A DNA stretch of 64,000 nucleotides, taken from contig JAUWMR010000001.1 of assembly GCA_030613055.1 (NCBI GenBank), positions 124,001 through 188,000 on the forward strand, in the 5' to 3' direction. The notes below the pieces were generated by a model that saw only the letters and a list, made by a program, of their open reading frames with translations, did not search any database and was not told where the DNA came from. A program made the translations under genes and the position numbers. Within the stretch, counting starts at the first letter, position 1. Each line of letters begins with the position of its first letter. Source of the stretch: Desulfobacteraceae bacterium. GTDB lineage: Bacteria > Desulfobacterota > DSM-4660 > Desulfatiglandales > Desulfatiglandaceae. Shown here one piece after another: positions 1-64,000 of this stretch.

Positions 1-1
1 A

Positions 2-2104
2 AAGGAAAATCCAAACGTGGTCTCTATTGAGGAGGTCATGGCCGTTAACGCATCCGGCACTGATTATTACCAGACCCAGTACAAAATAATTGAGAGCCGG
101 ACTGTTGCCCGTGAGGTTATCAAGCGCCTTCACCTGAGTAACAGTGACGAATTCTTTCCAAAACCAAGAGATACCCTTGTCGCCAATATAAAGCGTTCTA
201 TTCAGGAAACAATGACATCCTGGAAAGATGCCTTCACCGACCTTCTGACTCCGGAGGAAAACAGAATCGATACATCAGGGGAACAGGAAACGGATTCCGA
301 CCTTGTATCCAGGTTTATCGAGAGGATAAGGATTACACCTATCCGCAACAGCCGCCTCGTTGACGTGGGTTTTATGGCCAAGGATCGCGCCCTTTCCGCC
401 AAAATTGCCAACACCGTTGCTGCCGCTTATATTGACCAGAACCTTGAGACCAAGCTCAAGGCAGCCCAGGATGCTGTAAAGTGGCTCCACAACAGGATTG
501 ATGAAGAGCGCAAAAAGGTCGAAAAGGCCGAGCAATCCCTGCTTCGATACAAAGAAAAACACCACATCGTCACCGACTTTTCAAGTGATGTGGAAAAGGT
601 GACTGCCCAGAAACTTGCGCAACTAAACGCCCAGGTGGTGGATGTAGAATCAAAACGGGTCGAGGCGGAAACTCGTTACAGGCAGGCCATGGCCCTGACT
701 GGAACCCCGGATATGTTAGATTCCATTCCGGAGGTACTCGACAATAAATTGATCCTGCAGATCAAGTCAATGGAGGTTGAACTTTACAAACGCATATCCG
801 AGCTTTCCAAGAAATACGGACAAAAACATCCTCAAATGCGGGCCATTGCCGCCGAGTTAAAAACCCTTAACAAGCGGAAATCCCAGGAAATCAATCGTGT
901 CATAAACTCACTTAAAAATGAGTACCAGGTTGTAATGGCTAAAGAGAAATCATTGAAGGCATCACTTTCAAGACAGAAAAAGGAATCGCTTGATCTTAAT
1001 CAGAAGGCAATCGGGTACAGCGCGCTTAAACGCGAGGCCGAAAGCGTAAGGAATATGTACCAGGTCTTGATCAAGCGTTTTAAGGAAACATCTTTGACTG
1101 AAAACATGAGAACGGGTAATATTCGTATCATTGATCGCGCTGAGACGCCGAAGTACCCTGTAAAACCCAGAAAAAGGCTGAACGTGCTCTTAGCCGTTAT
1201 TGTAGGCCTTGTGACGGGCACAGGTCTTGCGTTTTTCTTCGAATATTTAGATAACACAATCAAGATCCCCGATGATGTCAAACAACACCTCAAGATTCCC
1301 TATCTTGGTCCTGTCCCCATATTTGAAGTAACAACCAGTCGTAAACCGGGGAACCAATACGCCGAACTGGTGACACTTCACTCCCCCAAATCAACGGCAA
1401 GCGAATCGTATCGCGGCATACGCACCAGCGTTCTCCTTTCTTCTGCGGAGTCAGCGCCGCAAGTCATCCTGATTACCAGCGCAGGTCCCAGGGAAGGAAA
1501 AACAATTACAGCGGCTAATCTTGCGATCACTATGGCACAGGCAGGGAGCAAGGTAATACTCCTTGACTGTGATATGCGCAAGCCCAAGATGCACAAGGTA
1601 TTTAATATGCCAAGGGATCGAGGAATCTCGAACCTCCTGGTGGGAAAGGGTAATCCGGAAAGCGATATTATTAACACCCAGATATCCAACCTTGATATTA
1701 TTCCCTGTGGTCCTATACCCCCAAACCCTTCCGAAATGTTAGGATCGGCCCGAATGGTAAGCCTGCTTGACGCACTGCGGAAACGCTATACACGGATTCT
1801 CATTGATTCTCCTCCGTCCACTGCCGTAACAGACTCGGTAATCCTCTCAAAATCAGTTGACGGCGTCATCCTGGTCATTCGTGCAGGCGAGACAGTACGG
1901 GAGTTCACAAAAAACGCCATAGGCCAATTCCAGGCTGTGGGCGCTAATGTGTTAGGTGCGGTCTTAAACTGCGTGGACATGTCAAAGGACAGCTATTATT
2001 ACTACCAGTATTATTACTACTACTATGGCGAGGATGGCAAAAAGAAAAAGTCGTTCCGGAGGAAAAAAAGCCCTAAAGGCCGCTATGATGGCCAAGAAGT
2101 GTAA
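2..2104 (+). CDS. Wzz-type polysaccharide co-polymerase fused to BY-kinase (5' partial)
   Basis: Inner-membrane tyrosine autokinase that controls chain length and export of an extracellular polysaccharide (Wzc/EpsB type). The reading frame is open to base 2, so the gene starts left of the window and the GTG at 17 is internal. The visible part begins inside the periplasmic Wzz domain, continues through long coiled coils (about 470-1000) and a GNVR-like segment, and crosses the membrane at about 1180-1240 after a proline-rich PKYPVKPRKR motif. The cytoplasmic kinase has Walker A AGPREGKT (1481-1504), Walker A' LLDCDMRKP (about 1556-1585) and Walker B ILIDSPP (about 1795-1816). It ends in a dense tyrosine cluster (1990-2028), the usual autophosphorylation site, followed by a Lys/Arg-rich tail. 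The cognate phosphatase follows after 3 bases. Confidence 0.93.
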   Translation, partial: KENPNVVSIEEVMAVNASGTDYYQTQYKIIESRTVAREVIKRLHLSNSDEFFPKPRDTLVANIKRSIQETMTSWKDAFTDLLTPEENRIDTSGEQETDSDLVSRFIERIRITPIRNSRLVDVGFMAKDRALSAKIANTVAAAYIDQNLETKLKAAQDAVKWLHNRIDEERKKVEKAEQSLLRYKEKHHIVTDFSSDVEKVTAQKLAQLNAQVVDVESKRVEAETRYRQAMALTGTPDMLDSIPEVLDNKLILQIKSMEVELYKRISELSKKYGQKHPQMRAIAAELKTLNKRKSQEINRVINSLKNEYQVVMAKEKSLKASLSRQKKESLDLNQKAIGYSALKREAESVRNMYQVLIKRFKETSLTENMRTGNIRIIDRAETPKYPVKPRKRLNVLLAVIVGLVTGTGLAFFFEYLDNTIKIPDDVKQHLKIPYLGPVPIFEVTTSRKPGNQYAELVTLHSPKSTASESYRGIRTSVLLSSAESAPQVILITSAGPREGKTITAANLAITMAQAGSKVILLDCDMRKPKMHKVFNMPRDRGISNLLVGKGNPESDIINTQISNLDIIPCGPIPPNPSEMLGSARMVSLLDALRKRYTRILIDSPPSTAVTDSVILSKSVDGVILVIRAGETVREFTKNAIGQFQAVGANVLGAVLNCVDMSKDSYYYYQYYYYYYGEDGKKKKSFRRKKSPKGRYDGQEV

Positions 2105-2107
2105 TCA

Positions 2108-2872
2108 TTGATAGACCTTCATTGTCACATCCTGCCAGGCGTGGATGACGGACCAGCCACTCAAGATGAAAGCCTTGCCATGGCGAGCGTCGCCGTGGAA
2201 GACGGCATCCATACTATACTGGCAACACCACATACCCTAAACGGCGTCTATTTAAACCCTGCCGGTGAAATCCTATCCAGGGTAGCAGAGCTTCAGCGAA
2301 CCCTGTCTGAAAAAAGAACAGGTCTCCGGCTGTATCCGGGCGCGGATATACACCTGTGCGCGCATATGCTTGATCTGATTGAGAGAGGGGAAGCTATTAC
2401 TATCAATAACGCCGGAAAATATATACTGTTAGAATTGCCTTCGCAGGCGATTCCCGTAGGCGTAAAGGATGAGATATTCGCGCTGAAGCTGAATGGTATT
2501 ACACCAATTATCACGCATCCGGAGCGAAATGCCGTGATCCAGCATGATCCGGACATACTGTACGAACTTGTTTCAATGGGAGCGCTCGGCCAGGTCACGG
2601 CCATGAGCCTGACAGGAGGCTTTGGCACGATGGCCCTGGGCTCAAGTGAAATCATGCTAAGGCATCGACTGGTTCACATCATTGCAAGCGATGCCCATTC
2701 AGCCGAAAATCGCCCGCCCGTTTTGTCCGCGGCGGTTGAATATGCTGAAGAGATCCTGGGAAGCCATGAGGAGGCTGCGCGAATGGTAAACGATATTCCC
2801 GGCGCAATCCTTAAAGGGGATATGCCTGATATTCCAGAGCCAATCCCATTGACACACAGGATCCGGCCCTGA
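2108..2872 (+). CDS. CpsB/CapC-type PHP-domain tyrosine-protein phosphatase
   Basis: Manganese-dependent phosphatase expected to dephosphorylate the tyrosine tail of the BY-kinase just upstream, so that the pair cycles during polysaccharide export. The protein (254 aa) opens with the PHP metal motif DLHCHILPGVDDG and has further metal-ligand motifs ATPHT, THPERN and ASDAHS, which is the order seen in CpsB/YwqE. The start is a TTG 3 bases after the kinase stop, with no strong ribosome binding site, suggesting translational coupling. Length is normal for the family. No other polysaccharide gene follows directly. Confidence 0.9.
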   Translation: MIDLHCHILPGVDDGPATQDESLAMASVAVEDGIHTILATPHTLNGVYLNPAGEILSRVAELQRTLSEKRTGLRLYPGADIHLCAHMLDLIERGEAITINNAGKYILLELPSQAIPVGVKDEIFALKLNGITPIITHPERNAVIQHDPDILYELVSMGALGQVTAMSLTGGFGTMALGSSEIMLRHRLVHIIASDAHSAENRPPVLSAAVEYAEEILGSHEEAARMVNDIPGAILKGDMPDIPEPIPLTHRIRP

Positions 2873-2912
2873 GCAATTCAGGTTTTTGTTTATTTTCGTT
2901 AAACATGCTTGT

Positions 2913-2918
2913 TATAAT
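2913..2918 (+). promoter_or_regulatory. Candidate -10 element upstream of ugd
   Basis: A TATAAT lies 69 bases before the ugd GTG start, in the only gap between the kinase/phosphatase pair and ugd. There is no good -35 at the proper distance, so this is weak evidence that ugd has its own promoter. Confidence 0.25.
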
Positions 2919-2986
2919 CATTTCAGTATGTTATTAGGTTTACATGCTTGAGCGCAGAAAGACCAGCGTAAAATTAGAGGAAAATT

Positions 2987-4369
2987 GTGAAATCTCGGTT
3001 TAAAAAAAACATCCTCTGTATCGGAGCAGGCTATGTCGGCGGTCCGACCATGGCAATGATTGCCTACAAGTGCCCTCAATACAAAGTAACACTCGTAGAT
3101 ATCAACCCGACCCGTATCGCCCAGTGGAACTCGGATAATCTTCCTGTCTATGAGCCAGGTCTTGACAAAATTGTCAAAGAAGTAAGGGGCCGGAATCTTT
3201 TTTTCAGTACTGAGATAGAAAAGGAAATAGGAGAAGCCGAAATCATCTTCGTCAGTGTCAATACCCCGACCAAGACATTCGGGGCAGGAGCCGGCATGGC
3301 CGCTGATTTACAGTACTGGGAGAAGACAGCCAGACAGATACGACGCCACGCAAAATCAAACAGTATCATTGTAGAAAAAAGCACCCTTCCGGTAAAGACC
3401 GCCCTGGCAATGGAAAGGATCCTCACGTCAACTAAAAACGGCATATATTTTGATATCATTTCCAATCCTGAATTCCTGGCAGAAGGCACTGCCATTAATG
3501 ATCTTGAAAACCCTGACCGGGTTCTTATCGGGTCCAGGGACACTCCCAGTGGCCTTAAGGCCAGAGATCAACTCGTTGAGATATACGCTAACTGGGTGCA
3601 TGAAGACCGTATTATTACCTCTAACATCTGGAGCAGTGAGCTTTCAAAACTTGTTTCCAACGCCTTTTTAGCGCAAAGGATATCATCAATAAACTCTATT
3701 ACTGCCCTTTGTGAAAAAACCGGTGCCGATATTATTGAAGTAGCGCGTGCCGTCGGAATGGACAGCCGTCTGGGGAACAGGTTTTTAAGTCCCAGTGTAG
3801 GCTTTGGCGGGTCCTGCTTTAAAAAGGACATTCTTAATCTGGTCTATCTCTGTCAGCACTATGGACTTGAAGAAGTAGCTTCTTACTGGGAGGGTGTTGT
3901 CAAAATAAATGAATACCAGAAAGAACGTTTCGTATTGAACATCTTAAACGGCATGTTCAACACTTTGGCAGGCAAGAAAATCTGCCTTTTCGGATTCGCT
4001 TTTAAGGCCAATACAGGAGACACAAGAGAGAGCCCCGCCATTTTCATCGCCAAAAGGCTGCTCGAAGAAAAGGCTGAACTGGTAATCACTGATCCAAAGG
4101 CGCTAAGTAATGCAAGAATCGACCTTGATGGTGTTGGCGAAAAGATATCTTATGTACAGGACCCTTATGAGGCTTCTTACGGATGTGATGCCATTGCCGT
4201 TATGACTGAATGGGATGTATATGCGCGCCTCGATTTTGAGAAAATATACAGGTCAATGACTGAACTCGCATTTATTTTTGACGGCAGGAATATCCTTGAT
4301 CATAAGAAATTATTTGAAATTGGCTTCAATGTCTTTCCTGTCGGCAAACCCGCATTGACGCATTTTTAG
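2987..4369 (+). CDS. ugd: UDP-glucose 6-dehydrogenase
   Basis: Oxidises UDP-glucose to UDP-glucuronate with two NAD+, supplying acidic sugar for surface polysaccharide. At 460 aa it resembles the longer, animal-type UGDH group (for example WNSDNLPVYEPGL). The NAD-binding motif GAGYVG is at residues 13-18. The catalytic cysteine is C277 in GFGGSCFKKD, matching the known active site, and the C-terminal UDP-binding domain is complete. The start is a GTG at 2987 with AGAGG about 7 bases upstream. The product is the substrate of the decarboxylase encoded at 4818-5768, so the two genes form a UDP-xylose branch although a repeat element separates them. Confidence 0.95.
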   Translation: MKSRFKKNILCIGAGYVGGPTMAMIAYKCPQYKVTLVDINPTRIAQWNSDNLPVYEPGLDKIVKEVRGRNLFFSTEIEKEIGEAEIIFVSVNTPTKTFGAGAGMAADLQYWEKTARQIRRHAKSNSIIVEKSTLPVKTALAMERILTSTKNGIYFDIISNPEFLAEGTAINDLENPDRVLIGSRDTPSGLKARDQLVEIYANWVHEDRIITSNIWSSELSKLVSNAFLAQRISSINSITALCEKTGADIIEVARAVGMDSRLGNRFLSPSVGFGGSCFKKDILNLVYLCQHYGLEEVASYWEGVVKINEYQKERFVLNILNGMFNTLAGKKICLFGFAFKANTGDTRESPAIFIAKRLLEEKAELVITDPKALSNARIDLDGVGEKISYVQDPYEASYGCDAIAVMTEWDVYARLDFEKIYRSMTELAFIFDGRNILDHKKLFEIGFNVFPVGKPALTHF

Positions 4370-4382
4370 TTAAGACACGATT

Positions 4383-4460
4383 AAGTATTCAGGTATTTAA
4401 TAGACAAGATAACCCCGCGTTCCGCGGGGCAGGCAAGGATTAACTTGATTTTTTTGTAAT
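4383..4460. repeat. GACAGGATAAC-type element fragment
   Basis: This segment carries TATTCAGG, GACAAGATAACCCC, a GC-rich hairpin (CCCCGCG/CGCGGGG) and TTAACTTGATTTTTTT. The same order occurs at 61740-61810 and, inverted, at 24745-24821, so this is a truncated member of that family. It stops where the 4464-4766 element begins, as if the latter had inserted into or next to it. The GC hairpin just after the ugd stop might also act as a transcription terminator. Confidence 0.7.
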
Positions 4461-4463
4461 AAT

Positions 4464-4766
4464 TTAGCCCTTTGAAAACAGTACCGGGACATGGGGATCT
4501 CTTTTTTAAAAGCCGCATCACAAATTCACCTAATGCCAGCAACACGCCCCCAGGGCTTTGACCATGGGCTCGGAGAAGGCTTGCCTGCCGTCCGGCTGGC
4601 AGGCAGTGATGGCGGTTTTAATGATGAAGATTTCTACATGGGGCTGTCCGTTGCTTGAATTTCAGGTCCTAACTGCCGTGCCATGTAATGATGTAAGCAT
4701 ATGCGGCTTATAAAAAAGAGATCCCCACGTCCCTACAGGCTATGATCAATTTTATCAAAGAGCTAA
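4464..4766. repeat. MITE-like element, copy 1 (303 bp)
   Basis: A non-coding element with near-perfect inner terminal inverted repeats: 4493-4518 against 4701-4726, 25 of 26 bases, beginning GGGGATCTCTTTTTT. Outer arms run from TTAGCCCTTTGAAAA on the left to CAAAGAGCTAA on the right. A second copy lies at 13743-14053. The cores of the two copies are in the same orientation and the first ~60 core bases are identical, but the outer arms are exchanged: this copy's left arm matches the reverse complement of the other copy's right arm, and vice versa. It holds no ORF of note. It fills most of the ugd-uxs gap; nothing else is recognised there. Confidence 0.85.
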
Positions 4767-4817
4767 TTTATTGCGATTTTTTTTAATTCGTATAAATCCT
4801 GTTAAAAGAATTTTGTT

Positions 4818-5768
4818 ATGATCCACGACCTTAAACGAATACTTATCACTGGAGGAGCCGGCTTTTTAGGCTCTCATCTCTGTGACCGCCTTGTTACTGA
4901 AGGGCATGATATTTTATGCCTTGACAATTTTTTCACCGGTATTAAAAGAAATATTATACATCTGATTGACAAACCCAATTTTGAATTGATACGCCATGAC
5001 CTGGTGCAGCCCATTTTCCTTGAAGCAGATGAAATATACAATCTGGCCTGTCCCGCGTCACCTATCCACTACCAGTATAATCCTGTCAAAACTGTAAAAA
5101 CCAGCATTATGGGCTCAATCAACATGTTAGGTCTTGCAAAACGTGTAAAGGCCAAAATCCTTCAGGCCTCAACCAGTGAAATCTATGGCGATCCTACTGT
5201 ACATCCCCAAAAGGAAGACTACTGGGGAAATGTAAATACCATAGGGCTCCGGTCCTGCTATGACGAAGGAAAACGTTGCGCTGAAACCCTCTTTTTTGAC
5301 TATTACCGGCAAAACAGGGTCAACATCCGGGTAGTTCGTATATTTAACACCTATGGCCCAAGGATGCACCCGAATGACGGTCGCGTTGTCAGCAATTTCA
5401 TTGTCCAGGCACTGAAAAATATAGACATAACCATCTTCGGCGACGGAATGCAAACCCGTTCTTTTTGTTATGTGGATGATTTGATAGACGGCCTGATATG
5501 TATGATGAATGGTCCCGATGATTTCACCGGCCCCGTAAACCTTGGAAACCCTGATGAACACAGCATCCTTGAACTTGCCGAAACAATCGTCAGATTAACT
5601 GAAAGCAAATCCAGGATCATATTTGAATCCCTTCCCCAGGATGATCCCAGGCAGCGTCAGCCGGACATTTCTTTAGCCATGGAAAGACTCAACTGGAATC
5701 CAAAGCTGAATCTTGAAGAGGGGCTCAAGCGAACTATCAAATATTTCAGGGCACTTCTTTTTCCTTAG
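4818..5768 (+). CDS. UDP-glucuronate decarboxylase (UDP-xylose synthase)
   Basis: Extended short-chain dehydrogenase that converts UDP-glucuronate to UDP-xylose through a 4-keto intermediate, with NAD+ bound. The 316-residue protein has the Rossmann motif TGGAGFLG (residues 11-18), the substrate motif [10 protein letters not shown] typical of UXS, the catalytic Y148-x3-K152 in [11 protein letters not shown], and [15 protein letters not shown] followed by the NLGNPDE segment. These favour UXS over UDP-glucose epimerase or dTDP-glucose dehydratase. It uses the product of Ugd encoded upstream. The 3' end overlaps the convergent HoxU-like gene by 23 bases. Confidence 0.9.
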
Positions 5769-6393
5769 GAACAAGGGCACCGACAGGGCATATCTCAACG
5801 CAGGCAAAACAATCCCCACATGAAAGGTCCGGCGCTTCGTTCTCGCCGTAGAAACTGATTATCGTATCAAATCCCCGCCTGGCAAAGGCCAGAAAAGATC
5901 TTTCCCGACTGTTCCTGCATACATGGACGCACCTGCCGCACAGGACGCATCGATTGGGATAGTAATCCAGAAACGGATGGTCTGTGTCTATGCCGGGCTC
6001 CTTTAAAAACTGTTCCAGGCGTTTCGGCTTCAAACCTATCTTCAGAAACCTGGCTATTCGCTGTAGTTCGCATTTTTTATTTGCAGGACAATGGCCACAG
6101 TCCACAACATGCACGGACAAGAGGAGTTGTAAGGCCGTGCGCTGCAAACGCCTCACAGGAGGAGTATCGGTCTTTACGACCATGCCCTCTTCAACCCTGA
6201 CAGTACATGAAGTTACCGGTTGATCCACCCCCTCGATGTCAACAAAGCACAACCTGCATGAGGCTGAAACCCTGTTAATGCCGTCTATGTAGCAGAGGTT
6301 GGGGATATAAATATCGTTGTCAAGACAGGCCTGAAGTAGATTTTTTCCCTCGTCCACTTCAACTTCAATATTATCAACAAGAAGTTTAACCAT
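5746..6393 (-). CDS. HoxU-like iron-sulfur subunit (NuoG N-terminal type)
   Basis: A 215-residue electron-transfer protein with four predicted clusters. A plant-type [2Fe-2S] site uses C34, C46, C49 and C63; a His(Cys)3 [4Fe-4S] site uses H95, C99, C102 and C108; two ferredoxin-like [4Fe-4S] sites use C149/C152/C155/C159 and C192/C195/C198/C202. This is the architecture of HoxU and of the N-terminal part of NuoG and [FeFe]-hydrogenases. The H-cluster domain of HndD/HydA is absent: the protein ends 8 residues after the PVGALVP segment. It is third in an operon with NuoE- and NuoF-like genes (8920 to 5746, minus strand), so it probably carries electrons between the FMN site and a partner enzyme encoded elsewhere. 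Confidence 0.88.
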
Positions 6394-6474
6394 AATCTAA
6401 ATCCATACTAAAAATTGAATGTTGACGATTTTCGATTGGAATAGCAACGATACTCAATCATCAATCGCCAATCA

Positions 6475-8403
6475 TCAATCATCAACGGGCCGTTCGATAA
6501 CTGGCGCGAGATCCGGAGGGGATACCTTAATTACCGCGTTATATTCCGTGGGACAGGCGACCATGCACTCGCCGCATTTCACACAGAGAGACTGGTCAAC
6601 CCCTTTCTTCCTGTTCTTTGTGGTAAAGATGGCCTCAACCGGACAGCACCCCACGCATGCATCACAGCCACGGGCACACCTGTCCAGATCAATATAATAG
6701 GCAGTCAGCGGCCGGCACATGCCTGCCGGGCATCGCTTTTCCCTGATATGGGCCTCATATTCACCCCTGAAATACATAAGGGAAGTGATTACGGGGTTGG
6801 GAGCAGTCTTGCCAAGCCCACAAAGAGATCCATCCTTTATGTCTTCTCCTATGACTCTTAATTGCTCCAGGTCTTCTTCTCTGCCCTCCCCCTTAGTCAG
6901 TCGCTCTAATGTGTTAAGCAGGTGACGGGTTCCTATTCTACAAAAAGTGCACTTGCCGCATGATTCCTTCTGCGTAAAATCCAGGAAATATCGCGCCACA
7001 TCTACCATACATGTGTCCTCATCCATAACTACCATGCCGCCTGATCCCATCATTGCCCCGGCCCCTGTCAATGAGTCGAAATCAATGGGGGTATCCAGAA
7101 AATCAGGCGGAAGGCACCCGCCTGAGGGTCCGCCGATCTGGACGGCCTTAAACTCTCTCTTATTCGGGACACCACCACATATGTCAAAGATAAGGGTCCG
7201 CAACGTAACCCCCATGGGGATTTCTACCAACCCCGCATGAACGACATCCCCGACCACGGAAAAAATGGCGGTCCCAGGGCTGTTTTCCGTGCCAATTCCA
7301 CGGTACCAGACTGCGCCGTTCCCTAAGATTGGAGGAATAGAGGCAAATGTCTTGACATTATTTATTACGGTAGGCTGCTCCATAAAGCCCTTTTGAACAG
7401 GATATGGAGGGCGATATTGGGGCATGCCCCTTTTCCCTTCAATGGATTGGATCAGGGCTGTTTCTTCACCGCAAACAAATGCGCCGGAACCCTGGAATAC
7501 CTCTATCTCCAAATCAAACTGGGTCCCTAAGATGCCCTTTCCCAGAAGGCCAATCTCCTTTGCCTGCTGTATCGCTTTTGAAACTATTTTCACTGCAAGC
7601 GGATATTCCGCCCTCACATAGAAAAAAGCCTTCCGGGCACCCACAGCGTAAGCGCAGATAGCCATCCCTTCAATGACCTGGTGTGGATTGCTCTCCAATA
7701 TCGTCCGGTCCATATATGCCCCGGGATCCCCTTCATCTGCATTGCATATTACTATCTTATCCTGTTTACCGGCCTCCAGTGCAAACTCCCATTTTTTTCC
7801 TGTGGGGAATCCGGCGCCACCCCTCCCTCTAAGGCCGGAGTTTTTTACTTCTGTGACAATTTCTTCAGGTGGGAGCTCAAGCGCCTTGACGAGCGCAGAA
7901 TATCCTCCCTCGGCAATGTAATCATAGATGTCTTCCGGATCAATCAGCCCGCATTTTTCCATAACCACCCTTTTTTCCAGGTTGAACCGTGGAAAATCCG
8001 AGACCGGTGGAATCAAATCGTTTTCCTCCATCGCGCCCAGGACGTGCTCGAAAAGCGGATCACCTTTCTCAAGATAAGACTTGACCAGCATCTTTGCCTT
8101 ACCAGGCGTTACCTGGTGATAAAAAATCGGTGGAAATCCGGGATTATCTATGATCACAACCGGCTCAGCATAACAATGACCGATACAGCCGACAGAATGT
8201 ATACGGGCATCTATGTTTCGTTCGGCTAAGACTTCAATAAACGCTTTCTTTGTCTCTAAGGCCCCTGAGGCAATGCCGCAGGTAGCCATACCTATATGTA
8301 TTTTTGGAACAGGAGCTTCCTTAAATGCATTCCGGCGGGCCTCGGCCTCCTGGCAGATGGAACCAAATACTTTACGGGGTTTTTCATTTTTAGCCGGATT
8401 CAT
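6475..8403 (-). CDS. NuoF/HndC-like NADH-binding flavoprotein subunit
   Basis: FMN- and NAD(H)-binding diaphorase subunit, 642 aa. An N-terminal thioredoxin-like [2Fe-2S] domain shows three cysteines (C42, C73, C77), a pattern I associate with HndC-type proteins. Next come the nucleotide/FMN motif GRGGAGFPTGKKW (193-205), an SLBB segment, and the NuoF [4Fe-4S] site (C482, C485, C488, C528). A C-terminal two-cluster ferredoxin domain (about 571-625) is an extension absent from NuoF of complex I. The start overlaps the upstream nuoE-like gene by 14 bases, so the two are translationally linked. This architecture occurs in electron-bifurcating hydrogenases and NAD-linked formate dehydrogenases; which of these, if either, applies here is not visible. 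Confidence 0.92.
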   Translation of the reverse strand: MNPAKNEKPRKVFGSICQEAEARRNAFKEAPVPKIHIGMATCGIASGALETKKAFIEVLAERNIDARIHSVGCIGHCYAEPVVIIDNPGFPPIFYHQVTPGKAKMLVKSYLEKGDPLFEHVLGAMEENDLIPPVSDFPRFNLEKRVVMEKCGLIDPEDIYDYIAEGGYSALVKALELPPEEIVTEVKNSGLRGRGGAGFPTGKKWEFALEAGKQDKIVICNADEGDPGAYMDRTILESNPHQVIEGMAICAYAVGARKAFFYVRAEYPLAVKIVSKAIQQAKEIGLLGKGILGTQFDLEIEVFQGSGAFVCGEETALIQSIEGKRGMPQYRPPYPVQKGFMEQPTVINNVKTFASIPPILGNGAVWYRGIGTENSPGTAIFSVVGDVVHAGLVEIPMGVTLRTLIFDICGGVPNKREFKAVQIGGPSGGCLPPDFLDTPIDFDSLTGAGAMMGSGGMVVMDEDTCMVDVARYFLDFTQKESCGKCTFCRIGTRHLLNTLERLTKGEGREEDLEQLRVIGEDIKDGSLCGLGKTAPNPVITSLMYFRGEYEAHIREKRCPAGMCRPLTAYYIDLDRCARGCDACVGCCPVEAIFTTKNRKKGVDQSLCVKCGECMVACPTEYNAVIKVSPPDLAPVIERPVDD

Positions 8404-8920
8404 TTTCCTGTTTCTCTCTTTCCTGTCTTTCTTTTTCTATCTGGAATCCAAGGACAATGCCTTCCACCTTGCTTGGAGCAACATGGCCATTAACATCCTC
8501 GTCAACAACGACCACAGGGGCTAAGGCACAGCATCCAACACATGCCACTCGTTCCATGCTGAATTCTTTATCAGGTGTGGTTTCACCATCTTTGATCCCG
8601 AGCTTTCGTTCAAAATTTTCAAGGATAATATCGCCTCCCTTTACATGGCATGCCGTACCGAGGCAAACTTTGATGTGATGTTTTCCCGGCGGATGAAATC
8701 GAAACTGATTATAGAATGTGGCAACGCCATAAACTTCACATGTGGGGATTTCCAGGTATTCTGCCACCATCTTTATGGACCCGGGCGACAGATAGGCATG
8801 CCTTTGTTGAATCATCTGGAGAATCGGTATAAGATTCCCCCTTTCTCTGCCAAAATCAGATAGTCTCAATGCAATATCATCTAATATCGCCTGGTCTTCG
8901 GCAACTATATCTGTATCCAT
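8390..8920 (-). CDS. NuoE/HndA-like [2Fe-2S] subunit
   Basis: A thioredoxin-fold [2Fe-2S] subunit of 176 aa that pairs with the NuoF-like protein. The cluster ligands are visible as C86-x4-C91 (CLGTAC) and C127-x3-C131 (CVGCC), the NuoE spacing. The N-terminal helical segment with GVATFYNQF is also characteristic. It is the first gene of the minus-strand set nuoE-, nuoF-, hoxU-like. The C-terminus is a short charged tail of Glu, Lys, Arg and Gln. Confidence 0.9.
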   Translation of the reverse strand: MDTDIVAEDQAILDDIALRLSDFGRERGNLIPILQMIQQRHAYLSPGSIKMVAEYLEIPTCEVYGVATFYNQFRFHPPGKHHIKVCLGTACHVKGGDIILENFERKLGIKDGETTPDKEFSMERVACVGCCALAPVVVVDEDVNGHVAPSKVEGIVLGFQIEKERQEREKQENESG

Positions 8921-9090
8921 AAAGACCCCAATAACACAGTTAACTACCCAGGTTGTCGGGCATAAAGTTCACGCCTTCCCGCCGACCGCCTGCCGGCAGG
9001 TCGAGTGCTCAAGTTCCAAGTTTTAAGTGTTTTTCATTGGACATTAGTTATTGATAATTGGACATTGGATATTTTTGTACTCTGTCTCAT

Positions 9091-9137
9091 CGTGTCCTTC
9101 GTGGTAAAAACTATGCCCCGATATATTGAGCTGTTAC
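9091..9137. repeat. Short interspersed repeat (CGTGTCCTTCGTGGTAAAAA ... GAGCTGTTAC)
   Basis: A 47-base unit with close copies at 35329-35374 (same orientation) and 45800-45846 (inverted). Each contains CGTGTC-TTCGTGGTAAAAA followed by CCCCGAT-TATTGAGC. The ends TATTGAGCTGTTAC match the termini of other small elements in the window. Confidence 0.65.
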
Positions 9138-9155
9138 GTTTGAGGCGACGCTTCA

Positions 9156-9626
9156 CTAGATCTTCTCCATGGCACCATAAGCGTCCTGTATCCTGTCTCG
9201 AAGTAAAAAACAGAGCCTTTCCAGTACATTAAATCCAAGCGCCGTGTTCTCGATCATAATCTGTCTTAGTTCCGATCCTCTCATGACGACAACTTTTACG
9301 GGCTTTTCACTGGTAGCCGAAGACATGAGAATATGAGGCTCGCCTAACAGGGTAGACCAGCAACCAAAAACCCTTCCCTTGCCAAGGAGTCCGATGACAA
9401 CGTTGCCCGTACGCGTGCCTAAATCCACAGTTCTTTCCAAAAATACGCGACCTTCTGCAATGACATAAAGATGTTCTCCAAAATCACCTTGCCGAAAAAC
9501 ATATTCTCCGGTATCATATGTCTCCACCTGGCAGAGTTTCGCTATTTTCTTGATATCGCTTTTGTCCAGCCCTTTAAAAAACTCACAGTCTTGCAAAACA
9601 TCCTGTATCTCTGATGAATCACTCAT
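9156..9626 (-). CDS. Cyclic nucleotide-binding domain protein without DNA-binding domain
   Basis: A 156-residue single-domain protein with the CNMP beta-roll, seen in YVFRQGDFGEHLYVIAEGRV (residues 43-62). It has no helix-turn-helix, so it is not a Crp/Fnr transcription factor. The phosphate-binding cassette, normally FGE-ALL-x-RxA, is degenerate here (FGCWSTLLGE, no Arg-x-Ala), so cAMP or cGMP binding is doubtful. The start has a strong site, GAGGAG, about 7 bases upstream. The next gene upstream on the same strand, across 270 bases, is a bactofilin. Function unknown. Confidence 0.8.
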   Translation of the reverse strand: MSDSSEIQDVLQDCEFFKGLDKSDIKKIAKLCQVETYDTGEYVFRQGDFGEHLYVIAEGRVFLERTVDLGTRTGNVVIGLLGKGRVFGCWSTLLGEPHILMSSATSEKPVKVVVMRGSELRQIMIENTALGFNVLERLCFLLRDRIQDAYGAMEKI

Positions 9627-9896
9627 TTATTACTCCTCATGATTAAAAAACGGATTGCTATAATTCGCGATCAAAACAAAATCGTTCATTAGATAGGGCA
9701 CTCAACTGCTCAAAAAAGCAAAGAACAAGGAAAATGTTCTACAAGCATTTTGAGCACTCGTATCTTGTAGTCATAATACCATTTCAATGTGTCACGGAAG
9801 GGAAGATGTTGGGCCTCTTAGATGAAACACGGCTGCAATATTCATCCGTGATGGGTTGGAATACGAAAAGCTGGCTTGGAAAAACCCGGTTTCCTC

Positions 9897-10280
9897 TTAT
9901 TCAGACTTATCGGAATTTATAATGGCCAGGGGGCCCATATCCGCATCTTTTGCTTGATGCGTCCGGCAATTCCCCTCAAAAAGCACGCCTTCATGTATCA
10001 CCACTGTAGGAGATTGAATATCCCCATAAATCTTGCCGGGCGCATGTATTTCGACCCTTTCATCGGCCAGGATATTGCCGTGAACCTCCCCGCTAAGCAC
10101 AATAGAGGAGACATGGATACTGGCCTCAACCATTCCTGCTTCACCAACAATCAGGGTCCCGCCGTCAGTTATATCCCCTTTAAATCTGCCGTCTATCCGA
10201 ACGGTCCCACGAAATGTTAATTTTCCATCAAACTCCGTATCTTCCCCTAAAAAGGCATTCATCGCATCTTTCTTTTTCAT
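9897..10280 (-). CDS. Bactofilin (polymer-forming cytoskeletal protein)
   Basis: A 127-residue protein whose middle is the right-handed beta-helix of bactofilins, recognisable from FDGKLTFRGTVRIDGRFKGDI and repeating short GxI/GxV strands. Bactofilins polymerise without nucleotide and scaffold cell-shape, wall-modifying or polar machinery. N- and C-terminal tails are short and polar, as usual. The start has AGAGG 8 bases upstream. No M23 peptidase partner lies next to it; the 270-base gap to the downstream CNMP gene shows nothing recognisable. Confidence 0.88.
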   Translation of the reverse strand: MKKKDAMNAFLGEDTEFDGKLTFRGTVRIDGRFKGDITDGGTLIVGEAGMVEASIHVSSIVLSGEVHGNILADERVEIHAPGKIYGDIQSPTVVIHEGVLFEGNCRTHQAKDADMGPLAIINSDKSE

Positions 10281-10530
10281 AGTATAAACCTCTACTTGAA
10301 TGGAAATTGGCAGTGCTCCCCGAATTCAGACCAGGGAGTAACAGCCTCAAATTTTAGTATATTTAATTAATGCAGAACCAACAATGGCCTTTCGCCATGT
10401 CTCTTATTGCGCTATCTTCCTATCACATGAGCCTGTTCTTTGCAACAGGAACTACGCCTTCCTTTTGGCTAACAATCTGTTTTTCGTATAAATTTCTAAT
10501 CAACCACTCAACTACTCAACAATATCTATA

Positions 10531-13449
10531 CTAAAGAACCTTTAGTACGTTCAGCCAGCCAGGCCGGGCAGTCGTCGCTTCTTCAATAGAGCTTGGTGAT
10601 CCTAATACCTTAACGATTCCGCCTTCTTTCAACTTTCCAATCACATGAGCAAAGTCTTTAAAATCGTCCGGCCTCGTCCCAAGTATCTCATCACGCATCT
10701 GCTGCCGATCTTCTTCAGTATCACCGATAATAAAACGAAGCAGGGATTTGTAGCCCCTGGTGTCCGGGAGCAGGTACATGTCTAAGTCTCTAATGGCACC
10801 GATAATACTTTTGGTAAGTTCTCCCTCGCAAAGTTCTATCTTCTCCAGATAAGAGACCGTATTGTCAAATACTTCAAGAGTATTAATTAGGTTGGGGTCC
10901 CTGTAGGAGATAAAATCCAATACTCCGGAAAGACGGTCAAGATTACAAAAGGCACCATATGCCCCACCCTGCACTCGGATCCTTTCCCACAGATAGGCAT
11001 TTCGCAAGTAACGGGTGACAACCAGGGCAGAGCCATGGAATCGATAACCCGACTTATAAAGATCCACCGCTTTCCCCACATAATTAACCTTGGTAGGGAT
11101 CATCATCCCTTCAAAAAGGGCCGGATTACTGGGAGACCAGTTGGCTTCAACTGCCGCTGCTTCAGGTAAGGCATTCACAAAATTGTTTATATGGCCCTCA
11201 AAATCAGACCAGTTACGCTCATCTAAGGTGGCATTAATAATCATAGCCCTGCGATTCACTAAGATTCCACGCATTTCATCAAGTACAGCGAGGACCTCAG
11301 GCCATTTTTCTTCTACGGTTCGAACGAGTTGCCTTAAGAAAAAAAGATTGCTTATCCCTCCCATCTGCTCGGCGGCCCAGTCGGCCTCGTCAAAGTGAGC
11401 CCGCAAGCGAAGGCTGACGGCCTGATGACCACCCTGAACAAGTTTTTGTTCGGCGCGGGCCTTTTCCTCTAAGAGCATCTGTCGAAATCGTTCCTGATTG
11501 TCTAACCGAACCGTCAGAAGAACATCATGCAGTATACGGATTAGCTCTTCTGTCTGGAAGAACATTGCCTTGCCTCGCAGAAATAGCCGGGTAGCAGCCC
11601 TCTTTCTGTTTTTTATCGCAGATGAAAATATCTGCGGTCTGATCCCGCCGGTTTTACGGCCGATGCGCTGTGTCAGGGAGACAAAATCCTCCTTCTCTGT
11701 GCCCATTTCAACAAGCGCCCTGCCGAAAAGGGGAACATAAGGCAGATACTCTTGCTTAAGGGCATGGAGGTCAAACCCGATGTCCATATAGGCAATGCCA
11801 TTGGTGAAGAGATCGTGAAACAGGATGGTTGCCCCCTTGTTTTCCGACCGCGCCAGAGGACTTACCTTATTCTTTCGATCCAGATCCGAAAGTTTCAAGA
11901 CCGGGATCATTGCAAGGGCCTCGGGAGGATCAGGCGTTTCCTGTAATCGTTTGAGTTCACGTGTGCTGGACATAATGCTATTCAGCTCGCTCGAATTCAT
12001 GTCCGAGCGGGCCCTGGACAACCTGTCTTTCTCAGCATTTTCTTCTCTCTCCCTGAGAGCCGGATCTGGCTTAAGAGTCAGCGTTGCGCGGTGTGGATTC
12101 TCTAAAAAAAGATCATCTATTATCTCTTCAAAAAATGAATTGTTGGATTTGATACTGGCCTTAATCATCTCAAGCGGCGCCTCAAATTTGAGTAGTGCCA
12201 GGGGATCACCATCATAAAGCCAGGTAGTCAGGGCCCTAAGCATCAGCAGCAGGCCCCTTGGAAAGTGGCCGGCATTGTTTTCTCGCAGGTGGAATTCAAT
12301 TGTGTTGAGGGCCGCTTTTGTGGTTCGGGGATCAATCCCTTTCCGAACCAGGGTCTCTAAAGTTTCCATGACAAGACTCTCGACACTGTCCACACTCCCC
12401 ATATCCACGCCTTTGAGCCCCGTTGAAAAATAGACCTGCCGCAGTTCAGTTCCCAATCCCCCACCTGCTATATCTTCTCCCAATCCCGAGTCAATAAGGG
12501 CCTTGCGAAGGGGAGATGCGGGCATTCCTACCAGGATATATCCCAGAATACGCAGGGCAAAATTGGTCTCGACATCCACGGTCTCCGACAGCAGCCAGTT
12601 AAGCGTTAACATACCCTTTCTAATGGTCCTCTCGTCTTCTCCTGCCATAAATGAGCGGACAATGCGCCTTGGCCGAACAAAAGGAGATTGCAGGGAGATA
12701 ATAGAATCAATCTCCGCATAATCGAAATTCTTCAGCCATTCGCTGATAAAGCTCAGGCGCTCCTCAGGATCATCGTCCCCATAAAAATAGATTCGCGCAT
12801 TAGTGGGATGGTAGTAGGTTCTGTGAAAGGCCTTAAATTGTTCAAATGAAAGATCCGGTATCTGTTTTGGATCACCACCCGAAGCAAGGCCATAGGGATT
12901 ATCAGGGAAAAGGGCTTGAAGAGAGTATTCTGCAAGCACATTATCAGGCGAAGAATACGCCCCTTTCATCTCGTTAAAGACAACACCTTTATAGATCAGC
13001 GGGCTGGATTTTTTATCTGTTTCAAAATGCCATCCCTCCTGCTGAAAGATAGAAGGGGTCAGGCGTGGGTAAAACACCGCATCTAAGTAAACATCAATAA
13101 GATTATAAAAATCCTTAAGGTTCTGACTGGCCACGGGGTAGCACGTCTTATCCGGGTAGGTAAAGGCATTGAGAAAGGTATTAAGGGACCCTTTTAAAAG
13201 CTCGACAAACGGTTCCTTTACCGGATACTTTCGCGAACCACAGAGAACCGAATGCTCTAAGATGTGGGCCACACCGGTGGAATCCGGCGGAGGTGTGCGA
13301 AAAGTAATACCAAAGACCTTGTTTTCATCATCATTTGAAAGGGACAATAGTTCCGCGCCAGTCTTCTCATGACGATAAAACCCTGCCCTGGTTCTCAATT
13401 CCGTGATGTCCCGCTCGCTTATCAGCTCGAACCCGTGGATAACTGTCAC
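10531..13449 (-). CDS. M16C zinc metallopeptidase, presequence-protease (PreP) type
   Basis: A 972-residue clamshell peptidase. The inverted zinc motif HILEH (H62, E65, H66) is followed by CGSRKYPVKEPF and SLNTFLNAFTYPDKTCYP, hallmarks of the PreP/Cym1 subfamily (M16C). These enzymes degrade unfolded peptides inside a closed chamber. No signal peptide is visible, so a cytoplasmic location is likely. The start is GTG at 13449 with AGGAG 6 bases before it. A second M16 gene of another subfamily lies 0.7 kb upstream on the same strand, separated by two repeat elements. Confidence 0.93.
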   Translation of the reverse strand: MTVIHGFELISERDITELRTRAGFYRHEKTGAELLSLSNDDENKVFGITFRTPPPDSTGVAHILEHSVLCGSRKYPVKEPFVELLKGSLNTFLNAFTYPDKTCYPVASQNLKDFYNLIDVYLDAVFYPRLTPSIFQQEGWHFETDKKSSPLIYKGVVFNEMKGAYSSPDNVLAEYSLQALFPDNPYGLASGGDPKQIPDLSFEQFKAFHRTYYHPTNARIYFYGDDDPEERLSFISEWLKNFDYAEIDSIISLQSPFVRPRRIVRSFMAGEDERTIRKGMLTLNWLLSETVDVETNFALRILGYILVGMPASPLRKALIDSGLGEDIAGGGLGTELRQVYFSTGLKGVDMGSVDSVESLVMETLETLVRKGIDPRTTKAALNTIEFHLRENNAGHFPRGLLLMLRALTTWLYDGDPLALLKFEAPLEMIKASIKSNNSFFEEIIDDLFLENPHRATLTLKPDPALREREENAEKDRLSRARSDMNSSELNSIMSSTRELKRLQETPDPPEALAMIPVLKLSDLDRKNKVSPLARSENKGATILFHDLFTNGIAYMDIGFDLHALKQEYLPYVPLFGRALVEMGTEKEDFVSLTQRIGRKTGGIRPQIFSSAIKNRKRAATRLFLRGKAMFFQTEELIRILHDVLLTVRLDNQERFRQMLLEEKARAEQKLVQGGHQAVSLRLRAHFDEADWAAEQMGGISNLFFLRQLVRTVEEKWPEVLAVLDEMRGILVNRRAMIINATLDERNWSDFEGHINNFVNALPEAAAVEANWSPSNPALFEGMMIPTKVNYVGKAVDLYKSGYRFHGSALVVTRYLRNAYLWERIRVQGGAYGAFCNLDRLSGVLDFISYRDPNLINTLEVFDNTVSYLEKIELCEGELTKSIIGAIRDLDMYLLPDTRGYKSLLRFIIGDTEEDRQQMRDEILGTRPDDFKDFAHVIGKLKEGGIVKVLGSPSSIEEATTARPGWLNVLKVL

Positions 13450-13513
13450 TATCTGCTCCTTGCCTTGGATTTTTTTTCAAATGGGTGATCCATTTCTAAT
13501 TTCCGCTAATAAC

Positions 13514-13669
13514 TGATGGTCCAGTAAAAAGTCGGGTTTTCCCTTGTCTGTCATTCCTGCGAAAGCAGGAATCCAGTGATTTCAGATAATTATGGACTCC
13601 CGCTGTAGTTTATCCCGCACTTGATGCGGGGCGGAAGTGACGTGATTTTGACTTTTTACGAACGCATCA
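13514..13669. repeat. MITE-like element with GTAAAAAGTC ends
   Basis: Imperfect terminal inverted repeats (13514-13533 against 13650-13669), both reading TGATG-x7-GTAAAAAGTC from the outside. Internally there are CATTCCTGCGAAAGCAGGAA and a CCCGCACTTGATGCGGG hairpin. A related element with the same ends and an internal pair of CCCGC-type palindromes lies at 45872-46026. No coding potential was seen. Confidence 0.75.
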
Positions 13670-13742
13670 ATAATTCACCTATAAAAAGGCCTTTAGACAG
13701 GATTATAAGATAAGTTCTTTGATTTACAAAATTAGTAATAGT

Positions 13743-14053
13743 TTAGCTCTTTGAAAAAATCGATCATAGCCTATAGGAACGTGGGGATCTCTTTTTTAAA
13801 AGCCGCATCACAAATTCACCTAATGCCAGCAACACGCCCCCCCACCGGGGCGTAGGCCCTATGGGCCGGAGGCTGGGCTTTGACCATGGGCGCTGAACAG
13901 GCAGTAATGGCGGTCTTAATTATGAAGATTTCCGTATGGGGCTGTCCTGTGCTTGAATTTCAGGTCCTAACTGCCGTGCCATGTAATGGTGTAAGCATAT
14001 GCGGCTTTTGAAAAAGAGATCCCCATGTCCCGTTCCTGTTTTCAAAGGGCTAA
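13743..14053. repeat. MITE-like element, copy 2 (311 bp)
   Basis: Second copy of the element at 4464-4766. The inner inverted repeats are at 13783-13808 and 13999-14024. The core has the same orientation as copy 1 but carries an extra GC-rich palindrome (about 13838-13873) that copy 1 lacks; copy 1 has a different GC-rich palindrome at its own position. The outer arms are in the opposite orientation relative to the core: GCTCTTTGA on the left and TTTTCAAAGGGCTAAA on the right. With 13514-13669 it accounts for most of the gap between the two M16 peptidase genes; the remainder shows nothing. Confidence 0.85.
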
Positions 14054-14137
14054 AGTGTTACCAAGATAAAAACACTCTCCCGCTATAAGCGGAATTAATC
14101 CTGTCAGGAAAAAATAGCTGAACTTTTGCGTTAACCA

Positions 14138-16819
14138 CTATTTCAATGCGGGACCCGCAGTGACAAACACATATTTATCCGGGACAATGATCTTCCTTGC
14201 CACCCGATCAATATCTTCAAGGGTGACCGCCTTAATATCCTTGATATAACGTCTTAAATCATCATAGCCCAGACCATAAAGCTCATTAAGGGCCATATGC
14301 ATGGACTGGTTTCCATTTGTCTGGAGTCTGATTTTAAGTTTCCCCAACAGATACTTCTTTGCTGCCTCTAATTCTGTTTTACTAAGGCCGTCTTTTCTAA
14401 TCTTTTCGAGTTCCCTTAAGACCCCTTCCTTTGCAACGGATAACTTGGAAGGATCACACGCTAAATAAACGCCAAACACACCAGTCTCAAGTCCGGGTCT
14501 GCGAAAGGCCGTTACCGAGTATGCCAGGCTTTGCTTATCCCTGAGCTTAAAAAAAAGCCTGCCCCCCTGGCCTGAAAGTGCTGTTTCAAGCAGGTCCATG
14601 GGCGCATTGTCCTTGCTCAATAAATCGGCACCTATATACCCTATTACGAGATGGGTCTGTGCCCCAGGCCTGTATAAATGGACTTCCCGGATGCGGGTCA
14701 ATGGGGGTTCAGAAGGTATTTCCAACGGTTTTTTGGAAGTGGGCCTGAGCTTTCCAAAAAGCATTCTGACATGAGGAACCAACTGCTCCTTATTCACATC
14801 TCCTGCTACTGCCAGGACAAGGTTCGACGGTATGGCGCGAGACTCATACCATTGAACCAGGTCCGTCCGCGTGATGGATCGAATGGTCTTTGCCGTACCG
14901 GTCTGGGGATGCCCGTATGGATGGTGTTGAAAAAGTGTTTTATAAAACAGGTCAAAAAGTTGAGGCGTGGGTCTGTCCTTCTTTTCCCTGATAGCCGCGA
15001 GGATGTCCTTCCTGACCTTTTCCATTTCAGATTCCGGGAAGGCGGGATTAAGCAACACATCCGCAAGCAGCTCAAGACCTGGATAGAGGTCTTTGCTTAA
15101 AAACCTCGCTGAAATGCCAAAGCTGTTTTTCCCTGAAAATCCTGAAAGACTCCCTGCCCAGGAATCAATGGTTGATGCGATTTCAAAAAATGTCCTTTTA
15201 CTTGTTCCCCGGGTCAGCATCTCCGAGACAAAGGCGGAAATTCCCCATGGATAAGGATCTTCAAGTCGAACCCCACCGAGAAAGGCGGCACGGATAGACA
15301 CCATGGGCAGGTTGTGGTTCTCCTTTATGATGAGTCTTAGGCCGTTTTTTAGTGTCACCATAGAGCATTTTTGATCCAATTCCGGGATGCCTGCCCTTTT
15401 CGCATCTGATGCACCGGTCATTTTTGAAAACAGGGCCGTGATCTGCTGCCCTGATAGTACGACCCCTGCCCCCTTTGGTGCAAGGACACCGATCGAAAGA
15501 TTCTCCGGTTTCAGATAAATACATGCTACCTTTCTGATATCATGAGCCGTAACCTGCTTTATTCTCTCCACATACTTATCCGAGTTAAACATATCACCGG
15601 TCATGGTCTCAAAAAAAGCCAGGGCCCTTGCCTGCCCTGACATGCTCTCCATCGCAAAGACAAAATGGGCCTCAACTATGTTTTTGGCCTTTTTTATATC
15701 AGCTTCCGAGACCGGCTTGTGGGTGATCTCGACAATTTCCTGTACAATGGACCCAAGGGCGTCATTCAGATTTTCCGGTCTTAACGTCGCGTCAATAGAA
15801 AAAAGCCCGGGATCTGCCAGGGCATAAGCCCCCGCGTCAATATGGTGCACCAGGCTTTCTTGCATCTTAAGACGTCTGTAAAGCCTGCAGCTTTCTCCAT
15901 GTCCTAATATGATTTCAAGAATATCAAGCGCCGGCATATGGTCGTGGGTCAGGGCTGGTATATGCCAGGACATATCCAGATAGACCTGTTGAACCTCCTC
16001 ATTGAGTATCGTTTTTCTCAAGGAAGTCTGTTCGGGTTCCTCTGGTCTTGAAGGTTTTCTACCGGTTCCTTTGGGAAAATCTTTAATAAGAGACCGGACA
16101 GTATTTAAGGCCCGATCCGCATCAAAATCCCCCACTGCAACCAGAACCATGTTATTGGGCGTATACCATTTGTCTATGTATTTGAGGATGGCCTCACGAT
16201 CAAAGGACCGGATTGTCTCTTCATAACCGATTACCGGTCTCCTGTAAGGGTGTTTCTTATAGCTAAGACTCATCATTGCCTTTGACAGGCGCCTGTTGGG
16301 ATTGTCCAATGCCCGGCGGTATTCCTCTAAGACAACCTCTTTTTCCCTTTCAAGTTCCTCCATGTCGAAAAGGGAATGTTGAACAGCATCTAACAGGACA
16401 TTCAGGCCGGTATCGAAGTGAGAGCTGGCAATCTCCACATAGTAGACGGTTCGATCAAGGGATGTATAGGCATTGATACGACCGCCTGATGCCTCAATGG
16501 TTCTGGCGATCTCCCCGGTCTTTCGGGTAGGTGTCCCCTTAAAGATCATATGTTCAATAAGGTGGGTAATACCGGCCTCTTTGTCCGTCTCATTGGCGCT
16601 TCCGGCTTTGACCCAGACCTGGATGGACGCAACAGGCGACGTATGGTTTTCTTTGAGAATCACGGTGAACCCGTTATCCAATTTGAATCTGCTGGTACCG
16701 TCGGTCAAAGAAGCCGCGTACAGGCCTGTTGCGAAACACATGGCACAGATGACCCGGAACCCAAAAAAAAGAAAGATTATGGTTCGTATTTTTGGCATAA
16801 GAAAATTTTTTCTAAACAT
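14138..16819 (-). CDS. Exported M16 peptidase, two fused M16 units
   Basis: A pitrilysin/insulinase-family peptidase with an N-terminal signal peptide, so periplasmic or membrane-attached. From the ATG at 16819 it is 893 aa. An N-terminal hydrophobic stretch (about residues 11-35, ending GLYA) is followed by a catalytic M16 unit with HLIEH (H86, E89, H90). A second half is homologous but has ISAFVSEML at the equivalent place and no zinc motif. Such active/inactive pairing in one chain is typical of processing-peptidase-like proteins. The frame is open to an ATG at 16882, but that start has no ribosome binding site and would put 21 polar residues before the signal peptide. AGGAGG lies 15 bases before 16819 and 9 before a TTG at 16825, so the exact start is uncertain. 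Confidence 0.9.
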   Translation of the reverse strand: MFRKNFLMPKIRTIIFLFFGFRVICAMCFATGLYAASLTDGTSRFKLDNGFTVILKENHTSPVASIQVWVKAGSANETDKEAGITHLIEHMIFKGTPTRKTGEIARTIEASGGRINAYTSLDRTVYYVEIASSHFDTGLNVLLDAVQHSLFDMEELEREKEVVLEEYRRALDNPNRRLSKAMMSLSYKKHPYRRPVIGYEETIRSFDREAILKYIDKWYTPNNMVLVAVGDFDADRALNTVRSLIKDFPKGTGRKPSRPEEPEQTSLRKTILNEEVQQVYLDMSWHIPALTHDHMPALDILEIILGHGESCRLYRRLKMQESLVHHIDAGAYALADPGLFSIDATLRPENLNDALGSIVQEIVEITHKPVSEADIKKAKNIVEAHFVFAMESMSGQARALAFFETMTGDMFNSDKYVERIKQVTAHDIRKVACIYLKPENLSIGVLAPKGAGVVLSGQQITALFSKMTGASDAKRAGIPELDQKCSMVTLKNGLRLIIKENHNLPMVSIRAAFLGGVRLEDPYPWGISAFVSEMLTRGTSKRTFFEIASTIDSWAGSLSGFSGKNSFGISARFLSKDLYPGLELLADVLLNPAFPESEMEKVRKDILAAIREKKDRPTPQLFDLFYKTLFQHHPYGHPQTGTAKTIRSITRTDLVQWYESRAIPSNLVLAVAGDVNKEQLVPHVRMLFGKLRPTSKKPLEIPSEPPLTRIREVHLYRPGAQTHLVIGYIGADLLSKDNAPMDLLETALSGQGGRLFFKLRDKQSLAYSVTAFRRPGLETGVFGVYLACDPSKLSVAKEGVLRELEKIRKDGLSKTELEAAKKYLLGKLKIRLQTNGNQSMHMALNELYGLGYDDLRRYIKDIKAVTLEDIDRVARKIIVPDKYVFVTAGPALK

Positions 16820-16880
16820 ATTCAAAGGTTTTGCCCTCCTGTTAGTGGGAGTCTTAGATATTGGGCTGTTTTTCCTTGAC

Positions 16881-16896
16881 ATACTACATGTTGTAT
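16881..16896. promoter_or_regulatory. Candidate NrdR-box-like palindrome upstream of nrdJ
   Basis: The 16-base near-palindrome ATACTACATGTTGTAT resembles the NrdR box (ACACWATATATWGTGT) at about 12 of 16 positions. It sits directly after a TTGACA hexamer (16876-16881) and 63 bases before the likely nrdJ start. NrdR represses ribonucleotide reductase genes in many bacteria. The usual second box two helical turns away is not convincing here. Confidence 0.35.
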
Positions 16897-16959
16897 CTAA
16901 AATGATAAGTCTATGATAACATTTTAACCGTTTGAAACAAGCTTTTTAGGAGAATGTCC

Positions 16960-19449
16960 ATGGGACAAAAAGGAAAAATCCTGGTCACGGAAGAGGGAAG
17001 CTTTGATTTGAGCAACTACAGGTGGGACGATCACCGGTTTTCTGATCTTTTAGTCAGAGAAAATCCTGTTGATCAGGATCAGGCCATGGCTATCAGCCGG
17101 TTCCTGCGCGAAGAGATCTCCAGGATGGAGCATAATACCATTACCATGCCTGTTATTGAAAAAATTATTGAGGCCAAACTGCTGGAATATGGACTGACAA
17201 AGACCTCGCCTGTACGGCTGAACAAATCTATTTTCATTAAAAACGGGCCGGTTCTTTCTGAAAATGCAAAAAGGGTACTGGAAAGGAGGTACCTTAAAAA
17301 GGACGATAAGGGCAGGCTTATTGAAAGCACTGAGCAGATGTTCAAAAGAGTGGCCCACCATATTGCAAGGGCGGAAAAGAAATATGGAGACGCCGATCAC
17401 GCAAAGAAAATGGAGGAAATCTTCTACGGGATGATGACCGAGTTTAAATTCCTTCCCAATTCCCCCACGTTGATGAACGCTGGACGAAGGTTGGGGCAAT
17501 TAGCAGCCTGTTTTGTGCTTCCCGTTGAAGACAGTATGGAGGGAATCTTTGATGCCCTTAAAAACGCCGCGCTGATCCATAAATCAGGCGGTGGAACAGG
17601 ATTCTCTTTTTCACGCCTCCGGCCGAAAAAGAGCCGGGTAGGCACAACCGGAGGAGTTGCTTCCGGCCCGGTTTCTTTTATGAAGATCTTCAACACCGCT
17701 ACGGAGCAGGTCAAGCAAGGCGGCACCCGCCGGGGTGCCAATATGGCTATTTTGAGAGTCGATCATCCGGATGTGATGGAGTTCATCTACAGTAAGAAAA
17801 AAAACAGGGACCTGAATAACTTTAATATCTCGGTTGCCGTAACAGATGCTTTCATGGATTCCATGAAGAACGAAAGCCTCTATGACCTGATAGACCCAAG
17901 GGATGAAAGAAAAGTTGGAGAACTAAATGGCGCTGAAGTGTATCAGGCATTGGTGAAACAGGCATGGGAAAACGGTGATCCGGGTATAATTTTCATAGAC
18001 AGGATTAACAGGGATAATCCTACCCCGCGCATAGGTAATATAGAAAGCACAAACCCGTGCGGCGAACAGCCATTACTGCCTTTAGAGGCATGCAACCTCG
18101 GCTCCATCAACCTTGCCAAATATGTAATCGAAAACAATGAGGAGCCTTCTATTGACTACGAAGGCCTGAAAGAGATTGTCTGGTGGTCGGTTCGATTTTT
18201 AGACGACACTATAGATGTATCCAAATATCCACTGCCGGAAATTGACGAGATGGTGAAGGGAAACAGAAAAATCGGTCTTGGTATCATGGGCTTTTCGGAC
18301 ATGCTGTACCAGTTGAGAGTGCCGTATAACTCGGAAAGGGCACTTGAAATAGCCGAAGAGGTAATGAGTTTTATCGAAAAAGAATCCCACGAGGCATCCA
18401 TACACTTAGCTGCCGAGAGAGGCGTTTTTGCCAATTTCGATAAAAGTATTTTTGCAGACCGTGACGGCTGCGCATACAGAAATGCCACAACCACTACTAT
18501 CGCTCCCACCGGTACGCTATGTATCATTGCCGGGTGCTCCAGCGGTATCGAGCCCTTGTTTGCCTTAAGTTTTGTCAGACACGTCATGGATAATGATGAA
18601 CTCTTAGAGGTCAATCCGTATTTTGAGGCAGTGGCCAGAGAAAGAGGCTTTTACACCCGTGAACTGATGGACACTATTGCAAAAAAGGGTAGCATCAAGG
18701 ACATGGAAGAGATCCCGGATGACGTAAAAGAGATCTTCGTGACTGCCCATGACGTGACACCCGAATGGCACATTCGGATGCAGGCATCGTTTCAGAAATA
18801 CACTGATAACGCAGTGTCAAAGACGGTCAACCTGCCCCGGGATGTCACCGTGGAAGATGTCCTGCAGGTTTACAACCTGGCTTATGAACTGGGGTGCAAA
18901 GGAGTAACCATTTACAGGGACGGGAGCAAGCAAGACCAGGTGCTTTCCTTAACTGAGGAAGGGAAGGGGGAAGATGTTTTTATGGCTGCTGTCAAAGAGC
19001 GGCCAGATACCCTTGAAGGGTTCACCACAAAGATGGTTACAGGTATGGGCAACCTTTATGTAACAGTGACAGAATACGATGGGAGGCCCTTTGAGGTATT
19101 TGCAACCATAGGCAAGTCCGGGAGATCCACCACTGCCAAGACAGAGGCCATTGGCCGGCTTGTTTCCCTGGCCCTCAGATCAGGAGTAAGGGTAGAAACC
19201 GTAATAGACCAGTTAAAAGGTATTGGCGGTGAGCATCCGGTATTTCAAAAGGACGGCCTGGTCCTCTCCATACCGGATGCCATCAGCCGGGTACTTGAAA
19301 AAAGATATCTTCAAGATCAACCAGGCAATAAACGGGGTAAATTTGAAAACAGCCTTTCGGGAGAAACCTGCCCTGAATGCGGCCAGACCATCAGCTTTGA
19401 AGAGGGCTGCATGACGTGCCATTTCTGCGGCTTTACCAAATGCGGCTAA
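16960..19449 (+). CDS. nrdJ: Class II (adenosylcobalamin-dependent) ribonucleotide reductase
   Basis: Reduces ribonucleotides to deoxyribonucleotides using an adenosylcobalamin-derived thiyl radical, with no need for or damage by oxygen. The 829-residue protein has the substrate-domain motifs NSPTLMNAG, LGQLAACFVLPVEDS, NPCGEQPLLPLEACNLGS (thiyl-radical cysteine at about residue 367) and APTGTLCIIAGCSSGIEP. A C-terminal cysteine-rich tail (CPECG...CHFCGFTKCG) resembles a zinc ribbon plus the redox-active end of NrdJ. The first in-frame ATG (16954) touches the AGGAGA site (16948-16953); the ATG at 16960 is 6 bases beyond it and is the better start. No B12 riboswitch fits in the 77-140 bases upstream. 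Confidence 0.95.
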   Translation: MGQKGKILVTEEGSFDLSNYRWDDHRFSDLLVRENPVDQDQAMAISRFLREEISRMEHNTITMPVIEKIIEAKLLEYGLTKTSPVRLNKSIFIKNGPVLSENAKRVLERRYLKKDDKGRLIESTEQMFKRVAHHIARAEKKYGDADHAKKMEEIFYGMMTEFKFLPNSPTLMNAGRRLGQLAACFVLPVEDSMEGIFDALKNAALIHKSGGGTGFSFSRLRPKKSRVGTTGGVASGPVSFMKIFNTATEQVKQGGTRRGANMAILRVDHPDVMEFIYSKKKNRDLNNFNISVAVTDAFMDSMKNESLYDLIDPRDERKVGELNGAEVYQALVKQAWENGDPGIIFIDRINRDNPTPRIGNIESTNPCGEQPLLPLEACNLGSINLAKYVIENNEEPSIDYEGLKEIVWWSVRFLDDTIDVSKYPLPEIDEMVKGNRKIGLGIMGFSDMLYQLRVPYNSERALEIAEEVMSFIEKESHEASIHLAAERGVFANFDKSIFADRDGCAYRNATTTTIAPTGTLCIIAGCSSGIEPLFALSFVRHVMDNDELLEVNPYFEAVARERGFYTRELMDTIAKKGSIKDMEEIPDDVKEIFVTAHDVTPEWHIRMQASFQKYTDNAVSKTVNLPRDVTVEDVLQVYNLAYELGCKGVTIYRDGSKQDQVLSLTEEGKGEDVFMAAVKERPDTLEGFTTKMVTGMGNLYVTVTEYDGRPFEVFATIGKSGRSTTAKTEAIGRLVSLALRSGVRVETVIDQLKGIGGEHPVFQKDGLVLSIPDAISRVLEKRYLQDQPGNKRGKFENSLSGETCPECGQTISFEEGCMTCHFCGFTKCG

Positions 19450-19576
19450 ATTTTGCACAGGGGACTGCCTTGTTGTGAGTTCCTCCCATAACTTACCAAG
19501 TTGTTCTACTAATGCGTTCGCTGATAGTGTCTTTCTTAATACCTTGCTGTTCTGCACGGGATGACAAAAGACTACC

Positions 19577-19726
19577 GTAACAGCTCAATAAATTGGGGTA
19601 ACTCCTTTGGTTCACCGACTTCTCTGGATTCCCGCCTTCGCGGGAATGACAGGTGCTTAGCCTGTTTCGTCACTCCCGCGAAGGCGGGAATCCAGGATCC
19701 AATGCCCTAATTTATTGAGCTGTTAC
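19577..19726. repeat. 150-bp element of nested perfect inverted repeats
   Basis: An outer 18-bp perfect inverted repeat (19577-19594 / 19709-19726, starting GTAACAGCTCAATAAATT) encloses an inner 22-bp perfect inverted repeat (19624-19645 / 19674-19695) built on GATTCCCGCCTTCGCGGGA. The element lies between nrdJ and the convergent unknown gene. Its ends match the GTAAC-x-GCTCA termini of other small elements in the window. Confidence 0.85.
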
Positions 19727-19729
19727 ATA

Positions 19730-20623
19730 TTACCTCCTTTGGCTGTAGTAATTTTCAATCCGATTTAGGGCTTCAATATAATCCTGCTGAAATTCAAATT
19801 CGGGATAGCGGCTGATCTCTACTTTAAGTGGTGCAATGTGGGGCAAAAGATCAATGCCGTAGCGATTTTCCCCTTTTTTGTCCGCCTCGTGGGCAATTAA
19901 AACACAATAGTAACCGGCCAGGAGCCTGAGACCCTGCGTCCTGCGAAACAGATAGGCCCTTCCCCCGATCGTGTTCAGGAAAAAACCCGCGTATTGATAG
20001 CGGACTTTCATGGAAGGCCTAACGCGCTCAGGATCGGGGCACCGCTCATCTAAGGTAATCCACTTGTAGAACATTGCCAGGTTGTACTCCATGGAGTCCC
20101 GTTCGTTTGCGATCACCTTGCGAATCAGGCTAATATCTTTACGGCCCAATACACGAAAAAAATGGTAAAGGTTTTTCACTATGATTTTGGGGTCTGTGCC
20201 CTCACCTGCCGGAACCGGAGGACGTGCGGAAGAACGTTGAAGGATCTTTTTAAAGCGGGCATAGCTGTTACCATTTGTATCCAGTCGCCGGACGTATTGC
20301 TTTTGATCCAAATAATAAAAAAACTCAACTATCTCTTTTTCTGCCTTTTCGCAATAGGCCTCTTTCAGAGAGGGCTCCGTAGGGAACTCCTCTTCTTTCG
20401 GGAGAAGGGCAATTCCCCGCCTCTCTTCCTCGGCTTCTGTAACAGTTGGCTGTTCCGGTAAAACGGGCTTCGTTACGACCGGAGCGGCCTGTTTATCTTC
20501 AAGCGCTTTTGGCTGCTCTGGTTTTTCGCGTCCAACTTGCGTGTAAATAAAATAGCTTACGCCCGCTATTGCCACAATTACCATCAACCACCACCATATA
20601 TGGCCTTTTGCCCAGTTTTTCAT
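19730..20623 (-). CDS. Membrane-anchored protein of unknown function
   Basis: A 297-residue protein I do not recognise. From the ATG at 20623 it begins MKNWAKGHIWWW and runs straight into one transmembrane segment (about residues 8-27), so it is probably anchored with its bulk in the periplasm. A Pro/Lys/Glu-rich linker follows (about 30-75), then a mostly helical domain with many Tyr, Phe and Arg residues (about 80-297). The start is chosen because GGAGG lies 7 bases before 20623; an upstream ATG at 20668 has no such site. It is downstream of the GAF histidine kinase on the same strand, about 60 bases apart, so the two may be co-transcribed. Confidence 0.75.
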   Translation of the reverse strand: MKNWAKGHIWWWLMVIVAIAGVSYFIYTQVGREKPEQPKALEDKQAAPVVTKPVLPEQPTVTEAEEERRGIALLPKEEEFPTEPSLKEAYCEKAEKEIVEFFYYLDQKQYVRRLDTNGNSYARFKKILQRSSARPPVPAGEGTDPKIIVKNLYHFFRVLGRKDISLIRKVIANERDSMEYNLAMFYKWITLDERCPDPERVRPSMKVRYQYAGFFLNTIGGRAYLFRRTQGLRLLAGYYCVLIAHEADKKGENRYGIDLLPHIAPLKVEISRYPEFEFQQDYIEALNRIENYYSQRR

Positions 20624-20685
20624 ATTTTTTTCCTCCATGATAATACTTCCGCGCATTGCTTGCTTCAAGGTACATTATTCAGTCA

Positions 20686-21936
20686 TTACTTTACAGGAAA
20701 ACTAAGGATCACCCGTGTTCCCTTGCCCTTTTCGCTCTTGATCTTGATCTCCCCGTTATGATTCATGACGATCTGGTAAACCATGGTTAACCCAAGACCC
20801 GCACCCCGTGTCTTAGATGTAAAAAAGGGATCATAGATGGAATCCTGATCCTCCTTGGCTATGCCGTATCCGGTATCAATGACTTTGATCAGTATGGTAT
20901 CCTGTTCCTTTTTTGCTGCAAGTGTCAAGTTTCCACCTTCAGGCATAGATTCCAGGGCATTTTCTATTATATTGGACAGGGCGACAATGAGTTGCGGAGA
21001 ATCCATTTTTATCAAAGGCAGATCGTTGTCAATCTCGGTTGAGAAGGTTATCCCCTGTGCCCGGGCAAGGGGGCCAAATTCCTTGATGACCTGATCCAGC
21101 GTGCCGCTGATGTCATCCATCTTGAGTGTAACCGATAAGAGAATACCAAACTCGTGCACCTGTTTAACCAGGCTTTCCAGCCTTCCTGATTCCTCCTGAA
21201 TGATGGTAATGTATCTTGTAAGTTTTGGTTGTCCTTTTAACTCCTTTTCCAGCCTGCTGGCAAAGCCCCCAATTGTAGTAATCGGATTTCTAATTTCATG
21301 TGCAACTCCCTGCACAAGATGGCCCATGGCCATTAGCCGTTCCGAACGGATCAATCTTTCCTGGATGGCTTTTAATTCTTTATCGGTCAGTTCGAATTTC
21401 TTTTCCAGCCTGCGATAGAGCTTCGCATTATCCAATGCCACAGCGATCTGCTGGGACATAGTCGTCAATAGCTCCAGATCGGACCCGGTAAATGCCTCCT
21501 TTGATTTTTTGTTTAGCACCTGAAGGGCGCCGATTGTTTTGTCTCTTAAAACCAGCGGCACACAGATCATGGAGCTTGTCTCAAATCCGGTTTTTCTGTC
21601 AAATTTATTGCTGAAACGCGGCTCCTTTCCTACATCCCGGATCACAATGGGTTTGCCTGTTTGTACTACTCGACCTGCTACACCTTCGCCCAATTTGAGT
21701 TTAATTCCCTTGATTGGTTCCCTCTTTTTTCCACGGGCAAATCGAATAAAAATTTCATCCTTTTCTTCATCCAGTTCATATACCGTGCTTGCCTCGGCAT
21801 TCATAAATTCCTCTGCCCATTGCATGGCATAATTGAGCACGTCCTCAATCTTCAGCGACGAATTGATAATGGAGCTGAATTTGAGAAAGGTCTCAAGTTC
21901 CCTTTCACGTACGTCCTTTATGTTTCGCTTTTTCAA
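20686..21936 (-). CDS. GAF-domain sensor histidine kinase
   Basis: A soluble two-component sensor kinase of 416 aa. A GAF domain spans about residues 17-170 (KPIVIRDVGKEPRFSNKFD, SMICVPLVLRDKTIGALQVLN). It is followed by a coiled-coil linker, the HisKA box with phosphoacceptor histidine in GVAHEIRNPITTIGG, and the ATPase domain with N box NIIENALESMP, G1 DTGYGIAKED, F box DPFFTSK and G2 GAGLGLTMVYQI. No transmembrane segment is seen, so it senses a cytoplasmic signal. The start is TTG at 21936. No response regulator gene is adjacent, making it an orphan kinase. Confidence 0.92.
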   Translation of the reverse strand: MKKRNIKDVRERELETFLKFSSIINSSLKIEDVLNYAMQWAEEFMNAEASTVYELDEEKDEIFIRFARGKKREPIKGIKLKLGEGVAGRVVQTGKPIVIRDVGKEPRFSNKFDRKTGFETSSMICVPLVLRDKTIGALQVLNKKSKEAFTGSDLELLTTMSQQIAVALDNAKLYRRLEKKFELTDKELKAIQERLIRSERLMAMGHLVQGVAHEIRNPITTIGGFASRLEKELKGQPKLTRYITIIQEESGRLESLVKQVHEFGILLSVTLKMDDISGTLDQVIKEFGPLARAQGITFSTEIDNDLPLIKMDSPQLIVALSNIIENALESMPEGGNLTLAAKKEQDTILIKVIDTGYGIAKEDQDSIYDPFFTSKTRGAGLGLTMVYQIVMNHNGEIKIKSEKGKGTRVILSFPVK

Positions 21937-22077
21937 TTTAAATTAGCCCGCCCTATTGTTTTTTTGCCCATAAAGGCAATACTCCTTTGGACCGGAATTC
22001 TAAGGGTTTGACTTTTTCATGGTGGACTTTTAGAAATAAGACGTGCAATGATCATCTCCGTCAGGTGGGAAAATTTG

Positions 22078-22161
22078 ATGGAAAATGAATATACACAAAA
22101 TATGTGTGATAAGCAATTAAAAGTGGTACTCTCCCCGGCAGATTGGAAACCACAACAATGA
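22078..22161 (+). CDS. Possible short leader ORF coupled to surE
   Basis: A 27-codon ORF with an AGGTGG ribosome site 9 bases before its ATG. It ends at a TGA that overlaps the surE ATG (ATGA, 22158-22161). surE itself lacks a clear ribosome site, so the short ORF could load ribosomes onto surE. An in-frame ATG also exists at 22048. No family was recognised; a chance frame is possible. Confidence 0.3.
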   Translation: MENEYTQNMCDKQLKVVLSPADWKPQQ

Positions 22162-22940
22162 GAATACTTTTAACAAATGACGACGGCATTCATGCCCCTG
22201 GGCTTTTTGCCCTGCATGATGCCCTAAAATCCGATCATGATCTGGATATTGTGGCTCCGGAATCTGAAATGAGTGCAGTAGGGCACGCCATTACACTGAC
22301 CTCACCGCTCAGGGTCCAGGACGTTTCTAAAAACGGGGCGTTCTACGGGTATGCGGTTACTGGAACACCGGCAGATTGTGTCAAGATAGCCGTGAAGGAA
22401 TTACTTGAAAGGCCTCCTGATATTATCCTTTCCGGAATCAATCCCGGGGCAAATGTAGGCGTCAACATTCTCTATTCCGGTACTGTTTCTGCTGCCACGG
22501 AGGGGGCATTTTTCGGTGTGCCATCTGCTGCAATCTCTCTGAATACCAGGCAAAACCCGGATTTCAGTTTTGCTGCTCAATTCGCGAAAAAGATCATACG
22601 GTTTATGATAGAAAGCGGCCTGAAAACGGGAGCCGCGCTCAGTGTCAATATCCCTGCGGTGACTCCGGACAAGATCGCGGGCGTGCGTCTGACGAGACAG
22701 GGAACTGCCAGGTTTGAGGAACACTTTGAAAGACGAACTGATCCGAGAGGAAATATCTATTACTGGCTTACCGGAGAAACACCTGTTGAAAACGGCAGCA
22801 CTGGCACTGATTCAAACGCCTTGAAAGAAAACTGGATTACCATTACACCAATCCACTACAATCTCACCTGCCATGAAGAGTTAAAAAGATTAAAGTCTTT
22901 TCTCCCTGATTCGTGGGGCGTCCCCAAGTCTGATTCCTGA
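22158..22940 (+). CDS. surE: 5'/3'-nucleotidase SurE
   Basis: Divalent-metal-dependent phosphatase acting on nucleoside monophosphates and short polyphosphate, tied to stationary-phase survival in E. coli. The protein (260 aa) starts MRILLTNDDGIHAPG, with metal ligands D8 and D9, and has the family motifs DCVKIA, SGINPGANVG, YSGTVSAATEG and VNIPA. An upstream TTG at 22143 would add five residues before the conserved start, so the ATG at 22158 is preferred. It is convergent with the amidase gene, and no umpA/pcm/rpoS partner is near. Confidence 0.94.
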   Translation: MRILLTNDDGIHAPGLFALHDALKSDHDLDIVAPESEMSAVGHAITLTSPLRVQDVSKNGAFYGYAVTGTPADCVKIAVKELLERPPDIILSGINPGANVGVNILYSGTVSAATEGAFFGVPSAAISLNTRQNPDFSFAAQFAKKIIRFMIESGLKTGAALSVNIPAVTPDKIAGVRLTRQGTARFEEHFERRTDPRGNIYYWLTGETPVENGSTGTDSNALKENWITITPIHYNLTCHEELKRLKSFLPDSWGVPKSDS

Positions 22941-22968
22941 TCTTTTAATACCGCTGGTAAATTCTCTC

Positions 22969-24408
22969 CTACGCTTGCTGGTGAACTGTATCCATTCCGG
23001 CCTGCATATCCGGCCAGTGATTATTCCACGGATTTGCCTGCTCATAGGCATAAGCGGCTTGCAAGACCAGATCATCTCTGTATCTGGGTCCAACAATCTG
23101 CAGGCCCACGGGAAGACCCGTTTTAGTCAGCCCTGCCCGGACAGTGGCGGCCGGATGGCCCGATAGATTAAAGGGATATGTAAAGGCAACTGCTCCCAGG
23201 AGTGGTATAGGATGGCCATCAATCTCGGTGGGTGGAGGCCCTTTGGCTGCAAATGCCTCGGTTGGCATGGTGGGGGTCAAAAGGATATCAAAACGACTAA
23301 AAAAATCTATCAGTTCCTGATTTAGCGCCGTACGGATCTCCTGGATTCTTATGTGATCATCTAATGACAGGCATCTTGCATTATCCAGAGATTGCACAAG
23401 GGTTCTTCCCATTTCAGAACGGATATTTTCCAGGTCCTTATGTACCTGGGCGTAAATATCACAGATAGTGAGGTCAGACCAGGCTTGACTCACCTCAGGT
23501 ATCTTTCCTTCCCAGATCTCAACCGTGTGGCCCATATCCTCAAAAGCCTTTACTGCCTGTTCTACTAAAGGCATCACATCTTTCTGGACAAGGGCATATC
23601 CTAACGTTGGGCTGAAACCGATCCTCAACCCTCCGGGAAGTTTGCTCAGACACTCCACATAGGAAATGCCCGGTGGAGGCAGGGAGCCCGGATCAGCAGG
23701 ATGATATCCTGCCACACAATCTAAGTACAGGGCCGCGTCACTCACGGTTCTGCTCAGGGGTCCAAGGGTCCAGACTCCGCTCATATAAAGCAAGTGCATG
23801 GGGACTAAGGGAATGCGTCCATTGGAGGGCTTTAATCCAAAGCAGCCTGAATAGCAGGCCGGAATCCGGATTGAGCCACCTGCATCGGAACCAGTCGCTA
23901 AAGGGACCATGCCTGACGCAATCGCGGCTGCCGACCCCCCGCTGGATCCTCCGGGTGTTCGTTCCAAATTCCAGGGGTTCCGTGTCACGCCGTACAGCCG
24001 GTTTTTTGTAAAACCGGTAAATGCAAATTCCGGAATATTTGTCTTACCCACTACAATGGCCCCTGCCGCCTTAAGCCGCGCAACCTGAATCGAGTCCTGT
24101 AGCGCAGTATTATCCTTAAAGGGAATTGATCCGTAGCTCGTGACCATTCCCTTTACTTCCTCCAGATCCTTGACGCCGATAGGTATCCCTGCCAATGGTC
24201 CCGGGTCCTCTCCTGCGACGATACGTTCGGCCATATCTTTTGCCTCTTCCATTGCCTGTTCGGCCCGCAAGGTAACAAAGGCATTGAGTGACGGGTTTAT
24301 CGCTTCGATTATTTTAAGGGTCTCCCCCATCAGTTCCACAGGGGAGAGATCTTTGGAGCGGACAAGTTGACCCAGTTCCTGGGCAGATTTGAAGTATGTG
24401 GAAGTCAT
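22969..24408 (-). CDS. Amidase-signature family hydrolase
   Basis: Hydrolyses a carboxamide by the Ser-cisSer-Lys triad of the amidase-signature family. The catalytic lysine is in GVKDLEEV, the glycine/serine signature in PGGSSGGSAAAIASG, and the nucleophile region in GSDAGGSIRIPA. Length (479 aa) is normal. GatA is related, but no gatB or gatC is adjacent, and the C-terminal half resembles stand-alone amidases, so the substrate is unknown. A GGAGG site lies 7 bases before the ATG. Confidence 0.9.
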   Translation of the reverse strand: MTSTYFKSAQELGQLVRSKDLSPVELMGETLKIIEAINPSLNAFVTLRAEQAMEEAKDMAERIVAGEDPGPLAGIPIGVKDLEEVKGMVTSYGSIPFKDNTALQDSIQVARLKAAGAIVVGKTNIPEFAFTGFTKNRLYGVTRNPWNLERTPGGSSGGSAAAIASGMVPLATGSDAGGSIRIPACYSGCFGLKPSNGRIPLVPMHLLYMSGVWTLGPLSRTVSDAALYLDCVAGYHPADPGSLPPPGISYVECLSKLPGGLRIGFSPTLGYALVQKDVMPLVEQAVKAFEDMGHTVEIWEGKIPEVSQAWSDLTICDIYAQVHKDLENIRSEMGRTLVQSLDNARCLSLDDHIRIQEIRTALNQELIDFFSRFDILLTPTMPTEAFAAKGPPPTEIDGHPIPLLGAVAFTYPFNLSGHPAATVRAGLTKTGLPVGLQIVGPRYRDDLVLQAAYAYEQANPWNNHWPDMQAGMDTVHQQA

Positions 24409-24438
24409 TTCTAACCCTCCCCTTCTTACTCTTCAGTT

Positions 24439-24821
24439 GTCTCTTTTTTAGACAGGATAACAGGATAAACAGGAATCTATTTATAAGTCACAAACTCAGG
24501 CTTTATTGTAATAATCCTGTAAATCAAATAAAATATCCTTATAAAATACCTGGCAGATAAACTCTTAATATGGAATTAAGATAATCTCTCTGGGCATTTC
24601 TTAAATGTGAAATGAATATTTAGAATCATTTCCGATCAATCATAAGAGTAGGTTAAACCAGATTATAGTCGAAGGGTTTAAACCAATCAATTACCCTAAA
24701 ACAAGGAACTGGTTATCAGGATAGTTAAAGGATTTACAGGAATTCAACAAAATCAAGTTAATCTATGCCTGCCCCGCGGAAAGCGGGGTTATCCTGTCTA
24801 AGAGCATGCCTGAGCAGTTAC
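24439..24821. repeat. ~380-bp GACAGGATAAC element, copy 1
   Basis: A non-coding element filling most of the gap between the amidase and fatty-acid transporter genes. One end reads CTCTTTTTTAGACAGGATAAC and the other, read inward from the complementary strand, GTAACTGCTCAGG then TAGACAGGATAACCCCGC, so the ends are inverted repeats. A copy in the opposite orientation at 61736-62107 is similar across its whole length, including the AT-rich core. Confidence 0.85.
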
Positions 24822-24833
24822 TATTCTCAAATG

Positions 24834-24862
24834 AAAAGGCCCCAAATCACGGGGCCCCTTCA
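24834..24862 (-). terminator. Rho-independent terminator after the fatty acid transporter gene
   Basis: On the minus strand GGGGCCCCGTGATTTGGGGCC forms a GC-rich hairpin followed by TTTTCATTT, 27 bases past the transporter stop. Confidence 0.75.
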
Positions 24863-24888
24863 CATAAAACGCTATGAGCTATAACATG

Positions 24889-26283
24889 CTAAAACAGCGG
24901 GTACAGTAGAAACGCGCCAGAGGTGATGACAAAGAAGACAGCAAATACCAGAAGGAGCCAGCCCATTATCTCCCTGAACTCCAGCTTGGCCACGGCGAGC
25001 ATTGCGATGGCCCAGAACGGCTGTATCATGTCGGTCATCATGTCACCCCAGGCATAGGCCACGACGATTTTATTCGCGGCAATACCTAACTCCTTTCCGG
25101 CAGGCAGGAGATAGGGCGCTGTCACGGCCCACTCTGATCCGCCTGAAGGGATAAGGTAATTGAGAAATCCCGCGTACCAGTAGGTAACAAGTAGAAATGT
25201 GCCCCCGCTGCAAACGGCCACGAAGGCCTGGGTAAATACCGTGGCTAATGCGGTGAATTTGAACAGGCCGAAAATACCGGCATAGAAGGGGAACTGGATA
25301 ACAATGCCCCACACGGCCTTGCCCGCTTCTTCCGTGGCCTTCAGGAAGCTCCATGGGCGCCAGTGAAAAAGAATGCCTAACATCAGGAAGAACAGGTTGA
25401 TATTGTTCAGGTTAATGGTCTTGGCAAAACCAACCTGGCTCATTTTCCAACCCAACCACCAGAATCCGGCTATGGCAATAATAAGGCTCCATCCCCACCA
25501 CCAGTTGGCCCAGGAGGAAAAGCTTTCATATTTTTCCGGCCTTGGCGGTGATTCATATAGCTTGAGCCTGTCCGCTAATTCCGGCGAGAGCTTAAATGTC
25601 TTCTCTTCGGAGGGGTGCATGAGCGCCATAAGAGCTGTAACAACAACAAGGACGATAACCAGCAATATTAGATTAAAAGGAGAGAAAATAGTCTCTGTTG
25701 TAGATATGGTGCCGGGCAGGTAACCACCCTTGATCAGGAAGTTATTGGGTGTATTGACCAGCAAAGGCGCTGAAGCGGAAAGACCTGAGTGCCACGTGCA
25801 ACCAAGGCCCAAATAGGCCGAAGCCACAAGGAGCCGGTAGTCAACCTTGGGATTGTTTTTAACAATATAAAGTGCCAGCATGGCACTCCCGATCAGGCTG
25901 AGCCCCCAGTTAAACCATGCGGTGAGCATGGAAAACAGAGCCATGATCATAATGGCCTGCCAGGGTTTTTCTTTATTTGCCCATCCGGAGATGCCATTCA
26001 ATAATGCCCTGACAGGGGGTGAACAGGCAAGTATGTAGCCGGTCATCATGATCAGGCACATCTGCATGCCGAATTTCAAGAGGATCCAGAATCCCTTTCC
26101 CCATGCCTGTACTGCCTTGGCGGGTCCAACATCTCCCCAGATAAGTGCCATGATAAAGGTGATAATACTCAGGATCCATACAATGACTAAGGCATCAGGG
26201 ATCCACCTTTCCGTCCAGATTGTTAAACCGCCGCCCCAATTTTTTAGAAAATCGAGTCCGGACTTTTGTTCATTATCGGCCAT
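24889..26283 (-). CDS. Short-chain fatty acid transporter (AtoE family)
   Basis: A polytopic inner-membrane carrier of 464 aa related to E. coli AtoE, proposed to take up butyrate-like short-chain fatty acids. It has about ten or more hydrophobic segments, the N-terminal WTERWIPDALVIVWILSI, and family-typical WFNWGLSLIGSAMLA, GLGCTWHSGLSASAPLL and LIPSGGSEWAVTAPY. The start at 26283 is set by AGGAGG 5 bases upstream; the frame is open 12 codons further, to 26319. It is flanked by its own terminator and by the signal peptidase terminator, so it forms a single-gene unit. Fatty-acid uptake fits a heterotrophic sulfate reducer. Confidence 0.92.
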   Translation of the reverse strand: MADNEQKSGLDFLKNWGGGLTIWTERWIPDALVIVWILSIITFIMALIWGDVGPAKAVQAWGKGFWILLKFGMQMCLIMMTGYILACSPPVRALLNGISGWANKEKPWQAIMIMALFSMLTAWFNWGLSLIGSAMLALYIVKNNPKVDYRLLVASAYLGLGCTWHSGLSASAPLLVNTPNNFLIKGGYLPGTISTTETIFSPFNLILLVIVLVVVTALMALMHPSEEKTFKLSPELADRLKLYESPPRPEKYESFSSWANWWWGWSLIIAIAGFWWLGWKMSQVGFAKTINLNNINLFFLMLGILFHWRPWSFLKATEEAGKAVWGIVIQFPFYAGIFGLFKFTALATVFTQAFVAVCSGGTFLLVTYWYAGFLNYLIPSGGSEWAVTAPYLLPAGKELGIAANKIVVAYAWGDMMTDMIQPFWAIAMLAVAKLEFREIMGWLLLVFAVFFVITSGAFLLYPLF

Positions 26284-26412
26284 GTCAACCTCCTTGGATA
26301 AAGGTTTACGCCAGCGCAATATTTTTTATTCGACAATATTGAATTTATTGTTCCTTTTTGTCACCTCCTTTTATTTCAATTGCCGAAAAATTTATTGCCC
26401 TTTTCTTTTAAA

Positions 26413-26459
26413 GCAAAAAACCCCTGCCGCGGTGCCTCCGCTTCAGGGGTTTTTTTTGC
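26413..26459. terminator. Strong bidirectional hairpin terminator between lepB and the transporter
   Basis: The arms GCAAAAAACCCCTG (26413-26426) and CAGGGGTTTTTTTTGC (26444-26459) pair with A/T runs on both sides and an inner GCGG/CCGC stem. On the minus strand it would end lepB transcription before the fatty acid transporter gene. Confidence 0.8.
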
Positions 26460-26582
26460 ACAAGTGTTTTCACTGGCAAGCCTTTAAGATAATAGGATTT
26501 TAATATATTATGGTTTTACTCAAACTCATTATGAAATTGGCTACTATATTTATGTAAAATTGTCAACATGAAAAAATTGTAA

Positions 26583-27239
26583 TTATCTAATGATGTGAAG
26601 GAACCGTTTCCAGTTCGGCCAGGACCAGTAGATGATAACCGCCTTTCCTTTTAGCTTGTTTAAGGAGACAAACCCCCAATATCTGCTGTCATGGCTGTTA
26701 TCGCGGTTATCGCCCATGACAAAAACTGCGTTTTCAGGAACTGTTACGGGCCCGAAATTCTCATGCCTTACGTATTCGTCCAACACGTGATGATTACATT
26801 CACCCAAGAACTCCAGGTAGTCATCCGCCAGCATAAGATCCCTGTCGCTATATTTCCCGATATATTCCGTCTTGATCCGTTCACTATTTACATGCAATAT
26901 GTCGTTTTTTATTTCAATTCTGTCTCCCGCGACGCCGATAACTCTCTTGATAAAATCCTTCTTTTCATCTTTTGGCCATTTAAAAACTACAATATCACCT
27001 TTTTTCGGCTTTTTAATCTCTATGATGTGGTAGTCAGTAAATGGCACCTTAACGCCGTAGATAAACTTGTTTACCAGAATATGATCACCAATTAAGAGTG
27101 TAGGCTTCATGGATCCAGAAGGAATCTTGAATGCCTGAACAACAAAAGTACGAATAAAAAGGGCAAGAATTACAGCAATTGCCGCCGCTTCAGTATATTC
27201 ACGGAATGTACTCTTTTTTTTCACTGTGTCTCCGGGCAT
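26583..27239 (-). CDS. lepB: Signal peptidase I
   Basis: Inner-membrane serine/lysine protease that cleaves signal peptides from exported proteins. From the ATG at 27239 it is 218 aa, with one transmembrane segment (about 16-36), the catalytic serine S43 in IPSGSMKPTLL, the general-base lysine K98 in FIKRVIGVAGD, and box E GDNRDNSHDSRYWG. The reading frame continues 42 codons upstream to 27365; that extension is hydrophobic and unlike the family. The chosen ATG has GGAGG about 13 bases upstream, a long spacing, so the start is not certain. It is divergent from the pilus operon. Confidence 0.92.
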   Translation of the reverse strand: MPGDTVKKKSTFREYTEAAAIAVILALFIRTFVVQAFKIPSGSMKPTLLIGDHILVNKFIYGVKVPFTDYHIIEIKKPKKGDIVVFKWPKDEKKDFIKRVIGVAGDRIEIKNDILHVNSERIKTEYIGKYSDRDLMLADDYLEFLGECNHHVLDEYVRHENFGPVTVPENAVFVMGDNRDNSHDSRYWGFVSLNKLKGKAVIIYWSWPNWKRFLHIIR

Positions 27240-27441
27240 CTGTTCGACAAAACCTCCTTGAAGTGACGAAATGGAATTTAAACCTCCTGTCATATTTTGT
27301 AAAGTGAATTCTGCTGTCCACTCATAACTATAGATCAGGAGTTTGAGAAAAAAGCCCAAATACAATATATAGTGCTATGATTGCTTTTTGTATACTATAT
27401 ATATATAAATTATATAAAATTTAGTTAATTTAAAAAAATAG

Positions 27442-27470
27442 TTGACAAATATAAGACCATATGCTTTTAT
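27442..27470 (+). promoter_or_regulatory. Candidate sigma-70 promoter of the XRE-pilMNOP operon
   Basis: TTGACA (27442-27447) and TTTTAT (27465-27470) are separated by 17 bases inside a very AT-rich stretch (27370-27480) between lepB and the XRE gene. The divergent lepB promoter is probably in the same region, so the XRE protein could control both sides. Confidence 0.5.
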
Positions 27471-27536
27471 TTATAATAACGGTGTATTTTATTCGCTGGT
27501 TAGTGATTCTTATGAAACGAAAAGGTGGAGGGTAAA

Positions 27537-27734
27537 GTGAATAATCCCGTACAAAAGATTAGAGAAGATCTGCTAATGAGCAAGGCCGAGCTTGCAAGGA
27601 AGGCAGGAGTTTCCCCATTGACCATTGACAGGGTCGAGAGAGGTAAGTCCTGTCGAGTGGAGACCAAGCGTAAAATTATACTGGCCCTTGGGTATAACCT
27701 CTCCGACAAAGATAAACTTTTCCCAGAGGTCTAA
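27537..27734 (+). CDS. Small XRE-type helix-turn-helix regulator
   Basis: A 65-residue protein consisting of one Cro/C1-type helix-turn-helix (KIREDLLMSKAELARKAGVS, then PLTIDRVERGKSCRVETKRK), with no other domain. The start is GTG at 27537 behind GGAGG (about 27528-27532); an earlier in-frame GTG at 27525 has no site. Its stop is 10 bases before pilM, and it follows the candidate promoter, so it is the first gene of the pilus operon. It may autoregulate the operon; the ending LSDKDKLFPEV is shared by many short XRE proteins. Confidence 0.85.
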   Translation: MNNPVQKIREDLLMSKAELARKAGVSPLTIDRVERGKSCRVETKRKIILALGYNLSDKDKLFPEV

Positions 27735-27744
27735 TAGCAGAACT

Positions 27745-28836
27745 ATGCCTACTCACAAGAAGAATCAATTAATTGGGCTGGATATTGGTAGTCATTCTAT
27801 CAAGCTGGTGGAGATAGATGACAGCAAGAAAGGCAGGATCCTGAAGAACTTCGGAATGACAGGGTTGCCACCTGAGGCCATTGTTGAAGGCTCTATTAAG
27901 GAGATGGAAATTATTTCATCCGCAATAAAGGGTCTCTTTAAAAATTTGAAGGTGAAAAATAAAAATGTGGCAACCTCAATATCCGGTTTCTCAGTGATTG
28001 TAAAAAAGATATCTTTAACAAACAAGGAGGAATCAGATCTCGAAGCTACTATTCAGGACGAAGCCGAACAATATATTCCCTTTGATATTGATGAAGTGAA
28101 CATTGATTTTGATATTTTGTCTGTTAAAGATGAAACAGGTGAGGTGGAAGCCGAAGAGAGCAAAGGTGAACCCTCAGGGCAGATGGAAGTCATGTTGGTG
28201 GCGGCAAAAAAAGACATGGTTGAAGACTATGATAGCCTGCTTCAATTAGCGGGCCTCAATTCTGTTGTCCTTGATGTAGATGCATTTGCCTTGCAAAATG
28301 CCCTCGAAATAGGCGCAGAAGAATCCGAAGGTTGCTGTGCCCTCGTGAATGTGGGCGCCGAGGAATTAGGAATAAATGTAATAAAAAACGACGTGTCTCT
28401 GTTTACCAGGGATTCTTCCTTCGGCGGATCACAGGTTACCGAAGCGATAATGTCACAGTTCAGTGTGCGCTTTAAAGAAGCAGAAAAGATAAAACTGGGA
28501 GGAACCAAAAAAGACAGGGACGAAGGCATTCTCGAAAATATCTTTGTGTCCGTGGTTTCGGAGTGGGTACAGGAAATAAAGCGGGCCCTTGATTTTGTTG
28601 CGAGTACATATCCTGATGAAACAATAGAAAAAATTCTGGTTTGTGGGGGCTCTTGCAGGATCCCTGATTTTCAAGAGTATTTAAAACTGGAAACAGGCAT
28701 AACGGTAGCGGAGCTCAATCCCTTTACAAATCTTATAATAAATGAAAAAATTTTTGACCCCAAGTACTTAAAGTATATAGCGCCGCAAGCTGCTGTCGCA
28801 GTAGGCCTGGCCTTAAGAAGCATCGGTGACAAATGA
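27745..28836 (+). CDS. pilM: Type IV pilus assembly protein PilM
   Basis: Actin-like cytoplasmic ATPase of the type IVa pilus alignment subcomplex; it binds the N-terminal tail of PilN at the inner membrane. The protein is 363 aa with the FtsA/MreB-type phosphate motif LIGLDIGSHSIKLVEID near the start, YIPFDIDEVNIDFDIL, NVGAEELGINV and the adenosine motif ILVCGGSCRIPDFQEYL. The ATG at 27745 begins the conserved region; an open frame before it overlaps the XRE gene and is not used. It overlaps pilN by 4 bases (ATGA). Confidence 0.94.
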   Translation: MPTHKKNQLIGLDIGSHSIKLVEIDDSKKGRILKNFGMTGLPPEAIVEGSIKEMEIISSAIKGLFKNLKVKNKNVATSISGFSVIVKKISLTNKEESDLEATIQDEAEQYIPFDIDEVNIDFDILSVKDETGEVEAEESKGEPSGQMEVMLVAAKKDMVEDYDSLLQLAGLNSVVLDVDAFALQNALEIGAEESEGCCALVNVGAEELGINVIKNDVSLFTRDSSFGGSQVTEAIMSQFSVRFKEAEKIKLGGTKKDRDEGILENIFVSVVSEWVQEIKRALDFVASTYPDETIEKILVCGGSCRIPDFQEYLKLETGITVAELNPFTNLIINEKIFDPKYLKYIAPQAAVAVGLALRSIGDK

Positions 28837-29432
28837 TAAAAATTAATCTCCTGCCCTTCAGGGCCGCAAGAAAACAAGAGAACATAAGAAGGCAGATCAG
28901 CGTCTATCTCCTCTCGGTGGTTTTGATTCTCTTGGTATCAGGATATTCCTGGTGGCATTACAGCAGCAAATTATCGAGGTTAAAGGCAGAAAAAGTCCAG
29001 AAAACAAAGGAACTGGCAACTTATGCAGAGACTACAAAAAAGATCAAGGCCATAAAAACTAAAATCGCTCAAATCGAGGCAAAACTTAAGGTCATCAGAG
29101 GACTTGAGGAGAAGAAGACCGGACCGGTTCTTCTGTTGGACGAGATCTCCACGGCCGTGCCCAAAGACAGAGTATGGCTTTCTGCTCTCTCGGACAAGAA
29201 TGGCATCCTGTCCCTGAGTGGTACGGCACGAGACAACGATACGGTTGCCCTTTTTATGACGAATCTTGAAAAGGCAGCACATATTAAATCAGTTGATCTT
29301 AACTCCACAGTATTGAGAGTCCTAAAAGCACAAAATCTAAATCTCACCAATTTTGTATTGACCTGTAAGACCTATGCATACAAAGAAAAGGCCAAACCAA
29401 AACCAAGGAGAGGTCGTGGAAAGAGGCGCTAA
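28833..29432 (+). CDS. pilN: Type IV pilus assembly protein PilN
   Basis: Bitopic inner-membrane protein of the pilus alignment complex. The N-terminal INLLPFR (residues 4-10) is the conserved PilM-binding sequence. It is followed by a transmembrane helix (about 22-42), a coiled-coil (about 48-90) and a ferredoxin-like periplasmic domain, ending in a Lys/Arg-rich tail. Length 199 aa. The start overlaps the pilM stop, indicating translational coupling. Confidence 0.93.
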   Translation: MIKINLLPFRAARKQENIRRQISVYLLSVVLILLVSGYSWWHYSSKLSRLKAEKVQKTKELATYAETTKKIKAIKTKIAQIEAKLKVIRGLEEKKTGPVLLLDEISTAVPKDRVWLSALSDKNGILSLSGTARDNDTVALFMTNLEKAAHIKSVDLNSTVLRVLKAQNLNLTNFVLTCKTYAYKEKAKPKPRRGRGKRR

Positions 29433-29458
29433 ATTTCCTGCTTAGAGGTATAAGAAAG

Positions 29459-30025
29459 ATGAAAGCTGCGTTAATAGAGAAAGTAGAAAAGATTAAGATG
29501 CTTTACAGGATCTTGATCTTTGCAGTAACGCTCCTGGCAATTGGGAGCTCCTTCGTCTTTCTTGTCTATTTACCGAAAACCGAGGCAATCTCAAAGACCA
29601 CCAAGGAAATAGTAAAGCTGAAACAGCAAATCAATAAGGCTAAAATAACGGTAAAAAACCTAAAAATCCTGGAACAAAAACAGGCCCGGATTGACGCCCA
29701 GTTTAAGGAGGCCCTTAAGCTCCTGCCCAACAAGAGGGAAATACCGAGCCTTTTGAGAAGCGTTACACAATTAGGGAAGGATTCCAACCTCAAGTTTCGT
29801 CTTTTCAAGCCTATGAAAGAGAGGCCCAGGGATTTTTTCATTGAAATTCCGGTTTCCGTGCAAGTCACTGGCACCTATCACGACGTGGCCGTATTTTTCG
29901 ATAAAGTGGGCCGCATGAAACGAATTGTAAACATCATAGGGGTGTCCATGTCTCCGGTAAAACCGCTTTCCACAACACTGAATACCAGATATGAGGCCGT
30001 AACTTTCAGATTTAAAGGTGAATAA
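29459..30025 (+). CDS. pilO: Type IV pilus assembly protein PilO
   Basis: Partner of PilN in the inner-membrane alignment complex (188 aa). A short cytoplasmic N-terminus is followed by a transmembrane helix (about 16-38), a coiled-coil rich in Lys (about 42-75) and a periplasmic domain with LPNKREIPSLLRSVTQLGKD, the signature of PilO. It starts 26 bases after pilN. Confidence 0.93.
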   Translation: MKAALIEKVEKIKMLYRILIFAVTLLAIGSSFVFLVYLPKTEAISKTTKEIVKLKQQINKAKITVKNLKILEQKQARIDAQFKEALKLLPNKREIPSLLRSVTQLGKDSNLKFRLFKPMKERPRDFFIEIPVSVQVTGTYHDVAVFFDKVGRMKRIVNIIGVSMSPVKPLSTTLNTRYEAVTFRFKGE

Positions 30026-30037
30026 TAGGAATGCAAG

Positions 30038-30150
30038 GTAACTACTCAATATGCAGGGTTAGTATAAAAGGCTTAGGCCCGCCTGCCGTCCGGCGGGCAG
30101 GCGTAAGGGTTTTATCCGCATAAGGCGGATTTGTCCAAAAAATATTGAGC
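30038..30150. repeat. Repeat element inserted between pilO and pilP
   Basis: The ends GTAACTACTCAATAT and AATATTGAGC are inverted repeats. Inside are two hairpins, GCCCGCCTGCC-GGCGGGCAGGC and ATCCGC-ATAA-GGCGGAT. The terminal motif matches the other GTAACT-CTCA elements. It explains the unusual 132-base gap inside an otherwise tight operon and the lack of a good pilP ribosome site. Confidence 0.75.
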
Positions 30151-30157
30151 AAATATA

Positions 30158-30898
30158 ATGCGAGTAAAACAGAACAATATTACCAAGTTTGTCGCGACAT
30201 TTGGCGTGATTGCAGCTCTGTTCTTTCTATTGCTTGCGAGCCCGTCATCATACGCTGCCCAGGCAGTTGTGTATAAAGAAGCTCGCCCGAAACACAAGCT
30301 GAAAAAAGTCCTGAAAGATGAAGTTGTCCCAAAACAGATTCCGGCAAAGGCTCGCATAAAACCCGAGACGATAAAACCTATTAAGGATAAAGAAATCCCC
30401 AAACAGGACCCGGCAAAGGCAGAGAAGGAAAAGAAATACTTCTATAATCCTCACGGTAAGATCGACCCCTTTGCTCCATTTATCATAAAAGACCAGGAGT
30501 CTCTCAAGGATTACAGGTTTGATGCCTCGAGTGGAACAAAATCAAAACAACTTGCACAAATGGAGAACCTCCTTAGAAAACTGAGAGATCCCAAGACTGA
30601 GCTTCAAAGAATACATATATCAAAACTTACTTTGACCGCTGTCATTAGGGGAAAAAGCAAAAACTGGGCCATGGTTAGTGATCTGAAAGGCAGGGGATAC
30701 CGTTTGGAAAAAGGCACCTATATCGGCAAGAACGGGGGTGTAGTGGACACGATAATCAGTGAAGAGAAAGACACCGCTTTTGGGAAGCAGTCCATTAGAA
30801 AAGTTACCATAAAAGAACCTTTCATAAATCGAGATCAAAAAATAGATTACCGGTTTATTGATATAGAAATGCCTAACAGGATTTCTGCATATAAGTGA
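30158..30898 (+). CDS. pilP: Type IV pilus assembly protein PilP
   Basis: Periplasmic linker between the PilN/PilO inner-membrane complex and the secretin. The 246-residue protein has an N-terminal hydrophobic segment (about 10-33), a Lys/Pro-rich disordered linker (about 40-95), and the PilP beta-sandwich with GKIDPFAPF, LTLTAVIRGKSKNWAMV and LEKGTYIGKNGGVVDTI. The lipobox cysteine of the pseudomonad PilP lipoprotein is missing: the segment ends SSYAAQ, so it is either cleaved by signal peptidase I or kept as an anchor. Confidence 0.9.
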   Translation: MRVKQNNITKFVATFGVIAALFFLLLASPSSYAAQAVVYKEARPKHKLKKVLKDEVVPKQIPAKARIKPETIKPIKDKEIPKQDPAKAEKEKKYFYNPHGKIDPFAPFIIKDQESLKDYRFDASSGTKSKQLAQMENLLRKLRDPKTELQRIHISKLTLTAVIRGKSKNWAMVSDLKGRGYRLEKGTYIGKNGGVVDTIISEEKDTAFGKQSIRKVTIKEPFINRDQKIDYRFIDIEMPNRISAYK

Positions 30899-30950
30899 CT
30901 GTAGTTGAACCACCTGACATTAAATTAAGTCATAAACGGGGGAAAAACAA

Positions 30951-32216
30951 ATGAGGGTTGAATTAAAACTTTTTATAATGGGAATTTTAGTCCTGCTTTT
31001 TGGGATCTCCTGTGGACAGGAAATCCGACAGACGATGACTCCCGTGATTCCAGAGCCTGCCGACGGTCGGCTAAAAAGGGTGGTTATCCTTCCGTTTGCC
31101 GACTATACATCATCTTTTGCCGCTTATGGCAACTGGCGAATGAACGTTCTGGTTCACGAAGCAGTACAGGACGAGTTCTATCGCGCCGGATTTATCCCTG
31201 CGGCGGAAGAAGGTGTTTCAAAATTTCTCACAAACAAAGGGGTGCTTAAACCCACAATTGAGGTTTCCGCAGAAACAGTATCGCTTCAAAGAGAATTGGA
31301 TGCTGAGTGGTCGAATCGACTTAAAACGGAATTCAGAAAGGCGATGTCTCAAAATATTGCCGCTCAGATAAAACGTGGACATATCCAAAAGCCTAATGCC
31401 TTAGACAGCCAGACAATAAAGGAAATGGCCAATACATTTGGAGCCGACTATATTATACGGGGTCGTGTCATCGATTTTCGCATTGCCCACCAGGACACGT
31501 TTAATCCGTTTAAAACCGGTATCCTGCCTGTTGTTCTCAAGGTCGGACAGCGGACTGTTTTTGGGTTAGCAGAAACAGAGACTTATGAAACAATTGACAG
31601 GGAAGCAATAGACAGGGCCTTTGAGCGTGCTAAGGCTGACGACACTGACCTCCGTTATCCGTGGCCGACCAGCATAGACTACAAGCGCCTTAATGCAATG
31701 GTCTGGGGAGGCGGAGGGTTGATAACAGGTGCCCTGGGCCAAAAACAGGGCCTGGTCCCTGAAGCCACTGTCCAGCTAAGGATGCTGGTCCAGGACGCAC
31801 TTACCGGAGAAATCGTATGGCTTAACAGGGCTGAAGTGAGGACCTCCCCGATGTCGGTCTGGGAAAAGGATGATCGTGACGGCCTCTTTGCAACCTCTCT
31901 TAAAAAGACTGTCAAGAGCCTTGTTGACAATTTCGTTGCAACACTCGAATCAGGGGGGATAGCTAAGATTGACAGGCAGGGATTGACCATTGCTGCTGAA
32001 ATGATCAAGGTTTCAAAGAAAGAGGCCTCAGAGGCAAGAGAAGCGGCCGCTGAAGCCAGAAAGGCGGCCGCTAAGGCAAATGAATCCGCGAAACAGTCTA
32101 AAAATGCCGTGGATCAGGCAGGGATCGCTTCTTCTGAGGCAAGGGACGCGGCCCATGATGCCCAAGCTGCGTCCGGAAAGAGTGAAAAAATATTCCTGAA
32201 AATCATCAAGAAATAA
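30951..32216 (+). CDS. Unrecognised lipoprotein of the pilus operon
   Basis: A 421-residue probable lipoprotein: an N-terminal hydrophobic stretch ends FGISC at C21, a slightly atypical lipobox. The body starts with KRVVILPFADYTSS, like the nucleotide-independent alpha/beta fold of CsgG/TolB-N-type outer-membrane proteins, and includes FGADYIIRGRVIDFRI, also reminiscent of that group. A long Ala/Glu/Lys-rich coiled coil occupies about residues 345-415. I cannot assign a named family. Its position between pilP and the secretin genes, 52 bases after pilP, suggests an outer-membrane or peptidoglycan-spanning accessory of the pilus pore. It does not look like PilF/PilW, whose TPRs are absent here. 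Confidence 0.75.
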   Translation: MRVELKLFIMGILVLLFGISCGQEIRQTMTPVIPEPADGRLKRVVILPFADYTSSFAAYGNWRMNVLVHEAVQDEFYRAGFIPAAEEGVSKFLTNKGVLKPTIEVSAETVSLQRELDAEWSNRLKTEFRKAMSQNIAAQIKRGHIQKPNALDSQTIKEMANTFGADYIIRGRVIDFRIAHQDTFNPFKTGILPVVLKVGQRTVFGLAETETYETIDREAIDRAFERAKADDTDLRYPWPTSIDYKRLNAMVWGGGGLITGALGQKQGLVPEATVQLRMLVQDALTGEIVWLNRAEVRTSPMSVWEKDDRDGLFATSLKKTVKSLVDNFVATLESGGIAKIDRQGLTIAAEMIKVSKKEASEAREAAAEARKAAAKANESAKQSKNAVDQAGIASSEARDAAHDAQAASGKSEKIFLKIIKK

Positions 32217-32301
32217 AAACAAACAAAAGAGATCTGGCACAAACAGAATCTCTGTGTGAAAATATTTAAAGAGCGCGGCAAAAACACAAAAGGAGAAACA
32301 A

Positions 32302-33732
32302 ATGGCCAGAATATTTTTAATGGCTCTGATCCTGTGGCTGCAACTGCTCCTTCCGGCATTTGCGGGCGTGATAAGCGATATACGGGTGGGGAAAAAGGCT
32401 CAAAATGAAATTGAAATTATCATTAAGGGGGAGTACTCGTCCTATCGGGCCTTTACCCTTCAATCTCCTTTCAGGTTCATTATTGATCTGGAAGGGGCCC
32501 GGCTAAAGAAAGGCCTGCCCCGTTCCATTGATATCAAAGGGTCCATTATCTCCAGAATACGGGCTGGCCAGGGGGGAAATCGTTCCCGTATTGTTCTTGA
32601 TTCTGCTGACAAGGCATTACTCTTTCATTCCAATATACAGGAAAAAGACCGCGGGTTGATTGTTAAATGCTGGCGCCAGGCAACAGCAGAGACAATGCCG
32701 TCGCATAGCGCTGGATCCTACACCAGCTTCCCTGGTGCACGTCCGGTTGTGCCTCAAAAGGCATTAGATGATCTATTGGGCCGTCCTGAAAAGGCCGCAA
32801 CACTGCAAGGGGATGACACAAAAAAACTTGCCCGATACTCCGGCGATAAGATAACCCTGGACTTCTATAAAACCGATATTCACAATGTTTTTCGACTATT
32901 CGCAGAGATTAGCGGGAAAAATATTATTGTAGATGAAAGAGTCAAGGGAGAGCTTACACTGGCCCTGACAGGAGTTCCCTGGGATCTGGCCCTTGATATT
33001 ATTTTAGAACAAAAAAACCTGAGAAAAACAGAAAAGCTCAACACCTATATCATTCTCCCCATGCCTGGAAAGGCCACAGGGAAAGGCGAACTGGTTGTTC
33101 ACAAGGTCTCTGATGAAGTCCTTCAGCCGGCAAAATTAAGAAAGCTTAAAAAGGAGAACCGTCAAAAAGCCCAGAACCTTATTCTTGAAGGCCATAACCT
33201 TGAAACACAGGGAAATAAAGAAGAGGCCCTTAAAATCTATGAAAAGGCGTATAATTACTGGAAGAACAACATCGATCTGATTAAAAAGACTGCCTATCTC
33301 CACTATATATCAGGTAATTTTGCGAGGAGTTATTTCTATGCAAAAGAGGCCTTAAAAATAAACCGGAAAGACTCAGAGGCGGCCCTTTATGCTGCCCTTC
33401 CAGCCGTACGGATGGGCAAAAAACATGAAGCAAAAATCTTATTCAAGGCGGCCATATCCGGAAGCCCCAAGATCCCCGAGGCATATTATAACTACGGTCT
33501 ATTCCTTGAAAGACAGAAAGACTATGATAATTCCCTGTATGTCTATGAAAAATATGAAACGCTTTTCGGCCCATCCTTGCAGCTCAGTTTGGCCATAGCC
33601 AGGCTTTACGAAGCACAGGAAAGAAATAAGGATGCCTGTAATAAATATACAGAGCTTCAATTTTCAGGGTTTTCCATAGATGAAGATACAGAACGTTTGA
33701 TTCAAACAAAGATCAAAACCCTTTGTGATTAG
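32302..33732 (+). CDS. AMIN-STN-TPR protein (secretin N-terminal modules on a separate chain)
   Basis: An exported 476-residue protein with a signal peptide (about 1-21). It has an AMIN domain (about 22-120, ISDIRVGKKAQNEIEIIIKG), a secretin/TonB short N-terminal (STN) domain (about 185-262, DIHNVFRLFAEISGKNIIVD and VPWDLALDIIL) and then tetratricopeptide repeats (about 285-470). AMIN plus STN is the N-terminal half of PilQ, normally in one polypeptide with the secretin pore. Here the chain continues into TPRs instead and the pore follows as the next gene 9 bases later. AMIN binds peptidoglycan; TPRs could serve as a built-in pilotin. Confidence 0.87.
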   Translation: MARIFLMALILWLQLLLPAFAGVISDIRVGKKAQNEIEIIIKGEYSSYRAFTLQSPFRFIIDLEGARLKKGLPRSIDIKGSIISRIRAGQGGNRSRIVLDSADKALLFHSNIQEKDRGLIVKCWRQATAETMPSHSAGSYTSFPGARPVVPQKALDDLLGRPEKAATLQGDDTKKLARYSGDKITLDFYKTDIHNVFRLFAEISGKNIIVDERVKGELTLALTGVPWDLALDIILEQKNLRKTEKLNTYIILPMPGKATGKGELVVHKVSDEVLQPAKLRKLKKENRQKAQNLILEGHNLETQGNKEEALKIYEKAYNYWKNNIDLIKKTAYLHYISGNFARSYFYAKEALKINRKDSEAALYAALPAVRMGKKHEAKILFKAAISGSPKIPEAYYNYGLFLERQKDYDNSLYVYEKYETLFGPSLQLSLAIARLYEAQERNKDACNKYTELQFSGFSIDEDTERLIQTKIKTLCD

Positions 33733-33741
33733 GGGGAAAGC

Positions 33742-35307
33742 ATGAAAAACAAAAGCAATATCGTCTTATCTTTCATATTGTTCATTGTCCTGACCGGGTG
33801 TTATTACAACACTCAACAGGTAGTTGACAAACCGCAGGATGTTCCTATGCTGGAGCCCCCTGCCCCACCTCCGCCGGTTGATAAAAAGGCCATAACCAGG
33901 TCTTCTTCGAAAATCGAAGATGAGGCCGGTTACAAAATAAGGCCACTGGACATTAAGATAAAGGCAGGAAAGCCCTACCTTCCTGTGGGTGCGGAAATTA
34001 TTTCAAAACATGGAAAAGTGTCTTTAACCCATGTTATTAAACAGATGCTGGACCTTAAAGGCCTTTCCGTGAGCTGGGCCGATGATGTGGATCAGGCAAA
34101 GCTTGTGGATTGTGATATCAAGCCGGAGGACAATTTCTGGGACGCTCTTGATAACATTCTGCGGCAGGTGGACTATTTCTATGAAACACAGGAAGATACC
34201 GTCATTGTCAAGTACAAAGAGACCAAAAAGTATCACCTGAGCATGCCCAACATCACTGAAACGTTTCAATCCACCTTAGGTGGCAACATGCTGCCCAGTA
34301 CCGGAACCGAAGGCTCCTCCGGCCTGCAGGCCTCAGCTACGCTAACGGCCAACAGCCCGGAACTTGACTTCTGGAAGAATATCGAAGATGCCCTGAAGCA
34401 GATAGTAAGTTGTGACGGCTGTCCACCTCCTGTTATCGAAAAATCATTAGGCTTGATTACCATAAGCGCGCCCCAGAGGATCCATAAGGATGTTGACAGT
34501 TATCTTTCTTCAATAAAAAAGGAGGCATACAAACAGGTAATTATCGAGGCAAAAATCCTGGAAGTCATATTAACGGAGGATCATGAGACGGGGATTGACT
34601 GGAGTTCGGTCTTTTCTTCCAACGCCGGCGGCGGGTTTAATTTCCAAGTAAATAACCCGTCGAACATATTGTATAAAGGGGGATTAAAGGTTGCCGAGTA
34701 TCTAAGCAATATCACATTAGCCGCTCCACTAAACTGGAATGTCGCGCTTGATGCCTTTTCCGAATATGGAGATACCAGTATTCTTGCAAATCCCAAACTC
34801 CATCTCCTGAATGGTCATTCCGCCGTATTAAACGCCGGACAGGAGATAGTCTATCTTTCCGGATGCGCAGTTACTGAATCTGACGCAGGAAACCGCAGCT
34901 CCGAACCTGAAACGAGTTCCGTACACCTGGGTCTTGCAATTGGACTTAAGGCAAATATTATTAGCACCGAAGAGGTTATTTTATATGTGTTTCCTGCCCT
35001 TACCAGAGGGAATCTGGTAAACGTCGGCGCAGCCACGCTTTGCGGCCAGATTCAGGCCCCTCAGATAAATGTGAGAGAAATGGCCACCCATGCCAGGGTG
35101 AGGGATGGTGAAATACTTATTATAGGAGGCCTTATTGATAAACAAGATATAATAACCCGCAATAAAATCCCTTTATTGGGAGACATTCCCCTTATTGGGA
35201 AGCTTTTCAGGCATGAAGATATAGACAAACAAACAACGGAACTGGTAATAATGCTGAGGCCAAAGATCGTAACCGGCGGGCATCTTATAGAATCAAAGAC
35301 ACAGTGA
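33742..35307 (+). CDS. Lipoprotein secretin of the type IV pilus (MshL/PilQ-like)
   Basis: Outer-membrane secretin pore for the pilus fibre, 521 aa. It starts with a lipoprotein signal ending VLTGC (C20), then a Pro-rich linker, an STN-like domain (about 95-165) and the secretin domain from KQVIIEAKILEVILTEDHET to the end. Conserved secretin features are present: ILANPKLHLLNGHSAVLNAGQ, EMATHARVRDGEILIIGGLI and GDIPLIGKLFRHED. The lipoprotein type and lack of AMIN domains are more MshL-like than PilQ-like; the AMIN/STN part is supplied by the preceding gene. It is the last gene of the operon. Confidence 0.92.
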   Translation: MKNKSNIVLSFILFIVLTGCYYNTQQVVDKPQDVPMLEPPAPPPPVDKKAITRSSSKIEDEAGYKIRPLDIKIKAGKPYLPVGAEIISKHGKVSLTHVIKQMLDLKGLSVSWADDVDQAKLVDCDIKPEDNFWDALDNILRQVDYFYETQEDTVIVKYKETKKYHLSMPNITETFQSTLGGNMLPSTGTEGSSGLQASATLTANSPELDFWKNIEDALKQIVSCDGCPPPVIEKSLGLITISAPQRIHKDVDSYLSSIKKEAYKQVIIEAKILEVILTEDHETGIDWSSVFSSNAGGGFNFQVNNPSNILYKGGLKVAEYLSNITLAAPLNWNVALDAFSEYGDTSILANPKLHLLNGHSAVLNAGQEIVYLSGCAVTESDAGNRSSEPETSSVHLGLAIGLKANIISTEEVILYVFPALTRGNLVNVGAATLCGQIQAPQINVREMATHARVRDGEILIIGGLIDKQDIITRNKIPLLGDIPLIGKLFRHEDIDKQTTELVIMLRPKIVTGGHLIESKTQ

Positions 35308-35328
35308 CAACCGGGTAACGCCCCTCTT

Positions 35329-35374
35329 CGTGTCATTCGTGGTAAAAATTATACCCCGATTTATTGAGCAGATA
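35329..35374. repeat. Short interspersed repeat, second copy
   Basis: CGTGTCATTCGTGGTAAAAA followed by CCCCGATTTATTGAGC matches 9091-9137 in the same orientation and 45800-45846 inverted. It ends inside the 3' end of the HAD gene (35361-35996), whose stop is derived from it or overlaps it. Confidence 0.6.
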
Positions 35375-35996
35375 CCCCTAATATGTCTCTGATCTCTAAA
35401 AGATGTTCTATCTTCCAGGGGGTTTCCAATTCTTCGTTCCTGTAAGAAACAAAATGCACCCCCGCAGCTTTGGCCGTCTCATAATCGACCTGAGAATCAC
35501 CCACATATAATGACTGTGCCGGACGGATTTGAAAAAAGTCGAGTATCTTGAAAACAGCTTCGGGATGGGGTTTGGGTTTTTCAACATCTAATGACGACAC
35601 CACAATGTCAAAAAACTCAGCAAGCCCGAAAAAATCAAGAACATCCCCTATGGTGTTGCTCCTGTTGGTCGCAATGGCCAGGCCAAATCGAGATGCAAGC
35701 CCCCCCAACAGGACCTTAAGCCCTGGTTCAATAATCATATCATTTATAAATGGCCAATAATCCATCTCCATTCTGTACGACTGGGTCTCCTCTACGAAAG
35801 GTGTGCCTTCAAAGAGATAGCGCACGGACTCATCGGCAGTGTGCATATGGACGAAATCGACCTTATCTGCTGTCATGGGGGGAAGACGAAAGCGCTCGAG
35901 AAGGTGATTGTAGAAATTGATATTGGCCTGCCTGGAATCAAACATGACACCATCGCAGTCAAAAATGACGGCCGATATTTTTTTTAGCGTATTCAT
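35361..35996 (-). CDS. HAD-family phosphatase (phosphoglycolate-phosphatase-like)
   Basis: A 211-residue haloacid dehalogenase-type hydrolase. Motif I is FDCDGVMFDS (nucleophile Asp), motif II is ATNRS, motif III is the lysine of VEKPKPHP, and motif IV is VGDSQVDYETAKAAG. The cap is the helical C1 type, as in Gph and beta-phosphoglucomutase, but the substrate cannot be read from sequence. It is convergent with the pilus secretin and divergent from nadB. Confidence 0.87.
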   Translation of the reverse strand: MNTLKKISAVIFDCDGVMFDSRQANINFYNHLLERFRLPPMTADKVDFVHMHTADESVRYLFEGTPFVEETQSYRMEMDYWPFINDMIIEPGLKVLLGGLASRFGLAIATNRSNTIGDVLDFFGLAEFFDIVVSSLDVEKPKPHPEAVFKILDFFQIRPAQSLYVGDSQVDYETAKAAGVHFVSYRNEELETPWKIEHLLEIRDILGVSAQ

Positions 35997-36004
35997 AATG
36001 CTTC

Positions 36005-36109
36005 GTATTATCTCAATAAGTTGGGGCAGGACAAATTCCTGTTTATCCTTGCCTGCCCCGCGGAACGCGGGGTTATCCTGTCAAAAAAAGAGATGGCTGA
36101 ATAATAACC
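36005..36109. repeat. Small GACAGGATAAC-family element
   Basis: The ends GTATTATCTCAATAAG and CTGAATAATAACC are roughly inverted. Inside are AGGACAAATTCCTG, the GC hairpin CCCCGCGGAACGCGGGG and GTTATCCTGTCAAAAAAAGA, which match the end of the element at 24439-24821. It lies between the HAD gene and nadB. Confidence 0.65.
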
Positions 36110-36167
36110 AGTAAAGTATAATTCTAAGTGCTCAGTGTCAATATTTTGAATTCAAGATGGAGTAAAA

Positions 36168-37781
36168 ATGGAAATAAAAACGGATTTTTTAGTCATCGGC
36201 AGCGGCATTGCCGGACTTAGCTTTGCCTTGCAGGCAGCCAGATCCGGGACAGTGGCCATCGTGACAAAAAAAGAAAAGATGGAAGGATCCACAAATTATG
36301 CCCAGGGTGGGATTGCATCTGTCCTTGATCCGGAGGACAGTTTTAATCTCCATATCAATGATACGCTTAAGTCCGGGGACGGTCTATGCCATGAGGATAT
36401 TGTCAAGATGGTTGTCCGTGATGGACCACAAAGGATCAGGGAGCTTATCACCATGGGAGTGCGTTTCTCGCATCAGAGGAAAAACAAACAAAACCTTGAT
36501 CTGGGACGTGAAGGGGGCCATTCTAAGCGCCGTATCGTACATACCAAGGACCTCACCGGCAGGGAGGTTGAAAGCATCCTTCTTGAGCGAGCCGAAGAAA
36601 ATAAGAATATCCGGATCTATGAAAATCACATGGCCATTGATCTCATAACTAAATCCAAAATGATAAAACGCGGCATTTTAACCAGCGAATCCAGCCAGAC
36701 CTGTTGGGGGGCGTACGTACTTGATCATAATCAGAATCAGGTTTTGACCTTTTTGTCCAGGATTACCGTATTGGCTTCTGGTGGAGCCGGTAAGGTTTAC
36801 CGCTATACGACCAACCCTGATATTGCTACAGGTGACGGGATTGCAGTTGGTTATCGTGCCGGGGTAAAGGTCGCCAATATGGAATTTGTCCAGTTTCATC
36901 CCACATGTCTTTATCATCCCCTGGCAAAGAACTTCCTGATATCAGAGGCGGTTCGCGGAGAAGGGGGTATCCTGGTAGATAAGGAAGGAAAACGATTCAT
37001 GGAAAAGTATCATCCCTTAAAAGATCTTGCATTCAGGGATGTTGTGGCCCGTTCCATAGACATGGAACTCAAAAAGTCCGGTGATGATTGTGTCTATCTG
37101 GATATCAGCCACAGGTCAAAGGATTTTATCAAAGACCGTTTTCCCCATATCTACAAGACGTGCCTTAAGTTTCATATTGATATTACAAAAGAGCCCATAC
37201 CCGTAGTCCCCGCGGCCCATTATGTCTGCGGTGGACTCCTGACAGACGAAAATGGGCTTACAAATCTAAATAATCTATATGCCATTGGCGAGGTAGCCTG
37301 TACCGGCCTGCACGGCGCAAACCGCTTAGCCAGCAACTCCCTCCTTGAGGCCCTTGTTTTTGCGAGACGTGCCGCAACAAAGTCATCTCAGGATTTTGAG
37401 GAAAAAAAAGACCTTCCATTTCCCGGGGCACCACTATGGGATCCCGGCAGCGCAACAGACAGCGAGGAACTGGTGGTTGTCTCACATAACTGGGATGAGA
37501 TTAGAAGGTTTATGTGGAACTATGTGGGTATTGTAAGGACCAATAATCGTCTGGCACGGGCAAAAAGGAGAATAGACAATATCCAGAAAGAGATAAAAGA
37601 GCATTACTGGGATTTTATCGTCACAAGGGATCTTTTAGAACTCCGTAACATTGCCCAGGTAGCGGAACTTATTATCACCTCTGCCTCGCTCAGAAAAGAA
37701 AGCAGGGGGCTTAATTACAATCTGGATTATCCTTTGCGCGATGACAGGCACTGGAAGCGGGATACAGTGATATGGATTTAG
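36168..37781 (+). CDS. nadB: L-aspartate oxidase
   Basis: FAD enzyme that oxidises aspartate to iminoaspartate, the first step of bacterial NAD synthesis; in anaerobes fumarate replaces oxygen as acceptor. The 537-residue protein has the FAD motif VIGSGIAGLSFA (residues 9-20), TNYAQGGIASVL, GGHSKRRIVHTKDLTG, EFVQFHPTCLY, SEAVRGEGGIL, PAAHYVCGG and GANRLASNSLLEALVFA. The FHPT and active-site arginine pattern separates NadB from succinate dehydrogenase. nadA and nadC are not in the window. It ends 2 bases before the stop of the convergent small qrc-associated gene. Confidence 0.95.
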   Translation: MEIKTDFLVIGSGIAGLSFALQAARSGTVAIVTKKEKMEGSTNYAQGGIASVLDPEDSFNLHINDTLKSGDGLCHEDIVKMVVRDGPQRIRELITMGVRFSHQRKNKQNLDLGREGGHSKRRIVHTKDLTGREVESILLERAEENKNIRIYENHMAIDLITKSKMIKRGILTSESSQTCWGAYVLDHNQNQVLTFLSRITVLASGGAGKVYRYTTNPDIATGDGIAVGYRAGVKVANMEFVQFHPTCLYHPLAKNFLISEAVRGEGGILVDKEGKRFMEKYHPLKDLAFRDVVARSIDMELKKSGDDCVYLDISHRSKDFIKDRFPHIYKTCLKFHIDITKEPIPVVPAAHYVCGGLLTDENGLTNLNNLYAIGEVACTGLHGANRLASNSLLEALVFARRAATKSSQDFEEKKDLPFPGAPLWDPGSATDSEELVVVSHNWDEIRRFMWNYVGIVRTNNRLARAKRRIDNIQKEIKEHYWDFIVTRDLLELRNIAQVAELIITSASLRKESRGLNYNLDYPLRDDRHWKRDTVIWI

Positions 37782-37783
37782 GG

Positions 37784-37981
37784 TTAATACCCGGCGTATC
37801 TTGACCGGTATAAAATCTCCTCAGGCACATCATGAGATTCTTCCATCTCGGGAAGATCCAGCCAGGTCTTGACAAGGGCATAAGTCAGCCCGGACGAGAT
37901 AATTGTCAACGCAACATACAAAAGACCTAAAAAAAGCAGATGATCCGGGTTCCACTCCCATTCAAAACAAAAAGGAAACAT
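37784..37981 (-). CDS. Small membrane protein at the end of the qrc operon
   Basis: A 65-residue protein with one hydrophobic helix (about residues 13-40) after a short Trp/Phe-rich start, and an acidic C-terminus. It follows qrcD on the same strand after 20 bases, so it is almost certainly co-transcribed with the Qrc genes. I do not recognise the family. It might be a small subunit or assembly aid of Qrc; D. vulgaris Qrc is described with four subunits only. Confidence 0.7.
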   Translation of the reverse strand: MFPFCFEWEWNPDHLLFLGLLYVALTIISSGLTYALVKTWLDLPEMEESHDVPEEILYRSRYAGY

Positions 37982-38001
37982 ATCCTTTCTCCTTAGCTTA
38001 G

Positions 38002-39240
38002 CTATTCACTCAATGGATTCAGTTCTCTCTCCCTTGGAAATACCGGCAGATACCTGTATGAGAGAGAAAACAGAAGAAAACCATACCCAATGACGGCAAA
38101 AGCAATGCCCCACTCCTGCCATGTGGGCAGGTAGCTCACAAACTTGTCAAAGGGCATCACCGGAACGGCCAGGGAAACAACTGTAAACACAAAACGGTTT
38201 ATAACAATACCCGTGCAGTTCAAAAGGCAGCCGGTGATAAGCCAGCCCTCATGCTGTCTGGCCTTTGGAACAAGGAGTATAATGGCAGGGATGATTCCGA
38301 ATATTCCGATCTCGGCCACCACAAGCCATACACCATAAGGTCCTTCCCTGTAAAAATCCATAAAAGCCAGCCCTGCCCTCGGAACCACACCATATATCCA
38401 GTTCACGGTATCGGTTATTTTTAAGACCATATACAGTGCCAAAAGCCACCCGGAGATCTTGGCCAAGGTCTGGAATGCCTTTTCAGGGACCAGTTTCTTC
38501 CTGGTGATCTTCTCCGCTAATTTTGTGCAGAGAATGGTAAAAGCCGGCCCTGCTGCAATGGCGGACAGGATAAAGAGGAAAAAGGTCCACGGCCAGATAT
38601 AAAAACCCTCTCTGAATGCAAATGGTCTCGCGTACATGACACCATACATCCCGCCTAAGGAGCCCTGATGGAAAAAGGAAAGAAATGTTCCTGTAGCAGC
38701 AAACACGGCCATTATGCCATGGAGATTATGCCCAAAAAGGCGAAGCTCTTTTACCTTGTCTAACTGTCTGTTTTCAAGAATAAGGGGCAGGTATTCGATG
38801 GCCAACACGCCAAGATAACAGGTGATGCAAAATGACACCTCTGCCAGCATGGAGTGAACATTGACATGCCAGAAGATAAACCACCCCCGGATGGGCTGGC
38901 CAATGTCAATTCCCAACATGGCGATAGCTCCTGAATAACAGATAAACCCGATTATCACGGCCGCGTTAAGGATGTCTTTCAATTCTTTTTTTCCGATGAT
39001 ATAGGTCAAAAAACCGGTAAAAAATGCACCGGCACCTAAGGCAATAACTGCCAGATCAAATACGATCCACACTGCAAAAGCGAAATAATCGTTCATATTG
39101 GTCTGGTTCAATCCTTTATAGAGACAGAGAAAGGCCGATAAACCTCCCCATGCCAAAAGGCATAGCCATGGCAGGGTCCAAAGGAGAAATACCTTTGGAG
39201 AACACCTCTTGACTCCTTCCGGAAACAATGCTGAATCCAT
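38002..39240 (-). CDS. qrcD: Menaquinone reductase integral membrane subunit QrcD
   Basis: NrfD/PsrC-family membrane subunit of the Qrc complex that binds menaquinone and takes electrons from the periplasmic subunits. The 412-residue protein has about ten transmembrane helices. It follows qrcC closely, as in Desulfovibrio. Within this family DmsC-, HybB- and ActC/ActF-type proteins are similar; the qrcABC context decides the call. Confidence 0.92.
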   Translation of the reverse strand: MDSALFPEGVKRCSPKVFLLWTLPWLCLLAWGGLSAFLCLYKGLNQTNMNDYFAFAVWIVFDLAVIALGAGAFFTGFLTYIIGKKELKDILNAAVIIGFICYSGAIAMLGIDIGQPIRGWFIFWHVNVHSMLAEVSFCITCYLGVLAIEYLPLILENRQLDKVKELRLFGHNLHGIMAVFAATGTFLSFFHQGSLGGMYGVMYARPFAFREGFYIWPWTFFLFILSAIAAGPAFTILCTKLAEKITRKKLVPEKAFQTLAKISGWLLALYMVLKITDTVNWIYGVVPRAGLAFMDFYREGPYGVWLVVAEIGIFGIIPAIILLVPKARQHEGWLITGCLLNCTGIVINRFVFTVVSLAVPVMPFDKFVSYLPTWQEWGIAFAVIGYGFLLFSLSYRYLPVFPRERELNPLSE

Positions 39241-39314
39241 CTATTATCCTCCTGATAAAATCGCACGGCGATTAAATAATTATATCAGCGCATCTTTCTC
39301 TTATCTAACGCCCA

Positions 39315-40103
39315 CTAACCAAGTTTAACCTTTGCGATTGGTTTAAATTCACCGGGCAGATAGTTATCGGCCATCCTGCGCACCCAATCCTTAGTGGACA
39401 GGTAGTAGACTTTGGGTTCTGTTCCAAGTTTTTCAAGAAGCCTGAAGGCGTAACGGCTCTTGACCAGCTCGGAGACCTTGTGCTCGGGATTTTTAAGGTC
39501 ACCGAAAGTAATGGCCTGGGCAGGGCATGCCTCGGTACATGCAGTTATGTATTCGCCCTCTTCGAGTTCCCTCCGTTCTTCCGCATAGGCATTGTTCTTT
39601 GCCCTCATAAGGCGATGATGACAGAACGTGCATTTTTCCACCACGCCTCTCATACGGGGGGACACCTCGGGAGACAGGTACCGTTCCAGACCTTTGCCTT
39701 TTGGAAAGTAGGCATCCCACCAGTTGAAGGTCCTTGCATGGTAGGGGCAGGCCGCTATACAGTACCGGCAGCCAATGCAACGGGTATATATCTGGCTGAC
39801 GATTCCTGTATGATAATCCATTTTTGTAGCGGTTGCAGGGCAAACGGAAACGCATGGAGTGTGATGATCACATTGCATGCAGGGCCTGGGAAAATAGCAG
39901 ACTTCTGTGTGGGGAAATTCCTTTCCGTTGGTCACCTTATACAGACGCATCCAGGTGATGCTTCGCTGCTTATCCGATTCATCGGGCCTGACGGCCAGAT
40001 TGTTTTCGGCCGCGCAGGCTACCATGCAGGTACCACACCCGGTGCACTTATCCAGATCAATGACCATCCCATAACTGTTGCCGTGACCATGACCTTTTTC
40101 CAT
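39315..40103 (-). CDS. qrcC: Menaquinone reductase iron-sulfur subunit QrcC
   Basis: Periplasmic ferredoxin-like subunit (262 aa) that wires QrcB/QrcA to QrcD. It carries cysteine groups for up to four [4Fe-4S]-type clusters: CTGCGTCMVAC, CMQCDHHTPCVSVCP, CIGCRYCIAACPY and CTFCHHR plus CTEACP. No own signal peptide is seen; it probably rides with the Tat-exported QrcB. It starts 14 bases after the qrcB stop. Confidence 0.93.
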   Translation of the reverse strand: MEKGHGHGNSYGMVIDLDKCTGCGTCMVACAAENNLAVRPDESDKQRSITWMRLYKVTNGKEFPHTEVCYFPRPCMQCDHHTPCVSVCPATATKMDYHTGIVSQIYTRCIGCRYCIAACPYHARTFNWWDAYFPKGKGLERYLSPEVSPRMRGVVEKCTFCHHRLMRAKNNAYAEERRELEEGEYITACTEACPAQAITFGDLKNPEHKVSELVKSRYAFRLLEKLGTEPKVYYLSTKDWVRRMADNYLPGEFKPIAKVKLG

Positions 40104-40117
40104 GATCTACCTCGTTT

Positions 40118-42586
40118 CTAAACCTTTATTATTTTAACTGGTGTGTTCCACCATACCGGATAACCGCTTAGAGGGTCCTTTCCGGCATGAATGATATCAT
40201 TTGGATTAACGCCTTTTCCCTTTGAAAACTCGTCATAGGCACTGTGCCCGAATCCTAAGGGCATAAATAAAACACCGGGCATTGCACCCTCAAAAAGGTT
40301 CGCGCGTACCCTGACCTCTCCTTCAGGGGACTTGATTATTATCCGGTCACCCTGCCCGACATTGTATTTAGCCGCAGTTTCAGGATTGATCTCTACAAAA
40401 GATTCATCTCCTCTCAATTGAGTATCAAACAGGGCCTTATTCAGGAAAGGCGGGTTTGGCACCCAGGTGCTGGTCAAGTTGATGATCTCAAAGGGTAGCA
40501 TCATGAGCGGAAATGTCGAACGATCCGCATCAGAGGCTGTTTCTTCATAGTGGGGCATAAAGACATCATCTCCTTTTCCGGCAAGTCCCATGTCTCTTAA
40601 TGCCCAGTCTATACCGGCTTGCTCCGCATATGCATTAACCGCAAGCTCTATTTTTGAGCTAAAAAATTCAAATTTTCCGGAAGGGGTCTCAAATAAATTG
40701 TCCCAGTTCTTGTAAGTATGCTCTAACCGGTACCACAGGCCTCCTGACACAATTTTCTTCCACATCTCCTCAAAAGAGGCATAGTCCGGTCCTGGCCCTG
40801 TACCCTCTTTCAGGCGTTTCCACACCGGATTAGTACCATCATAATCCACAAGGCCTGCGCCGGAAGAGTAAAGACCCTTTGCCCTTTCTTTAAGTACCTC
40901 CTCAAAGCGCTTCCAGGGAAAGGCGGATTCAACGGAATTACCTATCTGCTTTGCCAGTTTTAAAATGACATCTGCGGCGTTCCTTGTATTATAAACGGGT
41001 TCCAACACCGGCAGGGAAAGCCCGAATAAGGGATACTGGAGCCCGGCCGGCCAAACAATATCATCTGTCTTTTCAAGATAAGTATGGTCCGGGAGAATAA
41101 GATCTGCCATATAGGCTGTTTCATCCCGAAATGGAGAAAAGCTCACAATAAAAGGGATCTTTTTCAACGCCTTCCTGAAAGCGCCGCCATCTGGCAGTGT
41201 GTGAACAGGGTTTGCCGCAAACACAAGGAGTGTGTCCACAGGCGATTCTGGAGATCTGTTTATTGCCGCCGCCAGATTATTGATCAAGCTGTTACTGAAC
41301 GGATATTTCGTGCTGCCTGCAGCGTCAAACCGTGGCTTTTCCAGGCCCTGGCTGGCAATATCATCGAAATCTATCTCAGGGAGAGAACTCAAGGGAATCG
41401 GCTCGTGAACAAGAATGCCACCAGGTTTATTAATTCTTCCCGTAATGGCATTAAGGCTGTTTACTGCCATAAATTCATATAAACTGCCACTAAGCGAACC
41501 TTTGCCCTTTCCGCAAATGGCCACAGGGGCCTTTGCCCCGGCAAAATCTCTGGCTAATGAAACGATGTCATCAGAGGCCACTCCGGTGATTTCTGCAACC
41601 TTAGCAGGGGAATATTTTTTCAGGACCATGGTTTTAAATCCCGCACGATCCTTCCCACCCGCCGAACTGAAGTCATCAAAGCCAAAAGAACACTCATTTA
41701 CAAATTCGCTGTCATACAAGCCGTCCTTTATAATCACGTGACAGAGCCCTAAGGCCAGGGCAGCTTCTGTTCCGGGCTTTGCCGCAATCCACCGGTCTGC
41801 TTTTGATGCAGTGCTGGATGCCCGTGACTCAACCTGTACGATCTTTACCCTTTTCTTGGCCGGATTTTCATGCCACAATCCCCATGCATTAATCACCCGC
41901 CCGGGCGCGCCCCATCCCTCAAGGAGGCCACTGCCGAAGCTTAAAACATAATCGGCGTTTTCAAGATCATATGCCATGGGGCCTAAGGTCCCCTGCATTA
42001 GAAAGTTTGCCATCTCATAAGTGTCCTCTGCGCAGGGAATTCTGACATAATTCGGGCTTCCCACGGCCTTGACCAATCGTTCGATCATAAGGGACAGAGT
42101 TGATCTTGCTGGGTTTCCGTCAACAGCTGCAAGGGCCTCGGGCATAGCTTTCTCGCGCAAGCCGGAGATGCGACCGGCTAACATGGTAAGGGCCTCATCC
42201 CAGCTAATGTCAATAAATACACCGGAACCCCTTGGCCCCACGCGCTTCATGGGGCGAGTAAACCTGATGCTTTCATTGTACTGCAACTGAAGCCCGCCCA
42301 TCCCTACGGGGCAAATGCCCCCCGGATTGACAGGGTAATCCGTGCGGCCCTCAATTTTTACTGCCCGATCATCAACCTTTCGGACTTCAATGCCGCAACC
42401 GCCCGGGCAGAGCGTGCATATGGATTTTTCATGGATGAATTCGCCAACCGGTGGAACCGGCACCCACGGCCAGTTTTGTGTCCATATGGCTATATCATCC
42501 GTGAGTTTCCAGGGGAGCGGAGTCAACTGGATACCCGCTGCTCCGCCAACAAGAAACTTTATAAAATTTCTTCTGTTAAGTTCCAT
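40118..42586 (-). CDS. qrcB: Menaquinone reductase molybdopterin-family subunit QrcB
   Basis: A large periplasmic subunit of the Mo/W-bis-PGD oxidoreductase superfamily, 822 aa. It begins with a twin-arginine signal (RRNFIKF, residues 5-11). A cysteine motif CTLCPGGC plus a fourth cysteine in GGICPVG could bind one [4Fe-4S] cluster. The typical pterin-binding folds follow, with a C-terminal beta-barrel (QGDRIIIKSPEGEV). In D. vulgaris Qrc no molybdenum was found in this subunit, which serves as an electron-transfer scaffold. qrcA is upstream, across a 272-base gap that holds a repeat element. Confidence 0.93.
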   Translation of the reverse strand: MELNRRNFIKFLVGGAAGIQLTPLPWKLTDDIAIWTQNWPWVPVPPVGEFIHEKSICTLCPGGCGIEVRKVDDRAVKIEGRTDYPVNPGGICPVGMGGLQLQYNESIRFTRPMKRVGPRGSGVFIDISWDEALTMLAGRISGLREKAMPEALAAVDGNPARSTLSLMIERLVKAVGSPNYVRIPCAEDTYEMANFLMQGTLGPMAYDLENADYVLSFGSGLLEGWGAPGRVINAWGLWHENPAKKRVKIVQVESRASSTASKADRWIAAKPGTEAALALGLCHVIIKDGLYDSEFVNECSFGFDDFSSAGGKDRAGFKTMVLKKYSPAKVAEITGVASDDIVSLARDFAGAKAPVAICGKGKGSLSGSLYEFMAVNSLNAITGRINKPGGILVHEPIPLSSLPEIDFDDIASQGLEKPRFDAAGSTKYPFSNSLINNLAAAINRSPESPVDTLLVFAANPVHTLPDGGAFRKALKKIPFIVSFSPFRDETAYMADLILPDHTYLEKTDDIVWPAGLQYPLFGLSLPVLEPVYNTRNAADVILKLAKQIGNSVESAFPWKRFEEVLKERAKGLYSSGAGLVDYDGTNPVWKRLKEGTGPGPDYASFEEMWKKIVSGGLWYRLEHTYKNWDNLFETPSGKFEFFSSKIELAVNAYAEQAGIDWALRDMGLAGKGDDVFMPHYEETASDADRSTFPLMMLPFEIINLTSTWVPNPPFLNKALFDTQLRGDESFVEINPETAAKYNVGQGDRIIIKSPEGEVRVRANLFEGAMPGVLFMPLGFGHSAYDEFSKGKGVNPNDIIHAGKDPLSGYPVWWNTPVKIIKV

Positions 42587-42639
42587 TGTTCCTCCATCGC
42601 AGTTCCTGGTCTATCTGAAATTGTAATAGTCCGTTTTAC

Positions 42640-42830
42640 GTAACTACTCAGGTTCTTTAGGCTGACGGTCCCGCGGAACGCGGGATTAGTAAAGGCCTGA
42701 ACGCGGTACACATGGGGCTCCTATTATTGTATTACTGTAACTGCTTTGTCCCTGAAAAGAACTATTTCGATTTTCTTTCCCCTTCAGTCTTCAGTCTAAA
42801 CACCTTCAGCCTGACTACGTGAGTAGTCAC
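42640..42830. repeat. Repeat element between qrcA and qrcB
   Basis: A 191-bp element with ends GTAACTACTCAGG and CGTGAGTAGTCAC, which are inverted repeats. The last 43 bases (42788-42830) are an exact reverse complement of 48109-48151, part of a shorter related element at 48109-48231. It interrupts the qrc operon between the first two genes. Confidence 0.8.
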
Positions 42831-42858
42831 CCTTTTACTATAAAATTGCTGAACAATT

Positions 42859-43590
42859 TTATTTATGGCAGACAAAACAGGCGTTATTTTCTTCGTGCCC
42901 TTTCTTTGTATGGCATTCCGCACAGTCATCCATCTTCATTCGATCCCAGGTATTTGTCTTGTAACCCGCGATATTCTTTCCCCAGATATTTATACTGTAA
43001 CCGGTCAAAAGATTTGCCCTGTAAATGGGTAATTTTTCCGTTTTACTATGATCTCCATGGCACGTCTGGCACTCAATTTTACCCATTTTGACATGTGCGA
43101 TATGGGAGAAATAGACGCAGTCCGGTTGCCTGTAGTAAATGAGCCAGGGTATCTCCTTTTGTCCGGCAACATATTTCTCCATGAATTCTTTTTCTTGTTG
43201 TGTTTCTCCTAATGGTGATTCGGGGTCATCATGGCATTCCGTGCACTTCGCCAGCTTAGGGATTCCCGAAAAAGTCCCGTCATCGCGAAACTCATGACAG
43301 TAAAGGCATTTTTCCGTTTCCGTGTCTCCCTCAATACCGCCGACATCCGGGTCAAGATGAAGAGCGTGATTAAAACTTATGGGCTGAGGCTGTCTGGAAT
43401 ATAACGCCACAGGGTATACGACCCATCCAAAAGTGAAGGCCCCGAAAAAACCTGCAAGTAAAAAGATCCATCCGATTAATGAAAAAGGAGGTACAAACGC
43501 AGAGCCGTTCTCGGTCGGCAGGAGTCCCTTGAGAAATGAGATCCATCCACCCTTCGACGACTTTTTCGGGGAAGTTGCTGGATTTTCCAT
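42859..43590 (-). CDS. qrcA: Menaquinone reductase multihaem cytochrome c subunit QrcA
   Basis: Membrane-anchored periplasmic cytochrome that accepts electrons from tetrahaem cytochrome c3. From the ATG at 43590 it is 243 aa with a single N-terminal transmembrane anchor (about residues 33-57). It has five canonical CXXCH motifs (CLYCH, CTECH, CQTCH, CAECH, CFVCH). A cysteine followed by the FSHIAH pattern (CVYFSH) could mark a sixth, non-canonical haem; the Desulfovibrio protein is described as hexahaem. The frame is open to 43704, but AGAGG lies 9-10 bases before 43590 and the extension has no signal-like feature. First gene of qrcABCD. Confidence 0.92.
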   Translation of the reverse strand: MENPATSPKKSSKGGWISFLKGLLPTENGSAFVPPFSLIGWIFLLAGFFGAFTFGWVVYPVALYSRQPQPISFNHALHLDPDVGGIEGDTETEKCLYCHEFRDDGTFSGIPKLAKCTECHDDPESPLGETQQEKEFMEKYVAGQKEIPWLIYYRQPDCVYFSHIAHVKMGKIECQTCHGDHSKTEKLPIYRANLLTGYSINIWGKNIAGYKTNTWDRMKMDDCAECHTKKGHEENNACFVCHK

Positions 43591-43785
43591 ATGGTCAGGC
43601 CTCTTATGAATTGGTTGGCGGATTGTCTGAATAAGGAAAAGTAAATGTTGGGTATTTACTGAAAAACACCCCTTTTTGTCAAGGGAAAACCCGGTATTTC
43701 TCATCCCGCATCATATAATTCTCACCGCGTCAGGCACTATTTCAGCGCAGAACTAGTAAAGCATCCACGCGCAGAGGACGTGTCC

Positions 43786-43971
43786 TTAAAATCTTCTCAA
43801 TCTCTTGCGGCGCCTTTTGGCTGCCTTGGCCTGTTTTTTCTTCCGCTGCACGCTCGGCTTGTCATAAAACCGTCTTTCCTTGATCTCGGAAAAAAAACCT
43901 TCTTTGGTTAGCTTTCTCTTAAGGTCCTTAATGGCCTTTTCTATCTGATTATTCTGGACGATAACTTTCAT
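43786..43971 (-). CDS. rpsU: 30S ribosomal protein S21
   Basis: A 61-residue basic protein of the small ribosomal subunit needed for initiation. It reads MKVIVQNNQIEKAIKDLKRK and ends in the typical run of Lys/Arg (KRRRKRLRRF). The frame is open to 44052, but the conserved start is the ATG at 43971, with a GGAG site about 10 bases upstream. A terminator hairpin at 44003-44040 separates it from the small ORF upstream. Confidence 0.96.
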   Translation of the reverse strand: MKVIVQNNQIEKAIKDLKRKLTKEGFFSEIKERRFYDKPSVQRKKKQAKAAKRRRKRLRRF

Positions 43972-44002
43972 AATATTATTTCTCCTTAATAATACATCTA
44001 AT

Positions 44003-44040
44003 AAAAAAAAGCACCTCAAGTAAAATGATGAGATGCTTTT
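44003..44040 (-). terminator. Hairpin terminator upstream of rpsU
   Basis: On the minus strand AAAAGCATCTCATCA, a short loop and TTGAGGTGCTTTTTTTT form a hairpin with a terminal U run. It lies 46 bases past the stop of the 46-codon ORF and 32 bases before rpsU, so it ends the former or attenuates rpsU. Confidence 0.7.
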
Positions 44041-44085
44041 CCTGACATTCAAAACAGAAATGCGTCTTAAACGCTCGCATATTTG

Positions 44086-44226
44086 TTACATGCTGGGCAT
44101 TTGTTCTAACCTCTTCAACTTTTTGAAGGTCTGGAAGCACTCATAAGCTTTGGTGGGGTCGTACCGGCTCGACAGATCCGCGAATCCCTTTTCATGAGAA
44201 CAAACACGGATAATTGCCGGAAACAT
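44086..44226 (-). CDS. Small ORF of 46 codons, unknown function
   Basis: An ORF starting MFPAIIRVCSHEKGFADL with a strong GGGGGTG ribosome site about 5 bases upstream of the ATG at 44226. It ends MPSM and is followed by a terminator. The product is basic and contains two cysteines (residues 9 and 30). Its own ribosome site and terminator argue for a real small gene rather than noise. No family recognised. It lies between the rRNA methyltransferase and rpsU genes, both translation-related. Confidence 0.55.
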   Translation of the reverse strand: MFPAIIRVCSHEKGFADLSSRYDPTKAYECFQTFKKLKRLEQMPSM

Positions 44227-44372
44227 AAGATCACCCCCTTCACTGTTTAGTGCAAAAAAAAATCTTAGAACCCGATACCTAACTTTGTTCAGGTTCCAAC
44301 GCGAGGTCTTTGAAATTCATACAAATAAAATATATTATTCTTCAGTGCTTTGTCAATCATTTTTCCTATTTT

Positions 44373-45773
44373 TCATCGTGTTTTCTTGAGCCGTAGCTTT
44401 GCCACCGCTTCGATATGATATGTATGAGGAAACATGTCAACAGGTTGTATTTCAACTATCTCATAGTCCTTGCCCATCTGGCCAATATCCCTTGCCATGG
44501 TAGCCGGATTGCAGGAGACATAAATGATCTTTTCAGGGACCATTGACAGTACCTGTGCCAATACATCTTTATGCATCCCGGCCCGGGGCGGGTCAATTAT
44601 CATAACGTCAGGTTTGGATTGGGTTGTTGCGTCCAGCTTTTCCCGAATATCACCGCAGACAAACCGGCAATTATAAATCCCATTTTCCAATAAATTTGTC
44701 AGTGCGTCCCGGACGGCACTTGCGCTCATTTCTATGCCAGTAACCGCACGGACCTTATTTGCAAGAAAAATCGGTATAGTGCCTGTTCCACTGTACAGGT
44801 CAAGAATCATTTCATTGCCTTCAAGCTCAGCATAGTCCTCCACCTTCCGGTACAAATTTCGTGCGGCCAAAGAATTGGTCTGGAAAAAGGAGTTTGCCGA
44901 AATCCGGAAAGTAAATGGTCCGATCCTGTCCTTGATATGGCCTATCCCCGCAAGAACAACCTCACGATCACCCACGGCTATGGAGGCCCTTCTTTCATTA
45001 ATGTTATTTATCACGGTTTTGACCTGTCTGAATCGCCGGCACAGGGCTTCGGCTAAGGGCAGGACAATATCCGGCCTCTCCTCCGATGTAACCAAATTCA
45101 CCATCCATTCATCAAAGGCCACCGAATAGCGGATCATCAAAAATCTCCAGAATCCCTCGTGGGTTTTCAGGCCGTAGACCGGTATCTTTGAGTCCTGTAC
45201 ATATTTCTTTACCTCCAGGAGGATCTGATTCCCTATATCCTGCTGGAGCAGACATGCCCTAATATCTATTACCTTGTGATATGTTCCAGGGACATGGAGC
45301 CCCAGGGCAAAACCGCCTTCTGTCTCGCGCATATCCATTTCACGCGGGAGGAACCAGCGGCGGTCGGAAAATGAAAATTCCATCTTATTCCGGTATGCTA
45401 ATCGCCTTTCAGAGGGAATCACATCATGAACCGGCACCTCTGGTTGCTCCCCGATCCGTGCCATTGCTTCCTGGATATGGCCCTTTTTGTATTCCAACTG
45501 ACGCTCGTAGGCTATGTGCTGCCACTGGCACCCCCCGCAATACCCGCTGTAAGGGCATGGGGCATCAATCCTGTCAGGGGATTGTTCTAACAGTTCCACT
45601 ATATTAGCTTCGGCATACCCCTTTTTTTTCCTGATTACCTGCGCCGCCACCTTGTCCCCGGGGACTCCTCCTCTTACAAATATGACAAACCCGTTATGGC
45701 GAGCCACTCCCTGCCCGCCATAGGCCATTTTTTCAATCCTGAGTTCTACTATTTCTCCTTTACGCAATTTCAT
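44373..45773 (-). CDS. 23S rRNA (uracil-5-)-methyltransferase, RlmD/TrmA family
   Basis: SAM-dependent RNA m5U methyltransferase of 466 aa. An N-terminal TRAM domain (about 1-60) is followed by the four-cysteine [4Fe-4S] motif with CPYSGYCGGCQWQH (about 73-86), the SAM motifs ILDLYSGTGTIPIFLA and MIDPPRAGMHKDVL, and the catalytic cysteine in IYVSCNPATMARD. RlmD, RlmC and TrmA are hard to separate by eye; the iron-sulfur motif favours RlmD-type and excludes TrmA. Confidence 0.93.
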   Translation of the reverse strand: MKLRKGEIVELRIEKMAYGGQGVARHNGFVIFVRGGVPGDKVAAQVIRKKKGYAEANIVELLEQSPDRIDAPCPYSGYCGGCQWQHIAYERQLEYKKGHIQEAMARIGEQPEVPVHDVIPSERRLAYRNKMEFSFSDRRWFLPREMDMRETEGGFALGLHVPGTYHKVIDIRACLLQQDIGNQILLEVKKYVQDSKIPVYGLKTHEGFWRFLMIRYSVAFDEWMVNLVTSEERPDIVLPLAEALCRRFRQVKTVINNINERRASIAVGDREVVLAGIGHIKDRIGPFTFRISANSFFQTNSLAARNLYRKVEDYAELEGNEMILDLYSGTGTIPIFLANKVRAVTGIEMSASAVRDALTNLLENGIYNCRFVCGDIREKLDATTQSKPDVMIIDPPRAGMHKDVLAQVLSMVPEKIIYVSCNPATMARDIGQMGKDYEIVEIQPVDMFPHTYHIEAVAKLRLKKTR

Positions 45774-45799
45774 GGTTTTTCATTTGTCTCGGGTTGTTT

Positions 45800-45846
45800 G
45801 TAACAGGTCAATATGTCGGGGCATATTTTTTACCACGAAGGACACG
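45800..45846. repeat. Short interspersed repeat, third copy (inverted)
   Basis: GTAACAGGTCAATAT, then GGGGCATA and TTTTTACCACGAAGGACACG, is the reverse complement of 9091-9137 with small changes. Confidence 0.6.
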
Positions 45847-45871
45847 AAAAGGGACGTTCCCATATAAAATG

Positions 45872-46026
45872 TGATGGCTTCGTAAAAAGTCAAATTTTCT
45901 TGTTTATCTGGATTCCCGCCTACGCGGGAATGACGATAAAGTATTTAATATCAAGCAGATATGATAGCCGTCATACCCGCGAAGGCGGGTATCCAGGCGT
46001 TTAAATGACTTTTTACGGGTTTATCA
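45872..46026. repeat. MITE-like element with GTAAAAAGTC ends, second member
   Basis: TGATGGCTTCGTAAAAAGTC at the left and GACTTTTTACGGGTTTATCA at the right form an imperfect inverted repeat. Inside, GATTCCCGCCTACGCGGGAA and ACCCGCGAAGGCGGGTATCC form two hairpins. It shares ends with 13514-13669. Between it and the pilin promoter (46027-46335) I see no gene, hairpin or repeat. Confidence 0.75.
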
Positions 46027-46335
46027 AATGTAGTTCTTCGTGTTTTTCTTGATCTTCGTTGTGAGCTATTTCCTTTCATTTTAAGTAGGGCATTGTTATG
46101 GACAGAAAGCCCCTGGTTATTGAGTAGATACTATTATCATCACATATTGTTCATGACAAGCAGGATGGAACAAGCGTCATTCGATAAATCCGCTCCTACA
46201 GTTGCTTGTGAACACACGTAGTGTAAAAAAACTTAACAGTTGGCAAATCATTTAACACAAACAAGGGTATTCAGACAAGGCGCAAAATAAAACGATAGCC
46301 TTTTTCCTTCGTATAAACAGGCTGATAGCAAAAAA

Positions 46336-46365
46336 TTGACGTTATGGTATGGATTTTGCTATAAA
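46336..46365 (+). promoter_or_regulatory. Candidate sigma-70 promoter of the minor-pilin operon
   Basis: TTGACG (46336-46341) and TATAAA (46360-46365) are separated by 18 bases, 35 bases before the likely first pilin start. It overlaps an in-frame ATG at 46349, which argues against that ATG as the true start. No sigma-54 type -24/-12 element was found. Confidence 0.55.
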
Positions 46366-46399
46366 ATTTAGGTTAGCGGGAATTTTCATGGAGCAAATG

Positions 46400-46906
46400 A
46401 TGAAGAAAAACAGGGCAAGGATAAAAAAGGAACACGGTTTTACATTAATGGAGGTATTGGTAGTGATTGCATTAATCGCTATCCTTTCAGCCATTGCCGT
46501 GCCCAACTTCTTTACCTGGCTTCCGAAGTATAGACTAAAAAGCGCCGTGACCGATCTTTTTTCCAACATGCAGTTGGTAAAACTACAGGCCGTTAAGACA
46601 AACCAAAGTGTAAGCATCACATTTTTAGCAGGTCCCGAACGATATCAATTTACAATCCTGGGAGATACAAGAACTATTTCTTTGAGTGACACTTACAGAA
46701 GCGGCATCATGTTTGGACGACCTGCCGCGGACCCAGGAGATACAGTTACATATGTTTCGGACATAGTAACATTCAATTCCCGCGGCATCAGTAATTGGGG
46801 ATATGCCTATCTGACAAACTCTGATAATACCGGCTATTACCGTGTAGGCGCCTTAATCTCGGGTGTTATCAGATTAGAAAAATGGGTCAACGGTAGTTGG
46901 CAGTAA
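46400..46906 (+). CDS. Minor pilin, FimT/GspH family
   Basis: A type IV pilus minor pilin/pseudopilin (168 aa) that primes pilus assembly. The prepilin leader ends at HG, and the mature N-terminus FTLMEVLVVIALIAILSAIA is the class III signal with Glu at position 5. A beta-rich GspH/FimT-like domain follows. The ATG at 46400 has GGAG 6 bases upstream; in-frame ATGs at 46349, 46388 and 46397 are less likely. Confidence 0.88.
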   Translation: MKKNRARIKKEHGFTLMEVLVVIALIAILSAIAVPNFFTWLPKYRLKSAVTDLFSNMQLVKLQAVKTNQSVSITFLAGPERYQFTILGDTRTISLSDTYRSGIMFGRPAADPGDTVTYVSDIVTFNSRGISNWGYAYLTNSDNTGYYRVGALISGVIRLEKWVNGSWQ

Positions 46907-46951
46907 GTTAAGCAGGATTGATTTTTACAGTTTTTATTATGGTAAAGTCAT

Positions 46952-47629
46952 ATGCATGATAAAAGTAGAGGTTTTACACTGATCGAACTCATGGTAGCCA
47001 TGGCCATATCGGGCGTTGTTCTTGCCGGGATATACACCACCTACCAGGCTCAACAGGAATCATACATCGTCCAGGAACAGGCTTCGGCAATGCAGCAAAA
47101 CATCAGGGCCGCCATGTATCATCTCGAGAAAGACATCAGGATGGCGGGATATGATCCAACGAATAATTTAGGACCAAAATTTTTAATTGCAAACTCTTTT
47201 GAATTGCAAATTCAGATGGACCTCAATGAAAATGGAACAGTATTAGGTTCCGGAACCGACCCTAATGAACGGGCACGGTACAAACTTACGAATGATGGTA
47301 ATGACGACGGAATCGCTGATGGCTCCCCATGCCGTTTAGGGAAAGAAATTTGGGGTGGTGGCCTTCAATCAGTGGCCGAAAACATTGACGCGCTCAACTT
47401 TGTTTATCTCGATAGAGATGGCGCGGTCACGGCCGTCCGTGCAGACATAAGGGCGGTTCGGGTAACCATTGTGGCCAGGGCCGCAAGATTTGAGAGGGGA
47501 TATGTAAACAATACGCAGTACTTCAACCAGAATCCAGATGGAGCGGAGGTTATTTTACCTTCACAAGGCGACAACTTCCGGCGTAAGAGACTGAGCGTAC
47601 ACATCGACTGCAGGAATATGGGAATGTAA
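46952..47629 (+). CDS. Minor pilin PilW-like
   Basis: A prepilin of 225 aa: short leader MHDKSRG, then FTLIELMVAMAISGVVLAGI with Glu5. The following text (TTYQAQQESYIVQEQASAMQ, and LEKDIRMAGYDP) is typical of PilW-type proteins. It forms part of the tip complex with PilV, PilX and PilY1. It starts 45 bases after the FimT-like gene and is followed by pilV after 13 bases. Confidence 0.9.
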   Translation: MHDKSRGFTLIELMVAMAISGVVLAGIYTTYQAQQESYIVQEQASAMQQNIRAAMYHLEKDIRMAGYDPTNNLGPKFLIANSFELQIQMDLNENGTVLGSGTDPNERARYKLTNDGNDDGIADGSPCRLGKEIWGGGLQSVAENIDALNFVYLDRDGAVTAVRADIRAVRVTIVARAARFERGYVNNTQYFNQNPDGAEVILPSQGDNFRRKRLSVHIDCRNMGM

Positions 47630-47642
47630 GGAAAATGAAATC

Positions 47643-48071
47643 ATGAAAAATAATCAAAAGAAAACCAACCACATGACACCAGGGCATCCGGCTATGAGTA
47701 AAGAGGCAGGCTATACACTCATTGAAGTCATTATCGCCATGGCAATCCTGAGCATTGGCCTTCTTGCCGTCGGTTATATGCAGATCACGGCCATTAACAG
47801 CAACACAACCGGAAGTCGAATTACAGAGGGAACCACCGTTGCCTTAGGCAAGATGGAAGAGCTTATTACCCTCAGGTATACACACGCCGACCTGGCTGCC
47901 GGAAATCACCCTGATCCAAACTCGAATGATCATCCTGGTTTTAGTCAAACCTGGGATGTCGTTGATAACAGCCCTGTCGCAAACGCCAAGCGCATAACCG
48001 TGACAGTAAGATGGGCAGAAATAGGCAGGCAGAGACGAACGCAGCTTATGTTCATTAAACCACAGATTTAA
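47643..48071 (+). CDS. Minor pilin PilV-like
   Basis: A prepilin of 142 aa with a longer leader (about 23 residues), cleaved before YTLIEVIIAMAILSIGLLAV, the PilV signature. The rest carries NSNTTGSRITEGTTVALGKM, where PilV proteins keep a conserved helix. Part of the minor-pilin operon. Confidence 0.9.
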   Translation: MKNNQKKTNHMTPGHPAMSKEAGYTLIEVIIAMAILSIGLLAVGYMQITAINSNTTGSRITEGTTVALGKMEELITLRYTHADLAAGNHPDPNSNDHPGFSQTWDVVDNSPVANAKRITVTVRWAEIGRQRRTQLMFIKPQI

Positions 48072-48108
48072 TTACGATGAGGAATCCGCAAAAAGGCGCA
48101 AAAATATC

Positions 48109-48231
48109 GTGACTACTCACGTAGTCAGGCTGAAGGTGTTTAGACTGAAGATAGAAGGTATCAGTACTGAGATAAAAGGACTGAGGGCTAAGTAAAAAGC
48201 TTAGGCCCCGCTAAATAACCTGAGCAGTTAC
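48109..48231. repeat. Repeat element between pilV and pilX
   Basis: Ends GTGACTACTCACG and CCTGAGCAGTTAC. The first 43 bases are the exact reverse complement of 42788-42830. This 123-bp copy is the inverted, shorter relative of the element at 42640-42830. Confidence 0.8.
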
Positions 48232-48257
48232 AAAATATCTTTGTAGGGGAAAAACTA

Positions 48258-48803
48258 ATGAAGGATGACGTTCTAAATAAAAAAAATGAAGAAGGGTCGG
48301 TTTTGATCATATCCCTGATCATGATTGTCTTGCTTACTTTGTTAGGGATAACCGCCACGAGGACATCAACCATCGAGGTGCAGATCGCCACAAATGATAA
48401 GTTTTATAAGCAAAACCTTTGTGTGGCCGATGGCACGGTTATGGAATGCGTCCAGACGCTGGAAAACGCCGGCCCTGCGGTTAAAGAAATGACTATCGGC
48501 CGGGATCCGTGGATAATGGATGATGTCGATAATGACAACATCGGTATCTGCGTAAGCGGGGTAACGGTTTCAAGCAATATGACCAATGCTGCTGCCCGTG
48601 ATGACACCAACTGGCCCGTCGCATGCATCCAGGCATCACTTGATCCGAACAACAGCGAGTTCATGGCCTTTTACGGGGGCGTTGTTCCCGGCAGCTCTTT
48701 AGACATGACCAAACCCACCATTCACGGTTTTAGCGTTTTTGGCCGGAGCCAGCGTAACAACGGCCGTGTTGTCGTTGGAGTCGGCTACAGAAAAGCTATT
48801 TAG
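48258..48803 (+). CDS. Minor pilin PilX-like
   Basis: A 181-residue protein with a short leader ending EEG and a hydrophobic N-terminus SVLIISLIMIVLLTLLGITA, the PilX form that lacks the usual Phe/Glu of prepilins. Next is ATRTSTIEVQIATNDKFYKQ, typical of PilX. It normally lies directly before pilY1; here four toxin-antitoxin genes and a remnant intervene. Confidence 0.87.
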   Translation: MKDDVLNKKNEEGSVLIISLIMIVLLTLLGITATRTSTIEVQIATNDKFYKQNLCVADGTVMECVQTLENAGPAVKEMTIGRDPWIMDDVDNDNIGICVSGVTVSSNMTNAAARDDTNWPVACIQASLDPNNSEFMAFYGGVVPGSSLDMTKPTIHGFSVFGRSQRNNGRVVVGVGYRKAI

Positions 48804-48840
48804 GAAGGGGAAATATTACCTCCCAAGAGGATTATTGAAT

Positions 48841-49233
48841 ATGCTCGATAAAGACCAAATTGAAAAAATAATTGCTTTTGCCGAGCAATATCCTGTCATC
48901 TCAGCCATATACCTCTTTGGCTCACATGCATCAGGTCATGGGAGAACAAAAAGTGATATTGATCTGGGCGTGTTATTTAATGAGGATATGGATGGTTTTA
49001 CAAGAATAAATATGGAGACTGAAATCTCGAACCGCCTAAAGAAAGACGTCGATCTTGTTGATATGAGAAAAAGCGGCCCGTTCCTGCGGCACCAGATCTA
49101 TAAATACGGAAAGACCATCTATCATGATGGGAGTGATTTCCCTTTCATATTCAGGGCTAATTCCATTCGTGACTATTTAGACACCAATTACTTGAAAAGG
49201 CAAAGGATGGCTATCCTCCATGGTCAATCATGA
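48841..49233 (+). CDS. MntA-type nucleotidyltransferase antitoxin
   Basis: A 130-residue minimal nucleotidyltransferase. It has the GSHASGHGRTKSDIDLGV motif (residues 27-44) with D39 and D41 as metal ligands and a further Asp in DVDLVDM (residues 69-75). In characterised MntA/HepT pairs the enzyme adds AMP units to a tyrosine next to the HEPN active site and so silences the toxin. The ATG at 48841 is chosen; an open frame extending back to 48739 overlaps pilX. The gene overlaps the HEPN gene by 14 bases. Confidence 0.88.
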   Translation: MLDKDQIEKIIAFAEQYPVISAIYLFGSHASGHGRTKSDIDLGVLFNEDMDGFTRINMETEISNRLKKDVDLVDMRKSGPFLRHQIYKYGKTIYHDGSDFPFIFRANSIRDYLDTNYLKRQRMAILHGQS

Positions 49234-49660
49234 CGTCATTCTGAGAAAAATCGGAAAACTAAAAGAATATGTAGACGAACTTCGCCTGTCAAAAGATATC
49301 ACCTGGGAAAAATACAAGAAAGATATACGTGCTCGTGCTTTTGTTGAGCGGTACATTCACATCGCTATTCAGAATGTTTTTGATATCGCAAATCACATAA
49401 TTTCCTACCAGGGATGGAAGGAGCCTGACACCTACAGGGAATCCTTTAGTGTCCTTGCATCACATGGGGTCTTGCCCGATGAAAAGGTATCCGATTTTCA
49501 AAATATGGCGTCGTTCAGAAACATGCTGATTCACCACTATGAAAAAGTAGACAATGCGGTGGTCTTTAGTATTTTCAAGAATAAATTAGGGGACTTTGAT
49601 CTTTTTCGCGAGTTTATTCTGGAATATATGAAGAAGAATACATCTAATGTAAAGCGTTGA
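49220..49660 (+). CDS. HepT-type HEPN ribonuclease toxin
   Basis: A 146-residue HEPN-domain protein (DUF86 type). The RNase motif is R100-x4-H105 in RNMLIHHY, with Y107 at the position known to be AMPylated in HepT. It forms a toxin-antitoxin pair with the overlapping MntA gene. The C-terminal segment DFDLFREFILEYMKK recurs as a remnant at 50433-50540. Confidence 0.88.
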   Translation: MVNHDVILRKIGKLKEYVDELRLSKDITWEKYKKDIRARAFVERYIHIAIQNVFDIANHIISYQGWKEPDTYRESFSVLASHGVLPDEKVSDFQNMASFRNMLIHHYEKVDNAVVFSIFKNKLGDFDLFREFILEYMKKNTSNVKR

Positions 49661-49728
49661 CACCACAATCTAAATTTCATTCAAGTAATAATTAAATTCG
49701 TATTTTTTCTGGAGTGAGGAGCTTTAAA

Positions 49729-49926
49729 ATGCCTACTCGACGGGATATTACCCTTGAAGCAATTTATGAAAAAGTTATTGATTTGCAACGTGATGTAGCT
49801 GAAATAAAAAAGACTCTAATTGAAGAGCCTGAATTGCGCGATGACTTTGTTCTGCGAATGAAAGAGATCGACCTTGAAAAGTCAATCACTGTTGAAGACT
49901 TCGGAAAGAGATACGGTTTAAAGTAA
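49729..49926 (+). CDS. Antitoxin-like small protein paired with RelE/ParE-type toxin
   Basis: A 65-residue, mostly helical, acidic protein (VIDLQRDVAEIKKTLIEEPE, then LEKSITVEDFGKRYGLK). A TGAGGA site lies 8 bases before the ATG at 49729. Its stop overlaps the next gene's ATG by one base (TAATG). Sequence alone gives no firm family; the call as antitoxin is from size, charge and coupling to a RelE/ParE-like gene. Confidence 0.7.
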   Translation: MPTRRDITLEAIYEKVIDLQRDVAEIKKTLIEEPELRDDFVLRMKEIDLEKSITVEDFGKRYGLK

Positions 49927-50192
49927 TGTATCTGCTTGCCATTAAAGAGCAACTGGACAGAAAATTCCAGAAAATTCAGAAAAAAGACAAGGATATGATT
50001 CGAATAATTACCAGGAAGGTGCAGGATATCCTTATTGACCCTTATCGTTTTAAACCGTTGAAAAAACCGTTACAAAATAAGCGCAGGCTTCACATCGGCG
50101 GCTCTTTTGTATTGATATACGAAATTAATGAGGAAGAAAAAATAGTAACACTACTTGATTTTGATCATCATGATAACGTCTACAAAACATAA
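49926..50192 (+). CDS. RelE/ParE-superfamily toxin
   Basis: An 88-residue protein with the RelE/ParE fold signature: an N-terminal helical pair, DPYRFKPLKKPLQNKRRLHI, then GGSFVLIYEINEEEKIVTLLDFDHHDNVY. This is the canonical strand order ending with the Asp/His pattern. Ribosome-dependent mRNA cleavage (RelE) and gyrase inhibition (ParE) cannot be told apart here. Translationally coupled to the antitoxin. Confidence 0.8.
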   Translation: MYLLAIKEQLDRKFQKIQKKDKDMIRIITRKVQDILIDPYRFKPLKKPLQNKRRLHIGGSFVLIYEINEEEKIVTLLDFDHHDNVYKT

Positions 50193-50432
50193 AAAATTTG
50201 CAATAAATAATATCGTCAAAAATAATGATTTGGCCCCTTTTCAGGCATGAGAACTGAAAGCCTAAAGCTGGATGTTCATCTGTGGGAGATATTCTAAAGG
50301 AACGAGAAAAGAAAAAGATCAGGAAGCAGCCGGTGAAGGATCAAGTAATTGTTTAATTGGCGAGAAACGGGCAACAATTTGATGCCACCCGTAACTCGTT
50401 ACTTATCACTCGTAACTACAAAGGTATTTGCC

Positions 50433-50540
50433 ATGAAAAATATTATTAAGAATAAGTCAGAGGACTTTGATCTTTTTCAGGAGTTTATTCTGGAATATCT
50501 TAAAATGACGAAGAGTAATATGTCCGATATAAAGCGCTGA
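50433..50540 (+). pseudogene. hepT 3'-fragment
   Basis: A 35-codon remnant (KNKSEDFDLFQEFILEYLKM...) clearly homologous to the last 30 codons of the intact HEPN gene (KNKLGDFDLFREFILEYMKK), at DNA level too. The 5' two-thirds with the RNase motif is missing. It is too diverged to be a fresh duplication, so it may come from a second, lost HEPN/MNT module. The remainder of 50193-50601 shows nothing else recognisable. Confidence 0.75.
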
Positions 50541-50601
50541 GCCCGATTCTCGATTCACACTTGATTAAGTAAATTAAGATCTTCAAAGGAGATCATATAA
50601 T

Positions 50602-53600
50602 ATGAGAAAATTAACAACGCTAATAATACTTTTGTCCGTTTTCATTATGACGCCTTCCATTGCAAATGCGATTACAGTTTCAATCTCAGATGTAGCTCAG
50701 AATGAAAACAACGGAAATATGACTTTCACCGTTACAATTACAGATGACACTGTTACTGGCAATGCCAAATTTAATTATGCGACAGTTGATGGTACAGCCA
50801 CAACGGGTGACAATGACTATACAAGTGCCACAGGTACAGTAACATTTAACAATGGGGACCCTGTGGGCGCGACCAGGACATTTGATGTACCTATCACCGG
50901 AGACACCAAAGTTGAAGATGATGAAACTTTCACGGTTACCCTGACTCCTCAAGGCACTGATACTGTTGCCGACAGTCCTGCGACGGGCACCATAAACAAT
51001 GATGATGCGGCAACGCTTGCGATAGATGACGTTACGCATAACGAGGGCAACGCCGGGGGAACGACCTACACCTTTACCGTAACCCTTACGGGAGACGTGG
51101 ACCAGGCATTCACTGTGGCCTACGCTACGGCAGACGACTCCGCCACGGCACCCGACAATGCCTACACGGCGGTAGCAGCGACCGCTCTGAATTTTGCGGG
51201 TACGAACGGAGAGACCCAGACCTTTAATATTACGGTCAACGGCGACACAAAGGTTGAGGCGGACGAGAGGTTTTTCGTGAACCTGTCGAACGTCCTGGCT
51301 GGCGGCAAGGACGTAACCATCAGTGATGCCCAGGGTGATGGCAATATCACGAATGATGATACGGCAACGCTTGAGATAGATAACGTTACGAATAACGAGG
51401 GCAACGCCGGGGGAACGACCTACTCCTTTACGGTAACCCTTACGGGAGCCGTAGATCAGGCGTTTACTGTGGACTACGCTACGGCAGACGACTCAGCCAC
51501 GGCAGCCGACAATGACTACAATGCGGTGGCGGCGACCGCTCTGAATTTTGCGGGTACGAACGGAGAGACCCAGACCTTTAATATTACGGTCAACGGCGAC
51601 ACAAAGGTTGAGGCGGACGAGAAGTTTTTCGTGAACCTGTCGAACGTCCAGGCTGGCGGCAAGAATGTAACCATCAATGATCCCCAGGGTAATGGCAATA
51701 TCACGAATGATGATGCGGCGACGCTGACGATCGCAGGCGTGACCCTGAACGAGGGCAGCGGCGGCGGCACGACGGATTTTGACTTCACGGTGACGCTGGA
51801 CAATGACGTTCAAGACGGGTTTACAGTTGCTTACACGACGGACGATGGTACGGCCACGGTCGCCGACGGTGATTACACAGACAACGACAGCTCTCTGAAC
51901 TTTGCAGGGACTGCCGGCGAATCGCATACAATCACGGTTGCGGTGACCGCGGATGGTGTGGTCGAGGCAGACGAGGCTTTCACTGTGGCGCTGGGTACGG
52001 TGACGCCTGTTAGTGCCGATGCGGGTGACATTACCAAGGTTGGCAGTCCTGCGACGGGCACGATCACGAATGATGACAGATATCAAATTACAATAGATGA
52101 TCCCACTGTTAATGAGGGTGTGGGAAACGCTACTTTTACCGTATCAATCTCCCCGGCACTCCAGGCAGGCGATACAGTTACGGTCGATTATGCAACGTCA
52201 AACGGCTCTGCTGTAGCACCGGGGGATTATACAACAACCAACGGTACCCTTACAATCAACACTCCCGGGGCCACAACCGGTACTTTCACCGTACCTATTA
52301 TTAATGACACTACTGTAGAAAATGCCGAAAACTTTGTCGTCGATCTCTCCACTTCCACCCCTGCTGCCACCACCAATATCAGCGATTCCCAGGGAACATG
52401 TACGATAAATGACAATGACGAGTATGTATTTTCCATAGCGGATGCTACTGCTGTAACCGAGGGTACGCCTGCGAGTTTTCGTATCTCTGTGACGCCGGTA
52501 GTTGCGACCGGTCATGTGGTGACGGTGGATTATTCTACGACTCCTGGGACGGCCACGGGGGGTGGCACTGATTACACGAATGCGGTGAGTGTACCGGCGA
52601 CGGTGTCTCCTGGTGCTACTTTCGTGGATGTTACTGTGGCGACCAATGATGATGCTCTGGTTGAGGATCAGGAGCAATTTACTGTAACCCTGGATCCTGG
52701 CAGCGCCAGTTCGAGTGTGGGCAGTGCGAGTATCAGCAGTGTTGTGGGTGATGATACAAGCACAGGCACGATCAACGACAATGACACGGCAACGGTGGGT
52801 TTAACGTTGGCGAGTGATGGTGCGGAGCCGGCGACGAGCGCGACGTTCACGGTGACGATGACGAAGACGAACAACACGGGCAGTCCGATCACGGTAAGCT
52901 ACATCTTTACTGATGGTACGGCGACCGGTGGTGCCGGTGTTGCTGGAGACGATTACGATAACACGACGACGAGTGTTCCGATTCCCAACGGCAGTGCCAC
53001 GGCGACGATCACGGTTCCTGTTTTTGACGATGCGCTGGTGGAGGCGACCGAAGCCTTTCAGGTGACGTTGACGTCGACGGATAATGGCCAGGTGACGGTA
53101 TCTGGCGGCGGGCCGATCAGTGCGGACATCACGAGTGATGATGCGGCAACGCTTGCGATAGATGACGTTACGCATAACGAGGGCAACGCCGGGGGAACGA
53201 CCTACACCTTTACCGTAACGCTTACGGGAGCCGTAGATCAGGCGTTTACTGTGGACTACACTACGGCAGACGACTCAGCCACGGCAGCCGACAATGACTA
53301 CAATGCGGTGGCGGCTACCGCGCTGAATTTTGCGGGTACGAACGGAGAGACCCAGACCTTTAATATTACGGTCAACGGCGACACAAAGGTTGAGGCGGAC
53401 GAGAGGTTTTTCGTGAACCTGTCGAACGTCCAGGCTGGCGGCAAGAATGTAACCATCAGTGATGCCCAGGGTGACGGCAATATCACGAATGAGGACTTAT
53501 ATAGTATAGACGCCAGCGCCGGACCCAACGGGGCCATCGACCCATCGGGGGTTTCCAGCGTAACCTGCGGATCCCAGCCCACCTACTACATGACCCCTTA

Positions 53601-56600
53601 CGAGGGCTATCATGTGTCACATGTGATGGTGAACGGCGCTTCCGTCGGCGGAGTCGGCGTCTATACCTTTGATCCTGTTGTAAACGACCAGTCCATCTAT
53701 GCGGTTTTTGATTGGGGAGAGTCCAACAAGAGCTGTGTTGAGGTGAACCAGCAGCAGAACGCCGGGCAGTGGAACCTCCTGGGAACGTACAACTTCGTCA
53801 AAGGTAAAGGGGCTTTTGTGACCATAACCCGGGTGGACGGCGACGAAAACAGCACCTGCGCCGATGCGGTCAAGTTTGTTCGAACGAGTGACGGAACAGA
53901 GATCATCGTTGACAACGCAGACGCGGATTACACGGAAACCGGGAACTGGACCGATTCCTCAGCGCAGAATTCCTATCCCTCCGGCGTCGCGTCGCGATAC
54001 TCCGATGATGGTGGCGCCATTGCCGCCTGGACCCCGGACCTCCCCTCCTCGGACACCTACGATGTCTATGCCTGGTGGACCACGGCCGGAACGCGCGCCC
54101 AGCATGCGCCCTACTGCGTCTACGGCTTATCGGGCAAAATCGTCACCGCCACAGCCGGCATACACGGGTATATTATCTCATCCGGCACCACCGTGGGACC
54201 GGATGCAAGCCATGCATTCACGTTCGATTCAGGGTCAAACGCTGTGTTTACCATCAGTGCAGAGACAGGCTATGTCATACAGGAAGTGCTTGTAGATGAT
54301 CTATCCGCTGTCAACGATTGCGTGCCCCCTGCGACCGGGGCTACTGCCACCACCTACACCTTCACCAATATCAGTGCATCCCATAGCATCGAGGCGACCT
54401 TTGAGGACCACAGCGACACCTGTACCAATGCCACGCCCGTCACCTGCGACGGGGTGTATGACGGAAAAATCAGTCCTGAGGACGACTGGGATTATTTTAA
54501 ACTGGAAACCGGAGGAGGTGTTTACACCATCTGGACAGAGGGGGAAGACGACACGTACGGGTATCTTTTGGACACCAGTTGCGTGACCGACAGCCCCATA
54601 GCCGAAGACGACAACAGCGGGCCCAACGAGAGATTTGAAATCGCGGATGTGGAACTGGCCGCGGGCACCTACTACATTGCCGTCAGACAGGACAACGACG
54701 GCAGTCTGAACCCTGATTTGGACTATACGCTTCATCTCTCCTGCCAGCATATCATCCGGGCCTCGGCCCAGTCGGGCGGGGACATTGTTCCGGGCGGAGA
54801 CAACATCGTCAATCACGGCGCGAATATCATATTCACCATAACGGCTGATCCCGGCAACTCTATCGCGGATGTACTGGTAGACGGCCAGTCCATGGGCGGG
54901 GTGACCACCTATACCTTCACCAATGTCACTGCCAATCATACAATCATCGCTCAGTTCACAATGCCCCCGGGCCTGTGCAACGATATATCGGACCAGCCCC
55001 TGGATACCATACAAACAGGGGCCCCTGCCAATATCGTGTTTGTTATTGACGATTCCGGCAGCATGGACTGGGAGATCATGACATCAGAAAATGACGGCAA
55101 ATTTGAGAACTATGAATATATCTTTGACGATCCCGGGGATCATGTCTACAAGACAGGGACAAACTCACAGATATTGGAAGAAGACGAAGAGGATCGAAAG
55201 CTCTGGAAGTCCCAGTGGTACATCATCAACAAAATGTACTATAATCCAAAGATGTATTACATACCGTGGCCTACACTGACCGACGCAGATCCTGATAACC
55301 CCAGGTCCCACCCGATCCAAAGCACCCCCACCTTTGACATAAATGCGACATTTGACACGGTGGGGCAGGCCTATATCGTAGAAAACGAGGGTACATTTGA
55401 TGAAAATGACATATTCCTACCCTCTGGAGGGACCCGCTTCGTCGTGACAGGCACATGGCGCAGGTCTTCCGTGGATTACTGGCACGGGCCGGACCCTGCC
55501 AGGTCCATTTATTCCAACGACCTCGGTGCCACCGCCACATGGACCACCGCCCTTCCCGCGGCGGGGGATTACGAGGTCCTGGCCTGGTGGACAGCCACGG
55601 ATGGCCGGGCCCGCCATGTGAATTACACCATCCATGCGGCAGGCGGTGACGAGATTAAGGCTAATCAATCCCACCAAAATAATGGCGGGCAATGGAACAG
55701 CCTGGGCACTTACACTTTCGGGACCACCGGCAGTGTAACCGTGACCCGGGAAGACGATCAAGATCACACCTGTGCCGACGCCATCGCATTTGTCCCGACA
55801 GTTGGCGCAACCACCATTAATATTAAGAGGGCCCATTACTATACTTGGGCCGATCTGGATGGGGACAACGCTCTGGACAGCGGTGAAACCGTGTATTTCG
55901 TCAATCTTGACAGTGGCACCTCAACTATCCAGTATTATGTGCTGGATGTGAGTGATGACATGATTGAGGCCGGCGACCTGACCCCCATTGCCGAGGCCGA
56001 TGTTGCTGTGGAGGCCCGGCCCAAGAACCAGGACGGCTCTTTCCGCACCTATGCCGAGGACAAACAGAACTTCGCCAACTGGTTCTCCTTTTACCGGAGG
56101 CGGGAGCTTGCCGCTACCAACGCCATCGCCAATGTGATTGTCCAGATGCAGGGCGTGAACATCGGTTACCGGAGTATTAACGGATATCTGATTCAACCCG
56201 TGCTGCCGGTTCATGTGGGGACAGAGGATGAGACCAACGCCCTCCTGAACAAACTGTATACCTTCGGCATCATCGTGCATCAGGCATCTACCCCGCTGAG
56301 AGCCGGGCTTCGTGAAACGGGTAAGTATTTTGACAAGGACGACGGTGATGATGGCGGCGTCGGCGATTCTCCTATTGCCAGTGCTGAAGACGGTGGTGAA
56401 TGCCAGCAGAACTTCGCCATCATGTTCACGGACGGGCACTATAACGGAGGTGCGCCGGGATTCGCGAACATCGACGGGGACCACGGAGTCCCCTATGAGG
56501 ACGATCAGCCTAACACGTTAGCCGATGTGGCCATGTACTACTATGAGAATGACCTGGCCGACCTCTTGGAAAACGACGTGCCGCCCAACCCTGCAGATGA

Positions 56601-58938
56601 TGCGACCCATCAGCACATGGTGACCTATGCGGTCTCCTTCGGGGTAACCGGCAGCATGGATCCTGATGATTATGACCTTGAAAACGGCCCGTATCCGGAA
56701 TGGCCAAACCCGGCACTGAACGACACATACAAAATTGATGATATGTGGCACTCAGCCATAAACGGCAGGGGTCTGTTCCTGAACGCCTCAAACCCCATGG
56801 AGTTGATCGATGCCCTGGTAAAGATCATGGAGAACATCGTTGCCCGCACGGGATCCGCCTCATCGGTTTCTATCAACGGGGAAGAACTGTACGGTACCCT
56901 GGGCGAGAATATCCGCATGTTCCAGGCCAATTATTCCAGCGGGACCAAGACAGGAGACATAAAATCCTACACGATCAACGCTGTAACAGGCGGAGTGTCC
57001 GAGGTGCCTCTGTGGTCTGCTGCCACAATGCTGGACGATTTTATAGATTTACATGGGCATACAAACAGGGTCATTGCAACTTACAGCGGCGTATCAAACG
57101 CGGGCATACCCTTCAGGTACGCCAACCTCCTTGCCAGCGGGACGACCCAACAACTGGAATATCTGCGACCTGACTTTGGAGATCCCGTCATAGCAACAAC
57201 CGAGAACCTTATAAACTACTTAAGAGGCGATGACACCAATGAACAAGAGAATGACGGTCCATTCAGGGATCGTGAGTCAAAGATGGGAGATATTGTCCAT
57301 TCATCTCCCCTGTATTTTAATGGGGTCTTGTATGCGGGCGGCAATGACGGAATGCTTCATGCGGTGAGCGCTGAGGATGGCCACGAGATTTTCGCCTATG
57401 TCCCAGGTCTGGTGTATGAAAACCTGAAGGAATTTGCCAATCCGCGTTATCACCATTACTACTTCGTTGACCTCACACCCTTTGCCGCGGATATGGACGG
57501 CGAGAGCCTCCTGATTGGCGGACTTGGAAAAGGCGGAAGAGGCTATTACTGCCTTGACATCTCGGGGGTCTCAAGCGTGACCACCCTTACGGAGACAGAA
57601 CTGGCCAACGTGGTCAAGTGGGAGTATCCGACATCAGGCACAACCACCGCCGACATAGACGATATGGGCTACAGCTTCAGCAAAGCCATTCTCATCAAAT
57701 CGAACGATCCGGATGTGAACAGTGATGGTGAGCGCTGGATAGTAATATTCGGTAATGGCTACAACAGTGAAAACAGCCACGCGGTCCTTTTTATTGTCGA
57801 TCCCACGGATGGAACCCTTATCAAAAAGATAGATACCGGCGCCGGCAACTGTAACGGGCTCTCCACCCCATTGCTCATTGATACGGATTCAGATGAAAAA
57901 GTGGATTATGTCTATGCGGGCGACATCAAAGGGAATATGTGGAAATTTGACCTGACCAGCGCAGACTATAACAACTGGGATGTGGCCTATTATGAGTCAT
58001 CCGGCGTAACCCCACAACCCGTGTTTCAGGCTAAAGGACCCGCTGGCCTCCCCCAGCCCATTACAACCAAACCTGATGCCATGTTTCACTGCGAAAGGGA
58101 AGGGTTCCTGGTGCTCTTTGGCACAGGGAAATACATGGGCATGATCGATCTTATGGATACAAGCACACAAACAATATACGGTATTTGGGATTATGGGGAT
58201 GATGATGACGATACCGAGTATCTGGGATCTTTTAACAGGGTATCAGCTCAAAAGCTTTCAAACCAGCCCTTATACGATGTGACTTTGTTGGAGCAGACCA
58301 CCTCCTTTGAGGGCTATGTGGATATAGATGCCAATGGCCTGGATGAAGATGATCCCTATCTCAGGGTATTGAGCAATGAGCCTGCCTACTGGGATGTCAC
58401 GTTAGAGGATTCGGGCACGACCCCCTGCGCCTGCGGCGACTGCCCTACCGGTGATGAATGCGATCCAAACAGCGTTGGCGCCTACCCCGATCCCGTCTAC
58501 CACGCGGGATGGTATTATGACCTTCCGCTAAGCGGAGAGAAGTTGGTCAGCGATCCCATGATCAGGCTCGGGAACGCCGTGCTGGTGCCTTTTGTGCCTT
58601 CGGATTCGCCATGTACTGTGGGGGGCGACACGATTGTTATGGAAATGGATGCCTGCTCCGGGGCCAGGCTCTGTAGGCCACAGTTTGATATCAATGGTGA
58701 CGGTGTGATTGATGATAATGACCTTATTTCAATCCCCGATCCGGATAACCCAGGTCAAACAATTATGGTTGCACCCACCGGCAAACGCTATGAAGGCAGA
58801 CTCCAGCCCCCTGTAATATTACGACTGCACCGCGCTGATAAAGAAATAAAATATTTCAGCTCATCCGGGGGGAAAATCGAAACCATGACGGAAAAGGCAG
58901 CGCCCCTTGGCCTGATTTATTGGAGGGAATTTGATTAA
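50602..58938 (+). CDS. pilY1: Giant PilY1-type pilus tip adhesin with Calx-beta and golvesin-like modules
   Basis: A 2778-residue exported protein; typical PilY1 is about 1000-1300. Order: signal peptide (1-23); eight Calx-beta-like repeats (about 24-965); a bacterial B-type repeat (about 966-1037); a golvesin-C-like module (about 1040-1175); another B-type repeat; a PPC-like domain (about 1272-1380); a third B-type repeat; a VWA domain with MIDAS motif DDSGSMD (about 1479) interrupted by a second golvesin-like module (about 1592-1734); and the PilY1 C-terminal propeller (about 2224-2770, starting GDIVHSSPLYFNGVLYAGGN). The Ca site DTDSDEKVD...YAGDIKGN (about 2427) matches the loop controlling retraction in P. 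aeruginosa. It lies between pilX plus the toxin island and a PilY2-like gene; it probably sits at the pilus tip and binds surfaces. Confidence 0.92.
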   Translation: MRKLTTLIILLSVFIMTPSIANAITVSISDVAQNENNGNMTFTVTITDDTVTGNAKFNYATVDGTATTGDNDYTSATGTVTFNNGDPVGATRTFDVPITGDTKVEDDETFTVTLTPQGTDTVADSPATGTINNDDAATLAIDDVTHNEGNAGGTTYTFTVTLTGDVDQAFTVAYATADDSATAPDNAYTAVAATALNFAGTNGETQTFNITVNGDTKVEADERFFVNLSNVLAGGKDVTISDAQGDGNITNDDTATLEIDNVTNNEGNAGGTTYSFTVTLTGAVDQAFTVDYATADDSATAADNDYNAVAATALNFAGTNGETQTFNITVNGDTKVEADEKFFVNLSNVQAGGKNVTINDPQGNGNITNDDAATLTIAGVTLNEGSGGGTTDFDFTVTLDNDVQDGFTVAYTTDDGTATVADGDYTDNDSSLNFAGTAGESHTITVAVTADGVVEADEAFTVALGTVTPVSADAGDITKVGSPATGTITNDDRYQITIDDPTVNEGVGNATFTVSISPALQAGDTVTVDYATSNGSAVAPGDYTTTNGTLTINTPGATTGTFTVPIINDTTVENAENFVVDLSTSTPAATTNISDSQGTCTINDNDEYVFSIADATAVTEGTPASFRISVTPVVATGHVVTVDYSTTPGTATGGGTDYTNAVSVPATVSPGATFVDVTVATNDDALVEDQEQFTVTLDPGSASSSVGSASISSVVGDDTSTGTINDNDTATVGLTLASDGAEPATSATFTVTMTKTNNTGSPITVSYIFTDGTATGGAGVAGDDYDNTTTSVPIPNGSATATITVPVFDDALVEATEAFQVTLTSTDNGQVTVSGGGPISADITSDDAATLAIDDVTHNEGNAGGTTYTFTVTLTGAVDQAFTVDYTTADDSATAADNDYNAVAATALNFAGTNGETQTFNITVNGDTKVEADERFFVNLSNVQAGGKNVTISDAQGDGNITNEDLYSIDASAGPNGAIDPSGVSSVTCGSQPTYYMTPYEGYHVSHVMVNGASVGGVGVYTFDPVVNDQSIYAVFDWGESNKSCVEVNQQQNAGQWNLLGTYNFVKGKGAFVTITRVDGDENSTCADAVKFVRTSDGTEIIVDNADADYTETGNWTDSSAQNSYPSGVASRYSDDGGAIAAWTPDLPSSDTYDVYAWWTTAGTRAQHAPYCVYGLSGKIVTATAGIHGYIISSGTTVGPDASHAFTFDSGSNAVFTISAETGYVIQEVLVDDLSAVNDCVPPATGATATTYTFTNISASHSIEATFEDHSDTCTNATPVTCDGVYDGKISPEDDWDYFKLETGGGVYTIWTEGEDDTYGYLLDTSCVTDSPIAEDDNSGPNERFEIADVELAAGTYYIAVRQDNDGSLNPDLDYTLHLSCQHIIRASAQSGGDIVPGGDNIVNHGANIIFTITADPGNSIADVLVDGQSMGGVTTYTFTNVTANHTIIAQFTMPPGLCNDISDQPLDTIQTGAPANIVFVIDDSGSMDWEIMTSENDGKFENYEYIFDDPGDHVYKTGTNSQILEEDEEDRKLWKSQWYIINKMYYNPKMYYIPWPTLTDADPDNPRSHPIQSTPTFDINATFDTVGQAYIVENEGTFDENDIFLPSGGTRFVVTGTWRRSSVDYWHGPDPARSIYSNDLGATATWTTALPAAGDYEVLAWWTATDGRARHVNYTIHAAGGDEIKANQSHQNNGGQWNSLGTYTFGTTGSVTVTREDDQDHTCADAIAFVPTVGATTINIKRAHYYTWADLDGDNALDSGETVYFVNLDSGTSTIQYYVLDVSDDMIEAGDLTPIAEADVAVEARPKNQDGSFRTYAEDKQNFANWFSFYRRRELAATNAIANVIVQMQGVNIGYRSINGYLIQPVLPVHVGTEDETNALLNKLYTFGIIVHQASTPLRAGLRETGKYFDKDDGDDGGVGDSPIASAEDGGECQQNFAIMFTDGHYNGGAPGFANIDGDHGVPYEDDQPNTLADVAMYYYENDLADLLENDVPPNPADDATHQHMVTYAVSFGVTGSMDPDDYDLENGPYPEWPNPALNDTYKIDDMWHSAINGRGLFLNASNPMELIDALVKIMENIVARTGSASSVSINGEELYGTLGENIRMFQANYSSGTKTGDIKSYTINAVTGGVSEVPLWSAATMLDDFIDLHGHTNRVIATYSGVSNAGIPFRYANLLASGTTQQLEYLRPDFGDPVIATTENLINYLRGDDTNEQENDGPFRDRESKMGDIVHSSPLYFNGVLYAGGNDGMLHAVSAEDGHEIFAYVPGLVYENLKEFANPRYHHYYFVDLTPFAADMDGESLLIGGLGKGGRGYYCLDISGVSSVTTLTETELANVVKWEYPTSGTTTADIDDMGYSFSKAILIKSNDPDVNSDGERWIVIFGNGYNSENSHAVLFIVDPTDGTLIKKIDTGAGNCNGLSTPLLIDTDSDEKVDYVYAGDIKGNMWKFDLTSADYNNWDVAYYESSGVTPQPVFQAKGPAGLPQPITTKPDAMFHCEREGFLVLFGTGKYMGMIDLMDTSTQTIYGIWDYGDDDDDTEYLGSFNRVSAQKLSNQPLYDVTLLEQTTSFEGYVDIDANGLDEDDPYLRVLSNEPAYWDVTLEDSGTTPCACGDCPTGDECDPNSVGAYPDPVYHAGWYYDLPLSGEKLVSDPMIRLGNAVLVPFVPSDSPCTVGGDTIVMEMDACSGARLCRPQFDINGDGVIDDNDLISIPDPDNPGQTIMVAPTGKRYEGRLQPPVILRLHRADKEIKYFSSSGGKIETMTEKAAPLGLIYWREFD
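51007..51360 (+). repeat. Near-identical Calx-beta DNA repeat, unit A
   Basis: A ~350-bp unit within pilY1 almost identical to 51361-51714 and 53144-53490. It shares long exact runs, for example the stretch encoding GETQTFNITVNGDTKVEADE. The reading frame is preserved, so unequal recombination would change protein length in whole domains. Confidence 0.88.
51361..51714 (+). repeat. Near-identical Calx-beta DNA repeat, unit B
   Basis: Adjacent tandem copy of unit A, with scattered substitutions (IDNVTNNEGNAGG in place of IDDVTHNEGNAGG). Confidence 0.88.
53144..53490 (+). repeat. Near-identical Calx-beta DNA repeat, unit C
   Basis: A copy separated from unit B by four more divergent Calx-beta repeats. 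Its first ~75 bases match unit A and much of the rest matches unit B, suggesting a mosaic produced by recombination. Confidence 0.85.
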
Positions 58939-58967
58939 TCGGCTTAAGCCGTTAGGGAGGACAAACA

Positions 58968-59294
58968 ATGTTTTCCAAGCATATACGACATACATCCACC
59001 ATAATCGGAATCGCTTTTATAATAATCGCGCTTTTTACCTGTGTTGGCTACGCAAGGGAGCGAACGGACCTGCCCGAACATTATCCAGAAGAGTTTGACG
59101 GATGGGGACGTATTGACAGAATATCAGATGAGGAAATCGTTATAGACGACTCTCTTTTTAGGTTTTCCCCTTATGTCATTTTCAACACCCCGGCAAGGAT
59201 GAATGTACCAAGGGATAGGTTTCGTAAGGGCCAATCCGTATACTATATTCTGAACGAAGAAAACAAAATAGTATCTATATGGTTGATCGAATAG
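58968..59294 (+). CDS. PilY2-like small exported protein
   Basis: A 108-residue protein with a signal peptide (about 1-29, ending GYA) and a small beta-rich domain (GRIDRISDEEIVIDD, FRKGQSVYYILNEENKIVSI). Size, layout and position just after pilY1 match PilY2 of Pseudomonas, although sequence identity by eye is low. A GGGAGG site lies 7 bases before the ATG. Likely co-translated with PilY1 and involved in pilus biogenesis or PilY1 handling. Confidence 0.65.
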   Translation: MFSKHIRHTSTIIGIAFIIIALFTCVGYARERTDLPEHYPEEFDGWGRIDRISDEEIVIDDSLFRFSPYVIFNTPARMNVPRDRFRKGQSVYYILNEENKIVSIWLIE

Positions 59295-59330
59295 GGCATA
59301 ATCATTTAACCGGCGCAGAGTTCTTCCAAT

Positions 59331-59395
59331 GTAGCGCAGGGCTTCAGCCCTGCCGCGAACCCGTGCAACACGGCAGGGCTGAAGCCCTGCGCTAC
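59331..59395. repeat. Perfect 25-bp inverted repeat
   Basis: 59331-59355 and 59371-59395 are exact reverse complements with a 15-base loop (starting GTAGCGCAGGGCTTCAGCCC). It has no U run on either side, so it is a repeat-type hairpin rather than a classical terminator, though it might slow transcription after pilY2. Confidence 0.85.
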
Positions 59396-59570
59396 GCTTT
59401 AAGTTAATGACATTGACGTTAGGGTAAACAGTAGCACCTTAAAAGGCTTACGCCCGCGGGCAGGCGTGAACCTGAAACTTGAAACAAGAACAATTACAAT
59501 CTTCCACTATTTCTCACTCCCTGGTTTCCTATCAGCATAGAAAAACCGTAATCGTTCACCGCACCTTGTC

Positions 59571-59631
59571 AGAGCGGCTTTAGCCGCAATTTTCGATTGC
59601 TAAGACCCGAGTTCGCGGCTAAAGCCGCTCT
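59571..59631. repeat. Perfect 17-bp inverted repeat
   Basis: AGAGCGGCTTTAGCCGC (59571-59587) and GCGGCTAAAGCCGCTCT (59615-59631) pair around a 27-base loop. Each arm also contains an internal GCGGCTTTAGCCGC palindrome. The rest of the gap up to pilB (59632-59824) shows no gene or recognised riboswitch. Confidence 0.8.
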
Positions 59632-59824
59632 TAGGGTAGCTTGGCAATTAAACCGATGAACTATTGCGAAAATTCTTTAGTTGCGTCAAGTAAGGTGATA
59701 AGATAAAATTATTCATGAACATGGTCGCGAATCCCCACGTTTTACATGGGGCAACGCCTGACGCTGCCGGTTTATCAGTGACACGATTCCTTCACTTTTT
59801 ATATTAATGCAGAGGATTTAAGAG

Positions 59825-61648
59825 ATGCCAAAAAGGCGGTCCGATCCATTTTCCCCTGAAAATGTCTGCCAGGTCCTTTTGAAAAAAGGGCTCCTCTCGG
59901 TTGACCAGAAAGACGAGATCCTTAGAAAAAAGGATGGTCTTCAAAAAAAGCTGGAAAGGCTGAGGGCCATGCGCCAGGCCTCCACTTCTTCAAAGGCCAG
60001 GGTTCAGAGCCCCATAACCATCATTGATATCATTAGCGCCTTAGACTTTATTAGAGCGGATGATCCTGAGAAGGCACTGGATGAAGAAGTGATTTATGAG
60101 ACCCTGGCAATTGAATGGAAAATTCCCTATAAAAAGATTGATCCCCTAAAGCTGGACATTGATCTGGTCACCGGCACAATCCCTCATTCTTTTGCCATGA
60201 AACATCTGGCCCTTCCTATTGATGTCAAAGACAAATCCCTCATCGTGGCAACGGCCAATCCCTTCAACGTGGAAGTCATGGATGATATTGCCCGCGTAAG
60301 CCATATGAAGGTCATACCCGTTGTCAGTCCCAAAACAGATATTGTTAAACTCATGAACGAGTTTTTCGGGTTCAAGCGCTCCATCACCGCAGCAGAGCAT
60401 GAATATGTAGGGCCCTCCATTGATATTGGGAACCTGGAACAGTATGTCCGGCTAAAATCAGCAGACGAACTCCCATCAGATGACCAGCACATTGTAAATG
60501 CCGTAAATCATCTTTTGAGCTATGCATTCGACCAGCGGGCAAGCGACGTGCATATCGAGCCAAAAAGGGAGGTAAGCCTGGTCAGGATGCGCATTGACGG
60601 CATTTTGCATACCGTTTATACCCTGCCAAAGGCCGTACACCCGGCTATCGTAAGCCGTATTAAGGCCCTCTCCCGGCTGGACATGGCAGAGAAGAGGAAA
60701 CCCCAGGATGGCCGGATAAAGACGGATAAAGGAGGTGTAGAGGCTGAGATCCGCGTATCCACCATTCCCGTTGCCTTTGGAGAAAAGATAGTCATGAGAA
60801 TAATGGACCCGGATATCCTTTTCCAGGAACTTGAAAATTTAGGCTTTTCATCCGGCGACCTGATCCGCTACCAGCAGTTTATTAGTATGCCTCACGGGAT
60901 TGTTCTGGTGTGCGGGCCTACTGGAAGCGGAAAATCCACGACACTGTATTCGACACTTCGCGAACTCTCAACACCCGAGATCAATATCACGACCATAGAA
61001 GACCCAATCGAGATGGTTCACCAGGAATTCAACCAGATTTCGGTACAGCCTGTTGTAGGCGTTACATTTGGATCAATCCTGAGAAATATCCTCCGCCAGG
61101 ACCCGGACATTATAATGATTGGCGAAATGAGAGACCTTGAAACCGCACAAAATGCAATTCAGGCTGCTCTGACCGGCCATCTGGTCCTGTCCACGCTGCA
61201 CACAAATGATGCCCCTTCGGCCATAACAAGACTCCTTGATCTGGGGATACCTCCATTTCTGATTCAGGCAACATTAATAGGTGTCCTGGCCCAGCGTCTT
61301 GTCCGAAAGGTATGCGTCCACTGCAAGGAATCCTTTGAAATGGAAACCTCCGAATTAAGTTCCATTGGCCTGGAGGTCCATAAAAGAGGTAAAGTGAAAC
61401 TCTTCCGCGGAAAGGGCTGCGTAAAATGCCGTGGCACCGGTTGTCTCGGGAGGACAGGGATCCTTGAAGTCCTTCCATTTACAGATACCATAAAAAAGAT
61501 AGCAACCGCAGATACCGATCCCGAAGTTATACGCGTTCAAGCCAGAAAAGAAGGGATGATCACACTTAGGGAAAATGCAATTAAAAAACTGCTGGAAGGA
61601 AAGACCACCTACCAGGAGGTCCTCAGGATCACATGGGAACAGGCTTAA
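59825..61648 (+). CDS. pilB: Type IV pilus extension ATPase PilB (GspE family)
   Basis: Cytoplasmic hexameric ATPase that drives pilin polymerisation. The 607-residue protein has a T2SS-E-type N-terminal domain (about 1-200). The ATPase core has Walker A GPTGSGKS (364-371), an Asp box TTIEDPIEMVH, Walker B DPDIIMIGEMRD and a His box GHLVLSTLHTNDA. A tetracysteine zinc site CVHCKE...CVKCRG with a GRTGILEVL end follows. Such zinc motifs occur in PilB and GspE; the neighbouring pilin and PilY genes favour PilB. pilC and pilT are not nearby. Confidence 0.92.
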   Translation: MPKRRSDPFSPENVCQVLLKKGLLSVDQKDEILRKKDGLQKKLERLRAMRQASTSSKARVQSPITIIDIISALDFIRADDPEKALDEEVIYETLAIEWKIPYKKIDPLKLDIDLVTGTIPHSFAMKHLALPIDVKDKSLIVATANPFNVEVMDDIARVSHMKVIPVVSPKTDIVKLMNEFFGFKRSITAAEHEYVGPSIDIGNLEQYVRLKSADELPSDDQHIVNAVNHLLSYAFDQRASDVHIEPKREVSLVRMRIDGILHTVYTLPKAVHPAIVSRIKALSRLDMAEKRKPQDGRIKTDKGGVEAEIRVSTIPVAFGEKIVMRIMDPDILFQELENLGFSSGDLIRYQQFISMPHGIVLVCGPTGSGKSTTLYSTLRELSTPEINITTIEDPIEMVHQEFNQISVQPVVGVTFGSILRNILRQDPDIIMIGEMRDLETAQNAIQAALTGHLVLSTLHTNDAPSAITRLLDLGIPPFLIQATLIGVLAQRLVRKVCVHCKESFEMETSELSSIGLEVHKRGKVKLFRGKGCVKCRGTGCLGRTGILEVLPFTDTIKKIATADTDPEVIRVQARKEGMITLRENAIKKLLEGKTTYQEVLRITWEQA

Positions 61649-61735
61649 AAAAGTGACGAGTGACAAGTGACAAGCAAGGTATGATATTAAATGGCTAAAT
61701 TGCCTAAAATTCAGGCGCAAATAAAACCTTTTTTT

Positions 61736-62107
61736 ACTACACAGGTATTTATTAGACAGGATAACCCCGCTTTCCGCGGGGCAGGCATAGATTAACTTGA
61801 TTTTTTTGAATTCCTGTAAATCCTTAAGATATCCTGATAGCCTGCTCTTTGCTATAGGTGTAGGTGATTTGTTTAACCTGCTCTTACGATTGATCGGGCG
61901 GAAATTATTATAAATATCCATTCCACATTTGAGAAAAGCCCAAAAAGGTTGTCTTAGTTCCATATTTAGAGTTTATGTGTAAGGTGTATTACCAGGATTT
62001 TTTATTTGATTTACAGGATTATTACAATATGGGCTTGTTTATGACCTATAAACAGATTCCTGTTTATCCTGTTATCCTGTCTAAAAAAGAGACCCCTGAA
62101 TAGTTAC
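61736..62107. repeat. ~370-bp GACAGGATAAC element, copy 2 (inverted)
   Basis: Inverted copy of 24439-24821, similar end to end, including the core (CAATCGTAAGAGCAGGTTAA on the minus strand). The ends are TTATTAGACAGGATAACCCC on the left and, on the other strand, GTAACTATTCAGGGGTCTC. It fills the pilB-recN gap, where I see nothing else. Confidence 0.85.
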
Positions 62108-62154
62108 CCTTTTTTTTAACTACACCCAAACTCGTAAGTCGTAAATTAATCAAA

Positions 62155-63834
62155 ATGCTTACTCAACTCAGCATCTCCAATTTTGCCATTATCAAACACC
62201 TCGATATTACCCTGCGGCCCGGGCTCAATATCCTTTCAGGTGAAACCGGTGCGGGAAAATCCATTATTATCAATGCGGTAAACCTGATCCTTGGCGGCCG
62301 GGCATCTTCAGATTTAATCCGGAGTGGCTGCAAAGAGGCAAGGGTAGAGGGGCTTTTTACTTTTCCCGAGAACCGGTTGTTGACAGAGATATTATCTGAA
62401 TTAGGGTTTATCTTTGACGGCGAACTGCTAATCAAAAGATCTGTTTTTCGTGAAGGCCGAAACAGGATTTTGATCAACGGCTCCATGGCTACCCTGCAAA
62501 TGTTGTCTCGTTTAGGCTCTATGTTAATCAGCATATCAGGACAGCACGAACATCAACTACTTTTAAAAGCGGACAACCACTTATATTTATTGGATGACTT
62601 CGGCGGCCTGTCAGATGAGCGCCATCAGTTAAACGATGTATTTGGCGGATATGAGTCGATAAATGACAGGATCCGTCATCTCGAAAAAGAGATCGCCGAA
62701 ATCGAGGAAAAACAGGAACTGACCCTGTTCCAGATTGATGAGATCGAGAAGGCGGAATTCGCCGTAGGAGAAGACGAGCAACTCGCCCATGAAAAAATGC
62801 GCCTTCAACACGCTGAGGAGATACTTAAGATCGTTACCGAAGCATATCAAACCCTGTACGAGCAACATCCTTCCGCGCTTTCCCAAATTTCCCGGTTCAC
62901 AAAAAGGCTGGACAGAGCGGCCGCGCTGGAACCCAGGCTTGGATCCATCAGGGACACCCTTTCAGAAATTGAGGTGAAACTGGAAGATGTCTCCTTTTCA
63001 CTCAGGGATTTCCAACAAAAGATTGATATGGACCCAAAAAAACTTGAACATGTGATGGAAAGGCTTGAACTCTTAAGCAGGCTTAAGCGAAAGTACGGTC
63101 CCAGCCTTGAAGACGTCTTTAAATTCAAAGAAAAGCTGGATACTATGATATTTGACCTTGAAGACAGGAAGAAAAAATTAGGCCAACTGCTTGATGATCG
63201 GCTGGAAATAGAAGCGGAATTGATTAGACGGTCGGAAGCCCTTTCTAATAAAAGGAAAAAGGCATCGTTAGTATTGGAAAAATCCTTGGAAAAAGAGTTG
63301 CACCAGCTTCATATGGCCGAGACAAAGTTCCAGGTGAAATTTGATGATGATCATCAGGAAAATGCGGAGCTGGAAAAACAGAAGACAAGTTCGGATGGAT
63401 TCGATCGCGTGGAATTTTTAATTTCCCCCAATATTGGAGAAGAATTAAAGCCCCTTGCGAAAATAGCTTCCGGTGGAGAGCTCTCAAGGATTATGCTTGC
63501 CATGAAAACCATCTTAGCGAGAACCGCCTCTGTCGAAACGATTGTCTTTGATGAAGTTGATTCAGGGATTAGCGGTGCCACTGCCGAGGTGATCGGACAA
63601 AAGCTTTTGACCCTTGCAGAATATCATCAAATATTGTGTATTACCCACCTTCCGCAGATCGCCAGCCAGGGACAAACCCATTTTCTGGTAAAAAAGGATG
63701 TCGTTGACGCACGGACTGAGGCAACTATCTCAGAGCTGGAACCTGAATCAAGGGTTCATGAAATCGCGCGGCTTTTAGGTGGGCGCGAAATCACATCACG
63801 TGCCCTGGCCCATGCCAGCGAGATGTTAGGCTAA
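62155..63834 (+). CDS. recN: DNA repair protein RecN
   Basis: SMC-like ATPase acting in recombinational repair of double-strand breaks. The 559-residue protein starts MLTQLSISNFAIIKHLDITL and has Walker A GETGAGKS (29-36), ISGQHEHQLLL and two coiled-coil arms (about 155-400). It has the ABC signature ASGGELSRIMLAMK, Walker B TIVFDEVDSGISG and the switch ITHLPQIAS. Full length. The stop overlaps the convergent partial gene by 3 bases. Confidence 0.95.
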   Translation: MLTQLSISNFAIIKHLDITLRPGLNILSGETGAGKSIIINAVNLILGGRASSDLIRSGCKEARVEGLFTFPENRLLTEILSELGFIFDGELLIKRSVFREGRNRILINGSMATLQMLSRLGSMLISISGQHEHQLLLKADNHLYLLDDFGGLSDERHQLNDVFGGYESINDRIRHLEKEIAEIEEKQELTLFQIDEIEKAEFAVGEDEQLAHEKMRLQHAEEILKIVTEAYQTLYEQHPSALSQISRFTKRLDRAAALEPRLGSIRDTLSEIEVKLEDVSFSLRDFQQKIDMDPKKLEHVMERLELLSRLKRKYGPSLEDVFKFKEKLDTMIFDLEDRKKKLGQLLDDRLEIEAELIRRSEALSNKRKKASLVLEKSLEKELHQLHMAETKFQVKFDDDHQENAELEKQKTSSDGFDRVEFLISPNIGEELKPLAKIASGGELSRIMLAMKTILARTASVETIVFDEVDSGISGATAEVIGQKLLTLAEYHQILCITHLPQIASQGQTHFLVKKDVVDARTEATISELEPESRVHEIARLLGGREITSRALAHASEMLG

Positions 63835-64000
63835 GAACCCATTTTAATTATCTGCCCTGCCGAAAACGGCCCTCCTTCCGTGGGTATTGCCAGGGAATGG
63901 TCATTTTCAACCGAGATGACCTTTATTTCCCCTATCTTTTCTCCCAAAAGGCCAAAAACTTTCCCCCGTCCAGAGGAAATTGAATCTCCCCGGGCAAAGA
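63831..64000 (-). CDS. C-terminal end of an unidentified protein (partial)
   Basis: An open frame on the minus strand runs from the right edge to a TAG at 63831-63833. The visible 56 codons include DSISSGRGKVFGLLGEKIGE and then IKVISVENDHSLAIPTEGG, a Gly/Val/Ile-rich beta pattern that looks like a real small barrel domain rather than a shadow frame. Its start lies outside the window. Possibly an FlgT-like C-terminal domain; not certain. Confidence 0.55.
   Translation of the reverse strand, partial: FARGDSISSGRGKVFGLLGEKIGEIKVISVENDHSLAIPTEGGPFSAGQIIKMGS

Follow-up and report, generated by a model that had tools for sequence, protein, structure and literature searches.

The window, as the whole 64,000-nt stretch analysed here is called (GCA_030613055.1, contig JAUWMR010000001.1, positions 124,001-188,000 of the forward strand), lies on contig C84 of a 4.26-Mb draft genome and carries, in this order, pilM, pilN, pilO, pilP, an accessory lipoprotein gene, the gene of an AMIN-N0-TPR protein, for which the label AST was coined in this analysis, and a secretin gene separated from that of AST by 9 bases. 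The outer-membrane gate of a type IV pilus is usually a single protein with a small helper, and the slot directly after pilM-N-O-P is normally that of pilQ; loci with such a pilQ are referred to below as one-gene, and those with AST and a secretin as two-gene. The operon is the only PilMNOP operon of its genome, and the features of the region are as follows.

26583..27365, minus strand: lepB (Peptidase_S26, 1.9e-56), a flank common to one-gene loci of the order
27745..28836, plus strand: pilM (PilM_2, 8.7e-74; TIGR01175 above cut-off), from the first ATG of a reading frame listed from 27625
28833..29432, plus strand: pilN (PilN, 1.4e-17)
29459..30025, plus strand: pilO (PilO, 5.5e-40), the sole PilO match in the genome
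30158..30898, plus strand: pilP (PilP, 7.6e-9), with a 12-residue insert in the C-terminal domain
30951..32216, plus strand: accessory lipoprotein, CsgG/PelC/GNA1162/FlgT-like (FlgT_M and LpoB matches weak, under cut-off)
32302..33732, plus strand: AST, 476 aa, with signal sequence, AMIN, PilQ-type N0 and TPRs, without lipobox
33742..35307, plus strand: MshL-type lipoprotein secretin, 521 aa, with Secretin domain and a probable N0-like region of its own
35361..35996, minus strand: HAD-type hydrolase gene (HAD_2, 4.3e-32), a flank common to one-gene loci
36168..37781, plus strand: nadB-like flavoprotein gene (FAD_binding_2, 1.7e-99), a flank common to one-gene loci
46349..48803, plus strand: four minor-pilin-like genes (GspH/FimT-like, PilW-like, PilV-like, PilX-like; N_methyl in three, PilX_N in the fourth), "PilW-like" being a label assigned in this analysis
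50602..58938, plus strand: PilY1-like tip protein, 2778 aa (T4P_PilY1, 4.4e-44)
59825..61648, plus strand: pilus assembly ATPase of TfpB/PilB type (NF053534, 661 bits, cut-off 850; TIGR02538, 513.5, cut-off 675.65)

Together with a PilT gene located beyond the window, these genes give the genome a type IVa pilus set of PilMNOP, minor pilins, PilY1, a PilB-type ATPase (scoring under its cut-offs) and PilT. The genome encodes four secretins, namely that of the window, two of GspD type and one on contig C12; the last is the genome's TIGR02515 match at 1e-60 and so PilQ-type by this model, yet it lies within an MSH-like operon with its own ATPase. Two AMIN matches are found, AST and one on contig C54.

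The sequence-only reading of this DNA had placed the AMIN and STN modules of PilQ on a separate exported protein that runs on into TPRs, and Pfam, TIGR02515 and the predicted structure all bear this out. In AST, Pfam recognises AMIN at residues 26-121 (E 5.7e-15), a GspD-like N0 at 186-221 (6e-8), STN at 207-253 (4.8e-4, under its cut-off) and several TPR models within 285-453. The PilQ model TIGR02515 matches residues 181-255 only, through its positions 1-75 (1.3e-17), and the score of 63.9 bits is under the cut-off of 284.35. The N-terminus is hydrophobic and ends AFA-G, with no Cys among residues 1-45, from which AST is predicted to be exported and non-lipidated. The predicted structure (mean pLDDT 82.3, pTM 0.50) comprises a beta-domain at 22-124, an N0-like domain at 183-253 and helices at 271-475, which can be read as five TPR pairs and a cap. 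The alignment with PilQ and MshL that had been proposed sets residues 177-257 of AST on the N0 of one-gene PilQs (hhalign, 81 columns, E 4.4e-27) and finds the secretin closest to MshL. Searched against solved structures, the profile of AST hits PilQ 3jc8 at residues 339-572 (E 2.4e-38) and many TPR proteins too, and Foldseek with the AST model returns PilQ (4av2) at the top, TPR proteins next, and PilF at ranks 26 and 48. Across 30 AST proteins, N0 and STN are each present in 28 and AMIN in 19; AMIN, missing in about a third, thus appears to be the dispensable piece.

The similarity of the TPRs is unspecific: AST matches Tgl-type lipoproteins with E 1.2e-15, but MamA and designed TPRs match equally well or better. 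The Tgl/PilF/PilW model TIGR02521 gives AST 33.5 bits against a cut-off of 154; since no protein of 61 genomes passed this cut-off, Tgl-type proteins included, the model was dropped as a pilotin detector for being too noisy, and an alignment described below, A7, was used instead. The outer-membrane lipoprotein character that marks a Tgl/PilF/PilW pilotin is absent from AST, as its Cys-free residues 1-45 indicate.

The next gene had been described as a lipoprotein secretin, and so it proved: the protein contains the Pfam Secretin domain (E 2.9e-36) and a lipobox, VLTGC, whose Cys20 is aligned in 27/27 homologues. Its top NCBIfam model is TIGR02519 MshL (221.5 bits, under the cut-off of 250.2), the PilQ model TIGR02515 scoring 100.7 bits (cut-off 284.35). 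It aligns with one-gene PilQs over residues 263-513 only, and its profile matches GspD, PilQ and BfpB among solved structures. Unlike in MSH operons, no MshE-type ATPase or platform gene lies beside it. As for the short STN-like region claimed for this protein, Pfam finds no STN, and the whole-profile comparison with AST gives 8.7%; residues 78-165 taken alone align with the N0 of PilQ (73 columns, 63.5%, E 6.8e-5) and with that of AST (71 columns, 21.6%), seven negative comparisons giving at most 4.6%. An N0-like region of the secretin's own is therefore moderately supported.

A CsgG/PelC-like lipoprotein gene often neighbours the AST-secretin pair, standing between pilP and AST in 7/12 loci of the order and 3' of the secretin in 7/20 distant loci. 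Its product has Cys21 in 14/14 homologues, and Foldseek matches its model to CsgG, GNA1162, FlgT and PelC. The protein could form a collar according to this low-confidence model (mean pLDDT 67.6), and the fold was considered too uncertain to derive a mechanism from it.

To what extent the pair is a recurrent unit was addressed at two levels, the first being a sample of 61 relatives including the genome itself, 37 of its family and 24 others of the order. AST is present in 12 of these, 8/37 of the family and 4/24 of the rest of the order, and contig ends cut the AST loci of three (G002, G038 and G041). In all nine loci of the order whose contig is long enough, the secretin follows AST. Two contigs end inside AST (L055, L057), and that of G022 (L054) ends 327 bases past AST with no secretin start readable there. 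In G022, however, a secretin gene starts 100 bases from another contig's end and faces AST, so that an unlinked AST was rejected for this genome and its separation from the secretin is likely, though not proven, to be a contig break. In G038, 22 bases separate the secretin start from a contig end, and in G002 (84% complete) no window-type secretin was matched, the best score being 91 bits. PilM, N, O and P precede AST in 10/10 loci of the order that reach that far and in 20/20 distant loci.

At the second level, a phylum sample of 395 genomes with four candidates scored in each, AST was counted at 177 bits or more, all such matches reaching into the TPRs, and is found in at least 35 genomes and 14 family codes. 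Fifteen further matches (at most 135 bits) stop before the TPRs or barely enter them and are PilQ-like. At 1e-60 the secretin profile finds a match in each of the 35 AST genomes, and in 34 the two genes are adjacent on one contig (from match positions in G301, G321, G393 and G411, from the loci read in the others), both lying at contig ends in G259. The survey of Desulfobacterota suggested by the sequence-only reading thus recovers the same split, and the observation named beforehand as its refutation, an AST gene unlinked to secretins elsewhere, did not materialise, because AST and secretin are neighbours at every locus whose contigs permit the check. A scan of named genomes with a single query sequence found one close relative. 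In the open-licence literature, searched by titles and abstract starts and with subscription papers outside its scope, no account was recognised of a secretin encoded apart from an AMIN-N0-TPR protein.

The converse does not hold. The secretin profile at 1e-60 also matches in 53 of the 360 other genomes of the phylum sample (207-374 bits), and the 18 such AST-less loci that were read, out of the 53, all belong to MSH-like operons, where the secretin gene neighbours those of an MshE-type ATPase and a platform protein; the wider family of the window secretin is therefore that of MSH pili, and AST is no constant partner of it. A TIGR02515 match at 1e-60 is found in 7/35 AST genomes as against 270/360 others (Fisher p 1.7e-10, the genomes' kinship being ignored). 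Exactly one strong PilO is present in 42/43 two-gene genomes, six of which have a second match of at most 33 bits; the exception is G041, cut inside AST, with zero. Two different systems residing in one genome were accordingly rejected, the flanks of two-gene loci also matching those of one-gene loci.

Within the order, 12 two-gene loci (the window included) and 28 one-gene loci were read. A divergent lepB stands upstream of pilM in 6/12 two-gene and 16/28 one-gene loci, and the HAD gene downstream in 6/12 and 12/28, many of the loci without these flanks being truncated by contig ends. The one-gene PilQ and the two-gene form thus occupy the same locus. Their secretins are nevertheless of different descent. 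In a tree of 55 secretin domains, 29 two-gene secretins split from all others with 100/100 support, the other side holding 23 one-gene PilQs and the genome's own other three secretins; once L109, a long, partial row, is removed and 18 MSH-type secretins are included, 28 two-gene secretins still fall on one side (100/100), the MSH-type secretins being their closest sampled relatives. A single clade of the order's two forms was rejected (p 0.0007). The concatenated PilM, N and O tell the opposite story: in a 44-row tree, the loci of the order, 11 two-gene plus 26 one-gene, separate together from 7 outside loci (100/100), and a clade of all 14 two-gene loci was rejected (p 0.004). Since the two trees conflict, the secretin module must have been exchanged, and a single PilMNO lineage has therefore served with two secretin modules that are unrelated to each other. 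That the two-gene form arose more than once in the order is not claimed; the trees look mixed, and a single clade of its 11 two-gene loci is compatible with the data (p 0.254; 0.195 with a smaller set).

With regard to direction, lepB adjoins pilM in 17/20 distant two-gene loci as against 0/18 distant one-gene loci; within the order it does so in loci of either form. This synteny is a hint that the two-gene form is ancestral there, and we incline to the view that the order's ancestor was two-gene and that PilQ and Tgl arrived later. The sequence-only description of TPRs added to PilQ might then have the direction reversed.

The exchange seems to include PilP. Within the order, its C-terminal 12-residue insert is present at 11/11 two-gene loci and at 0/28 one-gene loci, of which three (L155, L167, L170) have two extra residues at the insert site and a longer linker; the insert tracks the form in a protein whose globular domain is reported to bind the secretin N0 (PMC4471445). 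In the PilP tree the order's 11 two-gene proteins stand on one side of a weakly supported branch (78/16), and 25/28 one-gene PilPs group at 100/97. The insert does not accompany AST everywhere, an idea rejected by its absence from all 3 distant two-gene loci in the PilP alignment.

The suggestion that the TPRs of AST replace the pilotin has correlational evidence on its side. In the order, a TPR lipoprotein gene follows pilQ in 17/28 one-gene loci and the secretin in 0/12 two-gene loci. Alignment A7, built from such lipoproteins 3' of pilQ at 16 one-gene loci (Cys20 invariant; one row with masked residues), was searched against 77 genomes, 43 one-gene (G008 being so classed from its open frame) and 34 of the 43 two-gene, with at most 34 candidates per genome scored; a full-length match was one starting at model position 15 or before, ending at 182 or beyond and reaching 140 bits, limits set after viewing the matches. 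Among these candidates, a full-length Tgl/PilF-type TPR lipoprotein is found in 40/43 one-gene genomes (order 24/25, others 16/18) and in 0/34 two-gene genomes (order 0/11, others 0/23), the latter yielding internal TPR matches of at most 122 bits. Sixteen of the 24 positive genomes of the order had supplied A7 itself, and eight of the nine others are positive on the same candidates. The one-gene genomes with no full-length match among the candidates scored are G025, whose contig ends 230 bases past pilQ, G144 and G304.

Many type IV filament systems are said to need no pilotin if the secretin is a lipoprotein (PMC4471445). Secretin lipidation fails to explain the absence of the Tgl type here, because the order's one-gene PilQs also carry a lipobox-like Cys (28/28 loci, 19 by the strict pattern and nine by eye), and for the order this explanation was rejected; by the same token, the MshL-type lipid anchoring ascribed to the window secretin has its lipobox and is not distinctive. 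The TPRs of AST might account for the absence, and the correlation is no demonstration that they bind the secretin.

Overall, we propose that AST and the secretin form a type IVa pilus gate, an exchangeable two-protein counterpart of PilQ and its TPR pilotin, to which a probability of about 0.6 can be given; the anatomy, i.e. the domain layout, and the in-place exchange are, taken jointly, held with high confidence. In the one-gene form, PilQ unites AMIN, N0, N1 and barrel, and a Tgl/PilF-type lipoprotein the lipid and TPRs; in the two-gene form, AST carries AMIN, N0 and TPRs, and the secretin the lipid, its putative N0-like region, N1 and barrel. AST would be exported and soluble in the periplasm. 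Its AMIN would anchor to peptidoglycan, whose binding has been proposed for the AMIN of PilQ (PMC10653833), and its N0 would dock PilP of the inner-membrane complex. Its TPRs may hold secretin monomers until the ring forms, as has been modelled for Tgl (PMC10653833), while the secretin would reach the outer membrane by its own lipid, insert and form the ring, the pair probably serving in pilus assembly. For the pilotin role of the TPRs the scales are evenly poised. A wider formulation, offered tentatively and given slightly less than even odds, is that the outer-membrane end of the machine is an exchangeable module of PilP head, N0 piece, barrel and TPR factor; in one version of it the N0 piece, which docks PilP and binds the wall, would be on another polypeptide than the barrel and have received the TPRs, Tgl/PilF becoming unneeded, and whole modules would have been swapped in place, PilMNO being kept.

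The strongest competitor makes AST a permanent structural adaptor: a ring in the periplasm, bound to the wall, that would connect PilP through its N0 and TPRs with a secretin able to assemble by itself because it is lipidated. The lipobox in 27/27 secretin homologues, the statement that lipidated secretins need no pilotin (PMC4471445), and an AST with docking and wall-binding domains and without lipobox all suit this reading; the order's PilQs are lipidated too, yet the Tgl type is kept in 24/25 genomes (at most 34 candidates each), so that lipidation alone is not tied to its absence. We regard the adaptor as unlikely, if still a serious contender. Far less probable is an assignment of the operon to a different type IV filament machine, whether MSH-like or for secretion: the secretin is closest to MshL and its AST-less kin lie in MSH-like operons (18/18 loci read), but PilMNOP are present with no adjoining ATPase, as in type IVa systems, PilMNO fall together with their counterparts from one-gene PilQ loci (100/100) and have the same flanks, and the genome has its own MSH-like operon on C12, secretin and ATPase included. 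That a frameshift or assembly error split one PilQ is scarcely credible even with many draft assemblies among the compared genomes, as a pair of genes, each with a signal sequence, is seen again in 34/35 AST genomes, several of them single-contig, a recurrence that refutes the artefact, and the secretin belongs to another clade than PilQ and is not the C-terminal half of it.

The two-protein gate that we favour bears on how pilus secretins evolve and work. They have been studied as single chains, with an N0 ring that docks to the inner membrane; a natural system that divides N0 and barrel between two proteins would allow the docking, wall-binding and assembly roles to be removed singly, and an in-place exchange that also changes PilP amounts to a natural test of which parts have to fit each other. 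A survey describes type IVa pilus secretins as one clade, suggesting little transfer between systems, and calls co-option of secretins by other machines, e.g. the T3SS, common (PMC6668835); in the phylum sample analysed here, the place of PilQ is taken by a different secretin clade in at least 14 family codes.

Among known systems, MSH pili have an MshL that is accompanied by a TPR protein, MshN, and HxcQ is a liposecretin. The window secretin resembles MshL in being a lipoprotein with TIGR02519 as its best model, but the two-gene secretins form a clade apart from the 18 MSH-type ones, and their partner bears N0 and usually AMIN. It resembles HxcQ liposecretins in its lipidation, to which the pilus operon adds a separate N0-bearing protein. 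By description, the pairing of a secretin with a TPR protein can be likened to the Tad system, where RcpA depends on TadD (PMC10499894; PMC6668835), but TadD is a lipoprotein, and AST is set apart by being apparently non-lipidated and having N0 and usually AMIN. A further parallel is PilQ with its TPR pilotin, i.e. PilQ/Tgl of M. xanthus, with PilF of P. aeruginosa and PilW of Neisseria: AMIN, N0, barrel and TPRs are all present, and the pair sits in the same slot after pilMNOP. In contrast to PilQ, however, AMIN and N0 are on a different polypeptide from the barrel, which is of another clade, and in contrast to Tgl, PilF and PilW, the TPRs are on the AMIN-N0 polypeptide and not on a lipoprotein.

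Secretin types look swapped in the genome from which the window derives, as judged from model scores, between its MSH-like operon and its PilMNOP operon: the MSH-like operon carries a secretin that scores 335 bits against TIGR02515 (PilQ), above the cut-off and hence PilQ-type, and only 98.6 bits against the MshL model. Its operon neighbours are an MshEN ATPase, an AAA ATPase and a weak PilM_2 match.

6794-8362 within locus L068 (G000:C12:50000-68000): secretin gene of the MSH-like operon

In four MSH-like loci (L178, L181, L182 and L188), a protein of 343-362 aa matches the TPR region of AST, the exported AMIN, N0 and TPR protein, and may be MshN-like. Among the two-gene loci outside the window's order, the AST proteins of L113-L117, L119 and L120 are just 355-416 aa long; N0 lies close to their N-terminus, and AMIN is apparently missing from their sequences. 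PilP of a third kind, with a long charged linker and two additional residues at the insert site of its C-terminal domain, occurs in three one-gene loci (L155, L167 and L170).

Between the PilX-like gene and pilY1 lies what is likely a toxin-antitoxin pair.

48739-49660: genes for a Polbeta-type nucleotidyltransferase and a HepT-like ribonuclease
50602-58938: PilY1-like protein, 2778 aa long, which contains eight stretches of Calx-beta and three of the golvesin C-terminal domain

Finally, the long Ala-rich helical tail of the accessory lipoprotein is present in the homologues from the window's family and absent from the distant ones, and the protein resembles ring-forming CsgG, PelC and FlgT.

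30951-32216: accessory lipoprotein gene, with likeness to these ring formers
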